Below, one piece after another: positions 1 to 64,000 of a stretch of 64,000 nucleotides of DNA (the stretch's first letter is position 1; each line of letters begins with the position of its first letter). Origin of the DNA: an uncultured Verrucomicrobiota bacterium (GTDB taxonomy: Bacteria > Verrucomicrobiota > Kiritimatiellia > SS1-B-03-39 > UBA6053); the NCBI GenBank assembly GCA_937127435.1, contig CAKZLZ010000052.1, positions 1 to 64,000 on the forward strand, given 5' to 3'. A program made the translations under genes and the position numbers. The notes under the pieces are model-generated. The model was not told the DNA's origin and ran no database searches. It saw nothing but the letters and a program-made list of their open reading frames with translations.

Positions 1-78
1 ACGTTTTAGACACTTATAGATTAAGAAGTGGTTAATAATTTTATTAACTTTATGGATTAACCAAAATTTTTAAATAAA

Positions 79-1512
79 ATGTCTGACGAAAAAAATTTAA
101 GCGACGACCTAAACGATATGTTAGGTGATGCAAAAGAAGGCGCAAAAAAAACTGCCAGCCCTTTGGCCGAGGTCACCCGTGAACTCAGCCTGATTGCGGA
201 TTTGGGAGTGGAGCTGCTCCATATTATGCCGCCCTTTCGCATGGGGCTTTTGGCGCGAAAAGGAATTGGATCCCCCTACGCGGTGGCAGACTATCTGGCA
301 ATTGACCCGGAATTTGGCAGCAAAGCCGAGTGGTTTGCATTGGTGCGTAAAGCCCATGCTCTGGGATTAAAAATTATTTTAGGATTTATGCCCAATCATA
401 CGGCCCGGGATCATGTGTGGATATCGGAAGATCCCGAAAACTATGTCCGGGATGACCAGGGACAACCCGGATTCGATTTTGACTGGAGTGATACCGCAAA
501 ATTAAACTACCGCTATCCCCCCCTGCGACAAAAAGTCATTGAGACCCTTCGCTATTGGCTGGAAGGAGAAGACCGGGATAGCGGGGTCGACGGCTACCGC
601 ATGGACATGGCCCACATGATCAATGATCTTGGTTTTTGGAACGAGGCCATTCCCGAACTCGAGAGCGTGAATGACCGTCCCCTGCTCCTGCTTGCGGAAT
701 GTTACGGACTTGAAAGAAATCTGGATCTGTTCCAACGCGGATTTCAGGCCGCCTACGACGATGACTTTTACAAAATCACCCAATACGGCTACGCCCGGGA
801 CAAACAGGGAAAAAGCCGTCTGTGGTTAGATCCCGAAGCCGAACACAATGGAGATTTCACTCCTCGCCTGGCCGACTGGAAACGCGGAGGCATCGCCGCC
901 GCGGTTCAGGGACTGATCCGGGAATATCAAACCCGCGCCCCGCAAAAACTTCTCGCCCGCTACGTGGACAATCACGATGAAGGCAGAGGGATTTACCGTT
1001 TTGGCCCTGAAGCCTGCAGGGTCATGATGGATCTGGCGGCCTGCATGCCTCAAAGCATGGTCTTTACTTTTGCCGGTCAGGAAGCCGGCGCATTAAACCG
1101 CCCCCCTATTCACGAATATTTCAGTATTTGTGACAAAGGATTCCGGCTCGTGGAGGGTGACGAGGTCCGCAATGTGGAAGGCATCGAATTCGAAGGCAAT
1201 CAGTTTTTCCGAACCGCGGAAGAGCGGACACAAGCCATTTCCGAAATGCGGAAACGCTTTACCCTCCACCAACATCCGGTTTTGCAACAAGGTGATTGGA
1301 ACGCCATTGAAGTGGATGAACAAGCCGCAGACCCGGACAAAACCGTGGTGGCTTTCAGCCGTTCTCTGAACGGGGACGTCCTCTCCTGTCTCTTTAATCT
1401 GGGACACGAAAAACGGGACCTGAAACAGGTCCCGCAAGGAAAAGTTGTTTATGGGCAAATGGAATCAAATTCCATGGCGCCCTTTTCAACCGTGATTATT
1501 CAGCCGCTTTGA
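79..1512 (+). CDS. GH13 (alpha-amylase family) glycoside hydrolase, atypical N-terminus
   Basis: An alpha-glucan- or sucrose-acting GH13 enzyme is indicated by the conserved barrel regions in order. Region I reads FMPNH (about residues 103-107). Region II is GYRMDMAH with the presumed nucleophile D176. Region III has E207 in LLAEC as the acid/base, and region IV is DNHD (297-300). There is no signal peptide, so the enzyme is probably cytoplasmic. The usual first beta-strand is missing: the barrel starts abruptly near residue 28 (ASPLAEV), after a very polar, lysine- and aspartate-rich leader coded by AT-rich DNA. The leader looks foreign to the rest, as if two genes were joined. The 3' end overlaps the convergent peroxiredoxin gene by 17 bases. 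Family assignment is secure; substrate and true start are not. Confidence 0.85.
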   Translation: MSDEKNLSDDLNDMLGDAKEGAKKTASPLAEVTRELSLIADLGVELLHIMPPFRMGLLARKGIGSPYAVADYLAIDPEFGSKAEWFALVRKAHALGLKIILGFMPNHTARDHVWISEDPENYVRDDQGQPGFDFDWSDTAKLNYRYPPLRQKVIETLRYWLEGEDRDSGVDGYRMDMAHMINDLGFWNEAIPELESVNDRPLLLLAECYGLERNLDLFQRGFQAAYDDDFYKITQYGYARDKQGKSRLWLDPEAEHNGDFTPRLADWKRGGIAAAVQGLIREYQTRAPQKLLARYVDNHDEGRGIYRFGPEACRVMMDLAACMPQSMVFTFAGQEAGALNRPPIHEYFSICDKGFRLVEGDEVRNVEGIEFEGNQFFRTAEERTQAISEMRKRFTLHQHPVLQQGDWNAIEVDEQAADPDKTVVAFSRSLNGDVLSCLFNLGHEKRDLKQVPQGKVVYGQMESNSMAPFSTVIIQPL

Positions 1513-2098
1513 TCAACTCTTCGAGAGATAAGCGGGTTTTATAATCCGGATTGCTGTAAACATAGGTGATTTTTCCTTCGGCATTGACCAGGAAAACGGA
1601 TGGCACCGGCAACTGCTGATGGGGCTGACCGGAAGACTTAATCAAATCGATATCGTAGGTTTTATATTTTTCGATGGTCGGGGTATCCACCTGAAAGGCG
1701 ATGCCAAAGGCTTCAGCGGCTTCCATGCTGCTGTCGGAAACCAAAGCGTATTCCAGTTCATTTTTTTCTACCGTTTTTTTAAGTTCTTCCGGTTTGTCCG
1801 GAGAAAGCGCCACCAGTTTCCAACCCTTTTCTTTCAGTTCCGGCATCACTTCCTGTAAGGCGGAAAGTTGACGGTTGCAGTACGGACACCATCCCCCCCG
1901 GTAAAAAACGACCACCGTTGGGTCTCCCCCACGTAAATCATCGAGGGACACGCTTTTGCCTTCTATACTGGTTAAATTAGGATTCGGGGCCTCAGAGCCC
2001 GCTTCAATGACAGAGACATCTTTGGCATCAGCAACCACCTCCGCAGACAAAGTGGAAAAGGCAAACGGCAACAACAGGAAAAAAGATAAATATTTCAT
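1496..2098 (-). CDS. Secreted peroxiredoxin-like (AhpC/TSA, thioredoxin-fold) protein
   Basis: A 200-residue thioredoxin-fold protein likely to reduce peroxides or act as an exported thiol-disulfide enzyme. Residues 1-19 form a signal peptide (hydrophobic core FFLLLPFAF, likely cut after LSA). The active-site stretch GGWCPYC holds C71 and C74, in the arrangement of peroxiredoxin-like proteins rather than classical two-Cys AhpC. It is preceded by the typical VVVFYRG strand. No lipobox cysteine is visible. It is convergent with the GH13 gene. Upstream on the same strand is only a doubtful small gene. Confidence 0.85.
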   Translation of the reverse strand: MKYLSFFLLLPFAFSTLSAEVVADAKDVSVIEAGSEAPNPNLTSIEGKSVSLDDLRGGDPTVVVFYRGGWCPYCNRQLSALQEVMPELKEKGWKLVALSPDKPEELKKTVEKNELEYALVSDSSMEAAEAFGIAFQVDTPTIEKYKTYDIDLIKSSGQPHQQLPVPSVFLVNAEGKITYVYSNPDYKTRLSLEELIKAAE

Positions 2099-2140
2099 AG
2101 TGGGTAAGACGGGCGCAAAATCCTTTTCTTACAAAAATAT

Positions 2141-2350
2141 TTATTTTTTATTTCCTTTTTCATTTTGCGATAAATAACGGGCCCGCGCCATATTCAGAAT
2201 CACCAGGCTGATGGCAATGCTTCCCAAAGAAAGTCGCCGGACCCGCCCTTTTCGTACCACCGGCGGTTTTTCATCCATGGAACCGCATCCATCCTGTTTG
2301 ATGCCCAATGCATCATAAACTCTCCATTTTTGGTTAGGAAATTTACACAA
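2141..2350 (-). CDS. Doubtful small membrane protein, possibly 5'-disrupted
   Basis: A short frame (69 aa from a TTG; 45 aa from an internal ATG at MDEKPP) with one hydrophobic stretch (LGSIAISLVILNM) flanked by arginines, so a single-pass inner-membrane protein is possible. The same frame stays open upstream past the TTG, reading an acidic amphipathic stretch (DKEESEKILQEV), but has no good start before it runs into the tandem repeat array. The array may therefore have displaced the original 5' end. I do not recognise the protein, and it may not be expressed. Confidence 0.3.
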   Translation of the reverse strand: MCKFPNQKWRVYDALGIKQDGCGSMDEKPPVVRKGRVRRLSLGSIAISLVILNMARARYLSQNEKGNKK

Positions 2351-2414
2351 AACTTCCTGCAGAATTTTTTCAGATTCCTCCTTGTCAAATTCCCCTGATC
2401 CGATGGCACTTTCA

Positions 2415-2858
2415 CGACTCCGGGGCGGAGTCGCTCCGGATACCGGAGGGCCCGCGTCCCCCTGGCCGTCGCGAGCGACAGCTCGGGCAGGCGCGGTCCA
2501 GCTGGATAGAGAAGGTATGACTCCGGGACGGAGTCGCTCCGGATGCAGGAGGGCCCGCGTCTCGCGGTCCAGCTGGATGGTGAAATTACGACTCCGGGAC
2601 GGAGTCGCTCCGGATACCGGAGGGCCCGCGTCCCGCGGTCCAACTGGATGGTGAAGTTTCGACTCCGGGACGGAGTCGCTCCGGATACCGGAGGGCCCGC
2701 GTCTCGCGGTCCAGCTGGATGGTGAAGTTACGACTCCGGGACGGAGTCGCTCCGGATACCGGAGGGCCCGCGTCCCCCTGGCCGTCGCGGGCGACAGCTC
2801 GGACAGGCGCGGTCCAGCTGGATGGAGAAGTTACGACTCCGGGACGGAGTCGGTCCAA
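2415..2858 (+). repeat. Tandem array of hairpin-rich repeat (units 103-71-71-71-103 bp plus a partial)
   Basis: Units start at 2415, 2518, 2589, 2660, 2731 and (partial) 2834. The full units are 103, 71, 71, 71 and 103 bp. Each contains three inverted repeats with three-base loops: CGACTCCG-GGA-CGGAGTCG, CTCCGG-ATA-CCGGAG, and GGCCCGCG-TCC-CGCGGTCC (one mismatch). The 103-bp units carry a 32-bp insert with a further small inverted repeat (GTCG..CGAC). Unit 2 has decayed at two stem positions. The array fills the gap directly 3' of metG. The same element, in the opposite orientation, recurs at 44.5 kb. Frames read through it encode low-complexity GGPASRGP-type peptides, which I regard as artefacts. 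Confidence 0.95.
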
Positions 2859-2883
2859 CAAGCTTTATCTTAGGCAAGAATCT

Positions 2884-4806
2884 TTAACCGACTTTCGCCC
2901 CGGAGGGGAAATCTTCAGCGTCCACCGTAACGAGTGTCAACTTCTTCCCTTTCGAGGCCGCCAGCAGCATGCCCCGGCTTTCCACCCCGCGGATAACTGC
3001 GGGTTTCAGGTTGCACACCACGATGATCATTTTACCGATCACTTGCTCCGGCGTATAATGTTTGGCAATCCCGGCGATAATTTGCCGTTGTTCGCCGCCC
3101 ACATCCAACTGAAGCTTTAACAGTTTATCCGCACCTTCAACCGCCACAGCTTCCAGCACTTTGGCGGTTTTCAGTTGAGCTTTGAAAAAATCGTCGATGG
3201 CAATTTCTTCCACCGTCACCACGTTCTCGGCTTTTTTATTTTTTTTGGGCTGTTGAGGTGCTTTGGGTTTCTGGTGACGCGGGAACAGTCCCTCGCCTTC
3301 TTCCAGAACGGTTCCGGCGACCAATTTGCCAAATACTTTCACATCCTCAACCGCGGGTTCGGCCTCTCCGGCGCCGATTTGAGTCCGCAGGCCCATCATT
3401 TTCGCCGGCATCACCGGATAAAGCAGTGCGGAGCAGACGCGCAGCGCTTCAAGCGATACATACAAGGTTTCGAACAAAGGTTGTTTGTCCTCTTCCTTCG
3501 CTTGTTTCCAGGGGGCACGGATACCAATATACTTATTCGCTTCCCGCACGGCGGCCATCACCGCGGCCAAACCGAGGTCGGGACGCATATTTTCAATTTG
3601 CGTGCTCATCTCGGTCACGGCCGTTTGCACATGCTTCCAGAGATCCGCCTCGGGACTCCCTTCTTTAATTTCACAGGCCACCGGCACTTTGGAATCACAA
3701 TGGGTGTGAACCATCTTGAGCACCCGGCTGGTAAGGTTGCCAAGATCGTTGGCCAAGTCGGAGTTATACCTTTTTACGAACGCTTCTTCAGTAAAAGACG
3801 CGTCCTGTCCTAAACTCATTTCAGACATCAGGAAATAACGGAGGGCATCGACCCCGAAGCGGTCGGCGTATTCCAGGGGATTTACCGCATTGCCGGTGGA
3901 TTTGCTCATTTTGTCCCGGCCACTCAGCCACCAACCGTGGGCAAAAATGGTTTTGGGCATTTCCACGCCCATGGCTTTGAGCATGGTGGGCCAGTACACG
4001 GTGTGGGTGGTCAAAATATCTTTACCGATCAACTGCACTTGCGAGGGCCAGCGACGGGCAAACATTTCATCATCCCGGCGGTATCCCACTGCGGAAATAT
4101 AGTTCACCAGCGCGTCGAACCAGACATAGGTCACGTATTCCGCATCGAAAGGAAGTTCAATTCCCCAGGCCAAACGGGCTTTGGGACGGCTGATACAAAG
4201 ATCCGACAGTTCCTTGCGAAGGAAACCCAGGGTTTCGTTGCGGCGGAAGTCCGGTTGAATAAATTCGGGGTTGTCTTCGATGTATTTTATCAGCCAATCC
4301 TGATATTTGCTCATCTTAAAGAAATAGTTGGTTTCTTTGATCTTCTTTACGTGTTCAGGAAGATTATCGATGGAGCTTCCATCCGGCAGATCCTTCTCGG
4401 TGACAAAAGTTTCGGAGCGCACATCGTAAAGTCCATCATACTCCGCCTGATAAATTTCCCCGCGATGGTATAGATCCTGAAGAATTTCCTGCACGATTTT
4501 CGTATGACGCGGCTGGGTGGTGCGGATAAAGTCGTCGTGGGTAATTTCCAAACGTTCCCACAATTCTTCAAAGCGTTTCACCATGGTGTCGACATGCTCT
4601 TGAGGAGGCACGCCCCGCTTTTCCGCCGCCTCTTGAACTTTCTGTCCGTGTTCGTCGGTTCCGGTCAGAAACCAGGTGTCATGACCCAACAAACGATGGG
4701 AGCGCGCCAGCATATCCGCAAGCATGGTGGTGTAGGCATGCCCGATATGAGGTTTGTCGTTAACGTAATAAATGGGGGTGGTGACGTAAAAGCTTTCGTT
4801 TTTCAT
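2884..4806 (-). CDS. metG: Methionyl-tRNA synthetase
   Basis: Charges tRNA-Met for translation. It is a class I synthetase with the HIGH signature at residues 20-23 and KMSKS at 299-303. The anticodon-binding helical domain follows, then a Lys/Pro-rich linker (about 510-530) and a C-terminal EMAP-II/Trbp111-type tRNA-binding domain (about 535-640) that usually mediates dimerisation. The connective-peptide knuckle (around YDGLYDVRSETF) has no paired cysteines, so this belongs to the MetRS types without structural zinc. Length is normal for the long bacterial form. The start is ATG at MKNESFYV; the gene appears monocistronic. Confidence 0.97.
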   Translation of the reverse strand: MKNESFYVTTPIYYVNDKPHIGHAYTTMLADMLARSHRLLGHDTWFLTGTDEHGQKVQEAAEKRGVPPQEHVDTMVKRFEELWERLEITHDDFIRTTQPRHTKIVQEILQDLYHRGEIYQAEYDGLYDVRSETFVTEKDLPDGSSIDNLPEHVKKIKETNYFFKMSKYQDWLIKYIEDNPEFIQPDFRRNETLGFLRKELSDLCISRPKARLAWGIELPFDAEYVTYVWFDALVNYISAVGYRRDDEMFARRWPSQVQLIGKDILTTHTVYWPTMLKAMGVEMPKTIFAHGWWLSGRDKMSKSTGNAVNPLEYADRFGVDALRYFLMSEMSLGQDASFTEEAFVKRYNSDLANDLGNLTSRVLKMVHTHCDSKVPVACEIKEGSPEADLWKHVQTAVTEMSTQIENMRPDLGLAAVMAAVREANKYIGIRAPWKQAKEEDKQPLFETLYVSLEALRVCSALLYPVMPAKMMGLRTQIGAGEAEPAVEDVKVFGKLVAGTVLEEGEGLFPRHQKPKAPQQPKKNKKAENVVTVEEIAIDDFFKAQLKTAKVLEAVAVEGADKLLKLQLDVGGEQRQIIAGIAKHYTPEQVIGKMIIVVCNLKPAVIRGVESRGMLLAASKGKKLTLVTVDAEDFPSGAKVG

Positions 4807-4942
4807 AAATTCTCCAGTGCGGACCTCTTGCCATAAAAGAAGGAAGATGCAACCGAGAACTGTTCCCTGCTTAGTTCATGTCGATTTGCCAAAAGGAATA
4901 TATAAGCCAAAACCTATTTAATGGGATTTCTGGCATAGGCCC

Positions 4943-4971
4943 TTGACACAAAATGCATCAAACGATAGATT
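4943..4971 (+). promoter_or_regulatory. Sigma-70-like promoter of the PEP-CTERM gene
   Basis: A perfect -35 box TTGACA (4943-4948), a 17-base spacer and a -10-like TAGATT (4966-4971) precede a ribosome site AAGGAGA and ATG 4995. Transcription would start near 4978, downstream of the alternative ATG at 4953, which argues against that longer start. Confidence 0.65.
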
Positions 4972-4994
4972 TGATTAAATATCAAAGGAGAACC

Positions 4995-5831
4995 ATGAAA
5001 AATCATCTAATCCAACCTCTTATCGTATCTCTGCTATCAATGACTTTTGTAGTGAACGCAGATGTTTTGGTCAGCTGGGGTGAAGCGGACGATATTGTCA
5101 CCGGCAGTAAGACGATGAACGAAGGCTCCCCTTCTAAATCGGTAAATTTTTCAAGCTATGTGAACCCTGCTCCAAGCTATTATCCGAATGACACGGGCAA
5201 AACGCCATATTTCTATGGACAAGCCTATCGCGTCCTGCAATCCACCACCGATGCCAATCCAACGGAAACGATCTCGGATGCCAACTGGAGACTCATAAAC
5301 GCGAGTCCGGATTATTTTTACGCCAGTAACAATGGTCCAGCGGACACCACCACGAATAACTATTGGCACAGTTATATTTGGCAAAAGGAAGATTTTCTAT
5401 CCGGCGGAGATACCGCACCCACCGTTTCACTATCCGGCATGAGCATCCGCACGGGGGACAATGGGAGCGGGGTAAATACATCCGTCCGCTTTATAATCGA
5501 GTTATACGATTCGGCTTTCTATATTTCGGAAAGTTTTGGAGAAGGCACCCAATCTTTCACTGACCCGACCACCGTCGCTTGGCAAAATTACGACCCCACC
5601 GTGGATTTCTCTGATTTCACCGGAAGCGCAGCTTCATTGTCCGCCAGTGATTTTGAGAATTTGACCAGCGCCGGGGCAGTCGTTCAGGCTCTGTCCAGTG
5701 GCCGGTATGTCCAATCCCGCGTATACGGTATGGAGGTTCAAGGGGTGGCAATTCCAGAAGCAGGTAGTATCGCACTCCTCAGCCTCGGATTACTGGTGAT
5801 GATACCCGGCATCAGACGCAAACTGAAATAG
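4995..5831 (+). CDS. PEP-CTERM-type exported protein (PEA variant)
   Basis: A 278-residue secreted protein. It has an N-terminal signal peptide (about 1-23, core LIVSLLSMTFVVNA) and a Ser/Thr/Asn-rich body. The C-terminus has exosortase-sorting layout: an IPEAGS motif, a hydrophobic helix (IALLSLGLLVMIPG) and a basic end (IRRKLK). The motif is PEA rather than PEP. Proteins of this class are sorted by an exosortase and often end up in extracellular matrix or on the surface; no exosortase is in this window. ATG 4995 is chosen over the in-frame ATG 4953 because of the AAGGAGA site and the promoter position. The function of the body is unknown. Confidence 0.8.
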   Translation: MKNHLIQPLIVSLLSMTFVVNADVLVSWGEADDIVTGSKTMNEGSPSKSVNFSSYVNPAPSYYPNDTGKTPYFYGQAYRVLQSTTDANPTETISDANWRLINASPDYFYASNNGPADTTTNNYWHSYIWQKEDFLSGGDTAPTVSLSGMSIRTGDNGSGVNTSVRFIIELYDSAFYISESFGEGTQSFTDPTTVAWQNYDPTVDFSDFTGSAASLSASDFENLTSAGAVVQALSSGRYVQSRVYGMEVQGVAIPEAGSIALLSLGLLVMIPGIRRKLK

Positions 5832-5913
5832 TCCCTGAAGCCCCCATCCTTTTATCCGTTAAAGATCGCGGGGATCAAAAAATGGGTTGGCAGTGAACCC
5901 GTGAGCCGAAATG

Positions 5914-6714
5914 TTACGGCGTTTGCACCAGCATTTCATTCAACAAAACATAAAAGTTCCACAGGATATGCACGGTCATTGCAGGATACAGACTTCCGGT
6001 TTTTCGACGTAACACCCCCAGACACAGGCCGAAAAAGAAATGACTAATAAAAATGGCGGGTAACATGTGGAGCACGGAAAACAGGATGGCCTGCAGTAAA
6101 ATTGCTTCTGCGGGACTTCCAATCCTTTGGAGCCGGCTCATGATCACACCCCGAAATGCCAATTCCTCAAAAACCCCCGGCAGGACAGCAATCAGCAACA
6201 CTGCAGACCAAAACGGCCAATGATGCGAACGGTAATCAGTCAAGTATTGGACAAATTCAACCCCCAGCAATTCCAGCAACTTAAAATACAGTCCCATGGC
6301 AACGTACAAAATCACCAAGCATGCACCGGTCAATATGAACGAACGTTTGGGAGAGGGACCAAAGTTTCCCAGTAACGGGAAAAGGTTTTCCCGGTCCTTG
6401 CATACATACACCAGGATGATCCCCGTACTGATCAGCTGAAAAATCAGGTCATAGATCGGGGAGCCAATATCGGTAACATGCCCCAACAGCCCGATGAGAC
6501 CACTCAGGGCCAGGAGCAATACCCAAAAAACCAATACGGGTTTCACCAGCGGCCAGACATCCTCTCCGGTGGATTGATGCTCCGGCAGCCCCCCGGGAGT
6601 TTCTTCAGGATCATCGCCCAATGCATGACCGCACTTTCCACAAAACCTCGCATGCGCTCTTAGTGGTTCATGGCAAAACGCACACAAAACCTGATCATCT
6701 GAATCTGTTAGCAT
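5914..6714 (-). CDS. CPBP-family intramembrane protease with N-terminal zinc ribbon
   Basis: A 266-residue membrane protein. Residues 11-29 form a zinc ribbon (CAFC...CGKC), followed by a linker and about seven hydrophobic segments. The CPBP/CAAX-protease signature is present: the paired glutamates E183-E184 with R188 (EELAFR), H216 in the next helix and H249 in the last conserved helix. Members are membrane-embedded glutamate-type proteases, some linked to bacteriocin immunity or stress signalling. It lies 36 bases downstream of a gene for another zinc-ribbon membrane protein and is probably co-transcribed with it. The substrate is unknown. Confidence 0.85.
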   Translation of the reverse strand: MLTDSDDQVLCAFCHEPLRAHARFCGKCGHALGDDPEETPGGLPEHQSTGEDVWPLVKPVLVFWVLLLALSGLIGLLGHVTDIGSPIYDLIFQLISTGIILVYVCKDRENLFPLLGNFGPSPKRSFILTGACLVILYVAMGLYFKLLELLGVEFVQYLTDYRSHHWPFWSAVLLIAVLPGVFEELAFRGVIMSRLQRIGSPAEAILLQAILFSVLHMLPAIFISHFFFGLCLGVLRRKTGSLYPAMTVHILWNFYVLLNEMLVQTP

Positions 6715-6750
6715 ATTCGTTCACTTCTCCACCCTGTCAGGAGCGGGATT

Positions 6751-7323
6751 TTAAGCAGCCACATTCATTTTTCTGCTGTTTAATGAGGTTTTAATACCGT
6801 TCAGCAGAAATGAAATGATCAAAATTTTAATCAGAAGGCCTTGAATAATCGTCGCCGGATCAATGATGGCATTCAGCACCTGCACCGCCAAATATACACT
6901 TAAAGCTGCAACCAAAGCGGGAAAGGGGGATTCCCGTGACCAAAAATAAAGGCCCAACATCACCGCCGCTAAAAAGTAATTGATACCGAAAACAAAAAGC
7001 ACCTCTTTGTCGATTTGAGAGCGTAATTCAGCCACCGTATAAATTTCACCATTGATGGGCTGGAGCTCATCCGTTTCCTGAAACTGATTTAAATTCGCAT
7101 GGGCATCCCGGGCGGCGGAATGTTGAATGAGCCCAAACACCGTCCCGAAACCTACAAACAGAATTGAAAGCACCAGAATGGTTTTTGAGGCTTTCTTGAT
7201 TACATCCTTTTCTGCAATTTTGGCTGCACTCTTCTTGGCCACGACCGGTACTTTTTCGCCGCATGCGGAACAGTAGGTTTCATCCGGATGGATTTCTTCA
7301 TTACAGTGGGTACAGTTTTTCAT
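6751..7323 (-). CDS. Zinc-ribbon, four-helix membrane protein of unknown function
   Basis: Begins with a zinc ribbon (CTHC at 4-7, CSAC at 18-21), then a basic alanine/lysine stretch and four predicted membrane helices: about 48-68, 108-130, a segment in FPALVAALSVYLAVQVL, and a last one around IIQGLLIKILIISFLL. The loop between helices 1 and 2 is polar. I do not recognise the membrane domain. It is first of a two-gene unit with the CPBP protease, which carries the same type of ribbon. The pairing suggests that the two ribbons share a partner or substrate, but this is inference. Confidence 0.7.
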   Translation of the reverse strand: MKNCTHCNEEIHPDETYCSACGEKVPVVAKKSAAKIAEKDVIKKASKTILVLSILFVGFGTVFGLIQHSAARDAHANLNQFQETDELQPINGEIYTVAELRSQIDKEVLFVFGINYFLAAVMLGLYFWSRESPFPALVAALSVYLAVQVLNAIIDPATIIQGLLIKILIISFLLNGIKTSLNSRKMNVAA

Positions 7324-7613
7324 AGGGCAATCTCAGGTTTGATTAAACATTCAGCCCTCATTCTATAATGCCTTCATGCTGACGTTTACAAACCAAAAGA
7401 AGAATGCATCTGAATATTAAAACCACCTGTAAACCGCAAAGTCCCTGTGTATCAGGGAATGGAACGAATTTCATCATGGGTGTTTTCAGGCAAGCGTCAG
7501 GCTTGCCCCGGGGAATAGACTGCACATGAAAAATCGTTGCACCATGAACAGCTTAGCCCCGCTCCATAACTTTCTGGGATTGCATCTGCAGGCATTTTGG
7601 TTAAGTTGCCAGC

Positions 7614-8696
7614 ATGTCAGGAAGTAATTTTGGAACTCTTTTTCGTGTAAGTACCTTCGGTGAATCCCACTGTGCGGGGGTTGGCGCCATTGTGGACGGC
7701 TGTCCTCCCAACCTTGAATTGACCGAAGCGGATATTCAGAAACAACTCACCCGCCGCCGGCCGGGTCAGAGCAAAGTGAATACCCCCCGGGATGAAAAAG
7801 ATCAGGTCAAAATCCTCTCCGGCACCGAGCACGGCAAGACCCTGGGCACGCCCATCGGTTTGTTTGTGGCCAATCAGGATCAGCGCCCCCACGATTATGG
7901 CGAAATGTCGCAGATCCCCCGCCCTTCCCATGCGGACTTCACCTATCAAAGCAAATACGGCAACCGCGCTTCCAGTGGAGGCGGACGCAGTTCGGCCCGT
8001 GAAACCATTGGACGGGTCGCCGCCGGTGCCATTGCCGAAAAATGGCTTTCGGAACAACACGGAGTCGAAATTGTGGCTTGGGTAAGTGCCTGCGGAGACT
8101 TGGAAGCCTCCGAAGTCAACCCGGACACCATCAGCCGGGATCAAGTCGATCAAAACATTATCCGCTGCCCGGATATGAAGGCTGCCGAAGAAATGATTGC
8201 CCGGGTCACCGCGCTGAAAGAAGCAGGAGACTCTATCGGTGGGGTGCTCAATTGCGTGATTCGGAACTGCCCGGCAGGATGGGGCGAACCTGTTTTTGAT
8301 AAACTGGAAGCCAAATTGGCCCAGGCCATGATGTCCATTCCCGCCACCAAAGGTTTTGAAATCGGCTCCGGTTTTGCCGGAGCCCGCATGCAGGGATCCC
8401 AACACAATGATCCTTTTGTGATGAAAGGCAACCGTCTGGGCACAGTGACCAATTACAGCGGCGGCGTTCAGGGCGGCATCAGCAATGGAGAGCCCATCCT
8501 TTTCAGGGTGGCCATCAAGCCGGTTGCCACCATTAGTAAAGCCCAGCCCACCGCGGACTTCTCCGGGAATGAAACCGTGCTCGAAGCCAAAGGGAGACAT
8601 GACCCCTTTGTCGTGAACCGGGCGGTTCCCATTGTGGAATCTATGGCGGCCATGGTATTAATGGACATGGCACTGATTCAAAGAAGCCGCGCCTAA
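7614..8696 (+). CDS. aroC: Chorismate synthase
   Basis: Converts 5-enolpyruvylshikimate-3-phosphate to chorismate, the last step of the shikimate pathway, using reduced FMN. Family signatures are clear: the N-terminal [19 protein letters not shown], the RRRPGQS loop (about 49-55), the GRSSARET segment with basic FMN/substrate-binding residues, and the C-terminal [15 protein letters not shown]. The length of 360 aa is standard. It stands alone, with a 290-base upstream gap in which I see no regulatory element. Confidence 0.98.
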
Positions 8697-8874
8697 GCCG
8701 TTTCTTTTCAGCTTAAATTAAACGCAAATAAATGTGGTATTCCTGAAAGGAATCCAGATCATATACGTATTCTTTTCCCACACAAAAAAGAAGTTTTAAA
8801 AAATCCCCGGAACCGTCGGCCCGACATATACGGGGGGAGACAAAACCAAACCCAGGGCACTCAGGAAACTACTT

Positions 8875-9510
8875 ATGAAAAAAACCTTATACATATTAGG
8901 ACTCACCGCTGCATTATCCGCAACCCAACTCCTTCAGGCTGAAACATTGCTGGGCGAGAACTATGTTCGCGGCAGTTTGGGTGTTACCTTTTTCGGCGAA
9001 GACTTTTTGAGCGACACCTATGGTGAGGGCTATAACTTTGACGTGCTCACGAACGTAAACATAGCCGACAACTTAGACCTTCGTTTAGACTTTGATTACA
9101 AATGGGCCGAAGCTGATATCGCCGGTGGCACTTCCGACCTGACCCAGTCCAGTGTAGGTGCAGACTTGATTTATTACACCAGCCCCGGTGAAGCCGTGAA
9201 CCCCTACTTGAATGCAGGTTTGGGTGCAGTATACACTGACTATACAGTCAAACAATCCGGACTGACCTTCGAACTGGACAGCACAGAAATCTCTTACAAT
9301 TTAGGATTCGGGGTTGAGTTCGAAACTTCTGATGTATCTTTTGCCCGTACCGGTTTTGAGTACCTGACCTATGATAGTATTGATGTCTATAATCTGGCTG
9401 GAATGTACGGATACGGTTTCACCGACACTTCTCTTGGTGCAGTAAGACTGCAGTACGATGTAGAGTCAGAAAACTTTGAAGTCATGCTCTCTTACATCTA
9501 CAAAATGTAA
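8875..9510 (+). CDS. Outer-membrane beta-barrel protein
   Basis: A 211-residue exported protein with signal peptide (about 1-22, ending LLQA). It has alternating aromatic/polar strands with tyrosine- and glycine-rich stretches (for example NLDLRLDFDYKW, PYLNAGLGAVYTDY, FEVMLSYIYKM) and a C-terminal strand of outer-membrane barrel type. The size fits an eight-stranded OmpA/OmpW-like barrel. The ribosome site is AGGAAA upstream of ATG. It is monocistronic and followed by a strong terminator, which suggests high expression. Function beyond structural or small-porin roles cannot be told. Confidence 0.75.
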   Translation: MKKTLYILGLTAALSATQLLQAETLLGENYVRGSLGVTFFGEDFLSDTYGEGYNFDVLTNVNIADNLDLRLDFDYKWAEADIAGGTSDLTQSSVGADLIYYTSPGEAVNPYLNAGLGAVYTDYTVKQSGLTFELDSTEISYNLGFGVEFETSDVSFARTGFEYLTYDSIDVYNLAGMYGYGFTDTSLGAVRLQYDVESENFEVMLSYIYKM

Positions 9511-9531
9511 AACGAGTCAACCACTCGAATG

Positions 9532-9565
9532 AAAACGGCCCCGATCTTTACGGGGCCGTTTTTTT
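9532..9565 (+). terminator. Rho-independent terminator
   Basis: A perfect 12-bp stem (AAAACGGCCCCG paired with CGGGGCCGTTTT), seven-base loop and a T-run, placed 20 bases after the stop codon of the outer-membrane protein gene. Confidence 0.92.
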
Positions 9566-9675
9566 GTGTCCCTGTTCCACTGCGTATACTCAATGAAAGA
9601 ATCCACTTTACATCCCCACCCCTCCACATAGTCCTTACGGGCAAATGCAATCCTCCCCTTTCAAGGAGCCCTTCT

Positions 9676-9890
9676 ATGGTACGTTATTCCATCCTTCTTC
9701 TTCTCGGCCTTAGCTTTTTACAACCCTCAAAGGCTCAAACCCTGACCCTCAATGAAGTTTCATCCAGTTTCCCGAAGATTATCAGGATGGATATTATTTA
9801 AACCTTCCGGTAGTGGATGCAGGACAAAAGCTTTGCCGGCTTTACCTGTCGGCAACCGTTCCACCCAAAGTCTTTAAGGAACCCCTTTAA
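9676..9890 (+). pseudogene. Small secreted protein gene with a -1 frameshift
   Basis: It starts with AAGGAG, seven bases, ATG and a clean signal peptide (MVRYSILLLLGLSFLQPSKA). The first frame runs through TLTLNEVSSSFP and then stops at 9799-9801. Shifting frame near 9770-9775 (next to a CCC run) restores an open, protein-like continuation (EDYQDGYYLNLPVVDAG, then LCRLYLSATVPPKVFKEPL). That continuation ends in TAA directly before the ATG of the next gene. The total of 215 bases is one short of 72 codons, consistent with a single-base deletion or sequencing error. The protein is not recognised. It would be translationally coupled to the TauE/SafE gene. Confidence 0.6.
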
Positions 9891-10643
9891 ATGGAAATTC
9901 AGGAAATTCTCATCACCGGGCTTATTCTTTGTTTCGCCGGATTGGCGCAAAGTGCCGCCGGGTTTGGCTATGCGCTTTTCGCAACCCCTTTGCTCTTGTT
10001 ATGCGGAATGGCACTGCCGCAGGCCATTACCCTGGTGGTAACCTGCTCTCTCTGCCAGTCCCTCACCGGACTGCACCATTTGCGGGCGGTGGTTCCCTGG
10101 AAAAGCTCTTTTGCGGCCTCTGGTATCCGGCTCACCGGCATCTGTATCGGTTTGTTTGCGCTTAAAGTTCTGGTTCAGTTGGAACCCGAAAAAATTAAAT
10201 TAACCGTGGGAATCATTCTTTGTGCAATCGTATGTTTACAATTGATCGTGCGGCCAAATCCCCAGGTATCCCCCCACCCGGCCTGGGCCGGAATTGCATT
10301 TCTCGGGAGCGGACTGCTCAGCGGAATTTGCGGCATGGGAGGCCCGCCCCTGGTCCTGTGGTCAATGGCGCAACCCTGGGATTCCCGGAAAGTACGTGCC
10401 TTCCTGTTCGGAGTCTTTTCCTGTTCACTTCCAGTACAGCTGATCCTGTTGAGCCTGACTTTCGGCATGGAAATTCTCCGCTTTGCAGGTTTAGGCCTCC
10501 TGCTCTTCCCCTTCGTGTGGCTGGGAACCATGATGGGCCTCCCTATTGGAAACCGCATCGAAAAACCTCAACTACAGAAAATTGCTTGTCTGATTTTGCT
10601 GGTGGTCGGAACCGGATCCATTTGGTCGGTTTTGAAACCCTGA
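9891..10643 (+). CDS. TauE/SafE-family sulfite/anion transporter
   Basis: A 250-residue integral membrane protein with about eight hydrophobic helices. It has the internally duplicated TauE/SafE layout: a first half starting ILCFAGLAQSAAGFGYALFATPLL and a second half starting LGSGLLSGICGMGGPPLVLW. The paired glycine-rich G.G......P motifs are typical. Such proteins export sulfite, sulfoacetate or related anions, or take up organic acids; the substrate is not deducible here. The start codon directly follows the stop of the frameshifted upstream gene, so coupling is likely. Confidence 0.88.
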   Translation: MEIQEILITGLILCFAGLAQSAAGFGYALFATPLLLLCGMALPQAITLVVTCSLCQSLTGLHHLRAVVPWKSSFAASGIRLTGICIGLFALKVLVQLEPEKIKLTVGIILCAIVCLQLIVRPNPQVSPHPAWAGIAFLGSGLLSGICGMGGPPLVLWSMAQPWDSRKVRAFLFGVFSCSLPVQLILLSLTFGMEILRFAGLGLLLFPFVWLGTMMGLPIGNRIEKPQLQKIACLILLVVGTGSIWSVLKP

Positions 10644-11016
10644 TCCTCCAAAACCAAACACCGTATGCTTCTTTTGTGGCGGGCACCTGACGCCCTCTTC
10701 TTTATAAGAAAGCCGTCACCCCCATGGCGCATAAAATCTTCCCCTCCGAAGAGGAAAATCGACAGGCGAACAACCCGGCAATCCTATTTGAAATTTTCAG
10801 ACGGAAATTGTGATATTAGCTTTGATTATTAAACATTATGGTCATAAAGCTTCTAAATTCATCGCAAAAGTCAGAACCGGAAATACGAGCATCAAAAAAT
10901 ATGATGTTTAGATTCCTCTCTTGAAGCAGGCGTTGAACTGACAGATAGAAACTAGTGATTATATATTTTTTTATACACATTATTAACCCCAACTGAATAC
11001 CCTCTGGAGTACATTT
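10644..11016. other. Intergenic region without recognisable gene
   Basis: About 370 bases between the TauE/SafE gene and the first polysaccharide-degradation gene. The right half is AT-rich and probably holds the promoter of the lyase gene, but I could not identify convincing -35/-10 boxes, operators or an RNA structure. A weak ribosome site (CTGGAG) precedes the lyase start. Confidence 0.5.
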
Positions 11017-13767
11017 ATGCCTTCCGACTCTCCCTCTAACCCCCGGTTAGGAACCTCGAAATGGGTTCGTACCGTCGTTACGTCCTTGTGCGCATTGGCC
11101 AGCATCTCCGCATGGGCCGCCCCTGACTGGAACCTGAACAAAGCTGAGTTTGACAACAGCAAACCGGGATCTGACGGAAAACCCTCCCTTAAAATTGCCC
11201 CGGGCGGTTCCGCCCAGTTAAAGTTGGGTACACAAGGCACTTCAGGCACCGTTACGCTGGAAGTCTGGGACGACGGCACGAACAGCATCGAAGGAAAAGG
11301 CCGGGGTGTGGGTCCACGCTGGGGTGTGTCCTCCGGGAACGGACGCGTATTGGTCGGAGGCATCATGTACGCCCCTTACCTCTCTGCTGGCGGCGCATAT
11401 TGTATCATGGACGTGAATCCCAAAGATCCCGCCGGTTGGTTTAATCTTAAATATTTCAGCACCCGGAGCAAAACACCACGGTGGCAGAAATGGGAATTTA
11501 TTTTTGATGCAAACGCGGGGGTGACCCTCAAAGTAGACGGCAAGGTCGTCCCCAAAAAACGCTTTAATTGGGATGAAAGTCAGATTGACAGCATGACCGG
11601 GGTGGTGATCTATGGAGACGACACCAAAAAACCCCAGGCACAAACACTTTGGGTGGGAAACATCACCGCCCAGGCAGGTCCGGAAATGGCTGTAAAACCT
11701 GCAGGAGCCAAACCCAGAGAAGCCGTGGTCCCCGACACGGATCCCGCTCCGGAAAAAGTATGGACCATGAAACCTGAATTTCAGAATTCCCATCCCCGTT
11801 TGCTCATCACCAAAGCGGACCTGCCTAAATACCGGGCCTTCTACAACAGCGAAGAAGGCAAACCCTGGCGGGATAAAATCCTGGCATACCTGCCCCCTTC
11901 CACGCCCCCGAAAGGCACAAAATGGCTGAAGGACGCCACCGACGCTCAACGTCAGGGATTATGGCGTCTGCCGACCGTCGCCCTACATTATCTGATGACC
12001 GGCGATCAGACTTCTCTAAATAGAACGAAAGGGTTTTTAAAAGCGTTTTATGAGCAACCCCACTGGGAAACCACCGGGGAATTGGATAGTGGGATGTCCG
12101 CCGCCAATATTATGATCGGCGCCGCCCTGGCTTACGACTGGGTTTACGACGAACTGGATCCGGAATTCCGTGAAGAATTCCGTGAAAAACTACTCTACCA
12201 TGCCCGTGCCATGTACTACGGCGGACACTTAAGACGCAACCCGGGCATTCACTATTGGCAGGCGGACCCGGCAAACAATCACCGCTGGCATCGGAATGCG
12301 GGGATGACCCTGTCGATTCTCGCCATTTATGAGGCACGTCCCGAGGAACAGTGGATTCTGGACAAAACCATTAATGAGCTAGCCTTCATCAATGAATGGT
12401 TACCAGCAGACGGGAGCTGTCATGAAGGCCCCGGATATTTCCTCTTCGGCGGAAACCACCTCACGCTGGCCATGGACGCGGCTGATATCACCTTAGGTAC
12501 CGACTTCCTGGAGGCGGATTATTTTAAACGCATGGGTGAGTTCCGGGCCTACACTCTGCTCCCAGGCATGAAAGGTGTCTTTTCTTTTGGGGATGGCGGC
12601 ACCTACGGTATGGGCGGGTATAACAACTTCCTTTTACGGGCCGCAAGCAAGTATCAACAATCTGATATTAAAGATGTCTTGTACCGCTTGGAAGAGGCAA
12701 ATACGAAATCGTACATGTTTGGCTGGTTTAACCTCGTATGGGATGATCCATCCCTGCCCCGAGGAGACATGACCAATCTGCCAACCAAAGCGTTTTTTGA
12801 AGATGTGGGATTTGCATCCATGCGGGAATCATGGAAGGACGATGCCATTGCCGCCTCGTTCATCAGCGGCCCCTTTGGCGGTCACCATCTGCTGAAATAC
12901 ACCGAGGGTGGTAAAAATTATATCAATGTCGCCCATGACGATCCGGATGCGCTGGAATTCCAGATTGCCAAAGGTGGAAATGTATTGGTCGCCACCGACG
13001 GATACTCCAAACACAAGGCCTCCCAAAATCACAATACCTTTTTGATTAATGGCATGGGGCAAATGTCCAAAGGCCGTCCCGAGGGCGGCACCTGGTCTCA
13101 ACCCGGCGGCGACATGAGCGAAATGGCCTATGTCACCTTATGGAAGGTTACCGACAAAATTACAGCTGTGGAAGGAGAAGCCGCCGGCTCCTACTTGAGT
13201 ACCAAAAATAAAAAAACCGGAAAAACCCGGCCAAAGATGGACCGCGTCCGCCGCAGTTTCATTTGGGTGGAAGGCGATTACATTCTGGTGCTGGATGAAG
13301 TCCGCGCTCCGAGTGATGTGGAGATCTCCTGGCTCATTCAATCAGATGAATTGACCGTGGAAAATGAAGCAGAAGGCCGCTTTGTATTAAGCAGGGAGGG
13401 AGATTCTCTGCCCATGCAAATATTGGCGGACCAGTCCCTGGAAACGAATATTCAACTTTCACCGGCCGATGCCAGAGGGAAAAATCTAGGATTGCAACAG
13501 CTCCGTGCCACTGCAAACACATCGAACTTAAAGGTCGTCAGCATTTATGATCCCTGGGGTCGTGGACCTTTATCGGCAACCTTAAAAACGACGGGACCTG
13601 ACAGCGCAGCCATCCTGGTAACGGGAGAGGGACTCCGCGATGTTTGGCAGTGGCAATCGGCCGCTGACAATAAAAACGGTTCTCTGCTGAAGGGAACCCG
13701 CCAGCAGGGCAACCCGGCCGGATTCCCTTTTCAAGTGGACAGCAGTGATGAAGTAACCATTCCTTAA
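11017..13767 (+). CDS. Secreted heparinase II/III-family polysaccharide lyase
   Basis: A 916-residue exported enzyme expected to cleave a uronic-acid polysaccharide by beta-elimination. It has an extended signal peptide (about 1-35, ending ISAWAAP) and an N-terminal beta-sandwich, possibly carbohydrate-binding (about 36-220). An (alpha/alpha) toroid follows, starting near HPRLLITKADLPKY (about 262) and containing NNHRWHRNAG (about 418-427). The C-terminal beta-sandwich has the heparinase-type YINVAHDDPDALEF (about 635) and NHNTFLING. It opens a cluster with GH5, a second presumed toroid enzyme and an esterase. The exact PL family and substrate (alginate, ulvan, glycosaminoglycan) cannot be assigned by eye. 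Confidence 0.85.
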   Translation: MPSDSPSNPRLGTSKWVRTVVTSLCALASISAWAAPDWNLNKAEFDNSKPGSDGKPSLKIAPGGSAQLKLGTQGTSGTVTLEVWDDGTNSIEGKGRGVGPRWGVSSGNGRVLVGGIMYAPYLSAGGAYCIMDVNPKDPAGWFNLKYFSTRSKTPRWQKWEFIFDANAGVTLKVDGKVVPKKRFNWDESQIDSMTGVVIYGDDTKKPQAQTLWVGNITAQAGPEMAVKPAGAKPREAVVPDTDPAPEKVWTMKPEFQNSHPRLLITKADLPKYRAFYNSEEGKPWRDKILAYLPPSTPPKGTKWLKDATDAQRQGLWRLPTVALHYLMTGDQTSLNRTKGFLKAFYEQPHWETTGELDSGMSAANIMIGAALAYDWVYDELDPEFREEFREKLLYHARAMYYGGHLRRNPGIHYWQADPANNHRWHRNAGMTLSILAIYEARPEEQWILDKTINELAFINEWLPADGSCHEGPGYFLFGGNHLTLAMDAADITLGTDFLEADYFKRMGEFRAYTLLPGMKGVFSFGDGGTYGMGGYNNFLLRAASKYQQSDIKDVLYRLEEANTKSYMFGWFNLVWDDPSLPRGDMTNLPTKAFFEDVGFASMRESWKDDAIAASFISGPFGGHHLLKYTEGGKNYINVAHDDPDALEFQIAKGGNVLVATDGYSKHKASQNHNTFLINGMGQMSKGRPEGGTWSQPGGDMSEMAYVTLWKVTDKITAVEGEAAGSYLSTKNKKTGKTRPKMDRVRRSFIWVEGDYILVLDEVRAPSDVEISWLIQSDELTVENEAEGRFVLSREGDSLPMQILADQSLETNIQLSPADARGKNLGLQQLRATANTSNLKVVSIYDPWGRGPLSATLKTTGPDSAAILVTGEGLRDVWQWQSAADNKNGSLLKGTRQQGNPAGFPFQVDSSDEVTIP

Positions 13768-13777
13768 GTAAATTGGC

Positions 13778-14977
13778 ATGACACTTCTCGCGTTTGACCA
13801 AATAGACCCAGAACGCATTTCGAAACAGCTTGGACAAACCGCCCCTTACCGGGCGGTCCCGGGCCGCTGGCCGAAAGAAAAAATCAATAATTGGTACCGC
13901 AGCCTCCCCTGGTTGGCCGGGACCAATTATTATCCTTCTACCGCCATCAACCAAATCGATATGTGGCAGGCATCCACCTGGGACCCTGTCACCATCGAAA
14001 AAGAACTGCAATGGTCCGAAGAGTTGGGTTTTAATACCCATCGGGTGTATTTGCATGATCAGGTGTGGCAGGCGGATGAACAGGGTCTGTACCAGCGGAT
14101 GGATCAATTTCTCAGCATGTGCACCGGCCATGGTATCCGTCCGTTTTTTGTATTTTTTGATGACTGTCATTTCCCGGAAGCACAGCTCGGCCCCCAACCC
14201 CCGGTGGTGCCTGCCTACCACAATTCCGGATGGGTCACCTGTCCCAACCGCCCCTGCGCCCTCCGTTTCGCCAAAGGGGAAGCCCATCCGGATGAAGTCG
14301 CACGTCTCAAAGGCTATGTGCAGAACACCCTCAAACGATTTGCGGATGATGAGCGGGTACTGATGTGGGAATTGTACAATGAACCCGGCCGCGGTGCGGG
14401 AGAATCAGGCCGGCAGAACGGGGATCTTGGCTACGAAGATTTTGGTGATGACTCCGCCAAACTCAATCATCAGGCCTGGGTTTGGGCGCGGGAAATCAAT
14501 CCTTGCCAACCAATTTGCACGACCACTGAGGGTTGCGTGGGTGAAATCAACTGGTCCATCAACGCACTCAATTCTGATGTACACTCCATTCACAACTACG
14601 GCAAGGCCGATCAGGTTCGTGAGCAAATTGCCGAATTCCGCAAAGATGAACGTCCCCTGTTTATGACCGAGTATTTGGCCAGGGAAAACGGGTCCACCTT
14701 CCAGGAGATCATGCCCTTACTCAAAGATGAAAAAGTGGCTGCACTCAACTGGGGCTTTGTCTCGGGAAAAACCGGAACCATCTGGCCTTGGCAATCCCGA
14801 TATCGTGAGGGCAAATTCCGGTCGGCGGATGATCTCCGAAAAGAAGGGTGCATTTTAAAAGCAGGCGACCCCTACCCTGAACCTGAAAGTTGGTTCCACG
14901 ATATCCTGCGTGAAGACGGAAGCCCCTATAATCAGGAAGAGATTGATTGCATTAAGAAATATACTGGTAGTAAGTAG
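13778..14977 (+). CDS. GH5-type glycoside hydrolase, apparently cytoplasmic
   Basis: A 399-residue (beta/alpha)8 hydrolase. The acid/base sits in MWELYNEPG (E202, the classic NEP motif) and the presumed nucleophile in LFMTEYLA (E298), the spacing expected for clan GH-A. HNYG (around 282) fits the substrate-binding His-x-Tyr of GH5 enzymes. There is no signal peptide, unlike the lyase 10 bases upstream, so it probably acts on imported oligosaccharides. It is followed after eight bases by the next gene of the operon. Beta-mannosidase- or glucosidase-type activity is possible; subfamily not assigned. Confidence 0.82.
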   Translation: MTLLAFDQIDPERISKQLGQTAPYRAVPGRWPKEKINNWYRSLPWLAGTNYYPSTAINQIDMWQASTWDPVTIEKELQWSEELGFNTHRVYLHDQVWQADEQGLYQRMDQFLSMCTGHGIRPFFVFFDDCHFPEAQLGPQPPVVPAYHNSGWVTCPNRPCALRFAKGEAHPDEVARLKGYVQNTLKRFADDERVLMWELYNEPGRGAGESGRQNGDLGYEDFGDDSAKLNHQAWVWAREINPCQPICTTTEGCVGEINWSINALNSDVHSIHNYGKADQVREQIAEFRKDERPLFMTEYLARENGSTFQEIMPLLKDEKVAALNWGFVSGKTGTIWPWQSRYREGKFRSADDLRKEGCILKAGDPYPEPESWFHDILREDGSPYNQEEIDCIKKYTGSK

Positions 14978-14985
14978 ACGCCACT

Positions 14986-17142
14986 ATGAAAGCAAACCCA
15001 TCGTATGTAGATCTCCTTTCCCCCTGGCCCTCGGCCATCCAAAAACACCTTTTCCGCTTTCCCGGCAATAAGAATCTGGCTTGTTACGGTCCCGGCAATC
15101 AGGGCCACTGGGCCCAACAGGCAAATACCACCGCCGCATCCGCCTTGGCCGTGCTTGCGGTAGACCCCGGCTTCAATGAACAACAGGCAGGCATGGGCAG
15201 GGAGGAAATGCTGGATTGGGCACTGGCCATGATTCGGTTTACGGCCTCCACCCATCATGCCGGCAACAGTAAAACGACAGACGGTAAAAGCTGGGGGCAT
15301 TCCTGGATTTCCAGTTTGTGTCTGGACCGGCTTTGGCATGCGGTTGAAGCCCTCGGAGATCTCATCCCCGAAGAGGATCAGGCCCTGCTCCACAAAGTAC
15401 TTTTGTCCGAAGCGGATTGGATACTGGAACAGTATACCATTGTCGCAGGTCCCGTGGACCACAACAAACCAGAAAGCAACATCTGGAATGGCTGCCTGCT
15501 CCACCGCGCCGCCCGCATGCTTCCTGAAGCACCGAATGCAAATGCCTACCTCGATAAGGGGACCCGCTTTTTATTAAATGGAATTTCCACGCCGGAAGAT
15601 GCGTTCTCCGATGTGTTGATTGAAGGGAAGCCCCTCTCTGAGTGGCATGTGGGAAACAATATGTTCTCCAGCATGGGCTGCAACCACCACGGTTACCAGA
15701 ACGTAGGGTATATGGTCATCTGCCTGTCAAATATTGCCATGATGCACTTCCACTGCAAAGCAAACGGATGGGAAGCACCTACCGCCCTCTATCATCATGC
15801 GGAAGAGCTTTGGAAGGTGGTGAAAGCCTGTACTTTTGATGACGGCAGACTCATGCGTATTGGAGGCGATACCCGGGTGCGGTATTGCTACTGCCAGGAT
15901 TACTGTATTCCCACTTGGCTGTGGGCCCGTGACTATTTGGGAGATATGGACACCCTGAACTACGAACAAGGCTGGCGGAAACAGGTGGCCAAAGAAGTCA
16001 AAACCAACGGGGATAACACCTTTCTCTCCACCCGATTAAAAACGCTCGATGAAGTCTCTCCCCTCTACTATTTGCGTCTGGAGGGTGATCGGGCCTGTAC
16101 TTTGGGAATGGGCGCTTATTGGAATCGGAAACACGCTTTAGACCGCACCGAGCCGCCGAAAGACGCGCCACAGCCCCTGAACCTGTGGCAGGATGACTAT
16201 CACGGATCCTGTATGGCACGCGGTGAAAACCGCATGGCCTCATGGACCTGGCGGGCTGCCGAAGCCCCTCAGGCGCTGATGGTTGCCAAAGACCAAAGCG
16301 CCATGGCGGAATGGAGGAATAATCTGGCGGGACAAGTCTACGGTGTGGGCCGCATGAACTTACCGAAATGTGAATGGGAGCAGGCTGAAACTTTTGCCGG
16401 TGGATTTGCAACTTGTGGAACGGTTACCATCCACACCAGCGATCCCGTGGCCGAGGGTGATATCCCCACAGATGTCGCAAATATTGATCTGGCCTGCGTC
16501 GCCATGCCGGATGACCAAACCATGGTAATTCTGCAACGGGCCCGGGCCATCGGCCGACCCTATTTAAGTTCGGTCAAGGGGCTTTTCTTCAATGTGGCCA
16601 ACGACTTGTTTAATGACTTTTCAAGAACCGTTTATGATTCTGACGGGAGCAAAGAGCTCCAGACCTGCCCGACCGAAAGCGAAACGCTTGCGGTTTCCGG
16701 AAACTGGCTGAACATCGATAACAGTCTGTCCGTCATCAAAGTCTATGGTGCGGAACTTTGCATTCACCGTCCGAAAGAACGACAGGTAACCATCCAACCG
16801 AAACACGGACGGTACCAGGTTTTAGATGCCGGTGGCAGCCTTTACGCGGAGGAAATTTGTTGTGGATGTAAAACCGGTATGCATGCAAATGCCCCGGATG
16901 CCACCCTCTTTGATCTCGGGGTGATCCTCAAAAGCGGACAAACGGCGGCCGAGACTGAACAATCCCTGCAGGCATCACCGCCCACGGCCTTGACCTTCAC
17001 CCATCCAGACCTTCGGGGCATCGAACTGACAGATGCAAACGGAGATCTCCAACGGGTAGTGGTCAACTTTTCCAACCAGGCTGTCGCGGAAGAAGGCGAA
17101 AACTATCCGGCAAAACAAGTTCATATCCTGCCGGGAAAATAA
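14986..17142 (+). CDS. Unassigned large protein, probable alpha/alpha-toroid glycan-processing enzyme
   Basis: A 718-residue protein without signal peptide. Residues about 20-420 show helical-hairpin periodicity with many Trp/His residues (for example SWGHSWISSLCLDRLW, ESNIWNGCLLHRAARM, and a MGCNHHGYQNVGYM segment), typical of (alpha/alpha) toroid lyases and hydrolases. The rest is beta-rich, as in the sandwich domains of heparinase-like enzymes. It is unusually cysteine-rich for this fold (CYCQDYC, CCGCK), consistent with a cytoplasmic location. It is translationally close to the GH5 gene. I do not recognise a named family; lyase, hydrolase or isomerase activity are all possible. Confidence 0.65.
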   Translation: MKANPSYVDLLSPWPSAIQKHLFRFPGNKNLACYGPGNQGHWAQQANTTAASALAVLAVDPGFNEQQAGMGREEMLDWALAMIRFTASTHHAGNSKTTDGKSWGHSWISSLCLDRLWHAVEALGDLIPEEDQALLHKVLLSEADWILEQYTIVAGPVDHNKPESNIWNGCLLHRAARMLPEAPNANAYLDKGTRFLLNGISTPEDAFSDVLIEGKPLSEWHVGNNMFSSMGCNHHGYQNVGYMVICLSNIAMMHFHCKANGWEAPTALYHHAEELWKVVKACTFDDGRLMRIGGDTRVRYCYCQDYCIPTWLWARDYLGDMDTLNYEQGWRKQVAKEVKTNGDNTFLSTRLKTLDEVSPLYYLRLEGDRACTLGMGAYWNRKHALDRTEPPKDAPQPLNLWQDDYHGSCMARGENRMASWTWRAAEAPQALMVAKDQSAMAEWRNNLAGQVYGVGRMNLPKCEWEQAETFAGGFATCGTVTIHTSDPVAEGDIPTDVANIDLACVAMPDDQTMVILQRARAIGRPYLSSVKGLFFNVANDLFNDFSRTVYDSDGSKELQTCPTESETLAVSGNWLNIDNSLSVIKVYGAELCIHRPKERQVTIQPKHGRYQVLDAGGSLYAEEICCGCKTGMHANAPDATLFDLGVILKSGQTAAETEQSLQASPPTALTFTHPDLRGIELTDANGDLQRVVVNFSNQAVAEEGENYPAKQVHILPGK

Positions 17143-17173
17143 ATTTCTATTCACTCACCAACCAAATACTTCC

Positions 17174-18121
17174 ATGAGATTCCCGGCACGAATACTTTTA
17201 ACCATGATCCTAAGCACGACCCTTTGGGGAGAAGATATGAAACCAGCATTTAAACGCAGTGAAGCCGTTACGGAGAGATCAGACTTTGGTCCCCGCATCG
17301 ACCGTTTCACCCTCTATTCACCTTCCATGAAACGGGACATCAAAGTAGTGGTTGTCCTGCCTGCGGCCTACTTCGAAAACCCTGCCGACACCTTTCCGGT
17401 TCTCTATACCCTGCATGGCCACGGGGCCCCATATGATACCTGGGCCACCATGCCGAATCTTTTAAAACAACTAAACAAGACGCCTTTTATTTATACCTGC
17501 TTCGACGGAGACAACGGCAGCTTTTATATCGATGCCCCAACCCCGGTTCAAACTGCACGTAAAAATTCTCCCAACGAAAACGATCCCCAACTTTCCCTTT
17601 TCCAAACCTTCTTTTTCGATGAGTTTATGCCTGCGATCGACCATTGGTACCGGATCAATCCCCAGGCCCGGGGCGTAACCGGTTTCTCCATGGGCGGAAA
17701 CGGCGCCCTGACCTACACTCTCAATCACCCGGAAATGTTTACTGCTTCCAGCGGGCTCTCCACTGCTTTTTTTGATTTTTCAATACCTGACTCCAAAGGC
17801 AAGAAACGGTTATTGAAAGTGCTGGGTCCCTATGAAGAACATCCCGAGTGGTACCAGGCTGTGGACCATTACGTCAAATTACAAAAACTTCTCGACGAAG
17901 GCGTGCAACTTCCTCCCATGTATCAACACATCGGCAGCGAAGATTTCCTCTTAAAAGAAAACCGCAAGTTCAAAGATTTCGCCAAAGCCAAGGGTCTGGA
18001 TCTGAGCTATGAAGAAAGTCCGGGAGAACACAATTGGAAGTTCTGGAATGCCGCCAGTGTGGGTGTGGCTGAATTTCATTGGACCTACTTCCAAAAAGCG
18101 GTTGCGGAAACGAATCCCTAA
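17174..18121 (+). CDS. Secreted CE1-like (esterase D/FrmB-type) alpha/beta-hydrolase
   Basis: A 315-residue esterase with signal peptide (about 1-19, ending LWGE). The fold starts with VVVVLPAAYF and LYTLHGHGA (oxyanion region). The nucleophile elbow GFSMGG places S172, and the catalytic His is H286 in GEHNW. Members of this family remove acyl or feruloyl/acetyl groups from sugars, or act on formylglutathione. The secretion signal and the surrounding carbohydrate genes favour deacylation of a polysaccharide. It is the last gene of the plus-strand run and converges on the GH51 gene with a five-base gap. Confidence 0.85.
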   Translation: MRFPARILLTMILSTTLWGEDMKPAFKRSEAVTERSDFGPRIDRFTLYSPSMKRDIKVVVVLPAAYFENPADTFPVLYTLHGHGAPYDTWATMPNLLKQLNKTPFIYTCFDGDNGSFYIDAPTPVQTARKNSPNENDPQLSLFQTFFFDEFMPAIDHWYRINPQARGVTGFSMGGNGALTYTLNHPEMFTASSGLSTAFFDFSIPDSKGKKRLLKVLGPYEEHPEWYQAVDHYVKLQKLLDEGVQLPPMYQHIGSEDFLLKENRKFKDFAKAKGLDLSYEESPGEHNWKFWNAASVGVAEFHWTYFQKAVAETNP

Positions 18122-18126
18122 GCGGT

Positions 18127-19851
18127 TTATTTCTTTAAGACCAGGCAACTGATACTCCGGGGAGGAACCGTAAAGTTTCCGTCCTTAAGGGTCACCTGCT
18201 GCGCTTCCTCTGTAAAGTGCCGGTAAGCTTCATCTGCAGGTTCATCCCGGGCCAGCATCACATACAAAGTGGCTTCCGCATCTGCGGCCACATGAAAACC
18301 TGAAAGGTTCACGGTCTGCTCCTGCTCAAAGGAGCGGTTGATCATATGGACAAAAACCGAATCATCATCCACAGTGGAGACCGCATCAAATTGTGATACG
18401 GAATGTTTATGCCATCTCAAATCATAAAGGGGTTGATGCTCTTTATGATTTTCGATGGTGAGGGGAAGAAAGAAGGCCCCGTGATGCTTCCGATAAAACC
18501 AGGAGGTCTGACCCTGTGCACCATAATGAAGGGGTGCACCGTCCCTTCCTGAATAATTTACCGCGGCGATGTCCCAGCCTTTGCCGATCAACATACGTTG
18601 GGTCGCAAGTTCAGTCGCGGACGCATCACGAAAAAATCCGTGGTACATGGATGCGATCCCCAGACCTACCGCGTTGCGGAAAGGGAACCCCACTTGCCCG
18701 TCCGCCTTCTGCCATCCCCAGCCATTCCAATTCCATTCGGTATAGGCCATCTTATATCCCAGGGAAGTATATTCATTCCCACTGCGGTTAAACGCCATGC
18801 ACATCCCGTCGGTATAAACCCCGGGCATCGCACTCAGCCGCATCCAGTAATCATAAGGATGTTCAATCCCTTCCACGGGTACGTCCTCCCCTTCCCGCGT
18901 TAAGGTGTATGAAGACATCGGGCTGTAAAAATGTTTGGCGAGAAAACCGACTTCCTTCCGGATCTCCGGATCCCGCAAAACGATTTGATCCACCTTAAAC
19001 ATCATACCTTCGTCGATAATGATTTTAATATCGGGATCAATTTCCCGGATGAGCCGGACATAAGTAAGGATACATTCCTTCATCCATTCCGCCACCACCT
19101 GCCGTTGAGCTTCCGTCGGTTTCACGTCCCCGCCCCGAAGCCCCGGATCTAATCCCAGGCCCACCAGCACATCTTTTTCCCAACGGTCCAAAAACCATTC
19201 ATTTCCGATCTGTACATATTCAGCGCCGAAAGGTTCGGAATGTCCATTTTCAGCCCGGATCGCCGGCCAGTCCGGCATGCCTTCCGGCAAATCCGCCCCC
19301 TGCGGGGCATTACAGTAGGCCAAAATCCCCACATGATTCACGGCGGCTTCCCGAAGGGGTTTTTTACGGGCACAGGCTTCCAAAAAGTTCAAAACGATGA
19401 TCGTTTCATTGCCCAGCGTTTTTTGCAGATTCCAATATTCGTCCCAACCAAAGTTATTGGTGATGGTGTGATTTGTCGGATCTTTGAATGAGAAATACAT
19501 TCCCCGGGTGACCGGCCGCTCAGTGCCGAACCTTCCGGGGACATGATCGATCATGTCCCGCCAATCAATGTAATCGATGTCTGATCCGCCGGGAAACCGG
19601 ATAACCGGAATCTTCATGGCCTGAATCAACTCCAGCGCTTCCGCATCCAGATTTCCATCCGCATCGCAAATTCCTTCAGGCCCCGGTTCACCAAAGCTGG
19701 CCCGTTCCAAAAATTGCCCGAATATTTTCTCAGGAATGGGGTGAGTGGGCTCATCGCCCAATTGTAGTTTCACAACCGGCAGTTCGGATTGACTGAACAA
19801 AGAGGTAGACATCATGATGAACGCAATAAAGGGAAGGCGGTTAATTTTCAT
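18127..19851 (-). CDS. Secreted GH51-type alpha-L-arabinofuranosidase-like hydrolase
   Basis: A 574-residue exported enzyme with signal peptide (about 1-21, ending SLFSQ). GH51/clan GH-A marks are clear: IFGQFLERA near the N-terminus, IRFPGG (84-89), the acid/base E218 in QIGNEW, and the presumed nucleophile E372 in YTEWNWNG. A C-terminal beta-sandwich (about 480-574) follows the barrel, as in arabinofuranosidases. Such enzymes release terminal arabinofuranose, but GH51 also includes endoglucanases, so the activity remains a prediction. The facing esterase is likely part of the same pathway. Confidence 0.85.
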   Translation of the reverse strand: MKINRLPFIAFIMMSTSLFSQSELPVVKLQLGDEPTHPIPEKIFGQFLERASFGEPGPEGICDADGNLDAEALELIQAMKIPVIRFPGGSDIDYIDWRDMIDHVPGRFGTERPVTRGMYFSFKDPTNHTITNNFGWDEYWNLQKTLGNETIIVLNFLEACARKKPLREAAVNHVGILAYCNAPQGADLPEGMPDWPAIRAENGHSEPFGAEYVQIGNEWFLDRWEKDVLVGLGLDPGLRGGDVKPTEAQRQVVAEWMKECILTYVRLIREIDPDIKIIIDEGMMFKVDQIVLRDPEIRKEVGFLAKHFYSPMSSYTLTREGEDVPVEGIEHPYDYWMRLSAMPGVYTDGMCMAFNRSGNEYTSLGYKMAYTEWNWNGWGWQKADGQVGFPFRNAVGLGIASMYHGFFRDASATELATQRMLIGKGWDIAAVNYSGRDGAPLHYGAQGQTSWFYRKHHGAFFLPLTIENHKEHQPLYDLRWHKHSVSQFDAVSTVDDDSVFVHMINRSFEQEQTVNLSGFHVAADAEATLYVMLARDEPADEAYRHFTEEAQQVTLKDGNFTVPPRSISCLVLKK

Positions 19852-19989
19852 GCAGAATTTCTGAATGAAAATTCTTCGAATTCAAGCGGAACCCTGAAAA
19901 ATAATCAAACGAGTGATTGAATTGACAAATCAATGAAAACCAAACATGAAAGAACGATACGTTTTCAAAGTACCCACCCCATTGATCTT

Positions 19990-21417
19990 ATGCAACATAT
20001 CCGATTCAACTTTACATTACTCCTGCTTCTTACTGCCGGCATACTCCATGGGGCTCCCTCAGATACACTCACATCATTTGGTGTCACCTGGAAGTTTGAC
20101 CGCCCGGTTGAAAACGGAACCTTTATCACCGGAGATCCATGGATTATCGGCCCCGCACAAGTGATTGCGATTACCAACGATAAAAACGATCCTAATTTCT
20201 CCCCCAAGAAAGGACAAAACGGATCGATGTTGAACCCCTTGTCCGATCCGAAAGGCCGAAACCATCAGGGTTACGATGAAAGTTTAAATTCATATAAAGA
20301 ATCCTTAAATGCCGCCCTGCCAAATGGTGAACCCGTAAGCGGATCCAACCCCATCCAGCTTCGGGCTGGAGACTCATTAATCTCCATGGTCAGTTGGTTG
20401 TATAACAGTCAAAGTGATGCGGAAGCAGGAATCCCCTCTTTCAATGGTGGAACCAAAGCCCCGCGGCCGGTCACCCGTTCTGCCAGTATTCTGACCGTGC
20501 TGGACAAAGCACCGCCTGCAAACAGCTTCCGCCCTCCCTATGTGAAAGATTTCAGAGGCAAATTTCACACCCTCAATGAAATACGATGGGACCGGCTCAA
20601 AAATCTGCCTGCACCGTCATCCGCTCCGGATGCCAACAGACTCATCCAAAAAGTTGACCGCCCATGGGTGGATCACGTTTTTGAATATCTGGGAGCCATG
20701 GTGCATCCTTCAGAGCACATGCCGAATTACGGTCGGGACATGGGCAATATCATCGGCAATGCGACCCTGCTGGTAAACACCGATATCCCCCTGAAACAAA
20801 AGCAACAACTGTCGATTTATCTCATCCAATACGGAATTGATCTCACCGGGATTGCGGATGCAGGCGGTGGCTGGCGCGCAAACGGCGGACATGCACTCGG
20901 ACGTAAATGGCCTATTCTTTTTACCGGCATTCTACTGGATGATTCCCATATGCTTGAAGTTGGCGAATGGGACCGCACCTTCAATCAAGGGGTGGAATTC
21001 CAGGAAGATCAAAATTATTTTTACGTGTCCGATGCCGAAGTGGATTTAACCAACAGCTCGAAATGGAAACCCGACCACCGCAATGTGAAAAAAGGTCAGG
21101 CAAATCCCTACACGGAGCAAGACATCGGCATGCCGGAATGGGGCATCCGCCACGCCTACAAGCCCCAGTCCGACAACAATCATATGAATGCGGTTTATCG
21201 AGACATCAATGGCGGGGTTGCACCGGCATTTGCATTGGCGGCCCTTATCATGGGCGGACGGGATGCATGGAACCACGAAGCTTTCTTTGATTATCAGGAC
21301 CGATACATGAGTCATCCCGAGCGGCCGGCCCGTGGCACAAATGCTGTGGATAGCTTTGTTCAGAACATGTGGGAAATGTACCGGAAAGATTATCCCCCGG
21401 TTTGGACATCCAAATAG
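19990..21417 (+). CDS. Secreted protein of unknown family, glycan-locus associated
   Basis: Start ATG 19990 is chosen because it gives a clean signal peptide (MQHIRFNFTLLLLLTAGILHG); an in-frame ATG at 19933 would add 19 polar residues before it. The mature protein (about 455 aa) begins with a beta-rich domain (SFGVTWKFDRPVENGTFITG, then GDSLISMVSWLY). A region rich in His, Trp and Gly follows (WRANGGHALGRKW, DNNHMNAVYRDINGG) with helical spacing. It could be a two-domain carbohydrate-active enzyme with a helical toroid. No known catalytic signature is recognisable. It sits upstream of the alginate-export-type porin gene. Confidence 0.65.
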   Translation: MQHIRFNFTLLLLLTAGILHGAPSDTLTSFGVTWKFDRPVENGTFITGDPWIIGPAQVIAITNDKNDPNFSPKKGQNGSMLNPLSDPKGRNHQGYDESLNSYKESLNAALPNGEPVSGSNPIQLRAGDSLISMVSWLYNSQSDAEAGIPSFNGGTKAPRPVTRSASILTVLDKAPPANSFRPPYVKDFRGKFHTLNEIRWDRLKNLPAPSSAPDANRLIQKVDRPWVDHVFEYLGAMVHPSEHMPNYGRDMGNIIGNATLLVNTDIPLKQKQQLSIYLIQYGIDLTGIADAGGGWRANGGHALGRKWPILFTGILLDDSHMLEVGEWDRTFNQGVEFQEDQNYFYVSDAEVDLTNSSKWKPDHRNVKKGQANPYTEQDIGMPEWGIRHAYKPQSDNNHMNAVYRDINGGVAPAFALAALIMGGRDAWNHEAFFDYQDRYMSHPERPARGTNAVDSFVQNMWEMYRKDYPPVWTSK

Positions 21418-21621
21418 AAATTTTTCAGGTCTCCACCTGAAGAATCCCGTGGGAAAAAGCAGCGGTCAGACTTTGATCCGTCCTTTTCAGTCCGCCTCTT
21501 TCCATGCCGGGAATCAAACGGGGTGGCGCCCCGGAAAATTATATTTGCATATGGAAAAACCCGCTTGACCTCTCGCTTTAATAGGCAAAGATGAGCATGC
21601 ATTAACCCATATCAAATAATT

Positions 21622-22875
21622 ATGAAAAATTCCCACCCATTCATTCGTACGACGCTCTCGCTCACACTTCTCAGTGGCATGACCCTTCTTCATGCGCAGG
21701 AAGCCGAACCCCCAAAGGGCAACCTGCCTTTTCTGGAAGCTCTTTCCAACGGAACGCCATGGGCCCAAATCCGCCTTCGCTATGAAACAGCCGATCAGGA
21801 AGGCAAAGAAAATGCCATCGCGGAAACCGGGCGCATTCGCCTGGGATACGAAACGGAATCCTGGTTTAATTTAAAAGGAGGCATGGAGTTTGAAGCTTCC
21901 CGGGCCGTGGACGTGGACAGCTATAATGCGGCGGGTGTAACTGGAAATCCGGACAAGTCCGTCATCGCAGATCCACCCACAACGGAAGTGAATCAGGCTT
22001 ATCTGACCTATACCTACGAAGACAACAGCCTGCAAGTGGGCCGCCAACGTCTGGTTATCGGCAATGTGCGCTTTGTGGGAGATGTGGGTTGGCGTCAGAA
22101 CAACCAGACCTTCGATGCCGCCACTTTCCGAAGCACAGCATTGAATGATGTCAGCTTTCTCTACAGCTACATCAACCAAGTCAACCGCATCTTCGGATCC
22201 GAAGCCGCCCCCGAGCGGAGCAACCCGGAATCTGACAGTCACGCTGTTTATATCACCTACGGAGGATTGGAAAATATAGACCTTGGCGCTTATACATATT
22301 TACTGGATATCGAAGGTGCGGCCGAAGTCGCCACCAACTCTTACGGTGCCTTTGCTTCCGGAAAACACGCACTCACCGATGCTTCGACCTGGGGATGGCG
22401 TTTGGAAGGCGCCTATCAGGAGAGCGCCTCCAGCAATCCAGAAGACTATGATGTGATGTACTACCACCTCACCCTCAACAGTGGATGTGAGTTTGCGGAT
22501 GTGGTCCTTGGCTTCGAATCCCTTGGTTCCGACACAGCGACTTCCGGAGAAAACCGTTCTTTCAGCACCCCCTTGGCAACACTGCATAAATTCAATGGAT
22601 GGGCGGATGTCTTTTTGACCACTCCCCCGGAAGGGCTGGAAGATTTTTATATCGCACTGGTAGGTAAACTTCCCAAAGAAGTTATCGCCAAAGCGATCTA
22701 TCATGATTTCAGTTCTGAAACCGGCAGTATGAGCTACGGAGATGAAATTGATCTGTGGTTGGAAAAGGATTTTCCCGCCCTCGGAAAAGTCATCCTCAGT
22801 TATGCCAATTATTCCGCCAATGAATTCGGCGTAGACACCGAACGCTTTTCCGTGGAACTGAATGTCGCCTTTTAA
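21622..22875 (+). CDS. Alginate-export-type outer-membrane porin
   Basis: A 417-residue exported beta-barrel protein with signal peptide (about 1-25, ending LLHAQ). The mature part opens with an alginate-export-domain pattern (WAQIRLRYETADQEG, then TGRIRLGYETESW). LTYTYEDNSLQVGRQRLVIGNVRFVGDVGWRQN is represented by alternating strands characteristic of AlgE-like and related 16-18-stranded porins. The protein ends in a beta-strand (FSVELNVAF) with terminal Phe, as required by the BAM machinery. It is the only outer-membrane uptake candidate in the locus and may replace a SusC/D system for acidic oligosaccharides. Confidence 0.85.
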   Translation: MKNSHPFIRTTLSLTLLSGMTLLHAQEAEPPKGNLPFLEALSNGTPWAQIRLRYETADQEGKENAIAETGRIRLGYETESWFNLKGGMEFEASRAVDVDSYNAAGVTGNPDKSVIADPPTTEVNQAYLTYTYEDNSLQVGRQRLVIGNVRFVGDVGWRQNNQTFDAATFRSTALNDVSFLYSYINQVNRIFGSEAAPERSNPESDSHAVYITYGGLENIDLGAYTYLLDIEGAAEVATNSYGAFASGKHALTDASTWGWRLEGAYQESASSNPEDYDVMYYHLTLNSGCEFADVVLGFESLGSDTATSGENRSFSTPLATLHKFNGWADVFLTTPPEGLEDFYIALVGKLPKEVIAKAIYHDFSSETGSMSYGDEIDLWLEKDFPALGKVILSYANYSANEFGVDTERFSVELNVAF

Positions 22876-22916
22876 GAATTAGGTCTGCACCCTCTCAATT
22901 ATCGACGGGGAAATTC

Positions 22917-22944
22917 AACCCACCGAATGAAAATCCGGTGGGTT
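22917..22944 (+). terminator. Hairpin between convergent genes, possible terminator
   Basis: Nine-bp perfect stem (AACCCACCG with CGGTGGGTT) and ten-base loop in the gap between the porin gene and the convergent hydrolase gene. There is no strong T-run on either side, so termination efficiency is doubtful. Confidence 0.45.
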
Positions 22945-22985
22945 CCCTTACCTGATGTCGATGGAGAGTCTTCACCCCTCAAAAA

Positions 22986-24095
22986 TTACACCAGAGCCTG
23001 GTACGCCAGGCGTTTCACATGATCCATAATCCCGGTGGGCACATTCGCCCGCACCTGAATCATAATCATAACCACCATATTTTCTTCGGGACTAATCCAG
23101 ATCTGGGTTCCGGCAGCCCCTCCCCATCCGAAGTCACCTTTACAAGCCAGACTGCGGGAACGGTGAGGATCTGTCATGACTGAAACTCCCAGACCAAATC
23201 GGAAAGACTGAATACCGATTTCCAGATTGGGATGCCCCACAGGTAAATGATCAGCCGTCATCAAATCCACGGATTTGCGACCTAAAATGGTTCCCCCGGG
23301 GTAATGCCCCTTGTTCAACAACATCCGGCAAAAAGTCATATAATCAGCCGCCGAGGACAACAGTCCTGCGGAACCGCTCAGATAAGGATTCTCCCGGCGA
23401 AAACGACTCTCGGGACCCGACGGATCCTGCACCGTCAATTTTCCTTCCTGGTGATATTGATAACACACCGTGAAACGCTCAGCTTGGTCTTCCCGCAGTG
23501 TGAACCCGGTATCTTTCATCCCCAATGGTTCAAAAATCCGCTCTTGCAGGAAGACATCAAAAGATTTCCCGCTTACAATTTCGACGATGCGTGCCAGGAC
23601 ATCGGTCGAATAGCCGTAGATCCATTTTGTGTCCGGTTCTGCAGCCAGCGGCAGCGTGGCCAGTTCATCGCAGAAACTTTCCAGGCTATGGTCCGATGCA
23701 AGCAGCCCTTCTAAATTGTGTTTCTGATCCAGCCCGCCACAGTGGCGGAGCAAATCGTAAATGGTACATTCATGATCAGCGAATGCGGGAATATAAACAC
23801 CCGCCTTGTCATTTAAATCGAGGCCCCCTTCTTCGTATACCATCAACAATGCCACCGAAGTCACGATTTTGGTCATCGAATAAATCCTGAAAATACTGTC
23901 TTCCCCCATGGGTAATTTTTTTTCAATATCCCGCCAGCCTTGCACATCCCGGTAAACATTTTTACCGTTGCGCTCTATGAGCGTCACCGCCCCGGGAAGT
24001 TTCCCCGAGGAAACCTTTTCTTCAATATAATCATGAATCCGTTGTAATCGTTCCGGACACAAACCTGAATCGACAGAAGCAGTATGTTCACTCAT
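22986..24095 (-). CDS. Class C beta-lactamase-like serine hydrolase
   Basis: A 369-residue serine hydrolase of the penicillin-binding-protein fold. The nucleophile motif SMTK (S73, K76) and a YST motif (in YGYSTDVL, replacing YxN) are present. There is no signal peptide, so it is probably a cytoplasmic esterase (EstB-like) rather than an antibiotic-resistance enzyme. A GAGG ribosome site precedes the ATG. It follows the upstream secreted-protein gene by 13 bases and is probably co-transcribed. Deacylation of an imported sugar is a reasonable guess. Confidence 0.85.
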   Translation of the reverse strand: MSEHTASVDSGLCPERLQRIHDYIEEKVSSGKLPGAVTLIERNGKNVYRDVQGWRDIEKKLPMGEDSIFRIYSMTKIVTSVALLMVYEEGGLDLNDKAGVYIPAFADHECTIYDLLRHCGGLDQKHNLEGLLASDHSLESFCDELATLPLAAEPDTKWIYGYSTDVLARIVEIVSGKSFDVFLQERIFEPLGMKDTGFTLREDQAERFTVCYQYHQEGKLTVQDPSGPESRFRRENPYLSGSAGLLSSAADYMTFCRMLLNKGHYPGGTILGRKSVDLMTADHLPVGHPNLEIGIQSFRFGLGVSVMTDPHRSRSLACKGDFGWGGAAGTQIWISPEENMVVMIMIQVRANVPTGIMDHVKRLAYQALV

Positions 24096-24108
24096 CTTAA
24101 CCTCAAAG

Positions 24109-25440
24109 TTATTGTTGGGCAGACCAGACAGCAGGTGTACGCGGAATCACGACCGTGTCTTCTTCTACCGGTTGGTTGATCTGATCATAAAAAGTTTTCG
24201 ATGCCTCATCCTCCAAATATTTCTTACCGAAACCGATGAAGGGCTGTGCCGTATCCGGGTTTAAATATTTTTCCTGAATATATCCTTCCGCACCTACGCC
24301 CCCTTTCCAAGAGCTGGCAGCATTCGCCAACTGCTGGGCTTCGTGAGGGCCTTGAAAGGCGAGTTGATGTATAACCGGGTCGAAGTTGGCAAGTTCCGGT
24401 GAAAGAAAACGCCCTTTAATCCACTTACTGGTTTCACCACTCACCGAGCGGTATTCCGGATTTTCCATGTCGCCGTTCCAACACATTTCTTTTTGTGTTT
24501 TAATGAAACGGGCAAGATCTTCATCATCAAACAACAAACCGTGACGGTAAAGATTTACGGCAATAGAAACCGAGGAAACATACCATGCTGCATTCGGATC
24601 GGGGGCCATCCAGCCGACCCGCCATGCATCCTCTTTCTCCGGATGAATATCCCATTCCCCCGCCGGCACCCAGGACATCCATTCATAATGACCGTCCTTC
24701 AAAATCAGATTTGATTTATACCAGGCCCCCACCTGCAGCGCCCGCTGCATGTAAACCGGATTTTCCGTCACGCGGTAGAGTGCGAGGAGTCCATTCACCA
24801 TGATCGAAAGCTTCTCAAAGGAGAGACTTACCCCTTCCTGGATCGGATAATCCAACCAACGATAGACGCCCCCCTTTCCGGGGATTTCCCTGAAGTGTTC
24901 ACGGGCATCCCACTTGGGGAAAAGCTGTTCTTCCATCAGGGTCAAATACTGTTTGATGGTCTCTGCATTTTCAGTGGCATAATCCTCATCCTGTTTTGCC
25001 AATTCCACCCAACGGGCCAGAATGCCGACAGCCCGGAAATTGGTTTGAATCTCATCCACTTCAAGCGCCGGATTGTCTTTAGGTTTGCGGTCCGGCAAGG
25101 TCGGGCCGTACCATCCCAAATATCCGTCAGGTCCTTTTTCCATCAGCCCTTGAAATACCGCAAAGCTGTCCCGGAACAGGTCCAAATATTTTGTATCGCG
25201 GGTCAGCTCGTAACTCGTCAACATCCCGTTCAAATACCGGAACTCCACCCAACAAAATCCTTCCGGCCCCTTTTCTTTCAGCTTTGCTTTCAGTTTATCC
25301 GTATCTACATTTTGAGCAAAGTCTGTCATGTGCGCAGTAAATGCTTCCTGAATCTTCAGATCCGATGCGGTCGGTTCCTGCGAATAGAGAGAGAATCGGC
25401 ACAGGGCCAATAGAATACAATATATTCCGGTTTTTATCAT
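24109..25440 (-). CDS. Secreted protein with predicted alpha/alpha-barrel, unassigned
   Basis: ATG at 25440 is chosen because GGAG lies six bases upstream; a TTG four codons earlier is less likely. The protein has 443 residues with signal peptide MIKTGIYCILLALCRFSLYS. The mature part repeats helical pairs with hydrophobic and aromatic faces (FRYLNGMLTSYELTRDTKYL, KLSIMVNGLLALYRVTENPVY), as in six-hairpin glycosidase folds, and has a Trp-rich segment (HYEWMSWVPAGEWD) that may line a sugar groove. No family signature is recognised. It is the first gene of a pair with the serine hydrolase. Confidence 0.65.
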   Translation of the reverse strand: MIKTGIYCILLALCRFSLYSQEPTASDLKIQEAFTAHMTDFAQNVDTDKLKAKLKEKGPEGFCWVEFRYLNGMLTSYELTRDTKYLDLFRDSFAVFQGLMEKGPDGYLGWYGPTLPDRKPKDNPALEVDEIQTNFRAVGILARWVELAKQDEDYATENAETIKQYLTLMEEQLFPKWDAREHFREIPGKGGVYRWLDYPIQEGVSLSFEKLSIMVNGLLALYRVTENPVYMQRALQVGAWYKSNLILKDGHYEWMSWVPAGEWDIHPEKEDAWRVGWMAPDPNAAWYVSSVSIAVNLYRHGLLFDDEDLARFIKTQKEMCWNGDMENPEYRSVSGETSKWIKGRFLSPELANFDPVIHQLAFQGPHEAQQLANAASSWKGGVGAEGYIQEKYLNPDTAQPFIGFGKKYLEDEASKTFYDQINQPVEEDTVVIPRTPAVWSAQQ

Positions 25441-25597
25441 TTTTTGCTCCAAGGGTAAGGTACAACGATTGATCTAAAGATGCTCAAAATTCAATCAGGA
25501 AAGAGTGAAATATAGTGTTTCGCAATATACCTGCGATATCACAACCAGGACAAGTCAGCTAAAAGCAAGTTTCCGTTCTCCGAAGTGAATTAAAAAC

Positions 25598-26596
25598 TTA
25601 TTTCCAATCCACTGTGACTTCACCCGCATCCACGGGAACCTCGATGAGAAGTTTATCCTGAAGCACCGTATGTCTTAATGCCTGTCCCTTTCCGTTAAGT
25701 GCCCTGGCGACTTGAACATTCGCCTGCGGGATGACCACAGTTAAATCCGAATTAAATGTCGCCACATCTTCCAGGGAGCTCGCGATGGAAAAGGTCAGCT
25801 GATGGTCAGACTGCTTCACCATGACGATTTCCGAATGCTCCCGTTGCCATACGTAGCGGCCCACCGTTCCCATGGGGGCAATCCAGAGTTTATCCTGTTG
25901 GGATACCAGCCACTCACAATGGATCCGGAACTGCTCTTTACTGTCGAAGGGTGAATACCCTGACACAATGGCATGCACCATTGGAATCACCCACTCGCCC
26001 TCATCAATGGATGTAAGGATTTTTTCACGCATCTTTTCTTCATTCCACTTACGTTTCCCGGCATTTCCGTAGGTCATCCGTCGTGCCTGAGGCAATAGGT
26101 TGTTGTCCCGGATAAAATAATGATGCTCTTGAATTTTTTCAACTACCGGCTCGGTGAGTTTCGAACCACCCGGCATCGCATAGGATACCGGTACCTGTCC
26201 GGTCCGTTCTGCGATCAATTTCCAAGAGCCATTCACCAACCAATCCAACGTTTCAGCATCCACTTCATGAAGTTTTTGCCCCACATACCCGTGAGTCCCT
26301 AATTCGTGTCCCTGCTTAAGCAAGGCGTTCGCCTCCTCCCAATTGATGGTGGCCGCACGTTTTTTGGGGCCTTCCATCGCTTCGGGAATAAGAAAAAAGG
26401 TTCCCTTAATTCCCAAAGGTTCAATAATCTCAATGGTATTGTTCACCTGACCACGAAACCCGTCATCAAAAGTAAAACTGAAAGCCGCAGCTTTGTCATC
26501 TTTATAAGGGGCAAGTCGCACTTGAGCAAAAAGGGAAGAAATGGATGTAAGGAAGAAAATGCTGAATAAAAAAGGGAAACGGAAGGTTGGTTTCAT
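25598..26596 (-). CDS. Secreted polysaccharide deacetylase (NodB/CE4-like)
   Basis: A 332-residue exported protein with signal peptide (about 1-25, ending SLFAQ). The NodB homology domain has motif 1 TFDDG (42-46) and motif 2 HELGTHGY (97-104) with H102 as likely metal ligand. A weaker GGS/P barrel motif (MPGGSK) follows. The C-terminal ~90 residues are a beta-rich extension (QLTFSIASSLEDV onward). The enzyme would remove N- or O-acetyl groups from a polysaccharide. The first metal His of classical HxxxH is altered to HELGTH, so metal binding needs checking. It faces gcvT divergently. Confidence 0.85.
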   Translation of the reverse strand: MKPTFRFPFLFSIFFLTSISSLFAQVRLAPYKDDKAAAFSFTFDDGFRGQVNNTIEIIEPLGIKGTFFLIPEAMEGPKKRAATINWEEANALLKQGHELGTHGYVGQKLHEVDAETLDWLVNGSWKLIAERTGQVPVSYAMPGGSKLTEPVVEKIQEHHYFIRDNNLLPQARRMTYGNAGKRKWNEEKMREKILTSIDEGEWVIPMVHAIVSGYSPFDSKEQFRIHCEWLVSQQDKLWIAPMGTVGRYVWQREHSEIVMVKQSDHQLTFSIASSLEDVATFNSDLTVVIPQANVQVARALNGKGQALRHTVLQDKLLIEVPVDAGEVTVDWK

Positions 26597-26829
26597 AAAT
26601 ACCGAATTGAAGTTTGTAACTATTGTGGAAGACTCAGACTGTGGAAAACACCTGCTTTTGCAAGCGAACAGTCAAAAATTCACCTTTAAAAGGCATCATA
26701 TCCAGAAACCGGATGAAAAACGGCGTAACTTTTCCAAGCCTTGACTGGACAGGAGCCGTTGAAATTGACATTACCTATCCGCAATGCGTTTTTACATAAC
26801 GTAACAATAGACCCTGACCCCCGGATGGT

Positions 26830-28071
26830 ATGAGCGAATTACAAACCACACTTTTGACAGACTGGCACAAAGAACATGGTGCCAAAATGGATGCTTTTGG
26901 CGGATACCAAATGCCTTTATGGTATGGCACCGGCCCCATTAAAGAGCATCGTGCGGTGATACAGGGTGCCGGGCTCTTTGACACCTCCCATATGTCAGAA
27001 TTACTCATCGATGGCCCGGAAGCCTTTGATTTGCTCCAAATGGCCCTAAGCAAAGACCTTCGAAACTGCATCGGGAAAGGCAGACATCTGGAACGGGGAC
27101 GTGCCACCTACGGATTTTTACCTCAGGAAAACGGACACCTGCTGGATGACGCCATCGTGATGATGGAAGAGCGGGATGTATATCTCCTGGTTGTGAATGC
27201 CGGCATGGGGGAACCCGTAAAAAATCATTTACAGAAGCTGGGACACCTTTTGGATGTCGCGGTGAGTGATTTAACCGGAAAACTCTGCAAATTAGATCTG
27301 CAGGGGCCCGCTTCCGCACAGATTCTGGAACGGGTACTGAAACCCACCAAACAGCTGAAAGCCCCCTTCCCCTATTTTTCTTTTGTGGGACATTACGACC
27401 ACTTACAGGAAAAAGTGCAAAGTACCCTCGGGTTTCCGGTGATGGTTTCCCGCACCGGCTACACCGGAGAATTCGGATTCGAACTCTTTGTGCGGCCGGA
27501 TGGGTTTGTAGCGCTTTGGAATCAACTACTCGAAGCAGGCAAGCCGGAAGGATTGATTCCCTGCGGCCTGGGCGCGCGGGACAGCCTGCGTACCGGCGCC
27601 GGACTTCCCCTCAGTCATCAGGACCTGGGAGAATGGCCGGTCATCCGCCATCCCTGGGAATTTGCATTGTGCCGCAATGAAAAGGGTTTCACTAAATCCT
27701 TTGTCGGATCTGAAACCCTGCTGGAAGACAACTCATCGGATTGCACCTACCCCTTTATTGGTAAAAACGGGAGAAAAGTGGATGCCGGTGCCGAAGTGCA
27801 AATCGATGACAAAACCGTTGGCCGGGTTTTAAGTTGCGCCACGGATATGGCGATGGATTTGGTGGAGGGTGAAGTGCTGAGTATCGCATCCCCGAATGCA
27901 GCCGATGACTTTTCACCGAAAGGGCTGTGCTGTGGATTTGTCCGGGTAAACCAAAGCCTTTCAGAGGGTCAGACCCTTACCTTAAAAGACAAGCGCCGCA
28001 GCCTCGAAGTGATGGTCACCCCAAACCTTCGTCCCGATCGGACCGCCCGAATGCCTTGGCCGTTGTCATGA
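26830..28071 (+). CDS. gcvT: Aminomethyltransferase (glycine cleavage T protein)
   Basis: Transfers the methylene group from H-protein-bound aminomethyl to tetrahydrofolate. Family features are present in order: FGGYQMPLWYG, then GLFDTSHMSE (the folate-site Asp), SRTGYTGEFGFELF, GLGARDSLRTGAGLPL and a C-terminal domain ending in ...VMVTPNLRPD. At 413 aa it is longer than the ~365-aa norm. gcvH and gcvP are not nearby. No glycine riboswitch is visible upstream. It overlaps the following phosphodiesterase gene by four bases (ATGA). Confidence 0.93.
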   Translation: MSELQTTLLTDWHKEHGAKMDAFGGYQMPLWYGTGPIKEHRAVIQGAGLFDTSHMSELLIDGPEAFDLLQMALSKDLRNCIGKGRHLERGRATYGFLPQENGHLLDDAIVMMEERDVYLLVVNAGMGEPVKNHLQKLGHLLDVAVSDLTGKLCKLDLQGPASAQILERVLKPTKQLKAPFPYFSFVGHYDHLQEKVQSTLGFPVMVSRTGYTGEFGFELFVRPDGFVALWNQLLEAGKPEGLIPCGLGARDSLRTGAGLPLSHQDLGEWPVIRHPWEFALCRNEKGFTKSFVGSETLLEDNSSDCTYPFIGKNGRKVDAGAEVQIDDKTVGRVLSCATDMAMDLVEGEVLSIASPNAADDFSPKGLCCGFVRVNQSLSEGQTLTLKDKRRSLEVMVTPNLRPDRTARMPWPLS

Positions 28072-28571
28072 TACTGGGATTGCTCTCCGACACCCACGGC
28101 CATCTGCAACGGACCACCGCGGCGCTTACACTTTTAAAACAGGCCGGCGCGGAACAACTCATCCATTGCGGTGATTTGGGCAGCGAAGAAGTTATTACTT
28201 TACTGTTTGAACAACAGGAACAAGGCGTCCCGGTCACGGCCGTTCCGGGCAATGTGGACGAGTGGGACCCTGATCTTATTTTGTATGCGAAAAAATTGGG
28301 CATCCCCCTTCCCCGCCAACAACGATTCGTACTCGATGGCTTAAATATCGCGTTGCACCACGGACATGATCCCTACATCATGAGCAATCTTCTGATCGAC
28401 CGGGATCTACAACTCCTATTCACCGGTCACACCCACGTTGCAAAAGATGAACAGGAAGGGAATATCCGCATCATCAATCCCGGGGCGGTCTACCGCGCCA
28501 ACCCGCCCGGTGTTTCCGTTTTCGATACCCAAACCGGAAAATTAAAGTTCATCGCTTTGGATGCGAACTAA
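28068..28571 (+). CDS. YfcE/MJ0936-type metallophosphoesterase
   Basis: A 167-residue calcineurin-fold phosphodiesterase with the full metal-site series: SDTHG (D8, H10), HCGDLG, PGNVDE, LHHGH and TGHTH. It would hydrolyse phosphodiesters or phosphomonoesters in the cytoplasm; the in-vivo substrate of this family is usually unknown. The start ATG overlaps the gcvT stop (ATGA), which implies translational coupling; a longer in-frame start inside gcvT adds unrelated residues and is rejected. Confidence 0.9.
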   Translation: MILGLLSDTHGHLQRTTAALTLLKQAGAEQLIHCGDLGSEEVITLLFEQQEQGVPVTAVPGNVDEWDPDLILYAKKLGIPLPRQQRFVLDGLNIALHHGHDPYIMSNLLIDRDLQLLFTGHTHVAKDEQEGNIRIINPGAVYRANPPGVSVFDTQTGKLKFIALDAN

Positions 28572-28750
28572 CATCGGGCCGGACCGCAAGCTGAAGCCGC
28601 CAGACACCTTCACATCCCCGAGACTCTCCAACCGGAGAAAACGGTCTGAGAACAAAAGTTTCCTCATTCCACTTGCCAAAGTCATTTTAGGAGCATTAGG
28701 AGCTTTATTGTCCTGTATAAGCACCCCATAAGGCCTAAACCCGAACTTTT

Positions 28751-30457
28751 ATGAAAAAATCCTCCTCTCCTTCACTCTTCCGCCCCCGATTTCTGGAACT
28801 CTGGAATCGAAAGGGGGAAGAAAAAATTGCCTGGGGAACCGAAATCATTTCCGGGATGACCGTTGGCCTGATTGCCCTTCCCCTGGCACTGGCCTTGGGC
28901 ATTGCCAGCATTCCGGCAGGAGCGGACACCGGATTGCCCGCACCCGCCATCGGCATTATCACCGCTATTATTGCCGGAGCACTGATTTCCGCTCTGGGGG
29001 GAAGCCGGGTTCAAATTGGGGGACCCACCGCGGCCTTTATTCCCATCGTTCTCCTCATCATCCAGGAACACGGTTTTCAAGGACTGTTGATTTCCACCCT
29101 GATGGCAGGTTGTATCCTCATCGTGATGGGCCTCACCCGCATGGGAACCCTCATCAAATACATCCCCTGGCCGGTCACCAGCGGTTTCACCACCGGCATC
29201 GCGGTTTCGATCATGCTCTCTCAGATCCCCGATTTATTGGGCTACAGAAGCGGAGGCGCTCCCCGGGAATTTTTTGAAAAGGTCGATTGGCTCATTGAGC
29301 ATGCGTCTTTGCTGAATCCGGTCACCTCCGTCTTGGGGGTTATTTGCATCGCGATCATTCTTTTATGGCCCAAGTTTAAACTCAAACGAATTCCGGGCTC
29401 GATCGTGGCCATGATTCTGGCCACTTTCTTCGTCCTTATATGGAAAGATACGGGAGTTGAAACCATCGCCAGTAAATTCGGCGCAGGCGCGCTTTCCTCA
29501 GGCTTCCCCCAACCCAGACTCCCCCAAATTGACTGGTCTATGGTTCGGGATCTCATCGGCCCCGCCACCGCCATCGCCATTTTAGGGGCGATTGAATCTC
29601 TCCTCTCCGCGGTTGTGGCGGATGGACTTTCAGGCGATCGACATGACAGCAACACCGAGCTGGTCGCCCAGGGAGTTGCCAATCTTTGCTGCCCCCTCTT
29701 TGGCGGTCTTCCCGCCACCGGAGCGATTGCCCGCACCACCGCCAACATCAACAGTGGCGGCAAAACCCCGATTTCCGGCATCGTTCATGCCTTCACTTTG
29801 TTGATGTTAATGCTGATCGGATCCAAATGGGCCGGCATGATTCCCATGACCGCAATGTCTGCAGTGTTGATGGTCGTCGCCATCCGCATGGGCGACTGGC
29901 ACGAACTCAGCCGATGCCTGAAAATGCCCCGCAGTGATGCCCTGGTCATGATCACCACTTTTGGCCTTACCGTGGTCTTTGATTTGGTGGTCGCGGTTGA
30001 AGTCGGGATGGTCCTTGCAGCCATGCTCTACATCAGAAGGGTTTCAGAAACCACTCAGGTCAGTCATGTGACCGATCAAGACATGCTGGAAAGACCCGAG
30101 CAGATGGCGCAGGGAAAAACCATTCCCGAAGGCGTGCGGGTCTTCCGGATTTTCGGCCCGTTCATGTTCGGCGCCGCCGAAAAAATGGAAGCGGCCATGG
30201 AAGCATCCGGCGGCTTCCCCCAAGTGTTAATTTTACGTCTGCATCTGGTCACCGCCATGGATACCACAGGCCTCAATGCCCTGGAAAGCTTAGTGGAACG
30301 CATGCAGGAACACCATAAATGCGTCATTTTAAGCGGCGTGCATCTGCAACCTCTCAGCATGATGCGCAAATCCGGATTTGTAGACAAAGCCGGATTCGAA
30401 AATTTCACCGCCACCTTTGATGAGGCCCTGGAGCTGTCACAAAAACGTTTGGAGTAA
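28751..30457 (+). CDS. SulP-family anion transporter with STAS domain
   Basis: A 568-residue inner-membrane transporter of the SLC26/SulP family, importing sulfate, bicarbonate or similar anions. The membrane domain (about 25-420) starts with the signature MTVGLIALPLALALGIAS and contains the GGSRVQIGGPTAAF motif. Two further hallmarks are TGIAVSIMLSQIPD and ATGAIARTTANI. The cytoplasmic STAS domain follows (about 450-560) with LHLVTAMDTTGLNALE. The length is typical. It is monocistronic and followed by a hairpin repeat. Confidence 0.94.
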   Translation: MKKSSSPSLFRPRFLELWNRKGEEKIAWGTEIISGMTVGLIALPLALALGIASIPAGADTGLPAPAIGIITAIIAGALISALGGSRVQIGGPTAAFIPIVLLIIQEHGFQGLLISTLMAGCILIVMGLTRMGTLIKYIPWPVTSGFTTGIAVSIMLSQIPDLLGYRSGGAPREFFEKVDWLIEHASLLNPVTSVLGVICIAIILLWPKFKLKRIPGSIVAMILATFFVLIWKDTGVETIASKFGAGALSSGFPQPRLPQIDWSMVRDLIGPATAIAILGAIESLLSAVVADGLSGDRHDSNTELVAQGVANLCCPLFGGLPATGAIARTTANINSGGKTPISGIVHAFTLLMLMLIGSKWAGMIPMTAMSAVLMVVAIRMGDWHELSRCLKMPRSDALVMITTFGLTVVFDLVVAVEVGMVLAAMLYIRRVSETTQVSHVTDQDMLERPEQMAQGKTIPEGVRVFRIFGPFMFGAAEKMEAAMEASGGFPQVLILRLHLVTAMDTTGLNALESLVERMQEHHKCVILSGVHLQPLSMMRKSGFVDKAGFENFTATFDEALELSQKRLE

Positions 30458-30467
30458 CCTTCACGCA

Positions 30468-30615
30468 GAGGTCGGAGATCGGGGATGATCTTTCGACCTT
30501 CGATGTGCCATGTTGAATGTTGGACGTTCGGATTCTCTATTTCGAACATCTAACATCCAACGCTCAACATTTAGCGTTGAGACAGGAGAATGATTTTATC
30601 GAAATCGAAAATCAC
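30468..30615 (+). repeat. Intergenic hairpin repeat with heptamer and hexamer tracts
   Basis: Three repeat kinds occur together. A short GGTCGGAGATCGGG tract (two heptamer-like units) is followed by an imperfect inverted repeat whose arms carry ATGTTGAATGTTGGACGTTCG (split here as 30510-30530) and the complementary CGAACATCTAACATCC...CTCAACAT (30543-30570). A small CTCAAC/GTTGAG stem and a TATCGAAATCGAAAATC hexamer-like tract follow. It lies between convergent genes. It is related to the hairpin after the helicase gene. Confidence 0.8.
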
Positions 30616-31157
30616 TTCTCTGACATCCACACCTCCGACTTCCGGTATCCCACCTTCCTTCGATCGGCCGCCGTGGGAGCCACCCGGGTCATGCCACGAA
30701 AGACTTCAAAATCTTTTTGCAACTCTTCCTTCAACCCCTTTTTCTTTAAAGTCTTCATCCCCTGGGCCAACACCGATTCGGCCAAAGCTTCGTTGTTCAT
30801 ATCCAAAAAAGCCAGTCGGATCATGCATCGGTAAGGCTTCACTTCCTTCGGATAGGCTTTGGCAATTTTCTGATACGCCCCGAAGGCGGCATCCAATTCA
30901 TTTTTATTGCGCAAGGATTCGGGAATGCTGTACATCGGCTGGGGTTTACTGAAACGGTCTGTCGGCAGAAGAAGGCCGACAACGGGACTCGCCAGTTTCT
31001 CCGCCAAAGGAAATGCAAGCAAGACACCTGCAAGCACCCAAAAGGGATAGGCCCAAAGCATGGCGGTGTTAAATGCCACCCACATCCCGATCAGGGCAAG
31101 GGCCAACACCACCAGCAGCCTAAAGATGAGCGGAAGATAAGAGTCGCTCAAGCGCAT
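30612..31157 (-). CDS. Membrane-anchored protein with TPR-like region, unknown
   Basis: A 181-residue protein with two N-terminal membrane helices (about 10-32 and 36-54). A cytoplasmic helical part (about 80-150: LRNKNELDAAFGAYQKIAKAYP, then MNNEALAESVLAQGMK) has spacing like two tetratricopeptide motifs. The C-terminus is basic. It starts three bases after the stop of the acyltransferase gene, so the two form an operon and may act together at the membrane. No named family is recognised. Confidence 0.6.
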   Translation of the reverse strand: MRLSDSYLPLIFRLLVVLALALIGMWVAFNTAMLWAYPFWVLAGVLLAFPLAEKLASPVVGLLLPTDRFSKPQPMYSIPESLRNKNELDAAFGAYQKIAKAYPKEVKPYRCMIRLAFLDMNNEALAESVLAQGMKTLKKKGLKEELQKDFEVFRGMTRVAPTAADRRKVGYRKSEVWMSEK

Positions 31158-31160
31158 CTC

Positions 31161-31889
31161 TTATGCATCCAGTCCGGTCTGAATAATGGCCTGCACATGT
31201 TCGTGCAAACGCGCTTTAATCTCAGGATCCAACGTCTTGGTATCGATCGCAGGATGAAGAATCATTTTTGCCTTCCCCCCCGGGAATCCCCAACTTCCTT
31301 TGGGCTTAAGCGTATACGAATCTTTCAGCGTCACCGGTACAATGCGAACCCCTGCCCTGTCGGCAATGTTCAGGCTCCCCTTCGAGAAGGGCTGCATGTC
31401 GGGTCCGCGGCTTCGGGTCCCTTCAGGAAAGATCACCATCGAAAGGCCACTCTGCAGATTTGCCACCGTTTGTTTTATTTGTCCCACCTGCTTCCGGCGG
31501 TCATCCCGATCGAGGAAAATGCAACCCATAAGGTACATCCAGTTGCTGACCAAGGGTAATTTACCCAACTCTTTCTTGGCCACAAAGGCAAGATCCCTCC
31601 CCCCTTGGCTTAACAGAATGGGGATATCAAAATCGCCCTGGTGATTGCTCACAAAAAGCACCGCTTCCCCCTGCAAGATGCCTGAAGAATCCTCACGCTC
31701 CAAATGCACGCCCCCCAGCCAGCACATCAAACGTCCCCATCCCCTGCCAATAGCGCAGACATGCTTGCGCACCGCGGCCTGACCGGAAAAATGGTGGCGG
31801 AGATGAAAATACACCAATAGCGGTAAGATCAACAATTGATGTAACCAGAAAACCACAAAAAAGAATAGCGTTCGCAATAATGTAAGCAT
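31161..31889 (-). CDS. PlsC-type 1-acylglycerol-3-phosphate acyltransferase
   Basis: Acylates lysophosphatidic acid in phospholipid synthesis, at the inner membrane. It has an N-terminal membrane helix (about 5-28). Motif I SNHQGDFD (H83-x4-D88), the FLDRDDR segment (motif II) and FPEGTRSRG (motif III) follow. The length of 242 aa is typical. A second, more divergent PlsC-type gene at 59.9 kb is probably OlsA-like, so this one is the better candidate for the general phospholipid enzyme. Confidence 0.92.
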   Translation of the reverse strand: MLTLLRTLFFFVVFWLHQLLILPLLVYFHLRHHFSGQAAVRKHVCAIGRGWGRLMCWLGGVHLEREDSSGILQGEAVLFVSNHQGDFDIPILLSQGGRDLAFVAKKELGKLPLVSNWMYLMGCIFLDRDDRRKQVGQIKQTVANLQSGLSMVIFPEGTRSRGPDMQPFSKGSLNIADRAGVRIVPVTLKDSYTLKPKGSWGFPGGKAKMILHPAIDTKTLDPEIKARLHEHVQAIIQTGLDA

Positions 31890-32007
31890 ATAGAAGATCC
31901 AGCAAATTTGGGAGTCGGTGTGGAAACAACACCCTAATGGCAGTCGGGGATGCTGTCACTTCAAAAGCAATGCAGAACGGGTGAAACCCGATATTTTAAT
32001 ACCCCCT

Positions 32008-32631
32008 ATGATTGATCTTTATATATCCGAACCCCTGGAGGGGCTCGAAAAGCAGGTAAACGCAGTTCTTTTTGATTGTGATGGCACGCTTGTAGACACC
32101 ATGGACGCCCATTACCGAAGTTGGACGGCCATTCTCCGTGACCGGGGAGTACAAGCCCCCCTCTCCTATGACCACTTTTGCATTTGGGGAGGCATGGCCG
32201 GAAAATTGGTGGCCCGCGAAATCTGTTCACTCCTGGAAATCGATCACGATCCTGAAGAACTGGCACTTTTAAAACGAAAACACTTTCTTGACCAGGCGCA
32301 CGACCATCCTCTCATTTCCCCCATTGTGGATTTCGCCCGTAAAGTGGCAAAAACCCATCCGGTGGCGGTGGTGAGCGGAGGCAATCGTCAGACGGTCGAC
32401 CAAACCCTGACAAGTTCAGGACTTAAAGATTTATTCAGCGTGATCGTCACGCCTGAAGATGTGGTACATGGCAAACCGGCCCCCGATATGTATTTACTCG
32501 CAGCTGAAAAGCTGGGCGTAAACCCGGAGGATTGCCTGGTACTTGAAGACGGGCCGCCCGGAATTGAGGCGGCAACATCCGCGGGAATGCGGGTGGTGGC
32601 TGTGGGTCCAGCCGCCTCAATGATGAAGTAA
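32008..32631 (+). CDS. HAD-superfamily phosphatase, beta-phosphoglucomutase-like
   Basis: A 207-residue haloacid-dehalogenase hydrolase with motif I DCDGTLVDT (nucleophile D23, acid/base D25). The cap domain is helical (RSWTAILRDRG onward). Motif II is VVSGGNRQ, motif III the Lys of HGKPAPD, and motif IV EDGPPGIEAA. The ATG at 32008 is used because earlier in-frame starts add a Cys/Arg-rich, unrelated leader. Such enzymes dephosphorylate sugar phosphates; substrate unknown. The helicase gene starts 13 bases downstream. Confidence 0.85.
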   Translation: MIDLYISEPLEGLEKQVNAVLFDCDGTLVDTMDAHYRSWTAILRDRGVQAPLSYDHFCIWGGMAGKLVAREICSLLEIDHDPEELALLKRKHFLDQAHDHPLISPIVDFARKVAKTHPVAVVSGGNRQTVDQTLTSSGLKDLFSVIVTPEDVVHGKPAPDMYLLAAEKLGVNPEDCLVLEDGPPGIEAATSAGMRVVAVGPAASMMK

Positions 32632-32644
32632 ATGGAAAAATATT

Positions 32645-34510
32645 ATGCCTGTATCACTACTGAAGAAAGTTAAGTCTCTTATAAAAAAGACGCCGGCCAA
32701 AACCGCCGAAAAAGAAACTGCCGCCCCGAAAGCGGACAGCCCGAAACCTGCTCCGGCCCGGAAATCAAAAATCCGCGAAGAAGCACCTTCTGACACCCAT
32801 GCACCGGAACCTTTAAAGGAAGCCAAGAAAAAGCGTGCAAACCAACAGGAAGAATGGCGCCCCGGAAAAAGCAGCGCAAAAACTTCCGATGAACGGAAAC
32901 CCCGCGAATCTTCTGAACGAAAATCAGGGAACCGTTCAGGAAACCGGTCTGAAAACCGTTCCGAAAACCGGCCCCGCCGCGAAGGGGAACAAAGTGGAGA
33001 CCGTCCTCCCCGGAATCGCAAGCCGCGGAACCGGAATAATCGATCCGGGAATGGTGAACGCTCCAACCAACGCCGGAACAACCCAAACCGCGACAATCAA
33101 GACCGTGACAACCGTCCGGGTAGCACCCGCGGGAAAGGTTTTTCTTTTCCACGGCCTAAACCCGATGCGGGTGATTGGACGCCGGATCAAGTCAAAGTGG
33201 CTGAAGCAGAAGGCAAAATGCGCTTTTCCGAAGTGGGACTGGCCGACGAATTGCTCCACGCCATTTCCGATTTAAAGTATGAATACTGCACCCCCATTCA
33301 GGCGGAGATTCTGCCCGAACTGTTGGGCGGTCGCGACGGCATGGGCCAGGCGCAAACCGGTACCGGCAAAACGGCGGCCTTCCTTCTGGCCAGTATGACC
33401 CGCCTGCTGAAGAATCCCAAACCCGATCTTCCCAACGGCACCCCGCGTATGCTCATCCTCGCCCCCACCCGGGAGCTGGTATTGCAAATCGAAGAGGAAG
33501 CCGCTGAACTGATGAAATACACCGAGATGCAAAGTTTGCCGGTGTATGGTGGATTGGATTACGAACCCCAGAAAGAGGCCCTCCGCCACCACCGCGTGGA
33601 CCTGGTTGCCGCCACCCCCGGCCGCCTGATTGATTTCATGCGTTCCCGGGTGATCGACCTTTCCCAAGTGGAAATCCTGGTTCTCGACGAAGCGGACCGG
33701 ATGTTGGACATGGGCTTTATCCCCGATGTCAAACGCATCGTGTACGCCACCCCTCATAAAGACAAACGTCAAACCTTGTTCTTTTCAGCGACCTTTACCG
33801 ACGACATCAAACGTCTGGCCACCTCCTGGACACACGATCCAATCAGCATTGTGATCGAACCCACCTCCGTGGCCGCCGACACTGTAGACCAAACGGTTTA
33901 CATCGTCACCGACAAAGAAAAATTTGCGCTGACAGTAAATCTGTTACGCAAACTCGATCCCCCGCGCACATTGATTTTTGCGAACCGTCGGGACACCTCC
34001 CAGGATCTTTGCGACCACCTGAACGCATACGGATTTAAAGCAGCCCTGCTCTCCGGTGCCGTTCCCCAAGCGAGACGCGTACGCACGCTGGAAGATTTCA
34101 AATCCGGCAAAACCCCTGTAGTTGTGGCTACCGATGTCGCCGGACGTGGTATTCACGTTGATGAAGTCGGTCTGGTGATCAACTATAACCTTCCGGAAGA
34201 TCCGGAAGATTATGTTCACCGTATCGGCCGTACCGGTCGGGCCGGGGATGAAGGTCAATCTGTTTGTTTCGCTTCGGAATTCGATTCGATGATGATTCCG
34301 GATATTGAAAAATACATCGGCCGTGATCTCAAATGCACTCAACCTGAAGAGGAATGGTTAACGGTTGAAGAACGGGACGTTCCCCGGCGTCAACGCCGCA
34401 GTGGCGGTGGAGGCGGAGGCCGTCAAGGTGGCGGTGGAAGAGGTCGGCAAGGCGGCGGCGGAGGCCGTGGACGCCAAGGTGGCGGAGGCGGGAATCGCGG
34501 ACGGCGCTAA
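32645..34510 (+). CDS. DEAD-box ATP-dependent RNA helicase with long disordered tails
   Basis: A 621-residue RhlE/RhlB-type helicase, expected in ribosome assembly or RNA decay. The N-terminal ~185 residues are Lys/Glu- then Arg/Asn/Ser-rich and probably disordered. The core has CTPIQAEILP (Q motif), AQTGTGKT (236-243), PTRELVLQ, TPGRLID, DEAD (348-351), SAT (381-383) and the C-terminal HRIGRTGR. The tail consists of glycine-rich RGG-like repeats (about 585-621), typical of RNA binding or condensate formation. Long basic tails are frequent in cold-adapted or marine bacterial RNA helicases. Confidence 0.95.
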   Translation: MPVSLLKKVKSLIKKTPAKTAEKETAAPKADSPKPAPARKSKIREEAPSDTHAPEPLKEAKKKRANQQEEWRPGKSSAKTSDERKPRESSERKSGNRSGNRSENRSENRPRREGEQSGDRPPRNRKPRNRNNRSGNGERSNQRRNNPNRDNQDRDNRPGSTRGKGFSFPRPKPDAGDWTPDQVKVAEAEGKMRFSEVGLADELLHAISDLKYEYCTPIQAEILPELLGGRDGMGQAQTGTGKTAAFLLASMTRLLKNPKPDLPNGTPRMLILAPTRELVLQIEEEAAELMKYTEMQSLPVYGGLDYEPQKEALRHHRVDLVAATPGRLIDFMRSRVIDLSQVEILVLDEADRMLDMGFIPDVKRIVYATPHKDKRQTLFFSATFTDDIKRLATSWTHDPISIVIEPTSVAADTVDQTVYIVTDKEKFALTVNLLRKLDPPRTLIFANRRDTSQDLCDHLNAYGFKAALLSGAVPQARRVRTLEDFKSGKTPVVVATDVAGRGIHVDEVGLVINYNLPEDPEDYVHRIGRTGRAGDEGQSVCFASEFDSMMIPDIEKYIGRDLKCTQPEEEWLTVEERDVPRRQRRSGGGGGGRQGGGGRGRQGGGGGRGRQGGGGGNRGRR

Positions 34511-34518
34511 GCCCGTTT

Positions 34519-34613
34519 CGAACATCGAACATCCCACGTCCAACATCGAACGCCGAATATTTCTTTCGAGGTTCAATGTTGGACGTTCAATGTTCGACGT
34601 TCGCTTTTGTAGA
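34519..34613 (+). repeat. Long imperfect inverted repeat 3' of the helicase gene
   Basis: Two ~37-base arms, built from near-repeats of CGAACATCGAACAT and TTCAATGTTGGACG, are largely complementary and separated by an AT-rich loop. The same sequence family occurs at 30.5 kb. It starts about ten bases after the helicase stop codon and ends at the stop of the convergent gene. It may cap or stabilise the mRNA 3' end or act as a bidirectional terminator, but has no T-run. Confidence 0.85.
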
Positions 34614-34614
34614 C

Positions 34615-34977
34615 CTACCGAACCTCGCTGAAAATCTTTTTCAGCCTTTCCAGGATATCTCTATCTGCGCCGCGCCCGTGATCGAGCATCAAAAATACAT
34701 GCTTGTCCCCGTCAGCCACCGGCATCACCCAGATAAAGGACTTCCAATAAGGCGCGGAACTTTCGAACGCTATGGTAGCACCCGCATCATTGGTGGGCCG
34801 ATCCCATGCCCTTCGTAAGGTAGCAGGTTGGATCATGACTCTAACCCGTATGCCTTTGTGTGAAGGGCCCTCCACCTCACGCGCTTCCTCCGACCATTCC
34901 CCGGTCTTAAAACTGCGGTGAATCCAAAACGGCCTCGTCTTATACTTCAGGTCCAAGTCCCCTTCTTCCAAAAGCAC
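34615..34977 (-). CDS. Conserved-looking hypothetical protein, possibly 5'-truncated
   Basis: A 120-residue soluble-looking protein (GTG start) with alternating strands (IRVRVMIQPATLRRAW, SFIWVMPVADGDKHVFLML) and a C-terminal amphipathic helix. The frame is open 15 codons further upstream (reading FQWFTSPDETS) to a stop, without an ATG/GTG/TTG, so the original start may have been lost. It is not recognised. The composition is coding-like (no low complexity), but expression is uncertain. Confidence 0.45.
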   Translation of the reverse strand: MLLEEGDLDLKYKTRPFWIHRSFKTGEWSEEAREVEGPSHKGIRVRVMIQPATLRRAWDRPTNDAGATIAFESSAPYWKSFIWVMPVADGDKHVFLMLDHGRGADRDILERLKKIFSEVR

Positions 34978-35088
34978 AGACGTTTCATCGGGAGATGTAA
35001 ACCACTGAAAACGAATTCAAAAGGTGTAGAAGCTCTGGCCTTCCCCTTTTACCCTTGCCTCCATAGATGCGCCAAATAGAAAGAGACC

Positions 35089-36918
35089 ATGAAATCTCTT
35101 CACATTAGCTTCCTTTTCATCTCCCTGACCTCATTTCATTTACACGCAAAATCCCTCCAGGTGACCCAAGCCATGCAAAATCTTTCTCCGACCCATCCCC
35201 GGCTTTTTCTGAATCAGAAAGGAGAAGCGGATCTGAAAGCAAAGATCGCCCGCAATCCCTCCCTCCAACCCCTTGCAGACCGTATTGTGGAAACCGCCGC
35301 GGAATTCCTGACACTTCCCCCTGTGGAACGGGAACTTGAAGGAAGAAGGCTGCTTGATGTCTCCCGTACCGCACTGTCCCGGATTACCCATCTCAGCATG
35401 GCGTATCGGCTGACCGGCGAAGAAAAATACGCAAGAAGAGCCATTCAGGAAATGACCGCTGCCGCCGGATTCTCAGACTGGAATCCCAGCCACTTTCTGG
35501 ACACCGCGGAAATGACCGCTGCGCTGGGTTTGGGCTATGACTGGTGTTATTCAGCAATGAGTCCGGAGGAACGCGACCTCATTGCCCATGCCATTCTGGA
35601 GAAAGGACTCCGCAGCTCCCTTCCGGATCCGGAAACCGGCGAGCATCCGGGCTACACAAAATCTCATCACAATTGGAACCAGGTCTGCAACGGCGGTCTG
35701 GCCGTGGGAGCCCTGGCGGTGGCGGAACGGGACCCCGCCCTTGCGATGATGATTATCGACCGTGCAGTAAAGTACCTTCCGGAGGTCATCAAAACCTACG
35801 CCCCTGACGGCGCCTATGTCGAAGGCCCCATGTACTGGACCTATGGCACCACTTTCAATGTGATGTTTCTGGATGCGGTTGAAACCGCCCTGGGAACCGA
35901 CTTCGGCCTCGGAAGCATGCCCGGTTTTCTGGAGTCCGCAGATTTCATGCAACACATCACCGGCCCCTCGGGTCTGTACTTCAATTTTGCAGACTGCAGT
36001 GAAAAAGCCTCTCTGCAACCGGCACTGTTTTGGATGGCCCGCCGGTGGGAGCAGCCCTCGCTGCTGTGGAGCCAATGGCAGTTTCTTCAGGCCACAGGGA
36101 GTACCCAGCGGAGCCGCTTCATGCCCTTCCTCCTCATCTGGGCACCGGAAGAAACCCAGAAAGAAAAACCCTCTCTTACCCACTGGCATGGTGACGGATC
36201 CATGCCGGTGGCCTTTCACCGCTCCCACTGGGGAGCTGATGCCACCTATGTTGCCATCAAGGGCGGCTCCCCCAAGCTGAATCACGCACACATGGATGTG
36301 GGATCTTTTGTTCTGGAAATGAACGGGGTCCGCTGGGCCTACGATCTGGGCAAGGTCAACTATCACCATGTCGAACGGGAAGGCATCCAGCTCTGGAACA
36401 GCGCTCAGGATGCTGAACGCTGGAAAATCTTCCGCCTCGGAAGCTTCTCCCATAACATTTTCACCGTGAACGGTCAGCAACAACGGGTGGAAGGCGAGGC
36501 CCCCATCCTCAGTTCCACCCCCGCACCCGAACATAAAACCGTGGTGGATCTCTCGGAATTGTACCTGGGACAGCTCGATGAGGCCCTCCGGTCCATACGT
36601 CTGATCGACCCCAACCATGTCCTGCTGGAAGACCGGGTAAAAACGCCTGCAAAACCCACCCGGATCCGCTGGGGAATGGTCACCCGGGCAAAAGTGGAAC
36701 GACTGAACCCTCAAGTCGTAAGCCTGAAGCAAAACGGCCAGATGCTGTTGGCCCGCATTGAAGGGCTGGCGCATGCAGAATGGCAGGTGCAGAATATTTC
36801 AAAACCGATCCATGACTGGGAGCCGGAAAACCCCGGAGCCAGCATGCTGATTTTTGAAGCGGATCTTCCCGAAGATTCCGAAAGCGTCTGGCAGGTTCAC
36901 TTTCAGGAAGCCCGCTAA
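35089..36918 (+). CDS. Secreted heparinase II/III-family lyase (second copy type)
   Basis: A 609-residue exported enzyme with signal peptide (about 1-20, ending LHAK). The toroid domain starts with HPRLFLNQKGEADLKAKI and includes GYDWCYSAM and HHNWNQVCNGG (about 193-203), the segment around the expected catalytic Asn/His/Tyr of this fold. The C-terminal sandwich contains NHAHMDVGSFVLEMNGVRWAYDLG (cited here in part, about 397-416) and SHNIFTVNG. It differs in domain content from the 916-aa lyase at 11 kb, which carries an extra N-terminal domain. A role in uronate release fits the mannonate dehydratase nearby. Confidence 0.87.
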   Translation: MKSLHISFLFISLTSFHLHAKSLQVTQAMQNLSPTHPRLFLNQKGEADLKAKIARNPSLQPLADRIVETAAEFLTLPPVERELEGRRLLDVSRTALSRITHLSMAYRLTGEEKYARRAIQEMTAAAGFSDWNPSHFLDTAEMTAALGLGYDWCYSAMSPEERDLIAHAILEKGLRSSLPDPETGEHPGYTKSHHNWNQVCNGGLAVGALAVAERDPALAMMIIDRAVKYLPEVIKTYAPDGAYVEGPMYWTYGTTFNVMFLDAVETALGTDFGLGSMPGFLESADFMQHITGPSGLYFNFADCSEKASLQPALFWMARRWEQPSLLWSQWQFLQATGSTQRSRFMPFLLIWAPEETQKEKPSLTHWHGDGSMPVAFHRSHWGADATYVAIKGGSPKLNHAHMDVGSFVLEMNGVRWAYDLGKVNYHHVEREGIQLWNSAQDAERWKIFRLGSFSHNIFTVNGQQQRVEGEAPILSSTPAPEHKTVVDLSELYLGQLDEALRSIRLIDPNHVLLEDRVKTPAKPTRIRWGMVTRAKVERLNPQVVSLKQNGQMLLARIEGLAHAEWQVQNISKPIHDWEPENPGASMLIFEADLPEDSESVWQVHFQEAR

Positions 36919-36931
36919 GCGTTCAGGAAGG

Positions 36932-37738
36932 TCAGCGGCGACGTAAAAAAACTGTTAATCCCATTCCCGCAATCACCATCAACAGAAAGGTAGAAGGCTC
37001 AGGAATCTGGGTGAATTCAAAGTTGCTGAAATTTCCTGCCACATCATCGTCCCGGGTGATGCCGATATAGGTTAAACTTTGCACCGAACTAAAGTAGAGA
37101 ACTGACGGAGTGTCTCCAACCTTATCACTATGGAAGGTAATGGTTCCACTATTTGTGGTCCCATAGCCACTCGCCGGCGTGAAATCCAAAACGATGGAAT
37201 AAGTGCGTTGACCAAACCCGTCAGTCCCTTCAGCGCTTCCCGCTGCACCTGGACCCACGTAATATTCTTTTGCATTTATTGAGCTGACGCGAGTGAGAGC
37301 GGTTGCTCTGGCACTCGAGGCATCACTCGCAAAATCTTCATCAAGATCGATGGGTACGGTAAAATATCCTAGAGAAAGAAAATTAGCGCCTCCACCTGAA
37401 GTCGGATTTAAGGTGGCCGTAAGCGAAAAGATTCCGTCCGTCGTTCCCATGTGGTCGTTGATATAGCTGCCGACCCCCAACAGGGCTGCCGCGCCGGATT
37501 CAGAAGATCCTGCAGTTACATCGCCATTCGCTTTAAAAGCGGTCGAGGCCGTCCAGGTATCAGATCCCCCGGCTGAGGTAAGGGCACTACTGAAGACGGT
37601 CGCGGTTTTCCCATTCAAGTTTTCAGAATCCAATCCTCCAAAATCGTGTGAAATCAGTACCGTTTCTCCAAAAGCCGTTGTAGAGAACAACAACATGAAA
37701 ACGGTAAATACTTTTAAAGTGAATGAGGGGAATGTCAT
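36932..37738 (-). CDS. PEP-CTERM exported protein
   Basis: A 268-residue protein; ATG 37738 is preferred because a GGAG lies eight bases upstream, with an in-frame ATG nine codons earlier rejected. Signal peptide (about 1-24, ending TTAFG) and a C-terminal PEP-CTERM tail: IPEPST, hydrophobic FLLMVIAGMGLTVFL, then RRR. The body is Ser/Gly/Thr-rich and beta-predicted (for example TATLNPTSGGGANFLSLGYF), perhaps a surface lectin-like domain. Converges on the lyase gene with 13 bases between. Confidence 0.85.
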   Translation of the reverse strand: MTFPSFTLKVFTVFMLLFSTTAFGETVLISHDFGGLDSENLNGKTATVFSSALTSAGGSDTWTASTAFKANGDVTAGSSESGAAALLGVGSYINDHMGTTDGIFSLTATLNPTSGGGANFLSLGYFTVPIDLDEDFASDASSARATALTRVSSINAKEYYVGPGAAGSAEGTDGFGQRTYSIVLDFTPASGYGTTNSGTITFHSDKVGDTPSVLYFSSVQSLTYIGITRDDDVAGNFSNFEFTQIPEPSTFLLMVIAGMGLTVFLRRR

Positions 37739-37883
37739 AAATGGACTCCAATTTTTAAAATACACTAGTGCAAATGGAGAACGTCTTCAATGGAAATATC
37801 CGTAACTCCAGTAAATCATTAAGCCTTTCAGGGAATTAAAGTCTTAAAAGCCCCTTTACCTATACATTTACGCGTATTGAATT

Positions 37884-38855
37884 TTACTCAAAAGGAACTC
37901 CCAGGGTCTCCAGAATCCCTTTCAAATATCCGATAGCGAACAGGCGTCCCAAGTCGCCATAGCCCGGCTGATCGTTTGCTTCCCCGGCCATGCTGGGTAC
38001 ATGATCCACCCGGATCGGCCCGTCAAAGCCACTCTGGTGATATAATTCCAGAACCTGCACCATATCCGTCGGGCCTTCGTCATGAAAAGTTTCATCGAAG
38101 CATTCCGCGGCCCCCTTCACATCCCGGAAGTGCACAAAAAAGATTTGATTTTTTTGTCCGAAATGCGGAATCCACTTCGCATGATCTGTTTGCATCAGCC
38201 CGAAATTTGCCTGACAATAAGTGACCCCGTGACTGGCGCTGTCCACCAACGATAAGGCCCGGTCAAAGTTTTCCGGTTTATACAGAATACGTCCCATTCC
38301 ACGTAAGGAAGGTAATGGCGGATCATCGGGATGCATACCCATTTTGACCCCGGACTCTTCCGCCACCGGCATCACATTCTGAATAAAGTAGCGGTAGTTG
38401 TCCCACATCTGCGCTTCGGAGATCTCGCCGTATTGGGTAAGATCTTTTGGAGAGCGCGCAAGATCAAATCTCGTCACCTGCGCTCCGCCCCGCCCGGGTG
38501 CATCCGTCTGATTGCGATGCCAGCCAATTCCCGCCATAAAATTATAACAAATCAGGGGAATGCCCAATTCCCCCATGTTGCGGAGCATCTGCTGATACCG
38601 TTCAATATCCTCATCCCTTCCCGGCAGCCCCAATTTAATTCGGGTCATATCGAATTGGTCCCCTTCCAGTCCATAAAGTTTGAACCCGGCTGCATCAAAA
38701 CGTTCTTTAATGGTTTTCAGACTCTCACTATTCCAGATGGCAGGGAGCCCGGTGAGATCGGGCGCACATTTACAAATGGCATGCTTCACCCCCAACTGGG
38801 CGGACAGTTTCCATAGTCGGTTGGGAGTGGAGGGAAGGAATTCAGCAATTTTCAT
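37884..38855 (-). CDS. uxuA: Mannonate dehydratase (UxuA family)
   Basis: Dehydrates D-mannonate to 2-keto-3-deoxygluconate in hexuronate catabolism, in the cytoplasm. It is a 323-residue TIM barrel with family segments MAGIGWHRN, MHPDDPP (metal-binding His) and VHFRDVKG, and a C-terminal IRVDHVPSMAGE. It is somewhat shorter than many UxuA proteins (350-395 aa). The start at MKIAEFLPS removes a 16-residue extension that has no support. It fits the lyases and the IclR regulator of this cluster. Confidence 0.9.
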   Translation of the reverse strand: MKIAEFLPSTPNRLWKLSAQLGVKHAICKCAPDLTGLPAIWNSESLKTIKERFDAAGFKLYGLEGDQFDMTRIKLGLPGRDEDIERYQQMLRNMGELGIPLICYNFMAGIGWHRNQTDAPGRGGAQVTRFDLARSPKDLTQYGEISEAQMWDNYRYFIQNVMPVAEESGVKMGMHPDDPPLPSLRGMGRILYKPENFDRALSLVDSASHGVTYCQANFGLMQTDHAKWIPHFGQKNQIFFVHFRDVKGAAECFDETFHDEGPTDMVQVLELYHQSGFDGPIRVDHVPSMAGEANDQPGYGDLGRLFAIGYLKGILETLGVPFE

Positions 38856-38914
38856 AAAGGAGCACCAAGGATTGGTTGAGTAGAAAATGACATGATAGTA
38901 CAAAGATAATTTTT

Positions 38915-39096
38915 GCCACGAAAAGGCACAAAAAAAACACCTCCCCTATAACCCTGTTTCGGAGAAAAAAGGAACCTAATACACACCAAAATATACAAAA
39001 TTATTTCAAATATATTTTGTGATTTTTGCGCCTTCTGTGGGTAAAAATGGTTCAGAACGGGCTTATAGAGGTGGCGTTCTTGTGCCTTTTTGTGGC
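38915..39096. repeat. Separated inverted repeat of the GCCACGAAAAGGCACAA type
   Basis: Arms at 38915-38934 and 39077-39096 match inversely at 18 of 20 positions, with about 140 bases between. The arms lie upstream of the mannonate dehydratase gene and just inside the 3' flank of the RraA-like gene. Very similar phrases (CACGAAAAGGCACAAAA) occur as dispersed repeats in many bacterial genomes as I recall, so this is likely a non-mobile repeat rather than an insertion sequence; no transposase is present between the arms. Confidence 0.6.
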
Positions 39097-39106
39097 CGAA
39101 CCAGAA

Positions 39107-39826
39107 CTAAAAATAACCGCCACGGTCATGAATTTCCTGAGCAGAAAGCCCGGCGGCAACCCATTCTTTAATTTCCTCTTCATTCGATTCAATCCCTTCG
39201 GCACGCTCCAGTACCTGAACCGCAATTTTCCGCGGAATAATCAGGGCACCATCAATGTCGGCCATCACGATATCTCCGGGTTTAATAATCACCGTGCCCA
39301 CAAAAATCGGTACCTGCCAGGCAACAAGCTTGGTGCGGGACAGGGCACCATTGCTGGTACGGTACTTGGACCAAATCGGAAATTTCTGACTCAGGATGTC
39401 TTTGGTATCACGAATACCGCCATCGATAATCGCACCCCGACAACCGCGCTTCATTGCGGCCTGGGTCATCACCCCGCCCCAGTGAGACGCTTCGTCCTCT
39501 CCGTTCGCATTCCAAATCACCACGTTGCCATCTTTGAGGTCTTCAAGCATCTTCACCCGCAACTCCAACTCTCCGCCCATGGTCGGATCCTTGATCGCTT
39601 TCACTGTAAAGGCTTCACCGCAAACCACCATTTCGTCACGCAACGGCATAATTCCCGGCGGAAGCGCCTGGGAAGGCATGCACATTTCGCGCATCACATC
39701 ATTCACCGCACCGGTGTATAATTTTTCAAATCGGGCACAGAGTTCTTTTACCGGTATCGTCAATTCAACATCATCCACACTGTCGCGGAGCTGCTGCAAG
39801 GCATCGACTTTCATTTTATGGGCCAT
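39107..39826 (-). CDS. RraA-family protein (aldolase/demethylmenaquinone-methyltransferase-like fold)
   Basis: A 239-residue member of the RraA/HMG-aldolase family. It has the DVMREMCMPSQALPPGIMPLR-type opening (shortened here), GNVVIWNANGE, and the signature GAIIDGGIRDTKDI with the conserved Arg-Asp pair. Family members cleave 4-hydroxy-4-methyl-2-oxoglutarate or oxaloacetate or related keto acids, or regulate RNase E. The position beside UxuA and opposite an IclR regulator favours a keto-acid-cleaving or sugar-acid role. Confidence 0.85.
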   Translation of the reverse strand: MAHKMKVDALQQLRDSVDDVELTIPVKELCARFEKLYTGAVNDVMREMCMPSQALPPGIMPLRDEMVVCGEAFTVKAIKDPTMGGELELRVKMLEDLKDGNVVIWNANGEDEASHWGGVMTQAAMKRGCRGAIIDGGIRDTKDILSQKFPIWSKYRTSNGALSRTKLVAWQVPIFVGTVIIKPGDIVMADIDGALIIPRKIAVQVLERAEGIESNEEEIKEWVAAGLSAQEIHDRGGYF

Positions 39827-39861
39827 AAGTTTTCTCAGTTAAGGTTGGAGTTGGAATATTT

Positions 39862-39882
39862 TATGTCAGTTATTTTGACATA
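39862..39882. promoter_or_regulatory. Palindromic operator candidate for the IclR regulator
   Basis: Seven-bp arms TATGTCA and TGACATA separated by seven bases, in the 119-base gap between divergent rraA-like and iclR genes. A further half-site TGACAT lies at 39939-39944, immediately before the iclR start codon. Location and symmetry fit autoregulation and control of the divergent gene. Confidence 0.6.
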
Positions 39883-39945
39883 TTTATACTATCATGTATT
39901 TAGAACATAATACAAGCATATTATTTAATCAGAATATCTGACATT

Positions 39946-40692
39946 ATGAAAGAATCCCCGAACCAAAGCATCTCCCGCGGCATTCAAATCCTCCGGGCGG
40001 CCGCGTCTTCTCCGGATGGTCTCAGCGTACAGGAAATGGCGGAACTGCTGCAAGTGAGCCGACCCACCGCGCACAATCTTGCCACCACTCTTCACCACGA
40101 ACAGTTCCTCAGCAAGCACAGCAAGCCGGTCCGCTACAGCATCGGCCCCGAACCTGCACGCATTGCCGCGGAGGCACAGTGTCATCAACGTCAGCAGAAA
40201 GCCAAAGCACTGATGCTTCAATTCGCCAAAGACTATCCCGAAACCGGATGGGTATTTACGGAAGCCGGTGCGGATGAAATGCGGATCCTCCTCCGATTGG
40301 ATTTTAAACGTCCCACCATTGTGGAGCGGGTGGATCGTGAAGTCTCCCATCCCTACGACGCCGCCACCGCACTTATTTTTCATGCCTTCGCGGACGAACC
40401 CCGGGCAGAAGCTTTGCGACGTCGATTTCCCTTTCCAGAATTTGGCCGCAGTGTTTTCGAAACCCGGGAAAACTTTCAGGATGCGCTTAAAGAAATCCGG
40501 AAAAACGGATATGTAACCAAACCCTGGTTTAGCAGACGTGAACTCGGCGCCGTGGCCGTACCCATTTTTAACCGTGACCACACGCTCACCGGTGCGATCG
40601 GTGCCTTTTTTCCTATTGAACGTTTTGACGAGAACTCCGGACCCGTGCTAAAGACCCTGCTGAAGAGTGCGATTCAACTCGGAAAAATTTAA
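39946..40692 (+). CDS. IclR-family transcriptional regulator
   Basis: A 248-residue repressor/activator with an N-terminal winged helix-turn-helix (about 8-70: LSVQEMAELLQVSRPTAHNLATTL) and a C-terminal IclR effector domain. The effector domain runs from about 85 with PTIVERVDREVSHPYDAATALIFHAF and ends IGAFFPIERFDENSG. This family includes KdgR-type regulators of uronate and pectate breakdown. The divergent arrangement with the RraA-like gene and nearby mannonate dehydratase suggests it senses a sugar-acid intermediate. The next gene starts 58 bases downstream. Confidence 0.93.
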   Translation: MKESPNQSISRGIQILRAAASSPDGLSVQEMAELLQVSRPTAHNLATTLHHEQFLSKHSKPVRYSIGPEPARIAAEAQCHQRQQKAKALMLQFAKDYPETGWVFTEAGADEMRILLRLDFKRPTIVERVDREVSHPYDAATALIFHAFADEPRAEALRRRFPFPEFGRSVFETRENFQDALKEIRKNGYVTKPWFSRRELGAVAVPIFNRDHTLTGAIGAFFPIERFDENSGPVLKTLLKSAIQLGKI

Positions 40693-40750
40693 CCCCTTCC
40701 CCATCTTTCCATCTCCTTTAACTCCAACAGCCCATATCCAGGACCTGAAA

Positions 40751-41761
40751 ATGCTTTCACTCCCCGAAGAAATTCAATTACACAACATCGTCGAAACCGC
40801 TCCGTATCTCGGAAAAGGCCCGGAGACCTTTCTCCGACTTCCGGAAAACGTACGCGTACACCTCAACGACAATGCCAAACAACGCGCCTTCCACAGCAGC
40901 GGATGCGAATTGCGTTTCCGCCTGAAAAGCCCCTCTTGTAAAATCAGCATAAAGACCTGTGACATCGGTGGCATGGGACATGGCGGCGGACTTGCACAAA
41001 TCCTGTTCGGTGATTTCAGCCATGGCTACTTCCCGGTCATTCTCGGAGAAAACGAGTTCGAATTCACTGCCCCTCAACACGACAATTTAAGCAAGGTATC
41101 TGAGCAGCCTCTGTTTGATCCGGCCCTGGTCAGAATCCTCCTCCCCACCCATGCCGCAATCTGCGGAATCGAAATGGATGGAAGCTTTGCCGCCCCCGAA
41201 CCGGGAGATGTACCCGAACGCCGGGCTCTGCATTACGGCTCTTCGATCACCCATGGCTCCGGCAGTCTCACCTCCCGCGAAACCTGGGCCGGGATCAGCG
41301 CAACCAACCAGAACGCGGACCTCATCAACCTCGGTTTGGGAGGAGGATGCCACTGTGAACCCGAAATGACCGATTATCTTTGCGGAAGAAATGATTTTGA
41401 TTATGCGGTAATCGAAACCGGAATCAACATGCTCGGACTCGATCCGGACATTGCGGACAAAAACATCGGGAACCTCATCCAAAAATTCACCACTGCCCAC
41501 GCGGACAAACCCGTCTTCTTTGTAGGCGTCTTCCCCTGTCACAACGATGTGCAAAATAACGATCAGGGACGTGCACAGGAAATAAGAGATTTTGTAGAGA
41601 ACGAAGTCAAGGCACTCAACAATCCCAACGCGCATTTCATCGACGGCAAACAAGCACTGGATCCACGCACCGGCCTGACCACCGACCTGACCCATCCCTC
41701 CCCCGCCGGCATGATTCAGATCGGAAACTTCATTTCAGCCGAAATCAAAAAACGGCTTTAA
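40751..41761 (+). CDS. SGNH-type hydrolase with N-terminal beta-domain (deacetylase/esterase-like)
   Basis: A 336-residue protein; ATG 40751 follows an AGGA site, and a longer reading start is rejected. Residues about 1-150 form a beta-rich domain like those of CE2/SGNH-2 carbohydrate esterases. The catalytic domain starts with ALHYGSSITHGSG (presumed nucleophile S165), then GLGGGC (block II), ETGIN (block III, with Asn) and DLTHPSPAG (block V Asp/His). There is no signal peptide, so it probably acts on an imported acylated sugar. It is downstream of iclR and overlaps the toxin gene end by four bases. Confidence 0.85.
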   Translation: MLSLPEEIQLHNIVETAPYLGKGPETFLRLPENVRVHLNDNAKQRAFHSSGCELRFRLKSPSCKISIKTCDIGGMGHGGGLAQILFGDFSHGYFPVILGENEFEFTAPQHDNLSKVSEQPLFDPALVRILLPTHAAICGIEMDGSFAAPEPGDVPERRALHYGSSITHGSGSLTSRETWAGISATNQNADLINLGLGGGCHCEPEMTDYLCGRNDFDYAVIETGINMLGLDPDIADKNIGNLIQKFTTAHADKPVFFVGVFPCHNDVQNNDQGRAQEIRDFVENEVKALNNPNAHFIDGKQALDPRTGLTTDLTHPSPAGMIQIGNFISAEIKKRL

Positions 41762-42180
41762 TTAAACGGATTTTGAATCGTCAGACCGCCAATCTGTCGA
41801 CCATCCTGCAAATCTTCCGAATACAATGTTTCAGCTCCTGACATTAAAGCTGAAGCAAGGATAAGACTGTCGAAATAACGATACTGCGTCTGCTGTTGAA
41901 GCAACAAGGCTTCTTCCCACACGGCCTTGGTCGGAAATACAGAACACATAGGATACAGAAATTCACTTGTAAGAGATTGCAAGGCCCTCACCGAGAGTGG
42001 CATTTTAAATTTGTGTAACGCCACATTGTAAAACTCCTGAATTACCTGCCAGGAAATCACCCCCACTCCCTGATCTAAAGCCTGTGACACCAAGGTCAAC
42101 GCAACCTGTTGCTTTCGTGTATCTGAATACTCGAAACAGTAGATCAAAATGTTTGTATCAAAAAAGACTCTACCTTTCAT
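41758..42180 (-). CDS. PIN-domain ribonuclease toxin (VapC-like)
   Basis: A 140-residue PIN-domain nuclease, the likely toxin of a type II module. The acidic active-site residues are D8 (FFDTN), E49 (VIQEF) and D104 (YFDSL), followed by LYSEDLQDG, as usual in VapC. Its start overlaps the antitoxin stop by 11 bases. Its own stop overlaps the convergent SGNH gene by four bases. Substrates of such toxins are typically tRNAs or rRNA; unknown here. Confidence 0.9.
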   Translation of the reverse strand: MKGRVFFDTNILIYCFEYSDTRKQQVALTLVSQALDQGVGVISWQVIQEFYNVALHKFKMPLSVRALQSLTSEFLYPMCSVFPTKAVWEEALLLQQQTQYRYFDSLILASALMSGAETLYSEDLQDGRQIGGLTIQNPFN

Positions 42181-42394
42181 TCATTTCGTCCCGACTGAAT
42201 TTTCGGTTCCCCACCTCATAACTTCCTTGCGCTTCTTTGACAAAATTCAGAAAGGCTTCCCCTTTCCGGGACTGGGTCTCTAACGAATCCAACCAATCCC
42301 GAAACATTTGGTTTAAGGAGGTATGCCTTTCATCGGCAATTCTACGTGCTTTCTCGATTTTGGCCTCCTCAGCACTTAAGGTTATATTTTTCAT
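42170..42394 (-). CDS. Ribbon-helix-helix-type antitoxin (VapB-like)
   Basis: A 74-residue antitoxin; ATG 42394 is chosen at MKNITLSAEEAK, the usual first beta-strand of ribbon-helix-helix proteins. An upstream alternative adds a Cys/His-rich leader and lies within the operator-like region. The N-terminal DNA-binding part (about 1-45: KARRIADERHTSLNQMFRDWL) is followed by a charged tail that would wrap the toxin. Cotranscribed with the overlapping PIN gene. Confidence 0.82.
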   Translation of the reverse strand: MKNITLSAEEAKIEKARRIADERHTSLNQMFRDWLDSLETQSRKGEAFLNFVKEAQGSYEVGNRKFSRDEMNER

Positions 42395-42399
42395 ATTCA

Positions 42400-42427
42400 C
42401 ACTGTAGCAGTGCACAATACAACAGTG
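42400..42427. promoter_or_regulatory. CAGTG operator cluster upstream of the antitoxin gene
   Basis: A palindrome CACTG-TAG-CAGTG (42400-42412) and another CAGTG half-site at 42423-42427, immediately upstream of the antitoxin start on the minus strand. Repeated short palindromes at this position are typical of toxin-antitoxin autoregulation. Confidence 0.6.
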
Positions 42428-42486
42428 CAAGTGAAAGTGCTTATATTGTTCCGCATGGGGCAGGAGTGCCCGCGCTCCGGTAACCT

Positions 42487-43056
42487 TTATAAGCGCTCGC
42501 GGATAAACGCCGCCACATGTTTCCCGAGGTATTCATAGCCTTCGGGGGTGTAGTGAACCCCGTCCGGGAGCAAGATATTGTCCCGGCCCGCGGATTCCAC
42601 CACGGAATAGAGCGGATTCACTTCGATATTGAATTCCGCAGCCACAGTTCCGGCCAAAGTATTGTAGGCGATGACATCATCCAGGAAACGGTCAAAGCCT
42701 TTATTCTGATGATGCCATTCCTGGTTCACAGGTGTGGTATTGGCCCAAATGATTTTTGCCGCAGTTTTGGTGCTGAGCAAATCAAAAATCCAGCGGAGAT
42801 TTTCTCCGTATTGCGCCAATGAAACGGAAGAGTCCGGGCAGTCAAACTCTTTGCGCAGATCATGCAATCCGCAGTTGATATGAATGAGGTCTGCAGGATG
42901 CTCAAAGATCCATGATTCCAAGTTCGCTTTCAGCTTCTCGGACGAGCCGCCGTTGATATCCGGACTCCAGAGTTCTGCAACATCCTGCAGCTCCTCTTTT
43001 ACGGTTCCTTGATAGCCCAAACGAATAGAGTCGCCGATTAAAAAATATTTTTTCAT
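42487..43056 (-). CDS. SGNH/GDSL hydrolase
   Basis: A 189-residue esterase/lipase-type protein. Block I is LIGDSIRLGY with nucleophile S10, block III is INCGLHDL (His replaces the usual Asn pattern), and block V is LPDGVHYTPEGY with the catalytic Asp/His. The ATG at 43056 is chosen because an upstream in-frame start adds an unrelated hydrophobic, Cys-containing leader. There is no signal peptide. It is a second SGNH enzyme in the cluster, divergent from the sulfatase gene, and may deacetylate imported sugars. Confidence 0.85.
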   Translation of the reverse strand: MKKYFLIGDSIRLGYQGTVKEELQDVAELWSPDINGGSSEKLKANLESWIFEHPADLIHINCGLHDLRKEFDCPDSSVSLAQYGENLRWIFDLLSTKTAAKIIWANTTPVNQEWHHQNKGFDRFLDDVIAYNTLAGTVAAEFNIEVNPLYSVVESAGRDNILLPDGVHYTPEGYEYLGKHVAAFIRERL

Positions 43057-43163
43057 AAGAGAATAACTGTAGGAGTGATTGACAAGACAAGGGGATAAAT
43101 TGCATATAAATTGAGACGCATTCGTACATCCCACCTCCATTTACCTTCACAAGATTTACCCTT

Positions 43164-44498
43164 ATGGAAACAAAAAAAGCTTCAAAAAATATCATTTGGA
43201 TTTTCGGAGATCAACATCGGGCACAGGCCATGGGGCACCGGGGCGATTCGAATGTGCACACGCCCAATATGGACCGTTTATCTGTGGAGGGCATCAATTT
43301 CACGCAAGCGGTCGGAGGTTGCCCGCTTTGCTGTCCTTTTCGTGGGTCGCTCCTCTCCGGGCTCTACCCCAACAAAGCGGTACACGGACACGAAATCCAA
43401 TTAGATCCTAAATTCCCCACCGTGGCCACCGTATTCAACGAGGCCGGATATGACACCGCCTATTTTGGCAAATGGCATTTGGACGGCTATGTGCAAAGAG
43501 GAAATCCCCGCGCCGACCATCACATCATTCCGCCAGAACGGCGGGGCGGATTTAAAACCTGGATGGGATACGACAACAACAACAGTCAATGGGACTGCTG
43601 GATTCATGGCGGTGAAGGAGATGAAGCGTTTCATTACAAGTTGCCCGGCTACGAAACGGATGCCCTCACCGATTTATTTATCGATGATTTAAAGAAAAAA
43701 GGCGAAGCGGGCAGCCCCTTCTTTTCCGTACTTTCGGTTCAACCCCCGCACAATCCCTACGCCGCCCCTGAAGAGTTTATGGGCATGCACAATGCCGCTG
43801 AGCTTGAACTGCGTCCCAATGTACCGGACATCCCCCGGGTGACCGAACAGGCCCGCAGAGATTTGGCCGGTTACTACGCCATGATCGAAAATTTCGACTG
43901 GAATATCGGGCGTATTCGTCAGGCCCTGGATGATGCGGGACTCACGGAAGACACTTTGATTTTATTCTTCTCCGATCACGGCGACATGCACGGTTCCCAT
44001 GGGCAGTTTCTCAAGACCTCTCCCTGGGAAGAATCCATTCGGGTTCCCTGTATCCTGGCAGGTGGCATTCCATACCGCGACAGCGGCAGCGGACAATTCA
44101 ATATTCCCATGAATCATGTCGACTATGCCCCCACCTCCTTGGGCTTGTGTGGTATCGAGGTCCCGGACTGGATGATGGGAACGGATTACTCCCCTCTGCG
44201 CTTTAAACAGCAACCCGCGGAACCCTACCCGGAATCCGCTTATCTCCAATTGGTCACTCCGACCTGCCACGGCTACAGCACCGACCGTCCCTGGCGCGGC
44301 GTGGTCACCCGTGACGGCTGGAAATATATCGTACTGGAAGGGCAACCCTGGATGATGTTTAACCTGAATGAAGACCCTTACGAGCAAGCCAACCTTGCTC
44401 ATAACTCTGTTTTTTGGAAAGACAGAAAACGCCTGCACAGCCTTTTGGAAGAATGGGTTGAAAAAACGGACGACAACTTCCTTTTGCCGACTGAGTAA
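43164..44498 (+). CDS. Type I (S1) sulfatase without signal peptide
   Basis: A 444-residue sulfatase that would hydrolyse sulfate esters of a carbohydrate. The N-terminus IIWIFGDQHRAQAMGHRG is typical of S1, with the metal-binding Asp-Gln-His replacing the usual Asp-Asp. The modification motif is CCPFRGSLLSG with C56 to be converted to formylglycine (C-x-P-x-R). The second metal site (FFSDHGDMHGSHG) and a C-terminal subdomain follow. No Sec signal is seen, whereas most marine sulfatases are exported, so this acts in the cytoplasm or the signal is missing. A formylglycine-generating enzyme is not in the window. Confidence 0.9.
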   Translation: METKKASKNIIWIFGDQHRAQAMGHRGDSNVHTPNMDRLSVEGINFTQAVGGCPLCCPFRGSLLSGLYPNKAVHGHEIQLDPKFPTVATVFNEAGYDTAYFGKWHLDGYVQRGNPRADHHIIPPERRGGFKTWMGYDNNNSQWDCWIHGGEGDEAFHYKLPGYETDALTDLFIDDLKKKGEAGSPFFSVLSVQPPHNPYAAPEEFMGMHNAAELELRPNVPDIPRVTEQARRDLAGYYAMIENFDWNIGRIRQALDDAGLTEDTLILFFSDHGDMHGSHGQFLKTSPWEESIRVPCILAGGIPYRDSGSGQFNIPMNHVDYAPTSLGLCGIEVPDWMMGTDYSPLRFKQQPAEPYPESAYLQLVTPTCHGYSTDRPWRGVVTRDGWKYIVLEGQPWMMFNLNEDPYEQANLAHNSVFWKDRKRLHSLLEEWVEKTDDNFLLPTE

Positions 44499-44530
44499 AT
44501 TTTCTACTTCACCAGTGCGTTGATGTCTGG

Positions 44531-44690
44531 GCCCTCCGGACCGACTTCGTCCCGAAGTCGCAACTTCTCCAGCATGCCGGTGCGCGGGACGCGGGCCCTC
44601 CGGACCGACTTCGTCTCGAAGTCGCAACTTCTCCAACACGTTGGACCGCGGGACGCGGGCCCTCCGGACCGAAGTCGCATCTTCCCCACC
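44531..44690 (-). repeat. Second array of the hairpin repeat (about 64-bp units)
   Basis: Two complete units and a partial, 64 bases apart, read on the minus strand relative to the array at 2.4 kb. Each has the same first inverted repeat, here CGACTTCG-GGA-CGAAGTCG (44542-44560 and 44606-44624), and the GGCCCGCG-TCC-CGCGGTCC-like part. The second (CTCCGG..CCGGAG) stem is shortened. The array lies between the convergent sulfatase and yejF-like genes. Confidence 0.95.
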
Positions 44691-44708
44691 AAGAGAGCGT
44701 GCGGAAAC

Positions 44709-46352
44709 CTACACCCGTCTTCGACCGGGATCTCCCGGGGAAGGCACCGCTTTAATTAAACTTTGGGTGTAGGCTTGCTGTGGATTTTCGATCACTTCTG
44801 TGGGCGTCCCCTGCTCCACAATTTTTCCCTGTTTCATCACCAGCACATTGTCGCAGATACGTTTCACCACGGAAAGATCGTGGGAGATAAACAGATAAGC
44901 CAAATTATGTCGCTCTCTAAGTTCGAGCAAGAGGTCCAATACCTGCGCCTGAATGGTGACATCGAGGGCACTCACCGCTTCATCACAAATAATCAGTTTA
45001 GGTTGCAGGGCGAGGATACGGGCGATGCAGACGCGCTGACGCTGCCCGCCACTGAACTCATGCGGGTAGCGGTGCATCATATCCGCGTCCAACCCGACTT
45101 CCTCCAACCATTGAGCGGCGAAATCCGGATCCGGCTTCTTCAGCAGACCATGCACAATCGGCGCTTCAGTCAACAAGGTGAGAATTTTCATCCGGCTGTT
45201 CAAACTGGAATACGGATCCTGAAAGATCATGCCCATGTTCCGTCGAATCACCCGCCATGCCCCGGACTTCAAATGATGCAGTGAAGACCCTTCATAGGAA
45301 AACTCGCCTCCGGTGGCTTTTTCAAGTCCGATTAAGGTGCGGCCCAAAGTGGATTTACCGCTTCCTGATTCGCCGACCACCCCCAGGGTTTCTCCCGGAT
45401 GCAGATCAAAACTGACCCCGTCTAACGCTTTAATGTGATCGACCGTTCTGGCGAAAATCCCCTTTTTAACCGGGAACCAGGTTTGCAGGTCCTTGGCGGA
45501 AATAATGGGGGTTGTAAATGCGGGAAGATTGCGGGCCGGCACATCATCCAAACGGGGAACCGCATGCAATAATTTCTGCGTATAGGCATCTTTCGGAGAT
45601 GAAAATAGTGTTTCGGTTTCTCCCTCTTCCACCAGCCGGGCTTTTTTCATCACCAGCACACGGTTACACAACTCCCAGACAACCCCCATGTCATGGGTAA
45701 TAAACAGGATCGAAGTCTTCTCTGACTTCATCTCCATCATCAATTCGAACACTTGCGCCTGCAGGGTCACATCCAGAGCCGTGGTGGGTTCGTCCGCAAT
45801 CACCAACTCCGGTTCCAGCATCAGCGCCATGGCAATGGTGACGCGCTGACGCATGCCCCCACTGTATTGGAAAGGAAAAGCATGCATTCGGGTTTCCGCA
45901 TCCGGAATGCCCACCTTGGTCAGCCATTCGATCACCATGGCGACTTTTTCTCTTTCATTCATTTCCGGACGGTGAAGATCCAGCAGTTCCTTCAGTTGAT
46001 CTCCAATCGTTTTCAACGGAGACAGCGCGGTCATCGGCTCCTGAAAAATGGCACTGATTCGGGACCCGCGGATAGTACGCAATTCTTCAGGTTTGAGCTT
46101 AAGAATATCCATCCCGTCAAAGAGAATTTCACCGCTATCATAGCGACCGGGAGGAGAAGGAACCAAACGGAGGATTGACATACCGGTTACGGTTTTTCCT
46201 GATCCGGACTCTCCGACCAAGCCGAGCACTTCCCCCGGGTTCACATCAAAACTTACATCCTGTACCGCCTGTACTTCTCGGTCTTCACTGCGGAAACTGA
46301 CGGATAGATTTTTCACCTGAAGCACAGGCACTGTGGAGGATTTTTTTGTCAT
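44709..46352 (-). CDS. yejF: ABC transporter ATPase, duplicated NBD (YejF-like)
   Basis: A 547-residue fusion of two oligopeptide-transport nucleotide-binding domains, energising import by the permeases upstream. Each half has Walker A (GESGSGKT near 45; GESGSGKS near 345), the LSGGQ-type signature (SGGMRQRV; SGGQRQRV) and Walker B (VIADEPTT; IICDEAVS). The ATG overlaps the stop of the preceding permease gene (TGATG); a TTG four codons earlier is less likely. Last gene of the four-gene operon. Confidence 0.94.
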   Translation of the reverse strand: MTKKSSTVPVLQVKNLSVSFRSEDREVQAVQDVSFDVNPGEVLGLVGESGSGKTVTGMSILRLVPSPPGRYDSGEILFDGMDILKLKPEELRTIRGSRISAIFQEPMTALSPLKTIGDQLKELLDLHRPEMNEREKVAMVIEWLTKVGIPDAETRMHAFPFQYSGGMRQRVTIAMALMLEPELVIADEPTTALDVTLQAQVFELMMEMKSEKTSILFITHDMGVVWELCNRVLVMKKARLVEEGETETLFSSPKDAYTQKLLHAVPRLDDVPARNLPAFTTPIISAKDLQTWFPVKKGIFARTVDHIKALDGVSFDLHPGETLGVVGESGSGKSTLGRTLIGLEKATGGEFSYEGSSLHHLKSGAWRVIRRNMGMIFQDPYSSLNSRMKILTLLTEAPIVHGLLKKPDPDFAAQWLEEVGLDADMMHRYPHEFSGGQRQRVCIARILALQPKLIICDEAVSALDVTIQAQVLDLLLELRERHNLAYLFISHDLSVVKRICDNVLVMKQGKIVEQGTPTEVIENPQQAYTQSLIKAVPSPGDPGRRRV

Positions 46353-47893
46353 CACGCTTCCCAATGGGTTTCCCGTTTCGGATCAAAAGCACTCCGCAGG
46401 CCTTCACCAATAAATACCCCGAGTAAAATGACCACAAACAAGGCCAGAGCCGGGTAAACGATCAGCCACCAGGCAAAACGAAATTCCTGAGCCTGACTCA
46501 GCAGCCCGCCCCAACTCGGGGTGCCCACAGGCAATCCAAAGCCAAGAAAATCGAGGGCACTTAAACTGCCGATCGCCCCTACCAGACTGAAAGGAAAAAA
46601 GGTAATGAGGGGAACCAGGGCATTCGGAAGAATATGACGCCACATGATTCGCCCCGTGGGAAGCCCCAACGAATGCGCGGCTTCGGTGAAGGGTTGTTTG
46701 CGTAACTTTAGAAATTCAGCCCGCATGTAATACGAGATACCAATCCAATTGAAGATCGCATACACAAACAGCAACAGTCCGAAGCTGGTGCCGAAAACGG
46801 AACCCAAATAGATCATGGCGTAAAGAAACGGGATGGCAGAATAAATCTCGATGATGCGCTGTCCGATTAAGTCGACTTTGCCACCAAAGTAGCCTTGAAT
46901 TCCGCCCAAAATCGTACCGACCAGCATGCTGCAAAAAACCAGAATAAATCCAAAGAGCAGGCTGATGCGGGTGGCATACAACAATAAAGTCAGCACATCG
47001 CGCCCGCTCTTCTCCAGGCCCAAGGGATGGTTTTTTACGGGACGGAAAGGGAATTGAACGGTTTCACGCGAAATTGAGATTTCCCAGGCGCGGCCTTCGG
47101 CATCTGTATACGGAATCGGGTTCACCGGAACCGTCTGGGCATCGATCAAGCCCTGTTCCGCCTGCGCCAAAACGCTTTCCGGTAATTCTTGCCACCAGTC
47201 CGGAAGTTCAGGATTTTCTTCAGCGAGCAGCCTGGCCGGCTCCGGTCGCACATTGTCCAGTTTCTCTCTCACGATCAACCGCACACTCCGGGGTGCACGG
47301 CTACGGGGCTCAAACGCGGATATGTACCAGATAAACCGTCCGTCCGAATGAGGTAACGCGTATTCCGCAGCTGCTTGATTTTCGAAACGAAGTTGTAACG
47401 GGGCTTTTAATGCATCTGGAATTTCAGGTTCGCCTTCCGGGAAAAACCATTCGATTCCGGCATCAGCACGGCTCTCCAATTTGGCATTTAAACGGATACT
47501 CGAAACCCGTTGGCTCCGGTGGCGGGACAATTCCAAGCGGGGATCGACATCAATTTCATCCGCCTGCAGGGTTTGTTTGGGACCAAAGGGAATGAGTGCC
47601 CAAAACATCCAGTTGCCGCTCCCCTCCGCAAAAAGCTCACTGCGGTCCAGATCATGATAGTCAGGAGGAGTTTTCACCCCGTCGTTTAAAAACGTTTCCT
47701 GCGCCACGACCGAAATACAAGGAAAGTAAAATTGACCTTCGAAACGCACAATAAAGGGAGTCCCGTTGGCGAGCAGTTCACTAAACAGGCTCAGCACAAA
47801 CAACAACATCAACAGGTTAAACGACCACCACGCCCGTTTCAGTTTTCTGAAACGTTGAAATTTCTCCAGCGTGGAAGGACTGAACCATTCCAT
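46352..47893 (-). CDS. yejE: ABC transporter permease (YejE-like) with large extra domain
   Basis: A 513-residue inner-membrane permease of the oligopeptide family. Family marks are an N-terminal helix (about 26-42), and from about 300 the core HPLGLEKSGRDVLTLLLYATRISLLFG and the EAAHSLGLPTGRIMWRHILPNA loop that contacts the ATPase. Between them, residues about 95-270 form a polar, proline- and charge-rich segment that would face the periplasm; typical YejE/DppC proteins are ~300-340 aa. Overlaps the neighbours by one base on both sides (TGATG). Confidence 0.9.
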   Translation of the reverse strand: MEWFSPSTLEKFQRFRKLKRAWWSFNLLMLLFVLSLFSELLANGTPFIVRFEGQFYFPCISVVAQETFLNDGVKTPPDYHDLDRSELFAEGSGNWMFWALIPFGPKQTLQADEIDVDPRLELSRHRSQRVSSIRLNAKLESRADAGIEWFFPEGEPEIPDALKAPLQLRFENQAAAEYALPHSDGRFIWYISAFEPRSRAPRSVRLIVREKLDNVRPEPARLLAEENPELPDWWQELPESVLAQAEQGLIDAQTVPVNPIPYTDAEGRAWEISISRETVQFPFRPVKNHPLGLEKSGRDVLTLLLYATRISLLFGFILVFCSMLVGTILGGIQGYFGGKVDLIGQRIIEIYSAIPFLYAMIYLGSVFGTSFGLLLFVYAIFNWIGISYYMRAEFLKLRKQPFTEAAHSLGLPTGRIMWRHILPNALVPLITFFPFSLVGAIGSLSALDFLGFGLPVGTPSWGGLLSQAQEFRFAWWLIVYPALALFVVILLGVFIGEGLRSAFDPKRETHWEA

Positions 47894-48930
47894 CAGTTAC
47901 TCCCTCCAAAATCCATCCGGGGGTCGATCAACAAATAACAGAAATCCGACAACACCCGGCCCAACAGCCCCAAAATAGACTGAATACAGACAATGCCGAG
48001 AAACAGAGGGAAATCCCGGGTGATCACCGCATCCAAACTCAACTGCCCCAACCCCGGAATATTAAATACATTTTCGATCAACACCGAACCTGCAAACATC
48101 ACCGTCAGGATGCCTCCAATGCCGGTGGCCAATGGGATCAGGGCATTCCGTACCGCATGCTTCCAAACCGCATGTTCTACCGAGGCTCCCTTGGCCAACA
48201 CCGTGCGGACATAATCCTGGGAAATCTGCTCCAACAAGGAATTTTTCATCAGCAAGGTCATCACTGCGAAGTTCCCGATCACATAACAGGTCACTGGCAG
48301 GGCCATATGCCAGAGTTGGTCTTTCACCTGTTCCAAAAAACTCAACTCATCCCATCCGGGGGAACGGAATCCACCCAGGGGAAACCAGTTCAGTGAACTT
48401 TCGGTAATGCCGCAAAAAGCAAGTTTAAGTAACATGCCGAAAGCAAAAGCAGGCAGGGCATACAGGATAAAGACTACCAAACTACTGACCAGATCGAATG
48501 CTTTTCCATTCCGTAAGGCCTTGGCAATCCCCAAAGGAATACAGATCACGTAGGTAAGGATCAGACTGGGAATCCCAAAACTCAAAGAGACAGGGAAGCG
48601 GTTGGTAATCATTTCCCAGGTGGTTTTGTTGGTGAATTTATAGGACTTGGTCTGCATACCGAAGGCATCATCAACCAACCAGATTTTAAAACGGACCAAA
48701 AGCGGTTTGTCCAAATTGTAGGTCTTTCGGATGGCCTCAATCTGCTCCTCCGTCATACTCTCACTCGCCATCCCGCCACTGCCTTCCCCTCCCCCGCGCA
48801 TCTCGGCGATTTTCTGTTCCACCGGACCGCCGGGAACAATCTGGGTAAACAGAAAAGTCACCAATATAATGCCCAGAAAACTTACCCCGACCAGGAGCAA
48901 TCGCTGACTAAAATATTGAAGGCGGTTCAT
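47893..48930 (-). CDS. yejB: ABC transporter permease (YejB-like)
   Basis: A 345-residue permease of the DppB/YejB family with about six membrane helices. The first helix (about 7-29) ends in the classic FTQIVPGGPVEQ, followed by a periplasmic loop with NLDKPLLVRFKIWL. The coupling loop DYVRTVLAKGASVEHAVWKHAVRNALIP carries the EAA-like motif. Forms a heterodimer with the YejE-like permease. Ten bases downstream of the substrate-binding protein gene. Confidence 0.93.
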   Translation of the reverse strand: MNRLQYFSQRLLLVGVSFLGIILVTFLFTQIVPGGPVEQKIAEMRGGGEGSGGMASESMTEEQIEAIRKTYNLDKPLLVRFKIWLVDDAFGMQTKSYKFTNKTTWEMITNRFPVSLSFGIPSLILTYVICIPLGIAKALRNGKAFDLVSSLVVFILYALPAFAFGMLLKLAFCGITESSLNWFPLGGFRSPGWDELSFLEQVKDQLWHMALPVTCYVIGNFAVMTLLMKNSLLEQISQDYVRTVLAKGASVEHAVWKHAVRNALIPLATGIGGILTVMFAGSVLIENVFNIPGLGQLSLDAVITRDFPLFLGIVCIQSILGLLGRVLSDFCYLLIDPRMDFGGSN

Positions 48931-48940
48931 ACAGGATGAA

Positions 48941-50713
48941 TCAGTTCATGGGTTCAACAGAGACAGGACCGTCGAAGACCTTGTCAAAGTGAATCTCTCC
49001 CGGGCGGGGCGGTAATTTTTTTCCGCTTTCCTTGGCGGCATCCAGATCAGCCGCCATATCCGGATCCAACCACCAAAGTCCCTGCGCGGCACCCTCCGCC
49101 CCGTATTTGGTGAGGACATGATCCGGCATATCAAAGCGGTTCCAGTAGAGGAGCCTCACATAATCATTGTGCCACAACAATACGTAAGGAATTTGCTCCA
49201 CCAACCGCCCGTCGATTTCGCGCACAATCTCGTGCCGCTTTTCAATATCAAATTCCCCCATGGTCTGATCGATCAGTGCATCCACTTTTTCATCCGCAAA
49301 ACCGGTAATATTGTTTCCGTTTGGTTGTTCTTTATATTTACTGTGCCACATGCTTTCCGGATCTTTAAACAGACTGGCGCCCCAGGCCGCCCAGGTCATA
49401 TCGTAATTATACTCCTCCATGTCCTTGGTCCAGGCGGACCAGTCCTTGCGGACAATATTCAGATCGATACCCACCTTTGCGAGCGCCTCGCGGTAAATAA
49501 TCAAAAACTGATCACTGGTCGGGGAACGGGTCAAAAACTGAATCACAAAAGGCTCCCCGCCCTTGGCGAGTTTTCCCTCTCCGTTCACCTTCCAACCCGC
49601 CTCTTCAAGTAATTCCCGGGCTTTGGCTACATCAAATTCAATCAGGGCGTTGGGGTTCCCCTCCGGATACATGTCCGGAAAGAAACTGGCCGTTAATTGA
49701 TATTGATTAAACATCAGGGTGGCGTTCATCCGCTTGCGGTCCAACAAATGTGCCAGCGCTTTGCGGACTCTCAAATCATCAAAAGGTTCGCGCCGCATGT
49801 TCATCGCAAAGCCCTGGAAACCGGCAGGTTGATAATTATATATTGCCTGTCGGACGATCCAGTTATTCTGGAAGGCCTCCCCCTGCGTATCTTTGGCCCA
49901 GCGACGGGCGCGGTATACCGCAAAAATATCAAAATTACCCGCCCGGAAATTATCGAAGGCCAGATTGCGGTCCGGATAAAACCAGAATTCCAGAATATCA
50001 AAATTTGAGAGTCCCTCTCCCCGGGGGTCTTCCGCCGCCCAATAATCTTCTCGTTTTTCCAAAACCACCATGTCCGGTTCTTTCAGGGTCTTGATCCGGT
50101 AAGAACCCGACACCACGGGAAACTCAAAATTCACTTCATTGAAGGGTTGGTCTTTCCACCAGTGAGCGGGAAGCACCTGAATCCCCCCAATCGCCAAGAG
50201 GTTTTTCCAGTGGACTTTTTTAGCCGTAAAGGTCACCGTACGCTCATCCACCTTGACCGGTGTTTCGAAACGGGCCAGACCCACTTTATGCGGACCCGTT
50301 AAATTCTCCGGTTTCATAATGGCCTCAAAGGTCCAGATCACATCGTCAGCAGAGACAGGTTTCCCGTCGCTCCATTTCGCATTGGGATCCAGATGCACGG
50401 TAAAAGTCGTCTTGTCCTCCGACACCAAGACTTTTTCGGCAAGCGATGGTTCTGAAACCAAGGTCAGGCCATTGGTGGTCAGGAGACTGTCGTAGAGGTA
50501 GGAAAAAAGTTGGCTGGAAAAGACATTGTTATCCAGGTAATAATTAAAACTCTTGGGGTACTGCGCTGCAGCTATGCGCATGGTTCCTCCTGGCTCCGCC
50601 CATTCTGATGAGAGAGGGGACGGTTCTGGTTCCCAGCCATCAGGGGGAATCTGCATTGATTCGGCAAACAGCAATCCAGAAAACAAGCACAAGTATCCGA
50701 GAAGGTTTTTCAT
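48941..50713 (-). CDS. yejA: Extracellular oligopeptide-binding protein (YejA-like)
   Basis: A 590-residue family 5 substrate-binding protein that delivers peptides (in Enterobacteria, microcin C and other oligopeptides) to the permeases. Signal peptide about 1-18 (core YLCLFSGLLFA). Family signatures include PSLAEKVLVSEDKTTFTVHL, KWSDGKPVSADDVIWTFE and VRKALAHLLDRKRMN. Ends with a segment rich in Pro/Lys. First gene of the operon A-B-E-F; the 244-base upstream gap contains a short hexamer repeat tract but no clear promoter. Confidence 0.93.
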   Translation of the reverse strand: MKNLLGYLCLFSGLLFAESMQIPPDGWEPEPSPLSSEWAEPGGTMRIAAAQYPKSFNYYLDNNVFSSQLFSYLYDSLLTTNGLTLVSEPSLAEKVLVSEDKTTFTVHLDPNAKWSDGKPVSADDVIWTFEAIMKPENLTGPHKVGLARFETPVKVDERTVTFTAKKVHWKNLLAIGGIQVLPAHWWKDQPFNEVNFEFPVVSGSYRIKTLKEPDMVVLEKREDYWAAEDPRGEGLSNFDILEFWFYPDRNLAFDNFRAGNFDIFAVYRARRWAKDTQGEAFQNNWIVRQAIYNYQPAGFQGFAMNMRREPFDDLRVRKALAHLLDRKRMNATLMFNQYQLTASFFPDMYPEGNPNALIEFDVAKARELLEEAGWKVNGEGKLAKGGEPFVIQFLTRSPTSDQFLIIYREALAKVGIDLNIVRKDWSAWTKDMEEYNYDMTWAAWGASLFKDPESMWHSKYKEQPNGNNITGFADEKVDALIDQTMGEFDIEKRHEIVREIDGRLVEQIPYVLLWHNDYVRLLYWNRFDMPDHVLTKYGAEGAAQGLWWLDPDMAADLDAAKESGKKLPPRPGEIHFDKVFDGPVSVEPMN

Positions 50714-50846
50714 GCCGAAAAACTAAGCAAGCATTCAGGTTTTGCAAGGGCGCATTCACGAATTAGTACGATTACACTTCAAATATCTATGCGGGAGGGA
50801 AAACGCCGGTTGACCGTATACCCCATCCGAAAAACCCTCTAATATT

Positions 50847-50888
50847 TATCGAAATCAAAATCGATATCGCTATCGTCATCGAAAATCA
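50847..50888 (+). repeat. Hexamer-like ATCGNN tract
   Basis: Six to seven degenerate hexamers (TATCGA, AATCAA, AATCGA, TATCGC, TATCGT, CATCGA...) upstream of the dolichol-phosphate mannosyltransferase-like gene. A similar short tract lies after the hairpin at 30.6 kb. Function unknown. Confidence 0.6.
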
Positions 50889-50957
50889 GAGCCCATGCCT
50901 GTCTCCTCGTAAAGCGACATCGATTTGAGACCGGCACAGGATCTGAAAGACCCACAC

Positions 50958-51659
50958 ATGAAAACAAACCTTTTACTCATCCCCACTTACAACGAGCGGG
51001 AAACCGCCCCCGTGTTGGTGGAAAAAGTTTTAAATCTGGATATAAAAACAGACCTCCTGTTTATCGATGACGGCTCCCCCGATGGCACCGGGGAATTATT
51101 AGATCAAATTGCGGCGCGGGAACCCAGGGTACAGGTGATTCACCGGGCAGAAAAAAGCGGCTTGGGCAGCGCATATCAGGAGGGCTTCGCCCGCAGTCTG
51201 GATGAAGGATATCAAAACAGCATTTGCATGGATGCGGATTTATCTCATAATCCGGAAGATCTTCCCCGCTTTATCGAAGCTATGGAACAAAATGATTTGG
51301 TGTGTGGCAGCCGGTATATGAAGGATGGCGGCATCATCAACTGGCCCCTGCCCCGGTTGCTTCTCAGCAAAGCCGCTGCCGGTTACGCCCGGCTGCTCAC
51401 CCGCATGCCCTTTACCGATCCCACGGGAGGATTTAATGCCTACCGCAATGAAATGCTGGCCAAACTCCCTTTAAAAGAGGTCAGTTCCCAAGGATATTCT
51501 TTTCAAATCGAAATGAAACATTTGGCCTGGAAACAGGGATACAAAGTAGATGAAATCCCGATTCTGTTCACGGAACGGCGCAAAGGAAAATCCAAAATGA
51601 GCGCAGGCATCATCCACGAAGCCCTGTGGATCGTTTGGAAGTTGGTCCTTAAGCGCTGA
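50958..51659 (+). CDS. Polyprenol-phosphate mannosyl/glycosyltransferase (DPM1-like GT2)
   Basis: A 233-residue GT2 enzyme that would transfer a hexose from a nucleotide sugar to polyprenyl phosphate at the membrane. Features: IPTYNERET, FIDDGSPDGT (the nucleotide-binding Asp pair, about 31-40), SGLGSAYQEGFARSL, MDADLSH (metal-binding DAD), SRYMKDGG, GGFNAYRNE and the terminal ERRKGKSKMS. It lacks membrane helices like archaeal/eukaryotic soluble DPM1. The in-frame ATG eleven codons earlier is rejected as less DPM-like. Precedes another GT2-like gene. Confidence 0.92.
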   Translation: MKTNLLLIPTYNERETAPVLVEKVLNLDIKTDLLFIDDGSPDGTGELLDQIAAREPRVQVIHRAEKSGLGSAYQEGFARSLDEGYQNSICMDADLSHNPEDLPRFIEAMEQNDLVCGSRYMKDGGIINWPLPRLLLSKAAAGYARLLTRMPFTDPTGGFNAYRNEMLAKLPLKEVSSQGYSFQIEMKHLAWKQGYKVDEIPILFTERRKGKSKMSAGIIHEALWIVWKLVLKR

Positions 51660-51814
51660 AAAACAGGATCTGAAAATCACCATGCATTTGCAATCCCCCA
51701 TCATTCATTCGCCAGTATGCATCTAAACTTTCTCTTCTACTTGCCTTATCTACTTGATTTCCTATAAAGTGCGGGCAGTTTTGTAGGCACAACCACTCTA
51801 ACCCCTCTTTTTTC

Positions 51815-53086
51815 ATGAAAATCTCTATTTTCCTTCCTATTTTTAACCGCAGAGACGAATTAAAACGCAGCTTACGTGCCCTGATTCCTGAAAAGGGAGA
51901 GCACGAAGTGTTTGTCGTGGATTTGGGTTCCACCGATGGCAGTCAGGATGCGGCGAAAGAACACGACTGGGTAAAAGTAATTGCCGCCACGGAAGGCCTG
52001 CGCTCAAAAGCACTGAATGCGGCGGTTGAACAATCTTCCGGCGACATTCTGTTTTTCATCGAACCCGGCAGCATGCCGGCCCGTGGATGGGCCCAGGCAC
52101 TGGCCGCTCATTTTGAAGCAGGTGCCGATGCCGGACATTTGAACTGCAATGAAGTGGATACAACCGCCAAATGGGCCGCGTCTCTCCGCTCCTTAAGCAT
52201 GAAAGTCGGTCATCAAGTATTAGGTGGACCCGCCAGCCTGAATGGTGTGGCAGTGAGCAAAGCCAGTTTTGACAAAGTTTCCGGATTCCGCCCGGTCCCC
52301 GATTTTGAATGGTTGGCTTTTGCCGCCCGTCTGAAAGAATCCGGCGCCAAAGTGAAAGCCATCAAACACGAAATCCTGGTTTCTCCGGCGGCAGGCAGCC
52401 GTCAGGCCAACGCCTGGCAGGAACTCAAAGAAGATTTGGTGTCCGCATGGAAGTTCCGTAAATCCGACAGCTTCGATGCCACCCGCAACAAACGGAAAGC
52501 CTCCTGCGCGGTGATCATCGGTTATGACGCCTTTGAAAAACCTGCGGGACACGACTTTTTCAAGAAGGCACAGGAAGAAATCCAAAACCTTACTTTGGAG
52601 ATGATGCAGTCTTACCGCGGAGTGGAAAAGATCTATTTTATTGGCGGCAGCGCCAGCAACAAATTGATTGGCCAACCTTCCGGAGTCGAAGTGATCGGCA
52701 AACCCCGGACCGCTCTGGACAAACGCTTTTCCGAATTGCTGGAAAAAATCCGCTCCGAAAATCAGGAAGGACTTTTATTGGTTAAAAGTAACTCTATGGA
52801 ATTGGGACACGACAAATTGCGTATGCTCTGCGAAGGACCAAGCGAAGAACCCTGCGTCATTCTTCCGGAAGCGGACAGTGATGACTGGACCGCCGTCTGG
52901 CTTGAACAGCCTGTGCTTGAAGCCATCGCTGATTGGGAACTGGCGCAGGACGCCACTTCATTAAAAGCGCACTTGAAATCCAAGATTTTCCGTTTTGAAG
53001 AAGAAGCGCCGGTGAAAAGCCTGCGTACAGATTCCGATGCCCGCAGCCTTTACTATGCCGGCGTATTGGATCAAAAACCGGCCTGA
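51815..53086 (+). CDS. GT2-type transferase fused to a degenerate DUF2064-like domain
   Basis: A 423-residue protein. Residues 1-~225 resemble TIGR04283 glycosyltransferase 2 (IFLPIFNRRDELKRSL, VVDLGSTDGS, DWVKVIAATEGLRSKALNAAV). The position of the expected DAD/DTR metal motif reads EPGSMPARGW, so the metal-binding Asp is missing. Residues ~228-400 fit DUF2064/TIGR04282 (CAVIIGYDAFEKPAG, then LDKRFSELLEKI, LLLVKSNSMELG in place of the GSDCP-type site, VILPEADSDDW in place of PaeDGGy). In other bacteria the two families sit as separate neighbours. Fusion and loss of acidic residues suggest a changed, possibly non-catalytic role. The second assignment is less sure than the first. Confidence 0.7.
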   Translation: MKISIFLPIFNRRDELKRSLRALIPEKGEHEVFVVDLGSTDGSQDAAKEHDWVKVIAATEGLRSKALNAAVEQSSGDILFFIEPGSMPARGWAQALAAHFEAGADAGHLNCNEVDTTAKWAASLRSLSMKVGHQVLGGPASLNGVAVSKASFDKVSGFRPVPDFEWLAFAARLKESGAKVKAIKHEILVSPAAGSRQANAWQELKEDLVSAWKFRKSDSFDATRNKRKASCAVIIGYDAFEKPAGHDFFKKAQEEIQNLTLEMMQSYRGVEKIYFIGGSASNKLIGQPSGVEVIGKPRTALDKRFSELLEKIRSENQEGLLLVKSNSMELGHDKLRMLCEGPSEEPCVILPEADSDDWTAVWLEQPVLEAIADWELAQDATSLKAHLKSKIFRFEEEAPVKSLRTDSDARSLYYAGVLDQKPA

Positions 53087-53090
53087 GGCC

Positions 53091-53146
53091 GGAGGTCGGA
53101 GATCGGAGGTCAGAGGTCGGAGGTCTGAAGTCGGAGGCCGGAGATC
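53091..53146 (+). repeat. Heptamer tandem repeat, eight units (GGAGGTC-type)
   Basis: Eight consecutive 7-bp units (GGAGGTC, GGAGATC, GGAGGTC, AGAGGTC, GGAGGTC, TGAAGTC, GGAGGCC, GGAGATC) begin four bases after the stop of the transferase fusion gene. The same heptamer appears in two units at 30.47 kb. It is a simple-sequence family, not CRISPR (no spacers). Confidence 0.9.
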
Positions 53147-53234
53147 GGGCCATTCAATCCGACAAACTCTCCCTCAGCCCCAATTCATCCTTGGCTTTAC
53201 AGCCGGTTCATCATTCTGACCCGGACCTCTCCCC

Positions 53235-54686
53235 TTACCTCTTCCAAAAACTCGGAGAAAACAGCACCAAAATGGTGAAAAGCTCCAAGCGCCCCAAAAG
53301 CATACAGAAAGCCAGGAGCAGCTTTCCGAGGTCATCGATTGAAGCATAATTCAAAGTAGGACCTACGGTGGAAAATCCGGGACCCACATTGCTCAAACAG
53401 GAGATGGCAGCGGAAAAGGCCGCAGGGAGATCAGGTAAATAAAATGTCATCAGCAGAGTGAAAACCGTGATCAGCATAAAATAACAAAAGGCAAAAGCCA
53501 TGATGCCGGAGACTATATTTCCCGCCACCGATTGACGGTCCAGTCGGACTTTCAGTACCGCTTGGGGTTGCATGTAGAGTTTAATTTGACGGAAGACCTC
53601 CTTAAACAAAACCAAACTCCGCATCACCTTTAAGCCACCGGCGGTGGATCCCGCGCAGCCTCCGCTAAACAGCAGAATAAAAATAATCACCTTCGAAAAC
53701 AATGGCCACAGATCATAATCCGCGGTGGCAAAACCAGTGGTGGTGGTAATCGAAACCACTTGAAAAAGCGCATCCCGGAATTGAATCCCCGGTACACCAT
53801 CAGACTGATGAATCCATAAATTCCAGGAAATCAACAAGGTGGCTCCGAGAATGAGAAATAAATATGCCTTCGACTCCGAGGATCGGTGATACACATTCCA
53901 GCGTCCGCGCAGAAATTGAAAATGAAGCGCAAAGTTTACGCCGGCCAGGATCATAAACACAATGACAATACTGTGAATCCAAGTGGAATCAAAAGCTGCC
54001 AAACTCGCGTTATAGGGACTGAATCCTCCGGTGGAAACCGTGCAAAAAGTATGATTCACCGAATCGAAAAAATTCATCCCGGCCAGCATAAGCAACAGAA
54101 TTTGAGAAACCGTCAGCAACAAATATACGCCATAAAGCAGTTTGGCCGTGTTTCCAATTCTTGGCGTTAATCGGTCTTTACTGGGTCCCGGCATTTCCGC
54201 CCGGTAAATCTGCATGCCCCCCACCCCGAGAAAAGGCAGAATCGCCACACAGAGCAGTAGCACACCCATGCCTCCCAGCCATTGGGTAAGACTCCGCCAG
54301 AAAATAATTCCCCGGGGCAGAATTTCAATATTGGTGAGAATCGTGGATCCGGTGGTCGTGAATCCACTGATGGTTTCGAAGATCGCATCCACCGGCGAAG
54401 GAATCGCCCCGGTTAAAACATAGGGCAATGCGCCCACGGCTCCGACACAGATCCAGCCGAAACTCACAATCGCAAATCCGTCTTTACGGGTCAAATTTAC
54501 CGGTCCCCGGGTCAAATACCACATCCCCATACCGATCAGCAGCCCGATCCCGCTGGAGGCAAGAATTTGCCGGATCACATCCCAACCATCTCCATAGACC
54601 CATGAAACCAGCGTACAGGTTCCCATGGCAAGCGAGACAAATACAATCAGATAGGAAACGAGATGGAAGACACTGCGTGAATTCAT
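53235..54686 (-). CDS. trkH: TrkH potassium uptake subunit
   Basis: A 483-residue membrane protein forming the K+ channel of the Trk system, with about ten helices and four pseudo-repeated pore loops. Filter-region segments: ISGFTTTGSTI, TVSTGGFSPYN, TTTTGFATADYD and SNVGPGFSTVGP. ATG 54686 is selected because GAGGAA lies upstream; the earlier in-frame start adds a Cys-rich leader from the trkA end. Located ten bases downstream of trkA on the same strand, as partner in the complex. Confidence 0.95.
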   Translation of the reverse strand: MNSRSVFHLVSYLIVFVSLAMGTCTLVSWVYGDGWDVIRQILASSGIGLLIGMGMWYLTRGPVNLTRKDGFAIVSFGWICVGAVGALPYVLTGAIPSPVDAIFETISGFTTTGSTILTNIEILPRGIIFWRSLTQWLGGMGVLLLCVAILPFLGVGGMQIYRAEMPGPSKDRLTPRIGNTAKLLYGVYLLLTVSQILLLMLAGMNFFDSVNHTFCTVSTGGFSPYNASLAAFDSTWIHSIVIVFMILAGVNFALHFQFLRGRWNVYHRSSESKAYLFLILGATLLISWNLWIHQSDGVPGIQFRDALFQVVSITTTTGFATADYDLWPLFSKVIIFILLFSGGCAGSTAGGLKVMRSLVLFKEVFRQIKLYMQPQAVLKVRLDRQSVAGNIVSGIMAFAFCYFMLITVFTLLMTFYLPDLPAAFSAAISCLSNVGPGFSTVGPTLNYASIDDLGKLLLAFCMLLGRLELFTILVLFSPSFWKR

Positions 54687-54696
54687 ACAGGATTCC

Positions 54697-56046
54697 TCAG
54701 GAAAGCAAATCCTCGATCCGCCGGATCGCCTTGGGCAGTCCGTACAACAAAATCCGGTCACCGGTTTCCAGCCTCAAATCCCCGGTCGCCACAATCAACT
54801 CGGAATCTCTCAGGACCATACTGATTAAACAACCCTTGGGTAGCTTAATGTTCATCACCCCTTTTCCATTCCATTTGTGATCTTCCTCAATGAGGAAATC
54901 CACAACTTCACCCGGAATTTTCTGAAGGATCCGGTCCCCCATCACGGAGCTCCCGCGCACAAAATGATAAACCGAATTAATGAGACTGGAATGAGGACTA
55001 ATCACCCGGTCCACCAAGGCCAATGAATCGATAATGGGTTGATAGGTCGCTTTATCGACCCGGGAAATGGTAAAATGCGCGCCCAGTTTTTCTGCGACCA
55101 GGCATGACATAATATTATTTTCATCGTCGCCGGTTACTGCAACAAAAGAAGTTTGGCCATTAATACCCAATTCCGCCATCATGTCCTGATCAAGAGAACT
55201 GCCGTGTAAAATCAGGGTACGCTCCAGCTCTTCGGAGCAATAATCCGCACGTTCGGCTTCGCATTCCAGCAAGGTGACATTAAATTGACTGTCTTTCTCC
55301 AGGCGGCGGGCCAATTGCAATCCCAACTGTCCTCCTCCCGCAATCACCACCCGGGAATAACCCTCTTCACTGGGAAGGAGGAACTTTAAAAAGGCCCGGA
55401 CTTTTTCAGGATCCCCCACCAGATAGACGATGTCGCCAATGGTAAAGGCGGTGTCCCCCCGGGGGATTTTCAGTTTTCCCGCCCGCATATAAGCAACAAA
55501 ACGGATCGTGGATAAAATTTCGTGGTAGGGACTTTCTTTCAGGGGACCGGCAAGCAAGGGACAATCTGTAGGAATTTGTACACCGACACAAAGAACCCGG
55601 TCTTCCAACAATCCCACCGCCTCTTGCGCACCGGGGATACGAAGGATATTAAACAATTCCTTGGCGCACTCATGTTGTTGATTGATAATCAAATCGATCC
55701 CCAATTCCCGCAGGTCAAAGTGTCCGTTTGCCCCGGTATAGGCATTGCTGCTTACCCGGGCGACTTTTCGGGGGACGCCTGAAATATGGGCAAGGGAACA
55801 AGCCAGAATATTGACGGATTCCTGATCCGTCAGCGCGACGACCAAATCGGTGCGGCCGATGCCGGCCAAATCGAGAATGCCGGGATCTGCGGCATCTCCC
55901 TGAATGGTGAGGAGATCCATCTGGGCTTCCACCTGCTCCAAGGCAACCGGGTCCCGGTCTACAAGTACAACATCATGCTGTTCTTCACAAAGGCGGGAAG
56001 CCAACATGCGTCCTGAGGTTCCTGCGCCTAGTAAAAGTATTCGCAT
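54697..56046 (-). CDS. trkA: TrkA potassium uptake regulatory subunit
   Basis: A 449-residue peripheral protein with two RCK units that gate TrkH. Each starts with a Rossmann GxGxxG: LLLGAGTSGRMLASRL (about 3-18) and VVIAGGGQLGLQLARRL (about 233-249), binding NAD(H)/ATP. Each is followed by a C-terminal TrkA-C domain (about 140-220 and 370-449). Typical length for the duplicated form. Upstream gene of the trkA-trkH unit; a tRNA gene lies 25 bases further upstream on the same strand. Confidence 0.95.
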   Translation of the reverse strand: MRILLLGAGTSGRMLASRLCEEQHDVVLVDRDPVALEQVEAQMDLLTIQGDAADPGILDLAGIGRTDLVVALTDQESVNILACSLAHISGVPRKVARVSSNAYTGANGHFDLRELGIDLIINQQHECAKELFNILRIPGAQEAVGLLEDRVLCVGVQIPTDCPLLAGPLKESPYHEILSTIRFVAYMRAGKLKIPRGDTAFTIGDIVYLVGDPEKVRAFLKFLLPSEEGYSRVVIAGGGQLGLQLARRLEKDSQFNVTLLECEAERADYCSEELERTLILHGSSLDQDMMAELGINGQTSFVAVTGDDENNIMSCLVAEKLGAHFTISRVDKATYQPIIDSLALVDRVISPHSSLINSVYHFVRGSSVMGDRILQKIPGEVVDFLIEEDHKWNGKGVMNIKLPKGCLISMVLRDSELIVATGDLRLETGDRILLYGLPKAIRRIEDLLS

Positions 56047-56071
56047 TATCTTGGGTAGAAGGGGAAAAAAG

Positions 56072-56163
56072 TGGCGGAGAGAGGGGGATTTGAACCCCCG
56101 GTAGGTAAAAAAACCTACGCCTGATTAGCAATCAGGTGCCTTAGACCACTCAGCCATCTCTCC
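56072..56163 (-). tRNA. tRNA-Ser (anticodon GCU)
   Basis: Folds on the minus strand: acceptor stem GGAGAGA/TCTCTCC, D arm with GGCTGAGTGGTCTAAGG, anticodon arm CTGAT-TGCTAAT-CAG giving anticodon GCT (reads AGC/AGU). A long variable arm (GTAGG...CCTAC, T-rich loop) typical of class II serine tRNAs, T arm with GGGGGTTCAAATCCCCC, discriminator G and an encoded CCA end. All stems are perfect or near perfect. Confidence 0.97.
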
Positions 56164-56241
56164 GCATATAAAATTCTGTTTCCAAACCGACTCTTACTTA
56201 GCCCAGAAGTCCTGAGTTTGGCAAGTTCTGATTAAGAAAAA

Positions 56242-57051
56242 TCAACTACCTTCCGGCAATTCATGTGGCATCAATTCGCCACCGATGATGGATGCACCCC
56301 CATCCACGTAAATCGTTTGCCCGGTAATCTGCTTGGAGTAGTTCCCCAGCAGGAAAGCGACCACGCCGGCAACTTCCGGTTGGGCAGATTTCGGGTCCCA
56401 GTTCAAGGGACTGGATTTTTTCCAGGTATTGCCCAATTCTTCAAATCCGGGAATGTGCTTGGCGGCAATGGTAAATACCGGGCCGGCAGAAACGGCATTT
56501 ACCCGAACCGCATCTTTACCGTGGCGACGGGCCAAGCCACGCACCACAGCTTCCAATGCCGCTTTGTTTACGCCCATCCAGTTATAGAAGGCGAAGGCAC
56601 GCTCTGAAGCAAATGTCAGGGTCACCACGGAACCGCCTTCCACCATTTTAGGGGCAGCGTAACGGGTAACGGTTGCCAGGGAAACCGCGCTGATCTGAAA
56701 CCCTTTCATCAGGTCGTCATAAGCGTCGGTGTGAAATTCTTCACCCAGGCAGGTTTTGGGATTGCTGAAACCAATGGAGTGCACCATGCCGGAAATCGGA
56801 CCTTCGATGCTGTCAAAGAGGCTTTTCACTTCTTCATCATTGGTTACATCACAAAAACGGATGTCCAGATTCTCGCGGTCTGCATCGGTGAGCTTTTTGC
56901 TGCGGTCGAAGAAAATTTTCTTCATGCGCTCGCTTTGCACCGTAAAAATGACTTTGCCACCGAATGATTCGATCATTTTTCCAATTGCGTAGGCAATAGA
57001 ATCTGCATCAAGCAGTCCCATCACGACATAGGTTTTACCGGCTTCAATCAT
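56242..57051 (-). CDS. fabI: Enoyl-[acyl-carrier-protein] reductase, FabI-type (divergent)
   Basis: Reduces enoyl-ACP in fatty-acid elongation with NAD(P)H. A 269-residue SDR fold with FabI-like VVMGLLDADSIAYAIGKMI, MVHSIGF, and the active-site Y156-x6-K163 (FYNWMGVNK). The second tyrosine of classical FabI (LSYLGAER) is replaced by Phe (LTFASER), one residue being deleted there. C-terminal QITGQTIYVDGGASIIG is well conserved. A GGAGG ribosome site precedes the ATG. In operon with the upstream small basic protein. Confidence 0.88.
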   Translation of the reverse strand: MIEAGKTYVVMGLLDADSIAYAIGKMIESFGGKVIFTVQSERMKKIFFDRSKKLTDADRENLDIRFCDVTNDEEVKSLFDSIEGPISGMVHSIGFSNPKTCLGEEFHTDAYDDLMKGFQISAVSLATVTRYAAPKMVEGGSVVTLTFASERAFAFYNWMGVNKAALEAVVRGLARRHGKDAVRVNAVSAGPVFTIAAKHIPGFEELGNTWKKSSPLNWDPKSAQPEVAGVVAFLLGNYSKQITGQTIYVDGGASIIGGELMPHELPEGS

Positions 57052-57078
57052 TTTTAGACCTCCAGAACGTAAAGAAAA

Positions 57079-57276
57079 TCAACCTTCGGCGGAAATTTTG
57101 GCCGGGCGTTTGAGCATATCACGGACTTCGCGGGGATTCAGCTTGGCAGCTTCTTCTTCAGAAACGCCCAACGCAATCAAGCGTTTCCGTTGCGTGTTTT
57201 GACGGTTTACTTTCGCAGCGCCACCTTTGCGGGGGCGGGTGATATTGGTTTTGTTGAATTTACGTCCGGTTCCCAT
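57079..57276 (-). CDS. Small basic protein of unknown function
   Basis: A 65-residue Arg/Lys-rich protein (MGTGRKFNKTNITRPRKGG) with a predicted helical C-terminal half (GVSEEEAAKLNPREVRDMLKR). It has a GGAG ribosome site and is followed after 27 bases by fabI. The composition suggests RNA or ribosome association, but I do not recognise a family. Coding probability is good because of the operon position and codon usage. Confidence 0.65.
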   Translation of the reverse strand: MGTGRKFNKTNITRPRKGGAAKVNRQNTQRKRLIALGVSEEEAAKLNPREVRDMLKRPAKISAEG

Positions 57277-59199
<1,923 letters not shown>

Positions 59200-59201
59200 G
59201 T

Positions 59202-59867
59202 TTGAACCCTCCGGCCTGGGCTGCGTTGTTTGATTGGGACGGGGTCATTATCGACTCCGCAAAAGCCCATGAAATTTCCTGGGAGAGGCTGTCAAAGGAA
59301 ACCGGACTTCCCCTGCCCGCCGACCACTTCCTGCGCGGATTCGGGAAGCGGAATGAAGTGATCTTTCCTGAAATTTTAGCATGGGGAACAGATCCTGCGC
59401 AAATTAAGGCCTGGTCCCTCCGCAAGGAAGCCATTTATAGAGACGTGGTGGAAGAGAACGGCGTGGTCGTATTACCGGGGGTGCGGACCTACCTGCAAAG
59501 CCTGATGGATGCGGGGATCCCGGCGGTCATCGGCACCTCCACCCAACGGGACAATGTAGAACTTATTTTTGAGATCATGGACCTTCGGAATTTTTTCTGT
59601 GGCGTGGTCAGTGCTGAAGATGTTTCGTACGGAAAACCCGATCCGGAAGTCTTTGTCAAAGCCGCCGCGATCGCAGAGTTGCCCCCTGAAAAATGCGTGG
59701 TGTTTGAAGATGCGCCCTACGGCATTGAAGCCGCCGTCGCCGGAGGCATGCGCTCGGTGGGGGTTTTAACCACCCATGAGAAACAAGGTCTCCCCGGTGC
59801 CGACCGCTGGGTCGACCGTTTGGATGAATTGCCCTTGGACGGTCAATTCCCCTGCTGTCCTGATTAA
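59202..59867 (+). CDS. HAD-superfamily phosphatase (beta-phosphoglucomutase-like)
   Basis: A 221-residue HAD hydrolase starting with TTG two bases after pyrG. Motif I FDWDGVIIDS (D11, D13), helical cap (EISWERLSKETG onward), motif II IGTSTQRDN, motif III Lys in YGKPDPEVF and motif IV EDAPYGIEAA. Probably translated by coupling with pyrG. Substrate is likely a sugar or nucleotide phosphate. A paralogue-like gene of the same class is at 32.0 kb. Confidence 0.85.
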   Translation: MNPPAWAALFDWDGVIIDSAKAHEISWERLSKETGLPLPADHFLRGFGKRNEVIFPEILAWGTDPAQIKAWSLRKEAIYRDVVEENGVVVLPGVRTYLQSLMDAGIPAVIGTSTQRDNVELIFEIMDLRNFFCGVVSAEDVSYGKPDPEVFVKAAAIAELPPEKCVVFEDAPYGIEAAVAGGMRSVGVLTTHEKQGLPGADRWVDRLDELPLDGQFPCCPD

Positions 59868-59928
59868 GCCTCTGAACGGAGTTGGAACGTATTTTCGCGG
59901 GAACGATTTCCCCCGCACCACGCCCGCC

Positions 59929-60699
59929 TTAGCCTTTTAAATGATCCAGATCTTTTTGGATCTGTGCATAGGTCAAAAGCGCCAGTTCTTTGCGGTCACT
60001 TGCCGTGATTGTTTGTTCCCCGAAACGAATGCGGACAGTAAAACCCGGTTCTTTGAGCAGGCGGGCAATGTGAGGGGCAAATTCTTCATCTCCATACCAG
60101 GCGATAACATCCGTAACCGGGGGCATACCGGGACGGGTTTCATAGGCAATCGCGGCCGTGGTTACGGCCAATCCCATTTCAACTGCAGGCTGAAACAGAC
60201 TCGGTTTAAAAGGCAACAACTCTTCTCCGTTTGTGGTCGTTCCTTCGGGAAAAAACCCTACTGCACCTCCATTCAGAACCAGATCCGCGATCAACTGATT
60301 CATGCGTTTGACGTCACGGCGGATTTCCCGGTTAATATAAATCGTAGGGCCGATACGGGTCAAGGGGCCAATTCCCGGCCAGGATGCCACTTCGGATTTG
60401 CTGATAAACCAAGCCGGGCAAACAGCACAGACCAACAAAATATCCATATAACTCAAATGGTTACTTACCAGAAAGAACGGGGCGCGGGGGCGCGGCCCCT
60501 CCACTTTAATCCGCATTCCCATCAGCCATGCCATGCCATAGCCCCAAAAACTGGTGGCGGGGTAAAGAAATTTATAGCGTTTTTGAGGACAGGGCAAGGT
60601 GATGATCTTGATCACCACTCCCAAGGCATACATCAACAGGCAGAAAATCAGGATCAGAAAAATTCGAACAACCCGCCGGAGACTTCCGACCCAGATCAT
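59929..60699 (-). CDS. PlsC-type acyltransferase, OlsA-like
   Basis: A 256-residue lysophospholipid/lyso-ornithine lipid O-acyltransferase. Motif I NHLSYMD (H-x4-D), the INREIRRDV segment, motif III FPEGTTTNGEELL, and an N-terminal hydrophobic helix (about 10-32). It overlaps the preceding OlsB-like gene by four bases (ATGA), as do olsBA pairs. I infer it adds the second acyl chain to the amino-acid lipid rather than to lysophosphatidic acid. Confidence 0.82.
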   Translation of the reverse strand: MIWVGSLRRVVRIFLILIFCLLMYALGVVIKIITLPCPQKRYKFLYPATSFWGYGMAWLMGMRIKVEGPRPRAPFFLVSNHLSYMDILLVCAVCPAWFISKSEVASWPGIGPLTRIGPTIYINREIRRDVKRMNQLIADLVLNGGAVGFFPEGTTTNGEELLPFKPSLFQPAVEMGLAVTTAAIAYETRPGMPPVTDVIAWYGDEEFAPHIARLLKEPGFTVRIRFGEQTITASDRKELALLTYAQIQKDLDHLKG

Positions 60700-61490
60700 G
60701 CGAGGTCCTTTTTAAAGATTTTCATCAATTTCGGCGGGATATCCAAAAGGTCAAAAAAGGCCAAATAATCGATGGTTTTAAATTCACGGTCTACGGCCGG
60801 TTCACTGCATATTTTTGCCCCGTAATCGAGATAGAGCTGCATCAAACGGGGGGTCACCACATCTACAACCTCATCCTCTTTCGGCTCCAAATGAGGGCAA
60901 ATGTAGTCGGGACGTGCCGGCAAACAATAGCGCTCATGCAGGGCGCCGGAGCGCTTCAAACGTTTATACAGAGACCAACCCTCGGCTTCGTCCTGGCTGG
61001 TCAATGAACAGCATCCAAACATATACCGGAGTTTGTTGGACTGTAAATAATATAACAATCCCCGCCAAAGCAGGAAAAGGACTCTTCCGTTCCGGTGCTT
61101 CCCTGAGATGCAGGCCCGCCCCAACTCCATGGATTGCGCCAAGAAATCCTGAGGGAACAAATCAAAATCATATTCCGTCGCAGAATAGAACCCCAGGCCC
61201 GCGGACGCCATGGTTAGATTCTGCATACGGTACGTCCCCACCAGCTCGCCGGTTTTAACGTCCCGCACGATGAGATGATGGCATTGGTCATCGAAAGGAT
61301 CTATATCCATTCGGGTTGTAAAACTCGCATCCAGCCCCTCGCCCATTTCCAAATTAAACACTTCGAACCGGAGTCGTTGAACTTCTTCAAGTTCTGTCCG
61401 GGTATTTGCGAATCCCGCAACATAATGTCCTGAAGTCAGGTTTGCGTCCCCGGGAATAAATTCCGGGAACACGGGGTAAGTTGTGCCCAT
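60696..61490 (-). CDS. OlsB-like amino acid N-acyltransferase (GNAT family)
   Basis: A 264-residue N-acyltransferase of the OlsB/Acetyltransf_5 type, forming an amide between an amino acid (ornithine, or possibly glycine) and 3-hydroxyacyl-ACP. Family segments: VQRLRFEVFNLEMGEG, CHHLIVRDVKTGELVGTYRM (split), ELGRACISGKHRNGRV and LWRGLLYYLQSNKLRYMFGCCSL. The adjacent PlsC-like gene completes the two-step lipid pathway. Whether the head group is ornithine or another amino acid cannot be told. Confidence 0.85.
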   Translation of the reverse strand: MGTTYPVFPEFIPGDANLTSGHYVAGFANTRTELEEVQRLRFEVFNLEMGEGLDASFTTRMDIDPFDDQCHHLIVRDVKTGELVGTYRMQNLTMASAGLGFYSATEYDFDLFPQDFLAQSMELGRACISGKHRNGRVLFLLWRGLLYYLQSNKLRYMFGCCSLTSQDEAEGWSLYKRLKRSGALHERYCLPARPDYICPHLEPKEDEVVDVVTPRLMQLYLDYGAKICSEPAVDREFKTIDYLAFFDLLDIPPKLMKIFKKDLA

Positions 61491-61493
61491 AAA

Positions 61494-62279
61494 TTACTCC
61501 ACAATTCCGCGCATCACAAAGCCTGTCATGGAACTGCAAAACCGATTCTCCGAGGCTGCATCTTCCGCATTCCGCCACCACTCGGCAGCTTCATCTTTTT
61601 CACATCCGCCGGCGGATGTGAATCTTTGCAAGAGTGCCTGCAAACCCCAGATATAGCTTCCGATTTGCCAGTCGGGTACACAGACCGCATCTGCATAACC
61701 ATCCACTTTCGTCAATCCCGCCTCGATAAATAAGCGGCGAAGCTGACGCCCTGAACGGCCATTGACATGATGATCTCTTGCGAAATCGCAAATTTTTTCA
61801 GTAAGTTCGGTTTGGGGGTGATCCAAAACCAATGTGCCCCAGTCCACATCAATTCCAATCACCCGTCCGCCGGGTTGGGTCACCCGGATCATTTCGTTGA
61901 GCACTTTCATGGGGTTTTCGAGATGCTGAAAAACCCGGTCGCTGCGCACGACGTTCATCGAATTGTCCTCAAAAGAAAGCGCTTCCAATTTCCCCACTTG
62001 AAAATTGATAGGAACGCCGGCTGCGCTGGCCCGTTCGATGGCAGTTTGAATGGTTGCACCATCCATATCCACCCCGTGCAACTCCACCTCACCTTTCAGG
62101 GCCTGAGACATTGCCAGCAAATCATCACCGGCACCACAACCCGCATCCAAAAGCTTTTCGCCGGGTTGAAGCTCCATAAATACGAACGCACGTTTTTTGT
62201 AATCACCAAATAGACGGGTAATGCGGGTGAGATAATCCACAGGGGTGGATTGATAAGCATTTTGAGAAGGTTGGTTCAT
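61494..62279 (-). CDS. Class I SAM-dependent methyltransferase
   Basis: A 261-residue UbiE-like methyltransferase: motif I LLDAGCGAGDDLL (about 44-56), VDMDGATIQTA (acidic loop), RSDRVFQHLENP and GRVIGIDVDWGTL. Its stop is three bases before the OlsB-like start and it follows the kinase gene by 21 bases, so it belongs to this operon. The planctomycete OlsG N-methylates ornithine lipids, so methylation of the amino-lipid head group is an attractive but unproven role; quinone methylation is the alternative. Confidence 0.85.
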   Translation of the reverse strand: MNQPSQNAYQSTPVDYLTRITRLFGDYKKRAFVFMELQPGEKLLDAGCGAGDDLLAMSQALKGEVELHGVDMDGATIQTAIERASAAGVPINFQVGKLEALSFEDNSMNVVRSDRVFQHLENPMKVLNEMIRVTQPGGRVIGIDVDWGTLVLDHPQTELTEKICDFARDHHVNGRSGRQLRRLFIEAGLTKVDGYADAVCVPDWQIGSYIWGLQALLQRFTSAGGCEKDEAAEWWRNAEDAASENRFCSSMTGFVMRGIVE

Positions 62280-62300
62280 AGGAGGTCAGTCTTTGGTTTG

Positions 62301-63503
62301 TTACGAGGGGGAAGAATCCGAATCTTCCGGATTGAAAGGTAGCTCAATTTGAAAACAAGCCCCTTTTCCCGAAGAGTTTTGCAGGAGGAGAGCTCCTCCA
62401 TGCCTTTCAATAATTCGTTGAGAAATAAACAAGCCCAGCCCGGTGCCCTTCCCTTCTTCCTTGGTGGTGAAATAGGGCTCAAACACCTTATCAATCAACT
62501 CGGGGGGGATCCCGGGACCATTATCGGAAATTTCAATTCCAATGCCGCTCGAGCGCAAATAGGTCTTTAATCTGACTTCCCCTTCATCGGAAGAAACCGC
62601 ATCCAGTGCGTTGCTCAACAAATTAATGATGGTACGGTGCAACTGCAGGGTATCCGCCTGGATCTCCACTTCATCCAAGCCATCGATAAAGAAATCCAAT
62701 TTAATTTTCCGTTCGCCAATCATCGCTTCCGTTTCCCGACGGATTTTGGACAGAAAAGTAAATACGTTGCAGGAGACCAACTCCAAATCGTTGTTTTTTT
62801 CCAGATTGCGCCAGACCCCGAGCAACTCGGTGCAACGTTCCAGGCCCTCTTCAATCACCGTGATGTATTCCATTGCCGATTCACTGCGGTCCGAGGAACG
62901 GAGAGAATCCTCCACGTTCTTTAATTCGCGCGCGAGCAGGTCTACGGAACTGATCACGACCGTGAGCGGATTACTTAAATCGTGTGCCAACTCGCGGGAA
63001 GCCTGACCGAGCTTGGCCATATTCCGCTTCTCTTCCAACTCGGCCATCAAGGCCTCGGTTAAGTTATGAAGATTGCGTTCGGTTTCATTTTTACGACGGG
63101 TAAAATCTGTCCGGCGAACATTGTCCGCAATCACCCGCATCATTTCCACAGTATCGAAGGGTTTTTTCAGATAATCATTCGCGCCCAAACGAATGGCGGA
63201 ACGGGCGGTTTCCAGAGTGCCGTATCCCGTTAACATGATCACGGAAACAATCTTATCGATTTCACGGATGCGGCGGAGTCCTTCGATACCGTCAACTTCC
63301 GGCATTCGTATATCCATCACAATGGCGTCAGGCTGATATTCTTCGAGCGCCCGGATGCCCTTTTCCACCCGGTCTTCGCAACGTACCTCATACTGCTCCT
63401 TGAGCAGAATGCGCATACTTTCACGGGGACCAAGCTCATCATCAATGATGAGCACCTTTCGTTTTTCGGGCGGAGGAGGCGTAGGTTTAGAATCGGTATC
63501 CAT
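62301..63503 (-). CDS. Response-regulator/histidine-kinase hybrid, soluble
   Basis: A 400-residue signalling protein in the order receiver then kinase. The receiver (about 15-130) has DD (21-22), the phosphorylatable D64 (IVMDIRMP), T92 and K113 (LKKP). A coiled-coil linker (about 135-165) leads to the HisKA box ELAHDLSNPL (H174). The HATPase part has NLLSNALDA, ISDNGPGIP, GTGLGLF. No membrane helices are present, so it works as a cytoplasmic sensor or relay. Its start overlaps the 3' end of the FadL-type gene by 17 bases; its stop is close to the methyltransferase gene. Confidence 0.93.
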   Translation of the reverse strand: MDTDSKPTPPPPEKRKVLIIDDELGPRESMRILLKEQYEVRCEDRVEKGIRALEEYQPDAIVMDIRMPEVDGIEGLRRIREIDKIVSVIMLTGYGTLETARSAIRLGANDYLKKPFDTVEMMRVIADNVRRTDFTRRKNETERNLHNLTEALMAELEEKRNMAKLGQASRELAHDLSNPLTVVISSVDLLARELKNVEDSLRSSDRSESAMEYITVIEEGLERCTELLGVWRNLEKNNDLELVSCNVFTFLSKIRRETEAMIGERKIKLDFFIDGLDEVEIQADTLQLHRTIINLLSNALDAVSSDEGEVRLKTYLRSSGIGIEISDNGPGIPPELIDKVFEPYFTTKEEGKGTGLGLFISQRIIERHGGALLLQNSSGKGACFQIELPFNPEDSDSSPS

Positions 63504-64000
63504 AATTTACTGTCAATAAGTGGGCTTCAAAATCGTAATCACCATTCAAAGCCGGGTTAAGATTATCCGAAACCGTCCGGCCCGAAAACAAGCCGACAGA
63601 ATAGGCGAAATCAAATCGGTGGGGTCCACCGGGGGTATATCCAGCCCCAATTGCGATCACACCCTGATCCTGCTCAGCCGCAGTGGGGAGCATGGTACTT
63701 GTAGGCACCGGGCTTTCGAGATAGATATAGCCTGCACGCAATTCCCATTCGGGATTCAGGGTGTAACAGGCCGAAATGCCGAGGGTGAAATTGTCGTCCC
63801 AATTCATGGGAATGGTATCCGAAGGCAAAAGCGGAGTATTTACACCTGCATTAATATCCAATTGGTCAAAATCGGATTGTTGCGCCCAATCGAGGTTGGT
63901 CTCAATCAGCCACTTTTCATTCACTTGCAGGCTGTAGGCCAATGCAATCACCAGGGGGAAGGTCATCTCGGTTTCAAAATCGCTGACCGGAGCGGCGGGG
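63487..64000 (-). CDS. FadL/OMPP1-type outer-membrane hydrophobic-compound porin, 5' part outside window
   Basis: The 3' ~170 codons of a beta-barrel protein, running off the right edge with an open frame. FadL-family marks: ALAYSLQVNEKWLIETNLDW (split), NFTLGISACYTLNPEWELRAGYIY, GYTPGGPHRFDFAYSVGLF and the C-terminal HLLTVNYGYRF with terminal Phe. FadL proteins import long-chain fatty acids or other hydrophobic compounds. The neighbouring lipid-synthesis genes make fatty-acid import a coherent role. Confidence 0.85.
   Translation of the reverse strand, partial: PAAPVSDFETEMTFPLVIALAYSLQVNEKWLIETNLDWAQQSDFDQLDINAGVNTPLLPSDTIPMNWDDNFTLGISACYTLNPEWELRAGYIYLESPVPTSTMLPTAAEQDQGVIAIGAGYTPGGPHRFDFAYSVGLFSGRTVSDNLNPALNGDYDFEAHLLTVNYGYRF

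Follow-up and report, generated by a model that had tools for sequence, protein, structure and literature searches.

Gene content and layout of the locus

The window, the whole 64,000-nucleotide stretch of DNA that was analysed, belongs to a Kiritimatiellota genome (G000) that is a congener of isolates B1221 and B12222; a literature search found no paper naming either isolate. Positions 11017 to 26596 are occupied by ten consecutive ORFs, which are listed below.

g1, 11017..13767, + strand: secreted 916-aa polysaccharide lyase of the heparinase II/III superfamily; PF16332 (DUF4962)
g2, 13778..14977, + strand: cytoplasmic GH5-like (clan A) enzyme, outside the conserved core
g3, 14986..17142, + strand: cytoplasmic protein of 718 aa, no family match
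g4, 17174..18121, + strand: secreted alpha/beta-hydrolase esterase; PF00756, GFSMG serine motif
g5, 18127..19851, - strand: secreted GH51-like clan-A glycosidase
g6, 19990..21417, + strand: secreted protein of a polysaccharide-associated family without a name, with phage tail relatives
g7, 21622..22875, + strand: Opr/Alginate_exp-type porin, itself a lineage-specific insert in the locus and a relative of nitrate-assimilation porins
g8, 22986..24095, - strand: cytoplasmic serine hydrolase of beta-lactamase/esterase fold; PF00144 (8.8e-61), SMTK motif
g9, 24109..25440, - strand: secreted protein, no family match
g10, 25598..26596, - strand: secreted CE4-type polysaccharide deacetylase; PF01522

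Judged from orthologues and signal peptides, g6 probably starts at 19990 (its ORF opens at 19933) and g9 at 25440. Pfam matches were found for g1, g2 (weak), g4, g7 (weak), g8 and g10, and none for g3, g6 or g9. Signal peptides are predicted for all of the proteins except g2, g3 and g8, and a check of N-terminal hydrophobicity agrees, which bears out the division into exported and cytoplasmic enzymes made in the original prediction. As was also predicted, Pfam found no TonB/SusC or SusD gene among the ten, and this is the normal state of the bacterial group: SusD was likewise absent in 12 relatives. The window's genome itself gave a single SusD match, which was discounted as probably foreign or contaminating DNA because its contig has 41% GC. 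No transporter or regulator gene was found within the locus. Both strands are used, with at least four transcription units (g1-g4, +; g5, -; g6-g7, +; g8-g10, -), so that the genes do not form one operon, and a search of the intergenic regions for LacI-type operators and shared motifs gave nothing convincing and no common operator.

Several CAZymes (lyase, esterase, GH5/GH51-like enzymes and deacetylase) thus lie only a few genes apart, as expected of a CAZyme gene cluster, and the cluster is kept in B1221. It can be seen that g1 belongs to the heparinase II/III superfamily from both its sequence matches and its catalytic His/Tyr residues, with H422, Y474, H640 and HNT672-674 conserved among full-length homologues. 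Its top PDB match is the PL15 exo-oligoalginate lyase Atu3025 (PDB 3a0o; 1e-20, aligned across 500 residues), yet this match is weak and a PL35 chondroitinase (PDB 9o3q; 3e-17, across 330 residues) scores nearly equally. H311 and Y365 of Atu3025 are retained as H422 and Y474; however, identity is low, H531 has no g1 equivalent in the pairwise alignment, and g1 has an additional N-terminal ConA/LamG-like module (about residues 60-215). On these alignments g1 is too distant from characterised lyases for its substrate to be read.

The assignment of g2 to GH5 is based on a weak PF00150 match (27.5 bits against a cut-off of 23.5) together with NEP201-203 and TEY motifs; it has no PDB relative. GH51/ArfA matches to g5 are also weak, covering residues 34-225 only and falling far below the NCBIfam cut-off, with GNE216-218 and TEW motifs present. 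The CE4 assignment of g10 comes from its PF01522 match (7.3e-14, 52.2 bits) and a TFDDG metal motif at position 42.

Three proteins without a family match

No Pfam, NCBIfam or PDB match was obtained for the core of g6, even when the PDB was searched with profiles, and an AlphaFold model built from 2 sequences (pLDDT 29) was too poor for a fold. A few relatives bear appended known modules. The family was found in 13 of 388 genomes of the phylum. Of 27 g6 loci, 8 have a PF01522 deacetylase within 10 kb where 1.5 would be expected (P 4e-5; 2e-4 when the B1221 orthologue is left out), and in G000, G004, G037 and G013 a g1 relative and a g6 relative are at most about 10 kb apart. Family members are found near lyases and also in exopolysaccharide synthesis clusters; those of G302, G382 and G296 lie inside such clusters, alongside genes for a sugar transferase, Wzz, a Wzy-like protein and glycosyltransferases. 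Other relatives, in G000, G009 and G178, accompany sulfatase, fucosidase or rhamnosidase genes.

Phages also carry the g6-type domain: it follows a minor-tail module in 20 mycobacteriophage records and in two Microcystis phages. Mycobacteriophage relatives match g6 at 1e-47, as does phrog_34846, a PHROG with no assigned function, over residues 24-447 of g6. In Halley gp45, a minor tail protein of cluster J mycobacteriophages (phrog_34846), homology to g6 spans the C-terminal 440 residues (30% identity), whereas a minor-tail module (phrog_8174) is fused where g6 has its signal peptide, and the target is the mycobacterial surface. A tail position behind a minor-tail module is the usual place for enzymes that attack host surface glycans. 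To our knowledge uronates are not known to be abundant in the surface glycans of mycobacteria, so they need not be what g6 itself acts on. No g6 relatives were found on plasmids, and scans of IMG/VR with g6 and the Microcystis phage protein, which reach close relatives only, returned none. From its sequence relatives and gene neighbours, g6, a member of an undescribed family, probably acts on polysaccharide as an enzyme of a new kind.

For g3, neither Pfam nor PDB searches gave a match, profile search included, and profile-profile comparison linked g3 and g6 neither to g1 nor to each other. Its AlphaFold model (3 sequences, pLDDT 39) was too poor for a fold; the secondary structure, from this poor model only, would be helix-rich in the N-terminal half and beta in the C-terminal half. 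The g3 relatives of G013 and G054 do not adjoin glycan genes. There was also no Pfam or PDB match for g9, relatives of which carry the N-terminal module of g1 at G000:C156 and G004:C119 and, at G009:C319, directly precede and overlap a g6-family gene. Phage relatives were found for neither g3 nor g9.

The association of g6 with synthesis clusters could mean that the locus remodels the exopolysaccharide of the cell or of its neighbours and not an algal polymer, with the lyase, deacetylase and g6 trimming matrix. The phage tail relatives of g6, which attack bacterial surfaces, are consistent with this, as is the production of an N-sulfated GAG-like EPS by strains of Pontiella, a Kiritimatiellota relative (PMC7356697). 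However, the locus has no glycosyltransferase or EPS-export gene yet encodes three predicted cytoplasmic catabolic enzymes, and the sulfatase, fucosidase or rhamnosidase genes beside other g6 relatives also speak against it. We consider exopolysaccharide remodelling rather unlikely.

Conservation of the cluster and origin of the porin

Puniceicoccales had been suggested for a synteny search, but the host is a member of the Kiritimatiellota and not of that group. In B1221 eight of the ten genes are syntenic, with the same flanks in both genomes, and only g7 and g2 are missing. We conclude from this shared order that the cluster is real, and the original description of ten consecutive ORFs as a multi-gene glycan locus is supported by it as well as by the ORFs and Pfam matches. 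Identity to B1221 is 86% for g1, 81% for g3, 82% for g5, 90% for g8 and 73% for g10; g4 is duplicated in tandem there, and a 5-kb insert precedes g10. B12222 retains g3 as its sole locus gene (71%), directly adjoined by a PL14 lyase gene, and g2 is absent from B1221 and B12222, with no homologue found in G001-G011. The expectation that relatives would not show the genes scattered thus held for eight genes and failed for the porin g7 and the GH5 gene g2, which are scattered or absent.

More distantly, the pairings g1-g6, g6-deacetylase, g6-g9 and g3-lyase are seen again in other genomes. G178, from the same phylum and a different family, has a set comprising g6, two heparinase/alginate-lyase proteins, a PF00144 hydrolase (distant relatives of g8 lie beside its g6 genes), a GH78-type rhamnosidase and a deacetylase-like protein. 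In G009 relatives of g3, g6 and g10 (the last at 43%) are grouped with a sulfatase and a pectate-lyase-like gene. Relatives of g1 were found in 8 of 146 genomes of the class.

Unrelated carbohydrate genes might have become neighbours by chance, with no single substrate, and the multiple transcription units on both strands, the lack of a common operator, the GH5 and porin genes as recent inserts, the 5-kb insert in B1221 and the presence of g3 alone in B12222 would all fit such an assembly. The gene order kept in B1221 and the recurrence of g1-g6, g6-CE4 and g6-g9 pairings in other genera argue against it, and we regard a chance assembly as improbable.

The porin g7 matches both the Opr-family and Alginate_exp models, the latter (PF13372) weakly but above cut-off. 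However, five of six close homologues lie just upstream of nitrite/nitrate-reductase genes in nitrate-assimilation operons, including the window genome's own paralogue, the exception being that of G037; the porins upstream of such genes are picked up by that weak Pfam model too, for the most part above cut-off. Their location is thus not the alginate or glycan setting expected of AlgE, although the window copy itself is inside a glycan locus. In a tree g7 groups as sister to its own genome's nitrate-locus porin (94/94), and from these relationships it looks like a nitrate-uptake-type gene that has recently landed in the glycan locus. The original model of a dedicated stepwise route in which an AlgE-like g7 imports lyase products, suggested by its place between g6 and g8 and its Alginate_exp match, is very improbable because B1221 lacks the porin both at the locus and anywhere else in the genome, though the eight partner genes stay, and because the homologues precede nitrite/nitrate-reductase genes.

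A probable SusC/D-independent polysaccharide degradation cluster

Our preferred reading, to which we give a probability of about 0.6, is a CAZyme gene cluster that works without SusC/D and degrades an acylated, probably uronate-containing polysaccharide; the predicted branched, acylated, uronate-containing substrate is plausible on the same gene content. The genes present, their families, their conserved order and recurring pairings and the predicted localisation are the observations; the substrate, what g3, g6 and g9 do and the order of steps given next are inferred. Working extracellularly or in the periplasm, the secreted g1, g4, g10, g5, g6 and g9 would deacylate the polymer, take off its side chains and cut its backbone, with backbone cutting, as a lyase or hydrolase, the most likely role of g6. 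Fragments would enter via transporters encoded elsewhere, and inside the cell g3 and g8, with g2 too in the window's species, would complete their breakdown. The system would not need g7.

CAZyme gene clusters without SusC/D have been described in Verrucomicrobiota and Planctomycetota (PMC11980603, PMC11131199), and the locus resembles them in its clustered, mostly secreted CAZymes and in having neither SusC/D nor a local TonB receptor. The suggestion of a new type of utilisation locus is unsupported since such clusters of Verrucomicrobiota were already published (PMC11980603). This locus differs from them in that three of its eight conserved genes fall outside all known families, and part of its chemistry is therefore undescribed. 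Like the SusC/D polysaccharide utilisation loci of Bacteroidota, it brings together exported and intracellular enzymes for a single polymer, but it has no SusC/D and so is not such a locus, and neither a surface glycan-binding protein nor a hybrid two-component or sigma/anti-sigma regulator was seen in it.

The type of locus is thus known, and what it adds is three protein families, those of g3, g6 and g9, that public models miss. It is an evenly balanced proposition that g6 founds a new polysaccharide-cleaving family whose members occur in glycan loci of Verrucomicrobiota, in exopolysaccharide synthesis clusters and on mycobacteriophage tail tips, and that g3 and g9, acting together with it, represent two more new carbohydrate-active families. 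The best of the three is g6, as a single domain open to assay that runs across glycan-degradation loci, polymer-synthesis clusters and well-studied laboratory mycobacteriophages. If g6 cleaves polysaccharide, it would represent a new CAZyme family, would account for phage tail proteins annotated as hypothetical, and would offer a handle on how phages pass through the outer layers of mycobacteria.

Gene content of the locus and its counterparts in relatives

The contig carrying the window, C52, belongs to a 5.2-Mb draft genome of the Kiritimatiellota (G000), from an organism that shares its genus with the isolates B1221 and B12222. Positions 11017-26596 were found to be filled by ten ORFs, which lie on both strands in at least four transcription units; a signal peptide was predicted for g1, g4, g5, g6, g7, g9 and g10, and none for g2, g3 and g8.

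g1, 11017..13767, lyase
g2, GH5-like
g3, 14986..17142, no family
g4, esterase
g5, GH51-like
g6, 19990..21417, no family
g7, 21622..22875, porin
g8, beta-lactamase-fold hydrolase (PF00144)
g9, 24109..25440, no family
g10, 25598..26596, deacetylase

A second heparinase-II/III-like lyase (PF07940, PF16332), with a B1221 counterpart (L022 6371-8233), is encoded outside the locus at 35089-36918 (+).

The B1221 locus has the same flanks as the window's (aroC, an OMP gene and TauE on one side; GCVT, YfcE-like and SulP genes on the other), and between them are g1, g3, two copies of g4 in tandem (L013 9335-11294), g5, g6, g8 and g9, with g10 beyond an insert of 5 kb; g2 and g7 are absent from this locus. 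In B12222, g3 alone of the ten lies next to aroC and the OMP gene, with a secreted PL14 lyase gene (L014 11171-11947) 3 bases downstream, the sole other glycan gene seen beside it. Within the genus g3 adjoins lyase genes, g1 in B1221 and PL14 in B12222. In G009, from a different genus of the same family, one contig carries g6 together with a g3 fragment and a g10 relative, and also codes for an FAD oxidoreductase, a pectate-lyase-like protein, a sulfatase and an MGH1-like glycosidase.

SusC/D and the porin

The original prediction was that the locus, which lacks SusC/D, might be a new type. SusD was not found in 12 relatives, and the single SusD-like match in the window's genome, which has four TonB-dependent receptors, lies on a contig (G000:C219, L109) of 41% GC versus approximately 51-53% elsewhere, probably a foreign contig within the draft. 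Since Verrucomicrobiota strains without SusC/D have already been published, their clusters being termed PUL-like or CGC (PMC11980603), this absence, usual in the 12 relatives, does not mark the locus as a new type.

It was also proposed that an AlgE-like porin, g7, feeds the system. Relatives of g7 in G000:C181, G001, G005, G006 and G008 stand upstream of a nitrite/sulfite reductase-type gene, directly in the first four and with one small ORF between in G008; a flavodoxin-type reductase also follows, as does a molybdopterin oxidoreductase wherever the stretch extends far enough. By gene content (Pfam was run on the G000 operon and on G005 NirA) these are assimilatory nitrate reduction operons; the G037 relative lies outside any such operon. 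The nitrate-operon porins also match Alginate_exp, four of five tested exceeding the cut-off. As g7 is sister to the G000:C181 porin (support 94/94) and has no counterpart anywhere in the B1221 or B12222 genomes, the evidence does not support a new system fed by a porin, and the best reading of g7 is that of a nitrate-porin relative gone astray.

Putative pathway and substrate

Protein families, predicted localisation and linkage were established from the sequence. In the route that we propose, g10 and g4 would deacylate the polymer, g5 would debranch it, and the chain would be cut by g1 and probably g6, through elimination or hydrolysis, with g9 assisting outside. Oligomers would then cross through transporters encoded elsewhere, to be processed in the cytoplasm by g3, while g8 would take off remaining esters. 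The lyase superfamily of g1, PL14 beside g3 and the CE4 linkage make a substrate with acetyl groups and uronates probable; rhamnose is possible, given GH78/GH106-type neighbours in relatives. The polymer could as well be a bacterial exopolysaccharide as an algal polysaccharide; sulfated GAG-like exopolymers are produced by Pontiella strains (PMC7356697).

The g6 family in bacteria and phages

The g6 family occurs, often in multiple copies, in 7/146 genomes of the class and 13/388 of the phylum, and full-length g1 in 8/146 of the class. Both are present in G000, G004, G013 (where the g6 relative is a fragment) and G037, always less than about 10 kb apart. Of 27 g6 loci, 8 have a PF01522 deacetylase no more than 10 kb away, where its own density in each genome would lead one to expect 1.5 (P 4e-5; 2e-4 if the B1221 orthologue is omitted, 9e-4 if the large G037 cluster is omitted too), values that are a guide only as the loci are a non-random sample. 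On G037:C29 (82-144 kb, L087-L090) six or seven g6-family genes are clustered with a g1 relative and with GH2 and ABC transporter genes. A single G178 stretch combines g6 with two lyase-type proteins, one carrying Hepar_II_III_C, Alginate_lyase and CBM6 and the other a heparinase-like lyase, and with a GH78-type rhamnosidase, a PF00144 hydrolase and a deacetylase-like protein.

On G009:C319 the gene of a g9 relative overlaps the one that follows it, which codes for a divergent g6 relative. The g9 relatives in G000:C156 and G004:C119 bear a module matching the g1 profile (BLAST 24% over 144 residues); in g9-like proteins (L131 8827-10893, L132 3071-5134) a C-terminal module matches the N-terminal module of g1. 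The common module is an unassigned domain of carbohydrate-binding type, present in two enzyme families.

The g6 core had no Pfam match in 16 bacterial members, and two PDB searches found no relatives. The polar residues R200, Y266, Q299, D303, R324 and Y422 are invariant across 26 members; this set, in which only one acid accompanies Arg and Tyr, would be somewhat more in keeping with a lyase than with a two-carboxylate glycosidase. Three Verrucomicrobiota genomes (G302, G382, G296) have the gene within exopolysaccharide synthesis clusters, and the domain was also found in phages.

L122 9698-11128, L123 8826-10841, L124 9457-11886: g6-family genes in exopolysaccharide biosynthesis clusters
MH077579.1 38266-40386 (L136 11290-13410): Halley gp45, 706-aa minor tail protein, adjoining lysin A
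L137 5911-9426 (Mwe-JY25), L138 143-2317 (Mwe-JY07): Microcystis phage g6-domain proteins

Twenty Mycobacterium phage records (hosts M. smegmatis) have the domain as the C-terminal portion of a tail protein, and in cluster J it is fused to a minor-tail module and adjoins lysin A. The N-terminal 221 residues of Halley gp45 are minor tail module phrog_8174, the whole being phrog_34846, which has no assigned function; phage annotations vary between hypothetical, minor tail protein and (Redno2) 'lysin A'. Both Microcystis phage proteins are annotated 'carbohydrate esterase', and tail-fibre genes adjoin in one phage. The Halley domain is placed inside the bacterial members (100/99 with a G254 protein), and therefore phages most likely acquired it from bacteria.

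We conclude that the locus type itself is already known and that g1-g10 is a variant of it; the part worth following is the g6 family, including its phage members.
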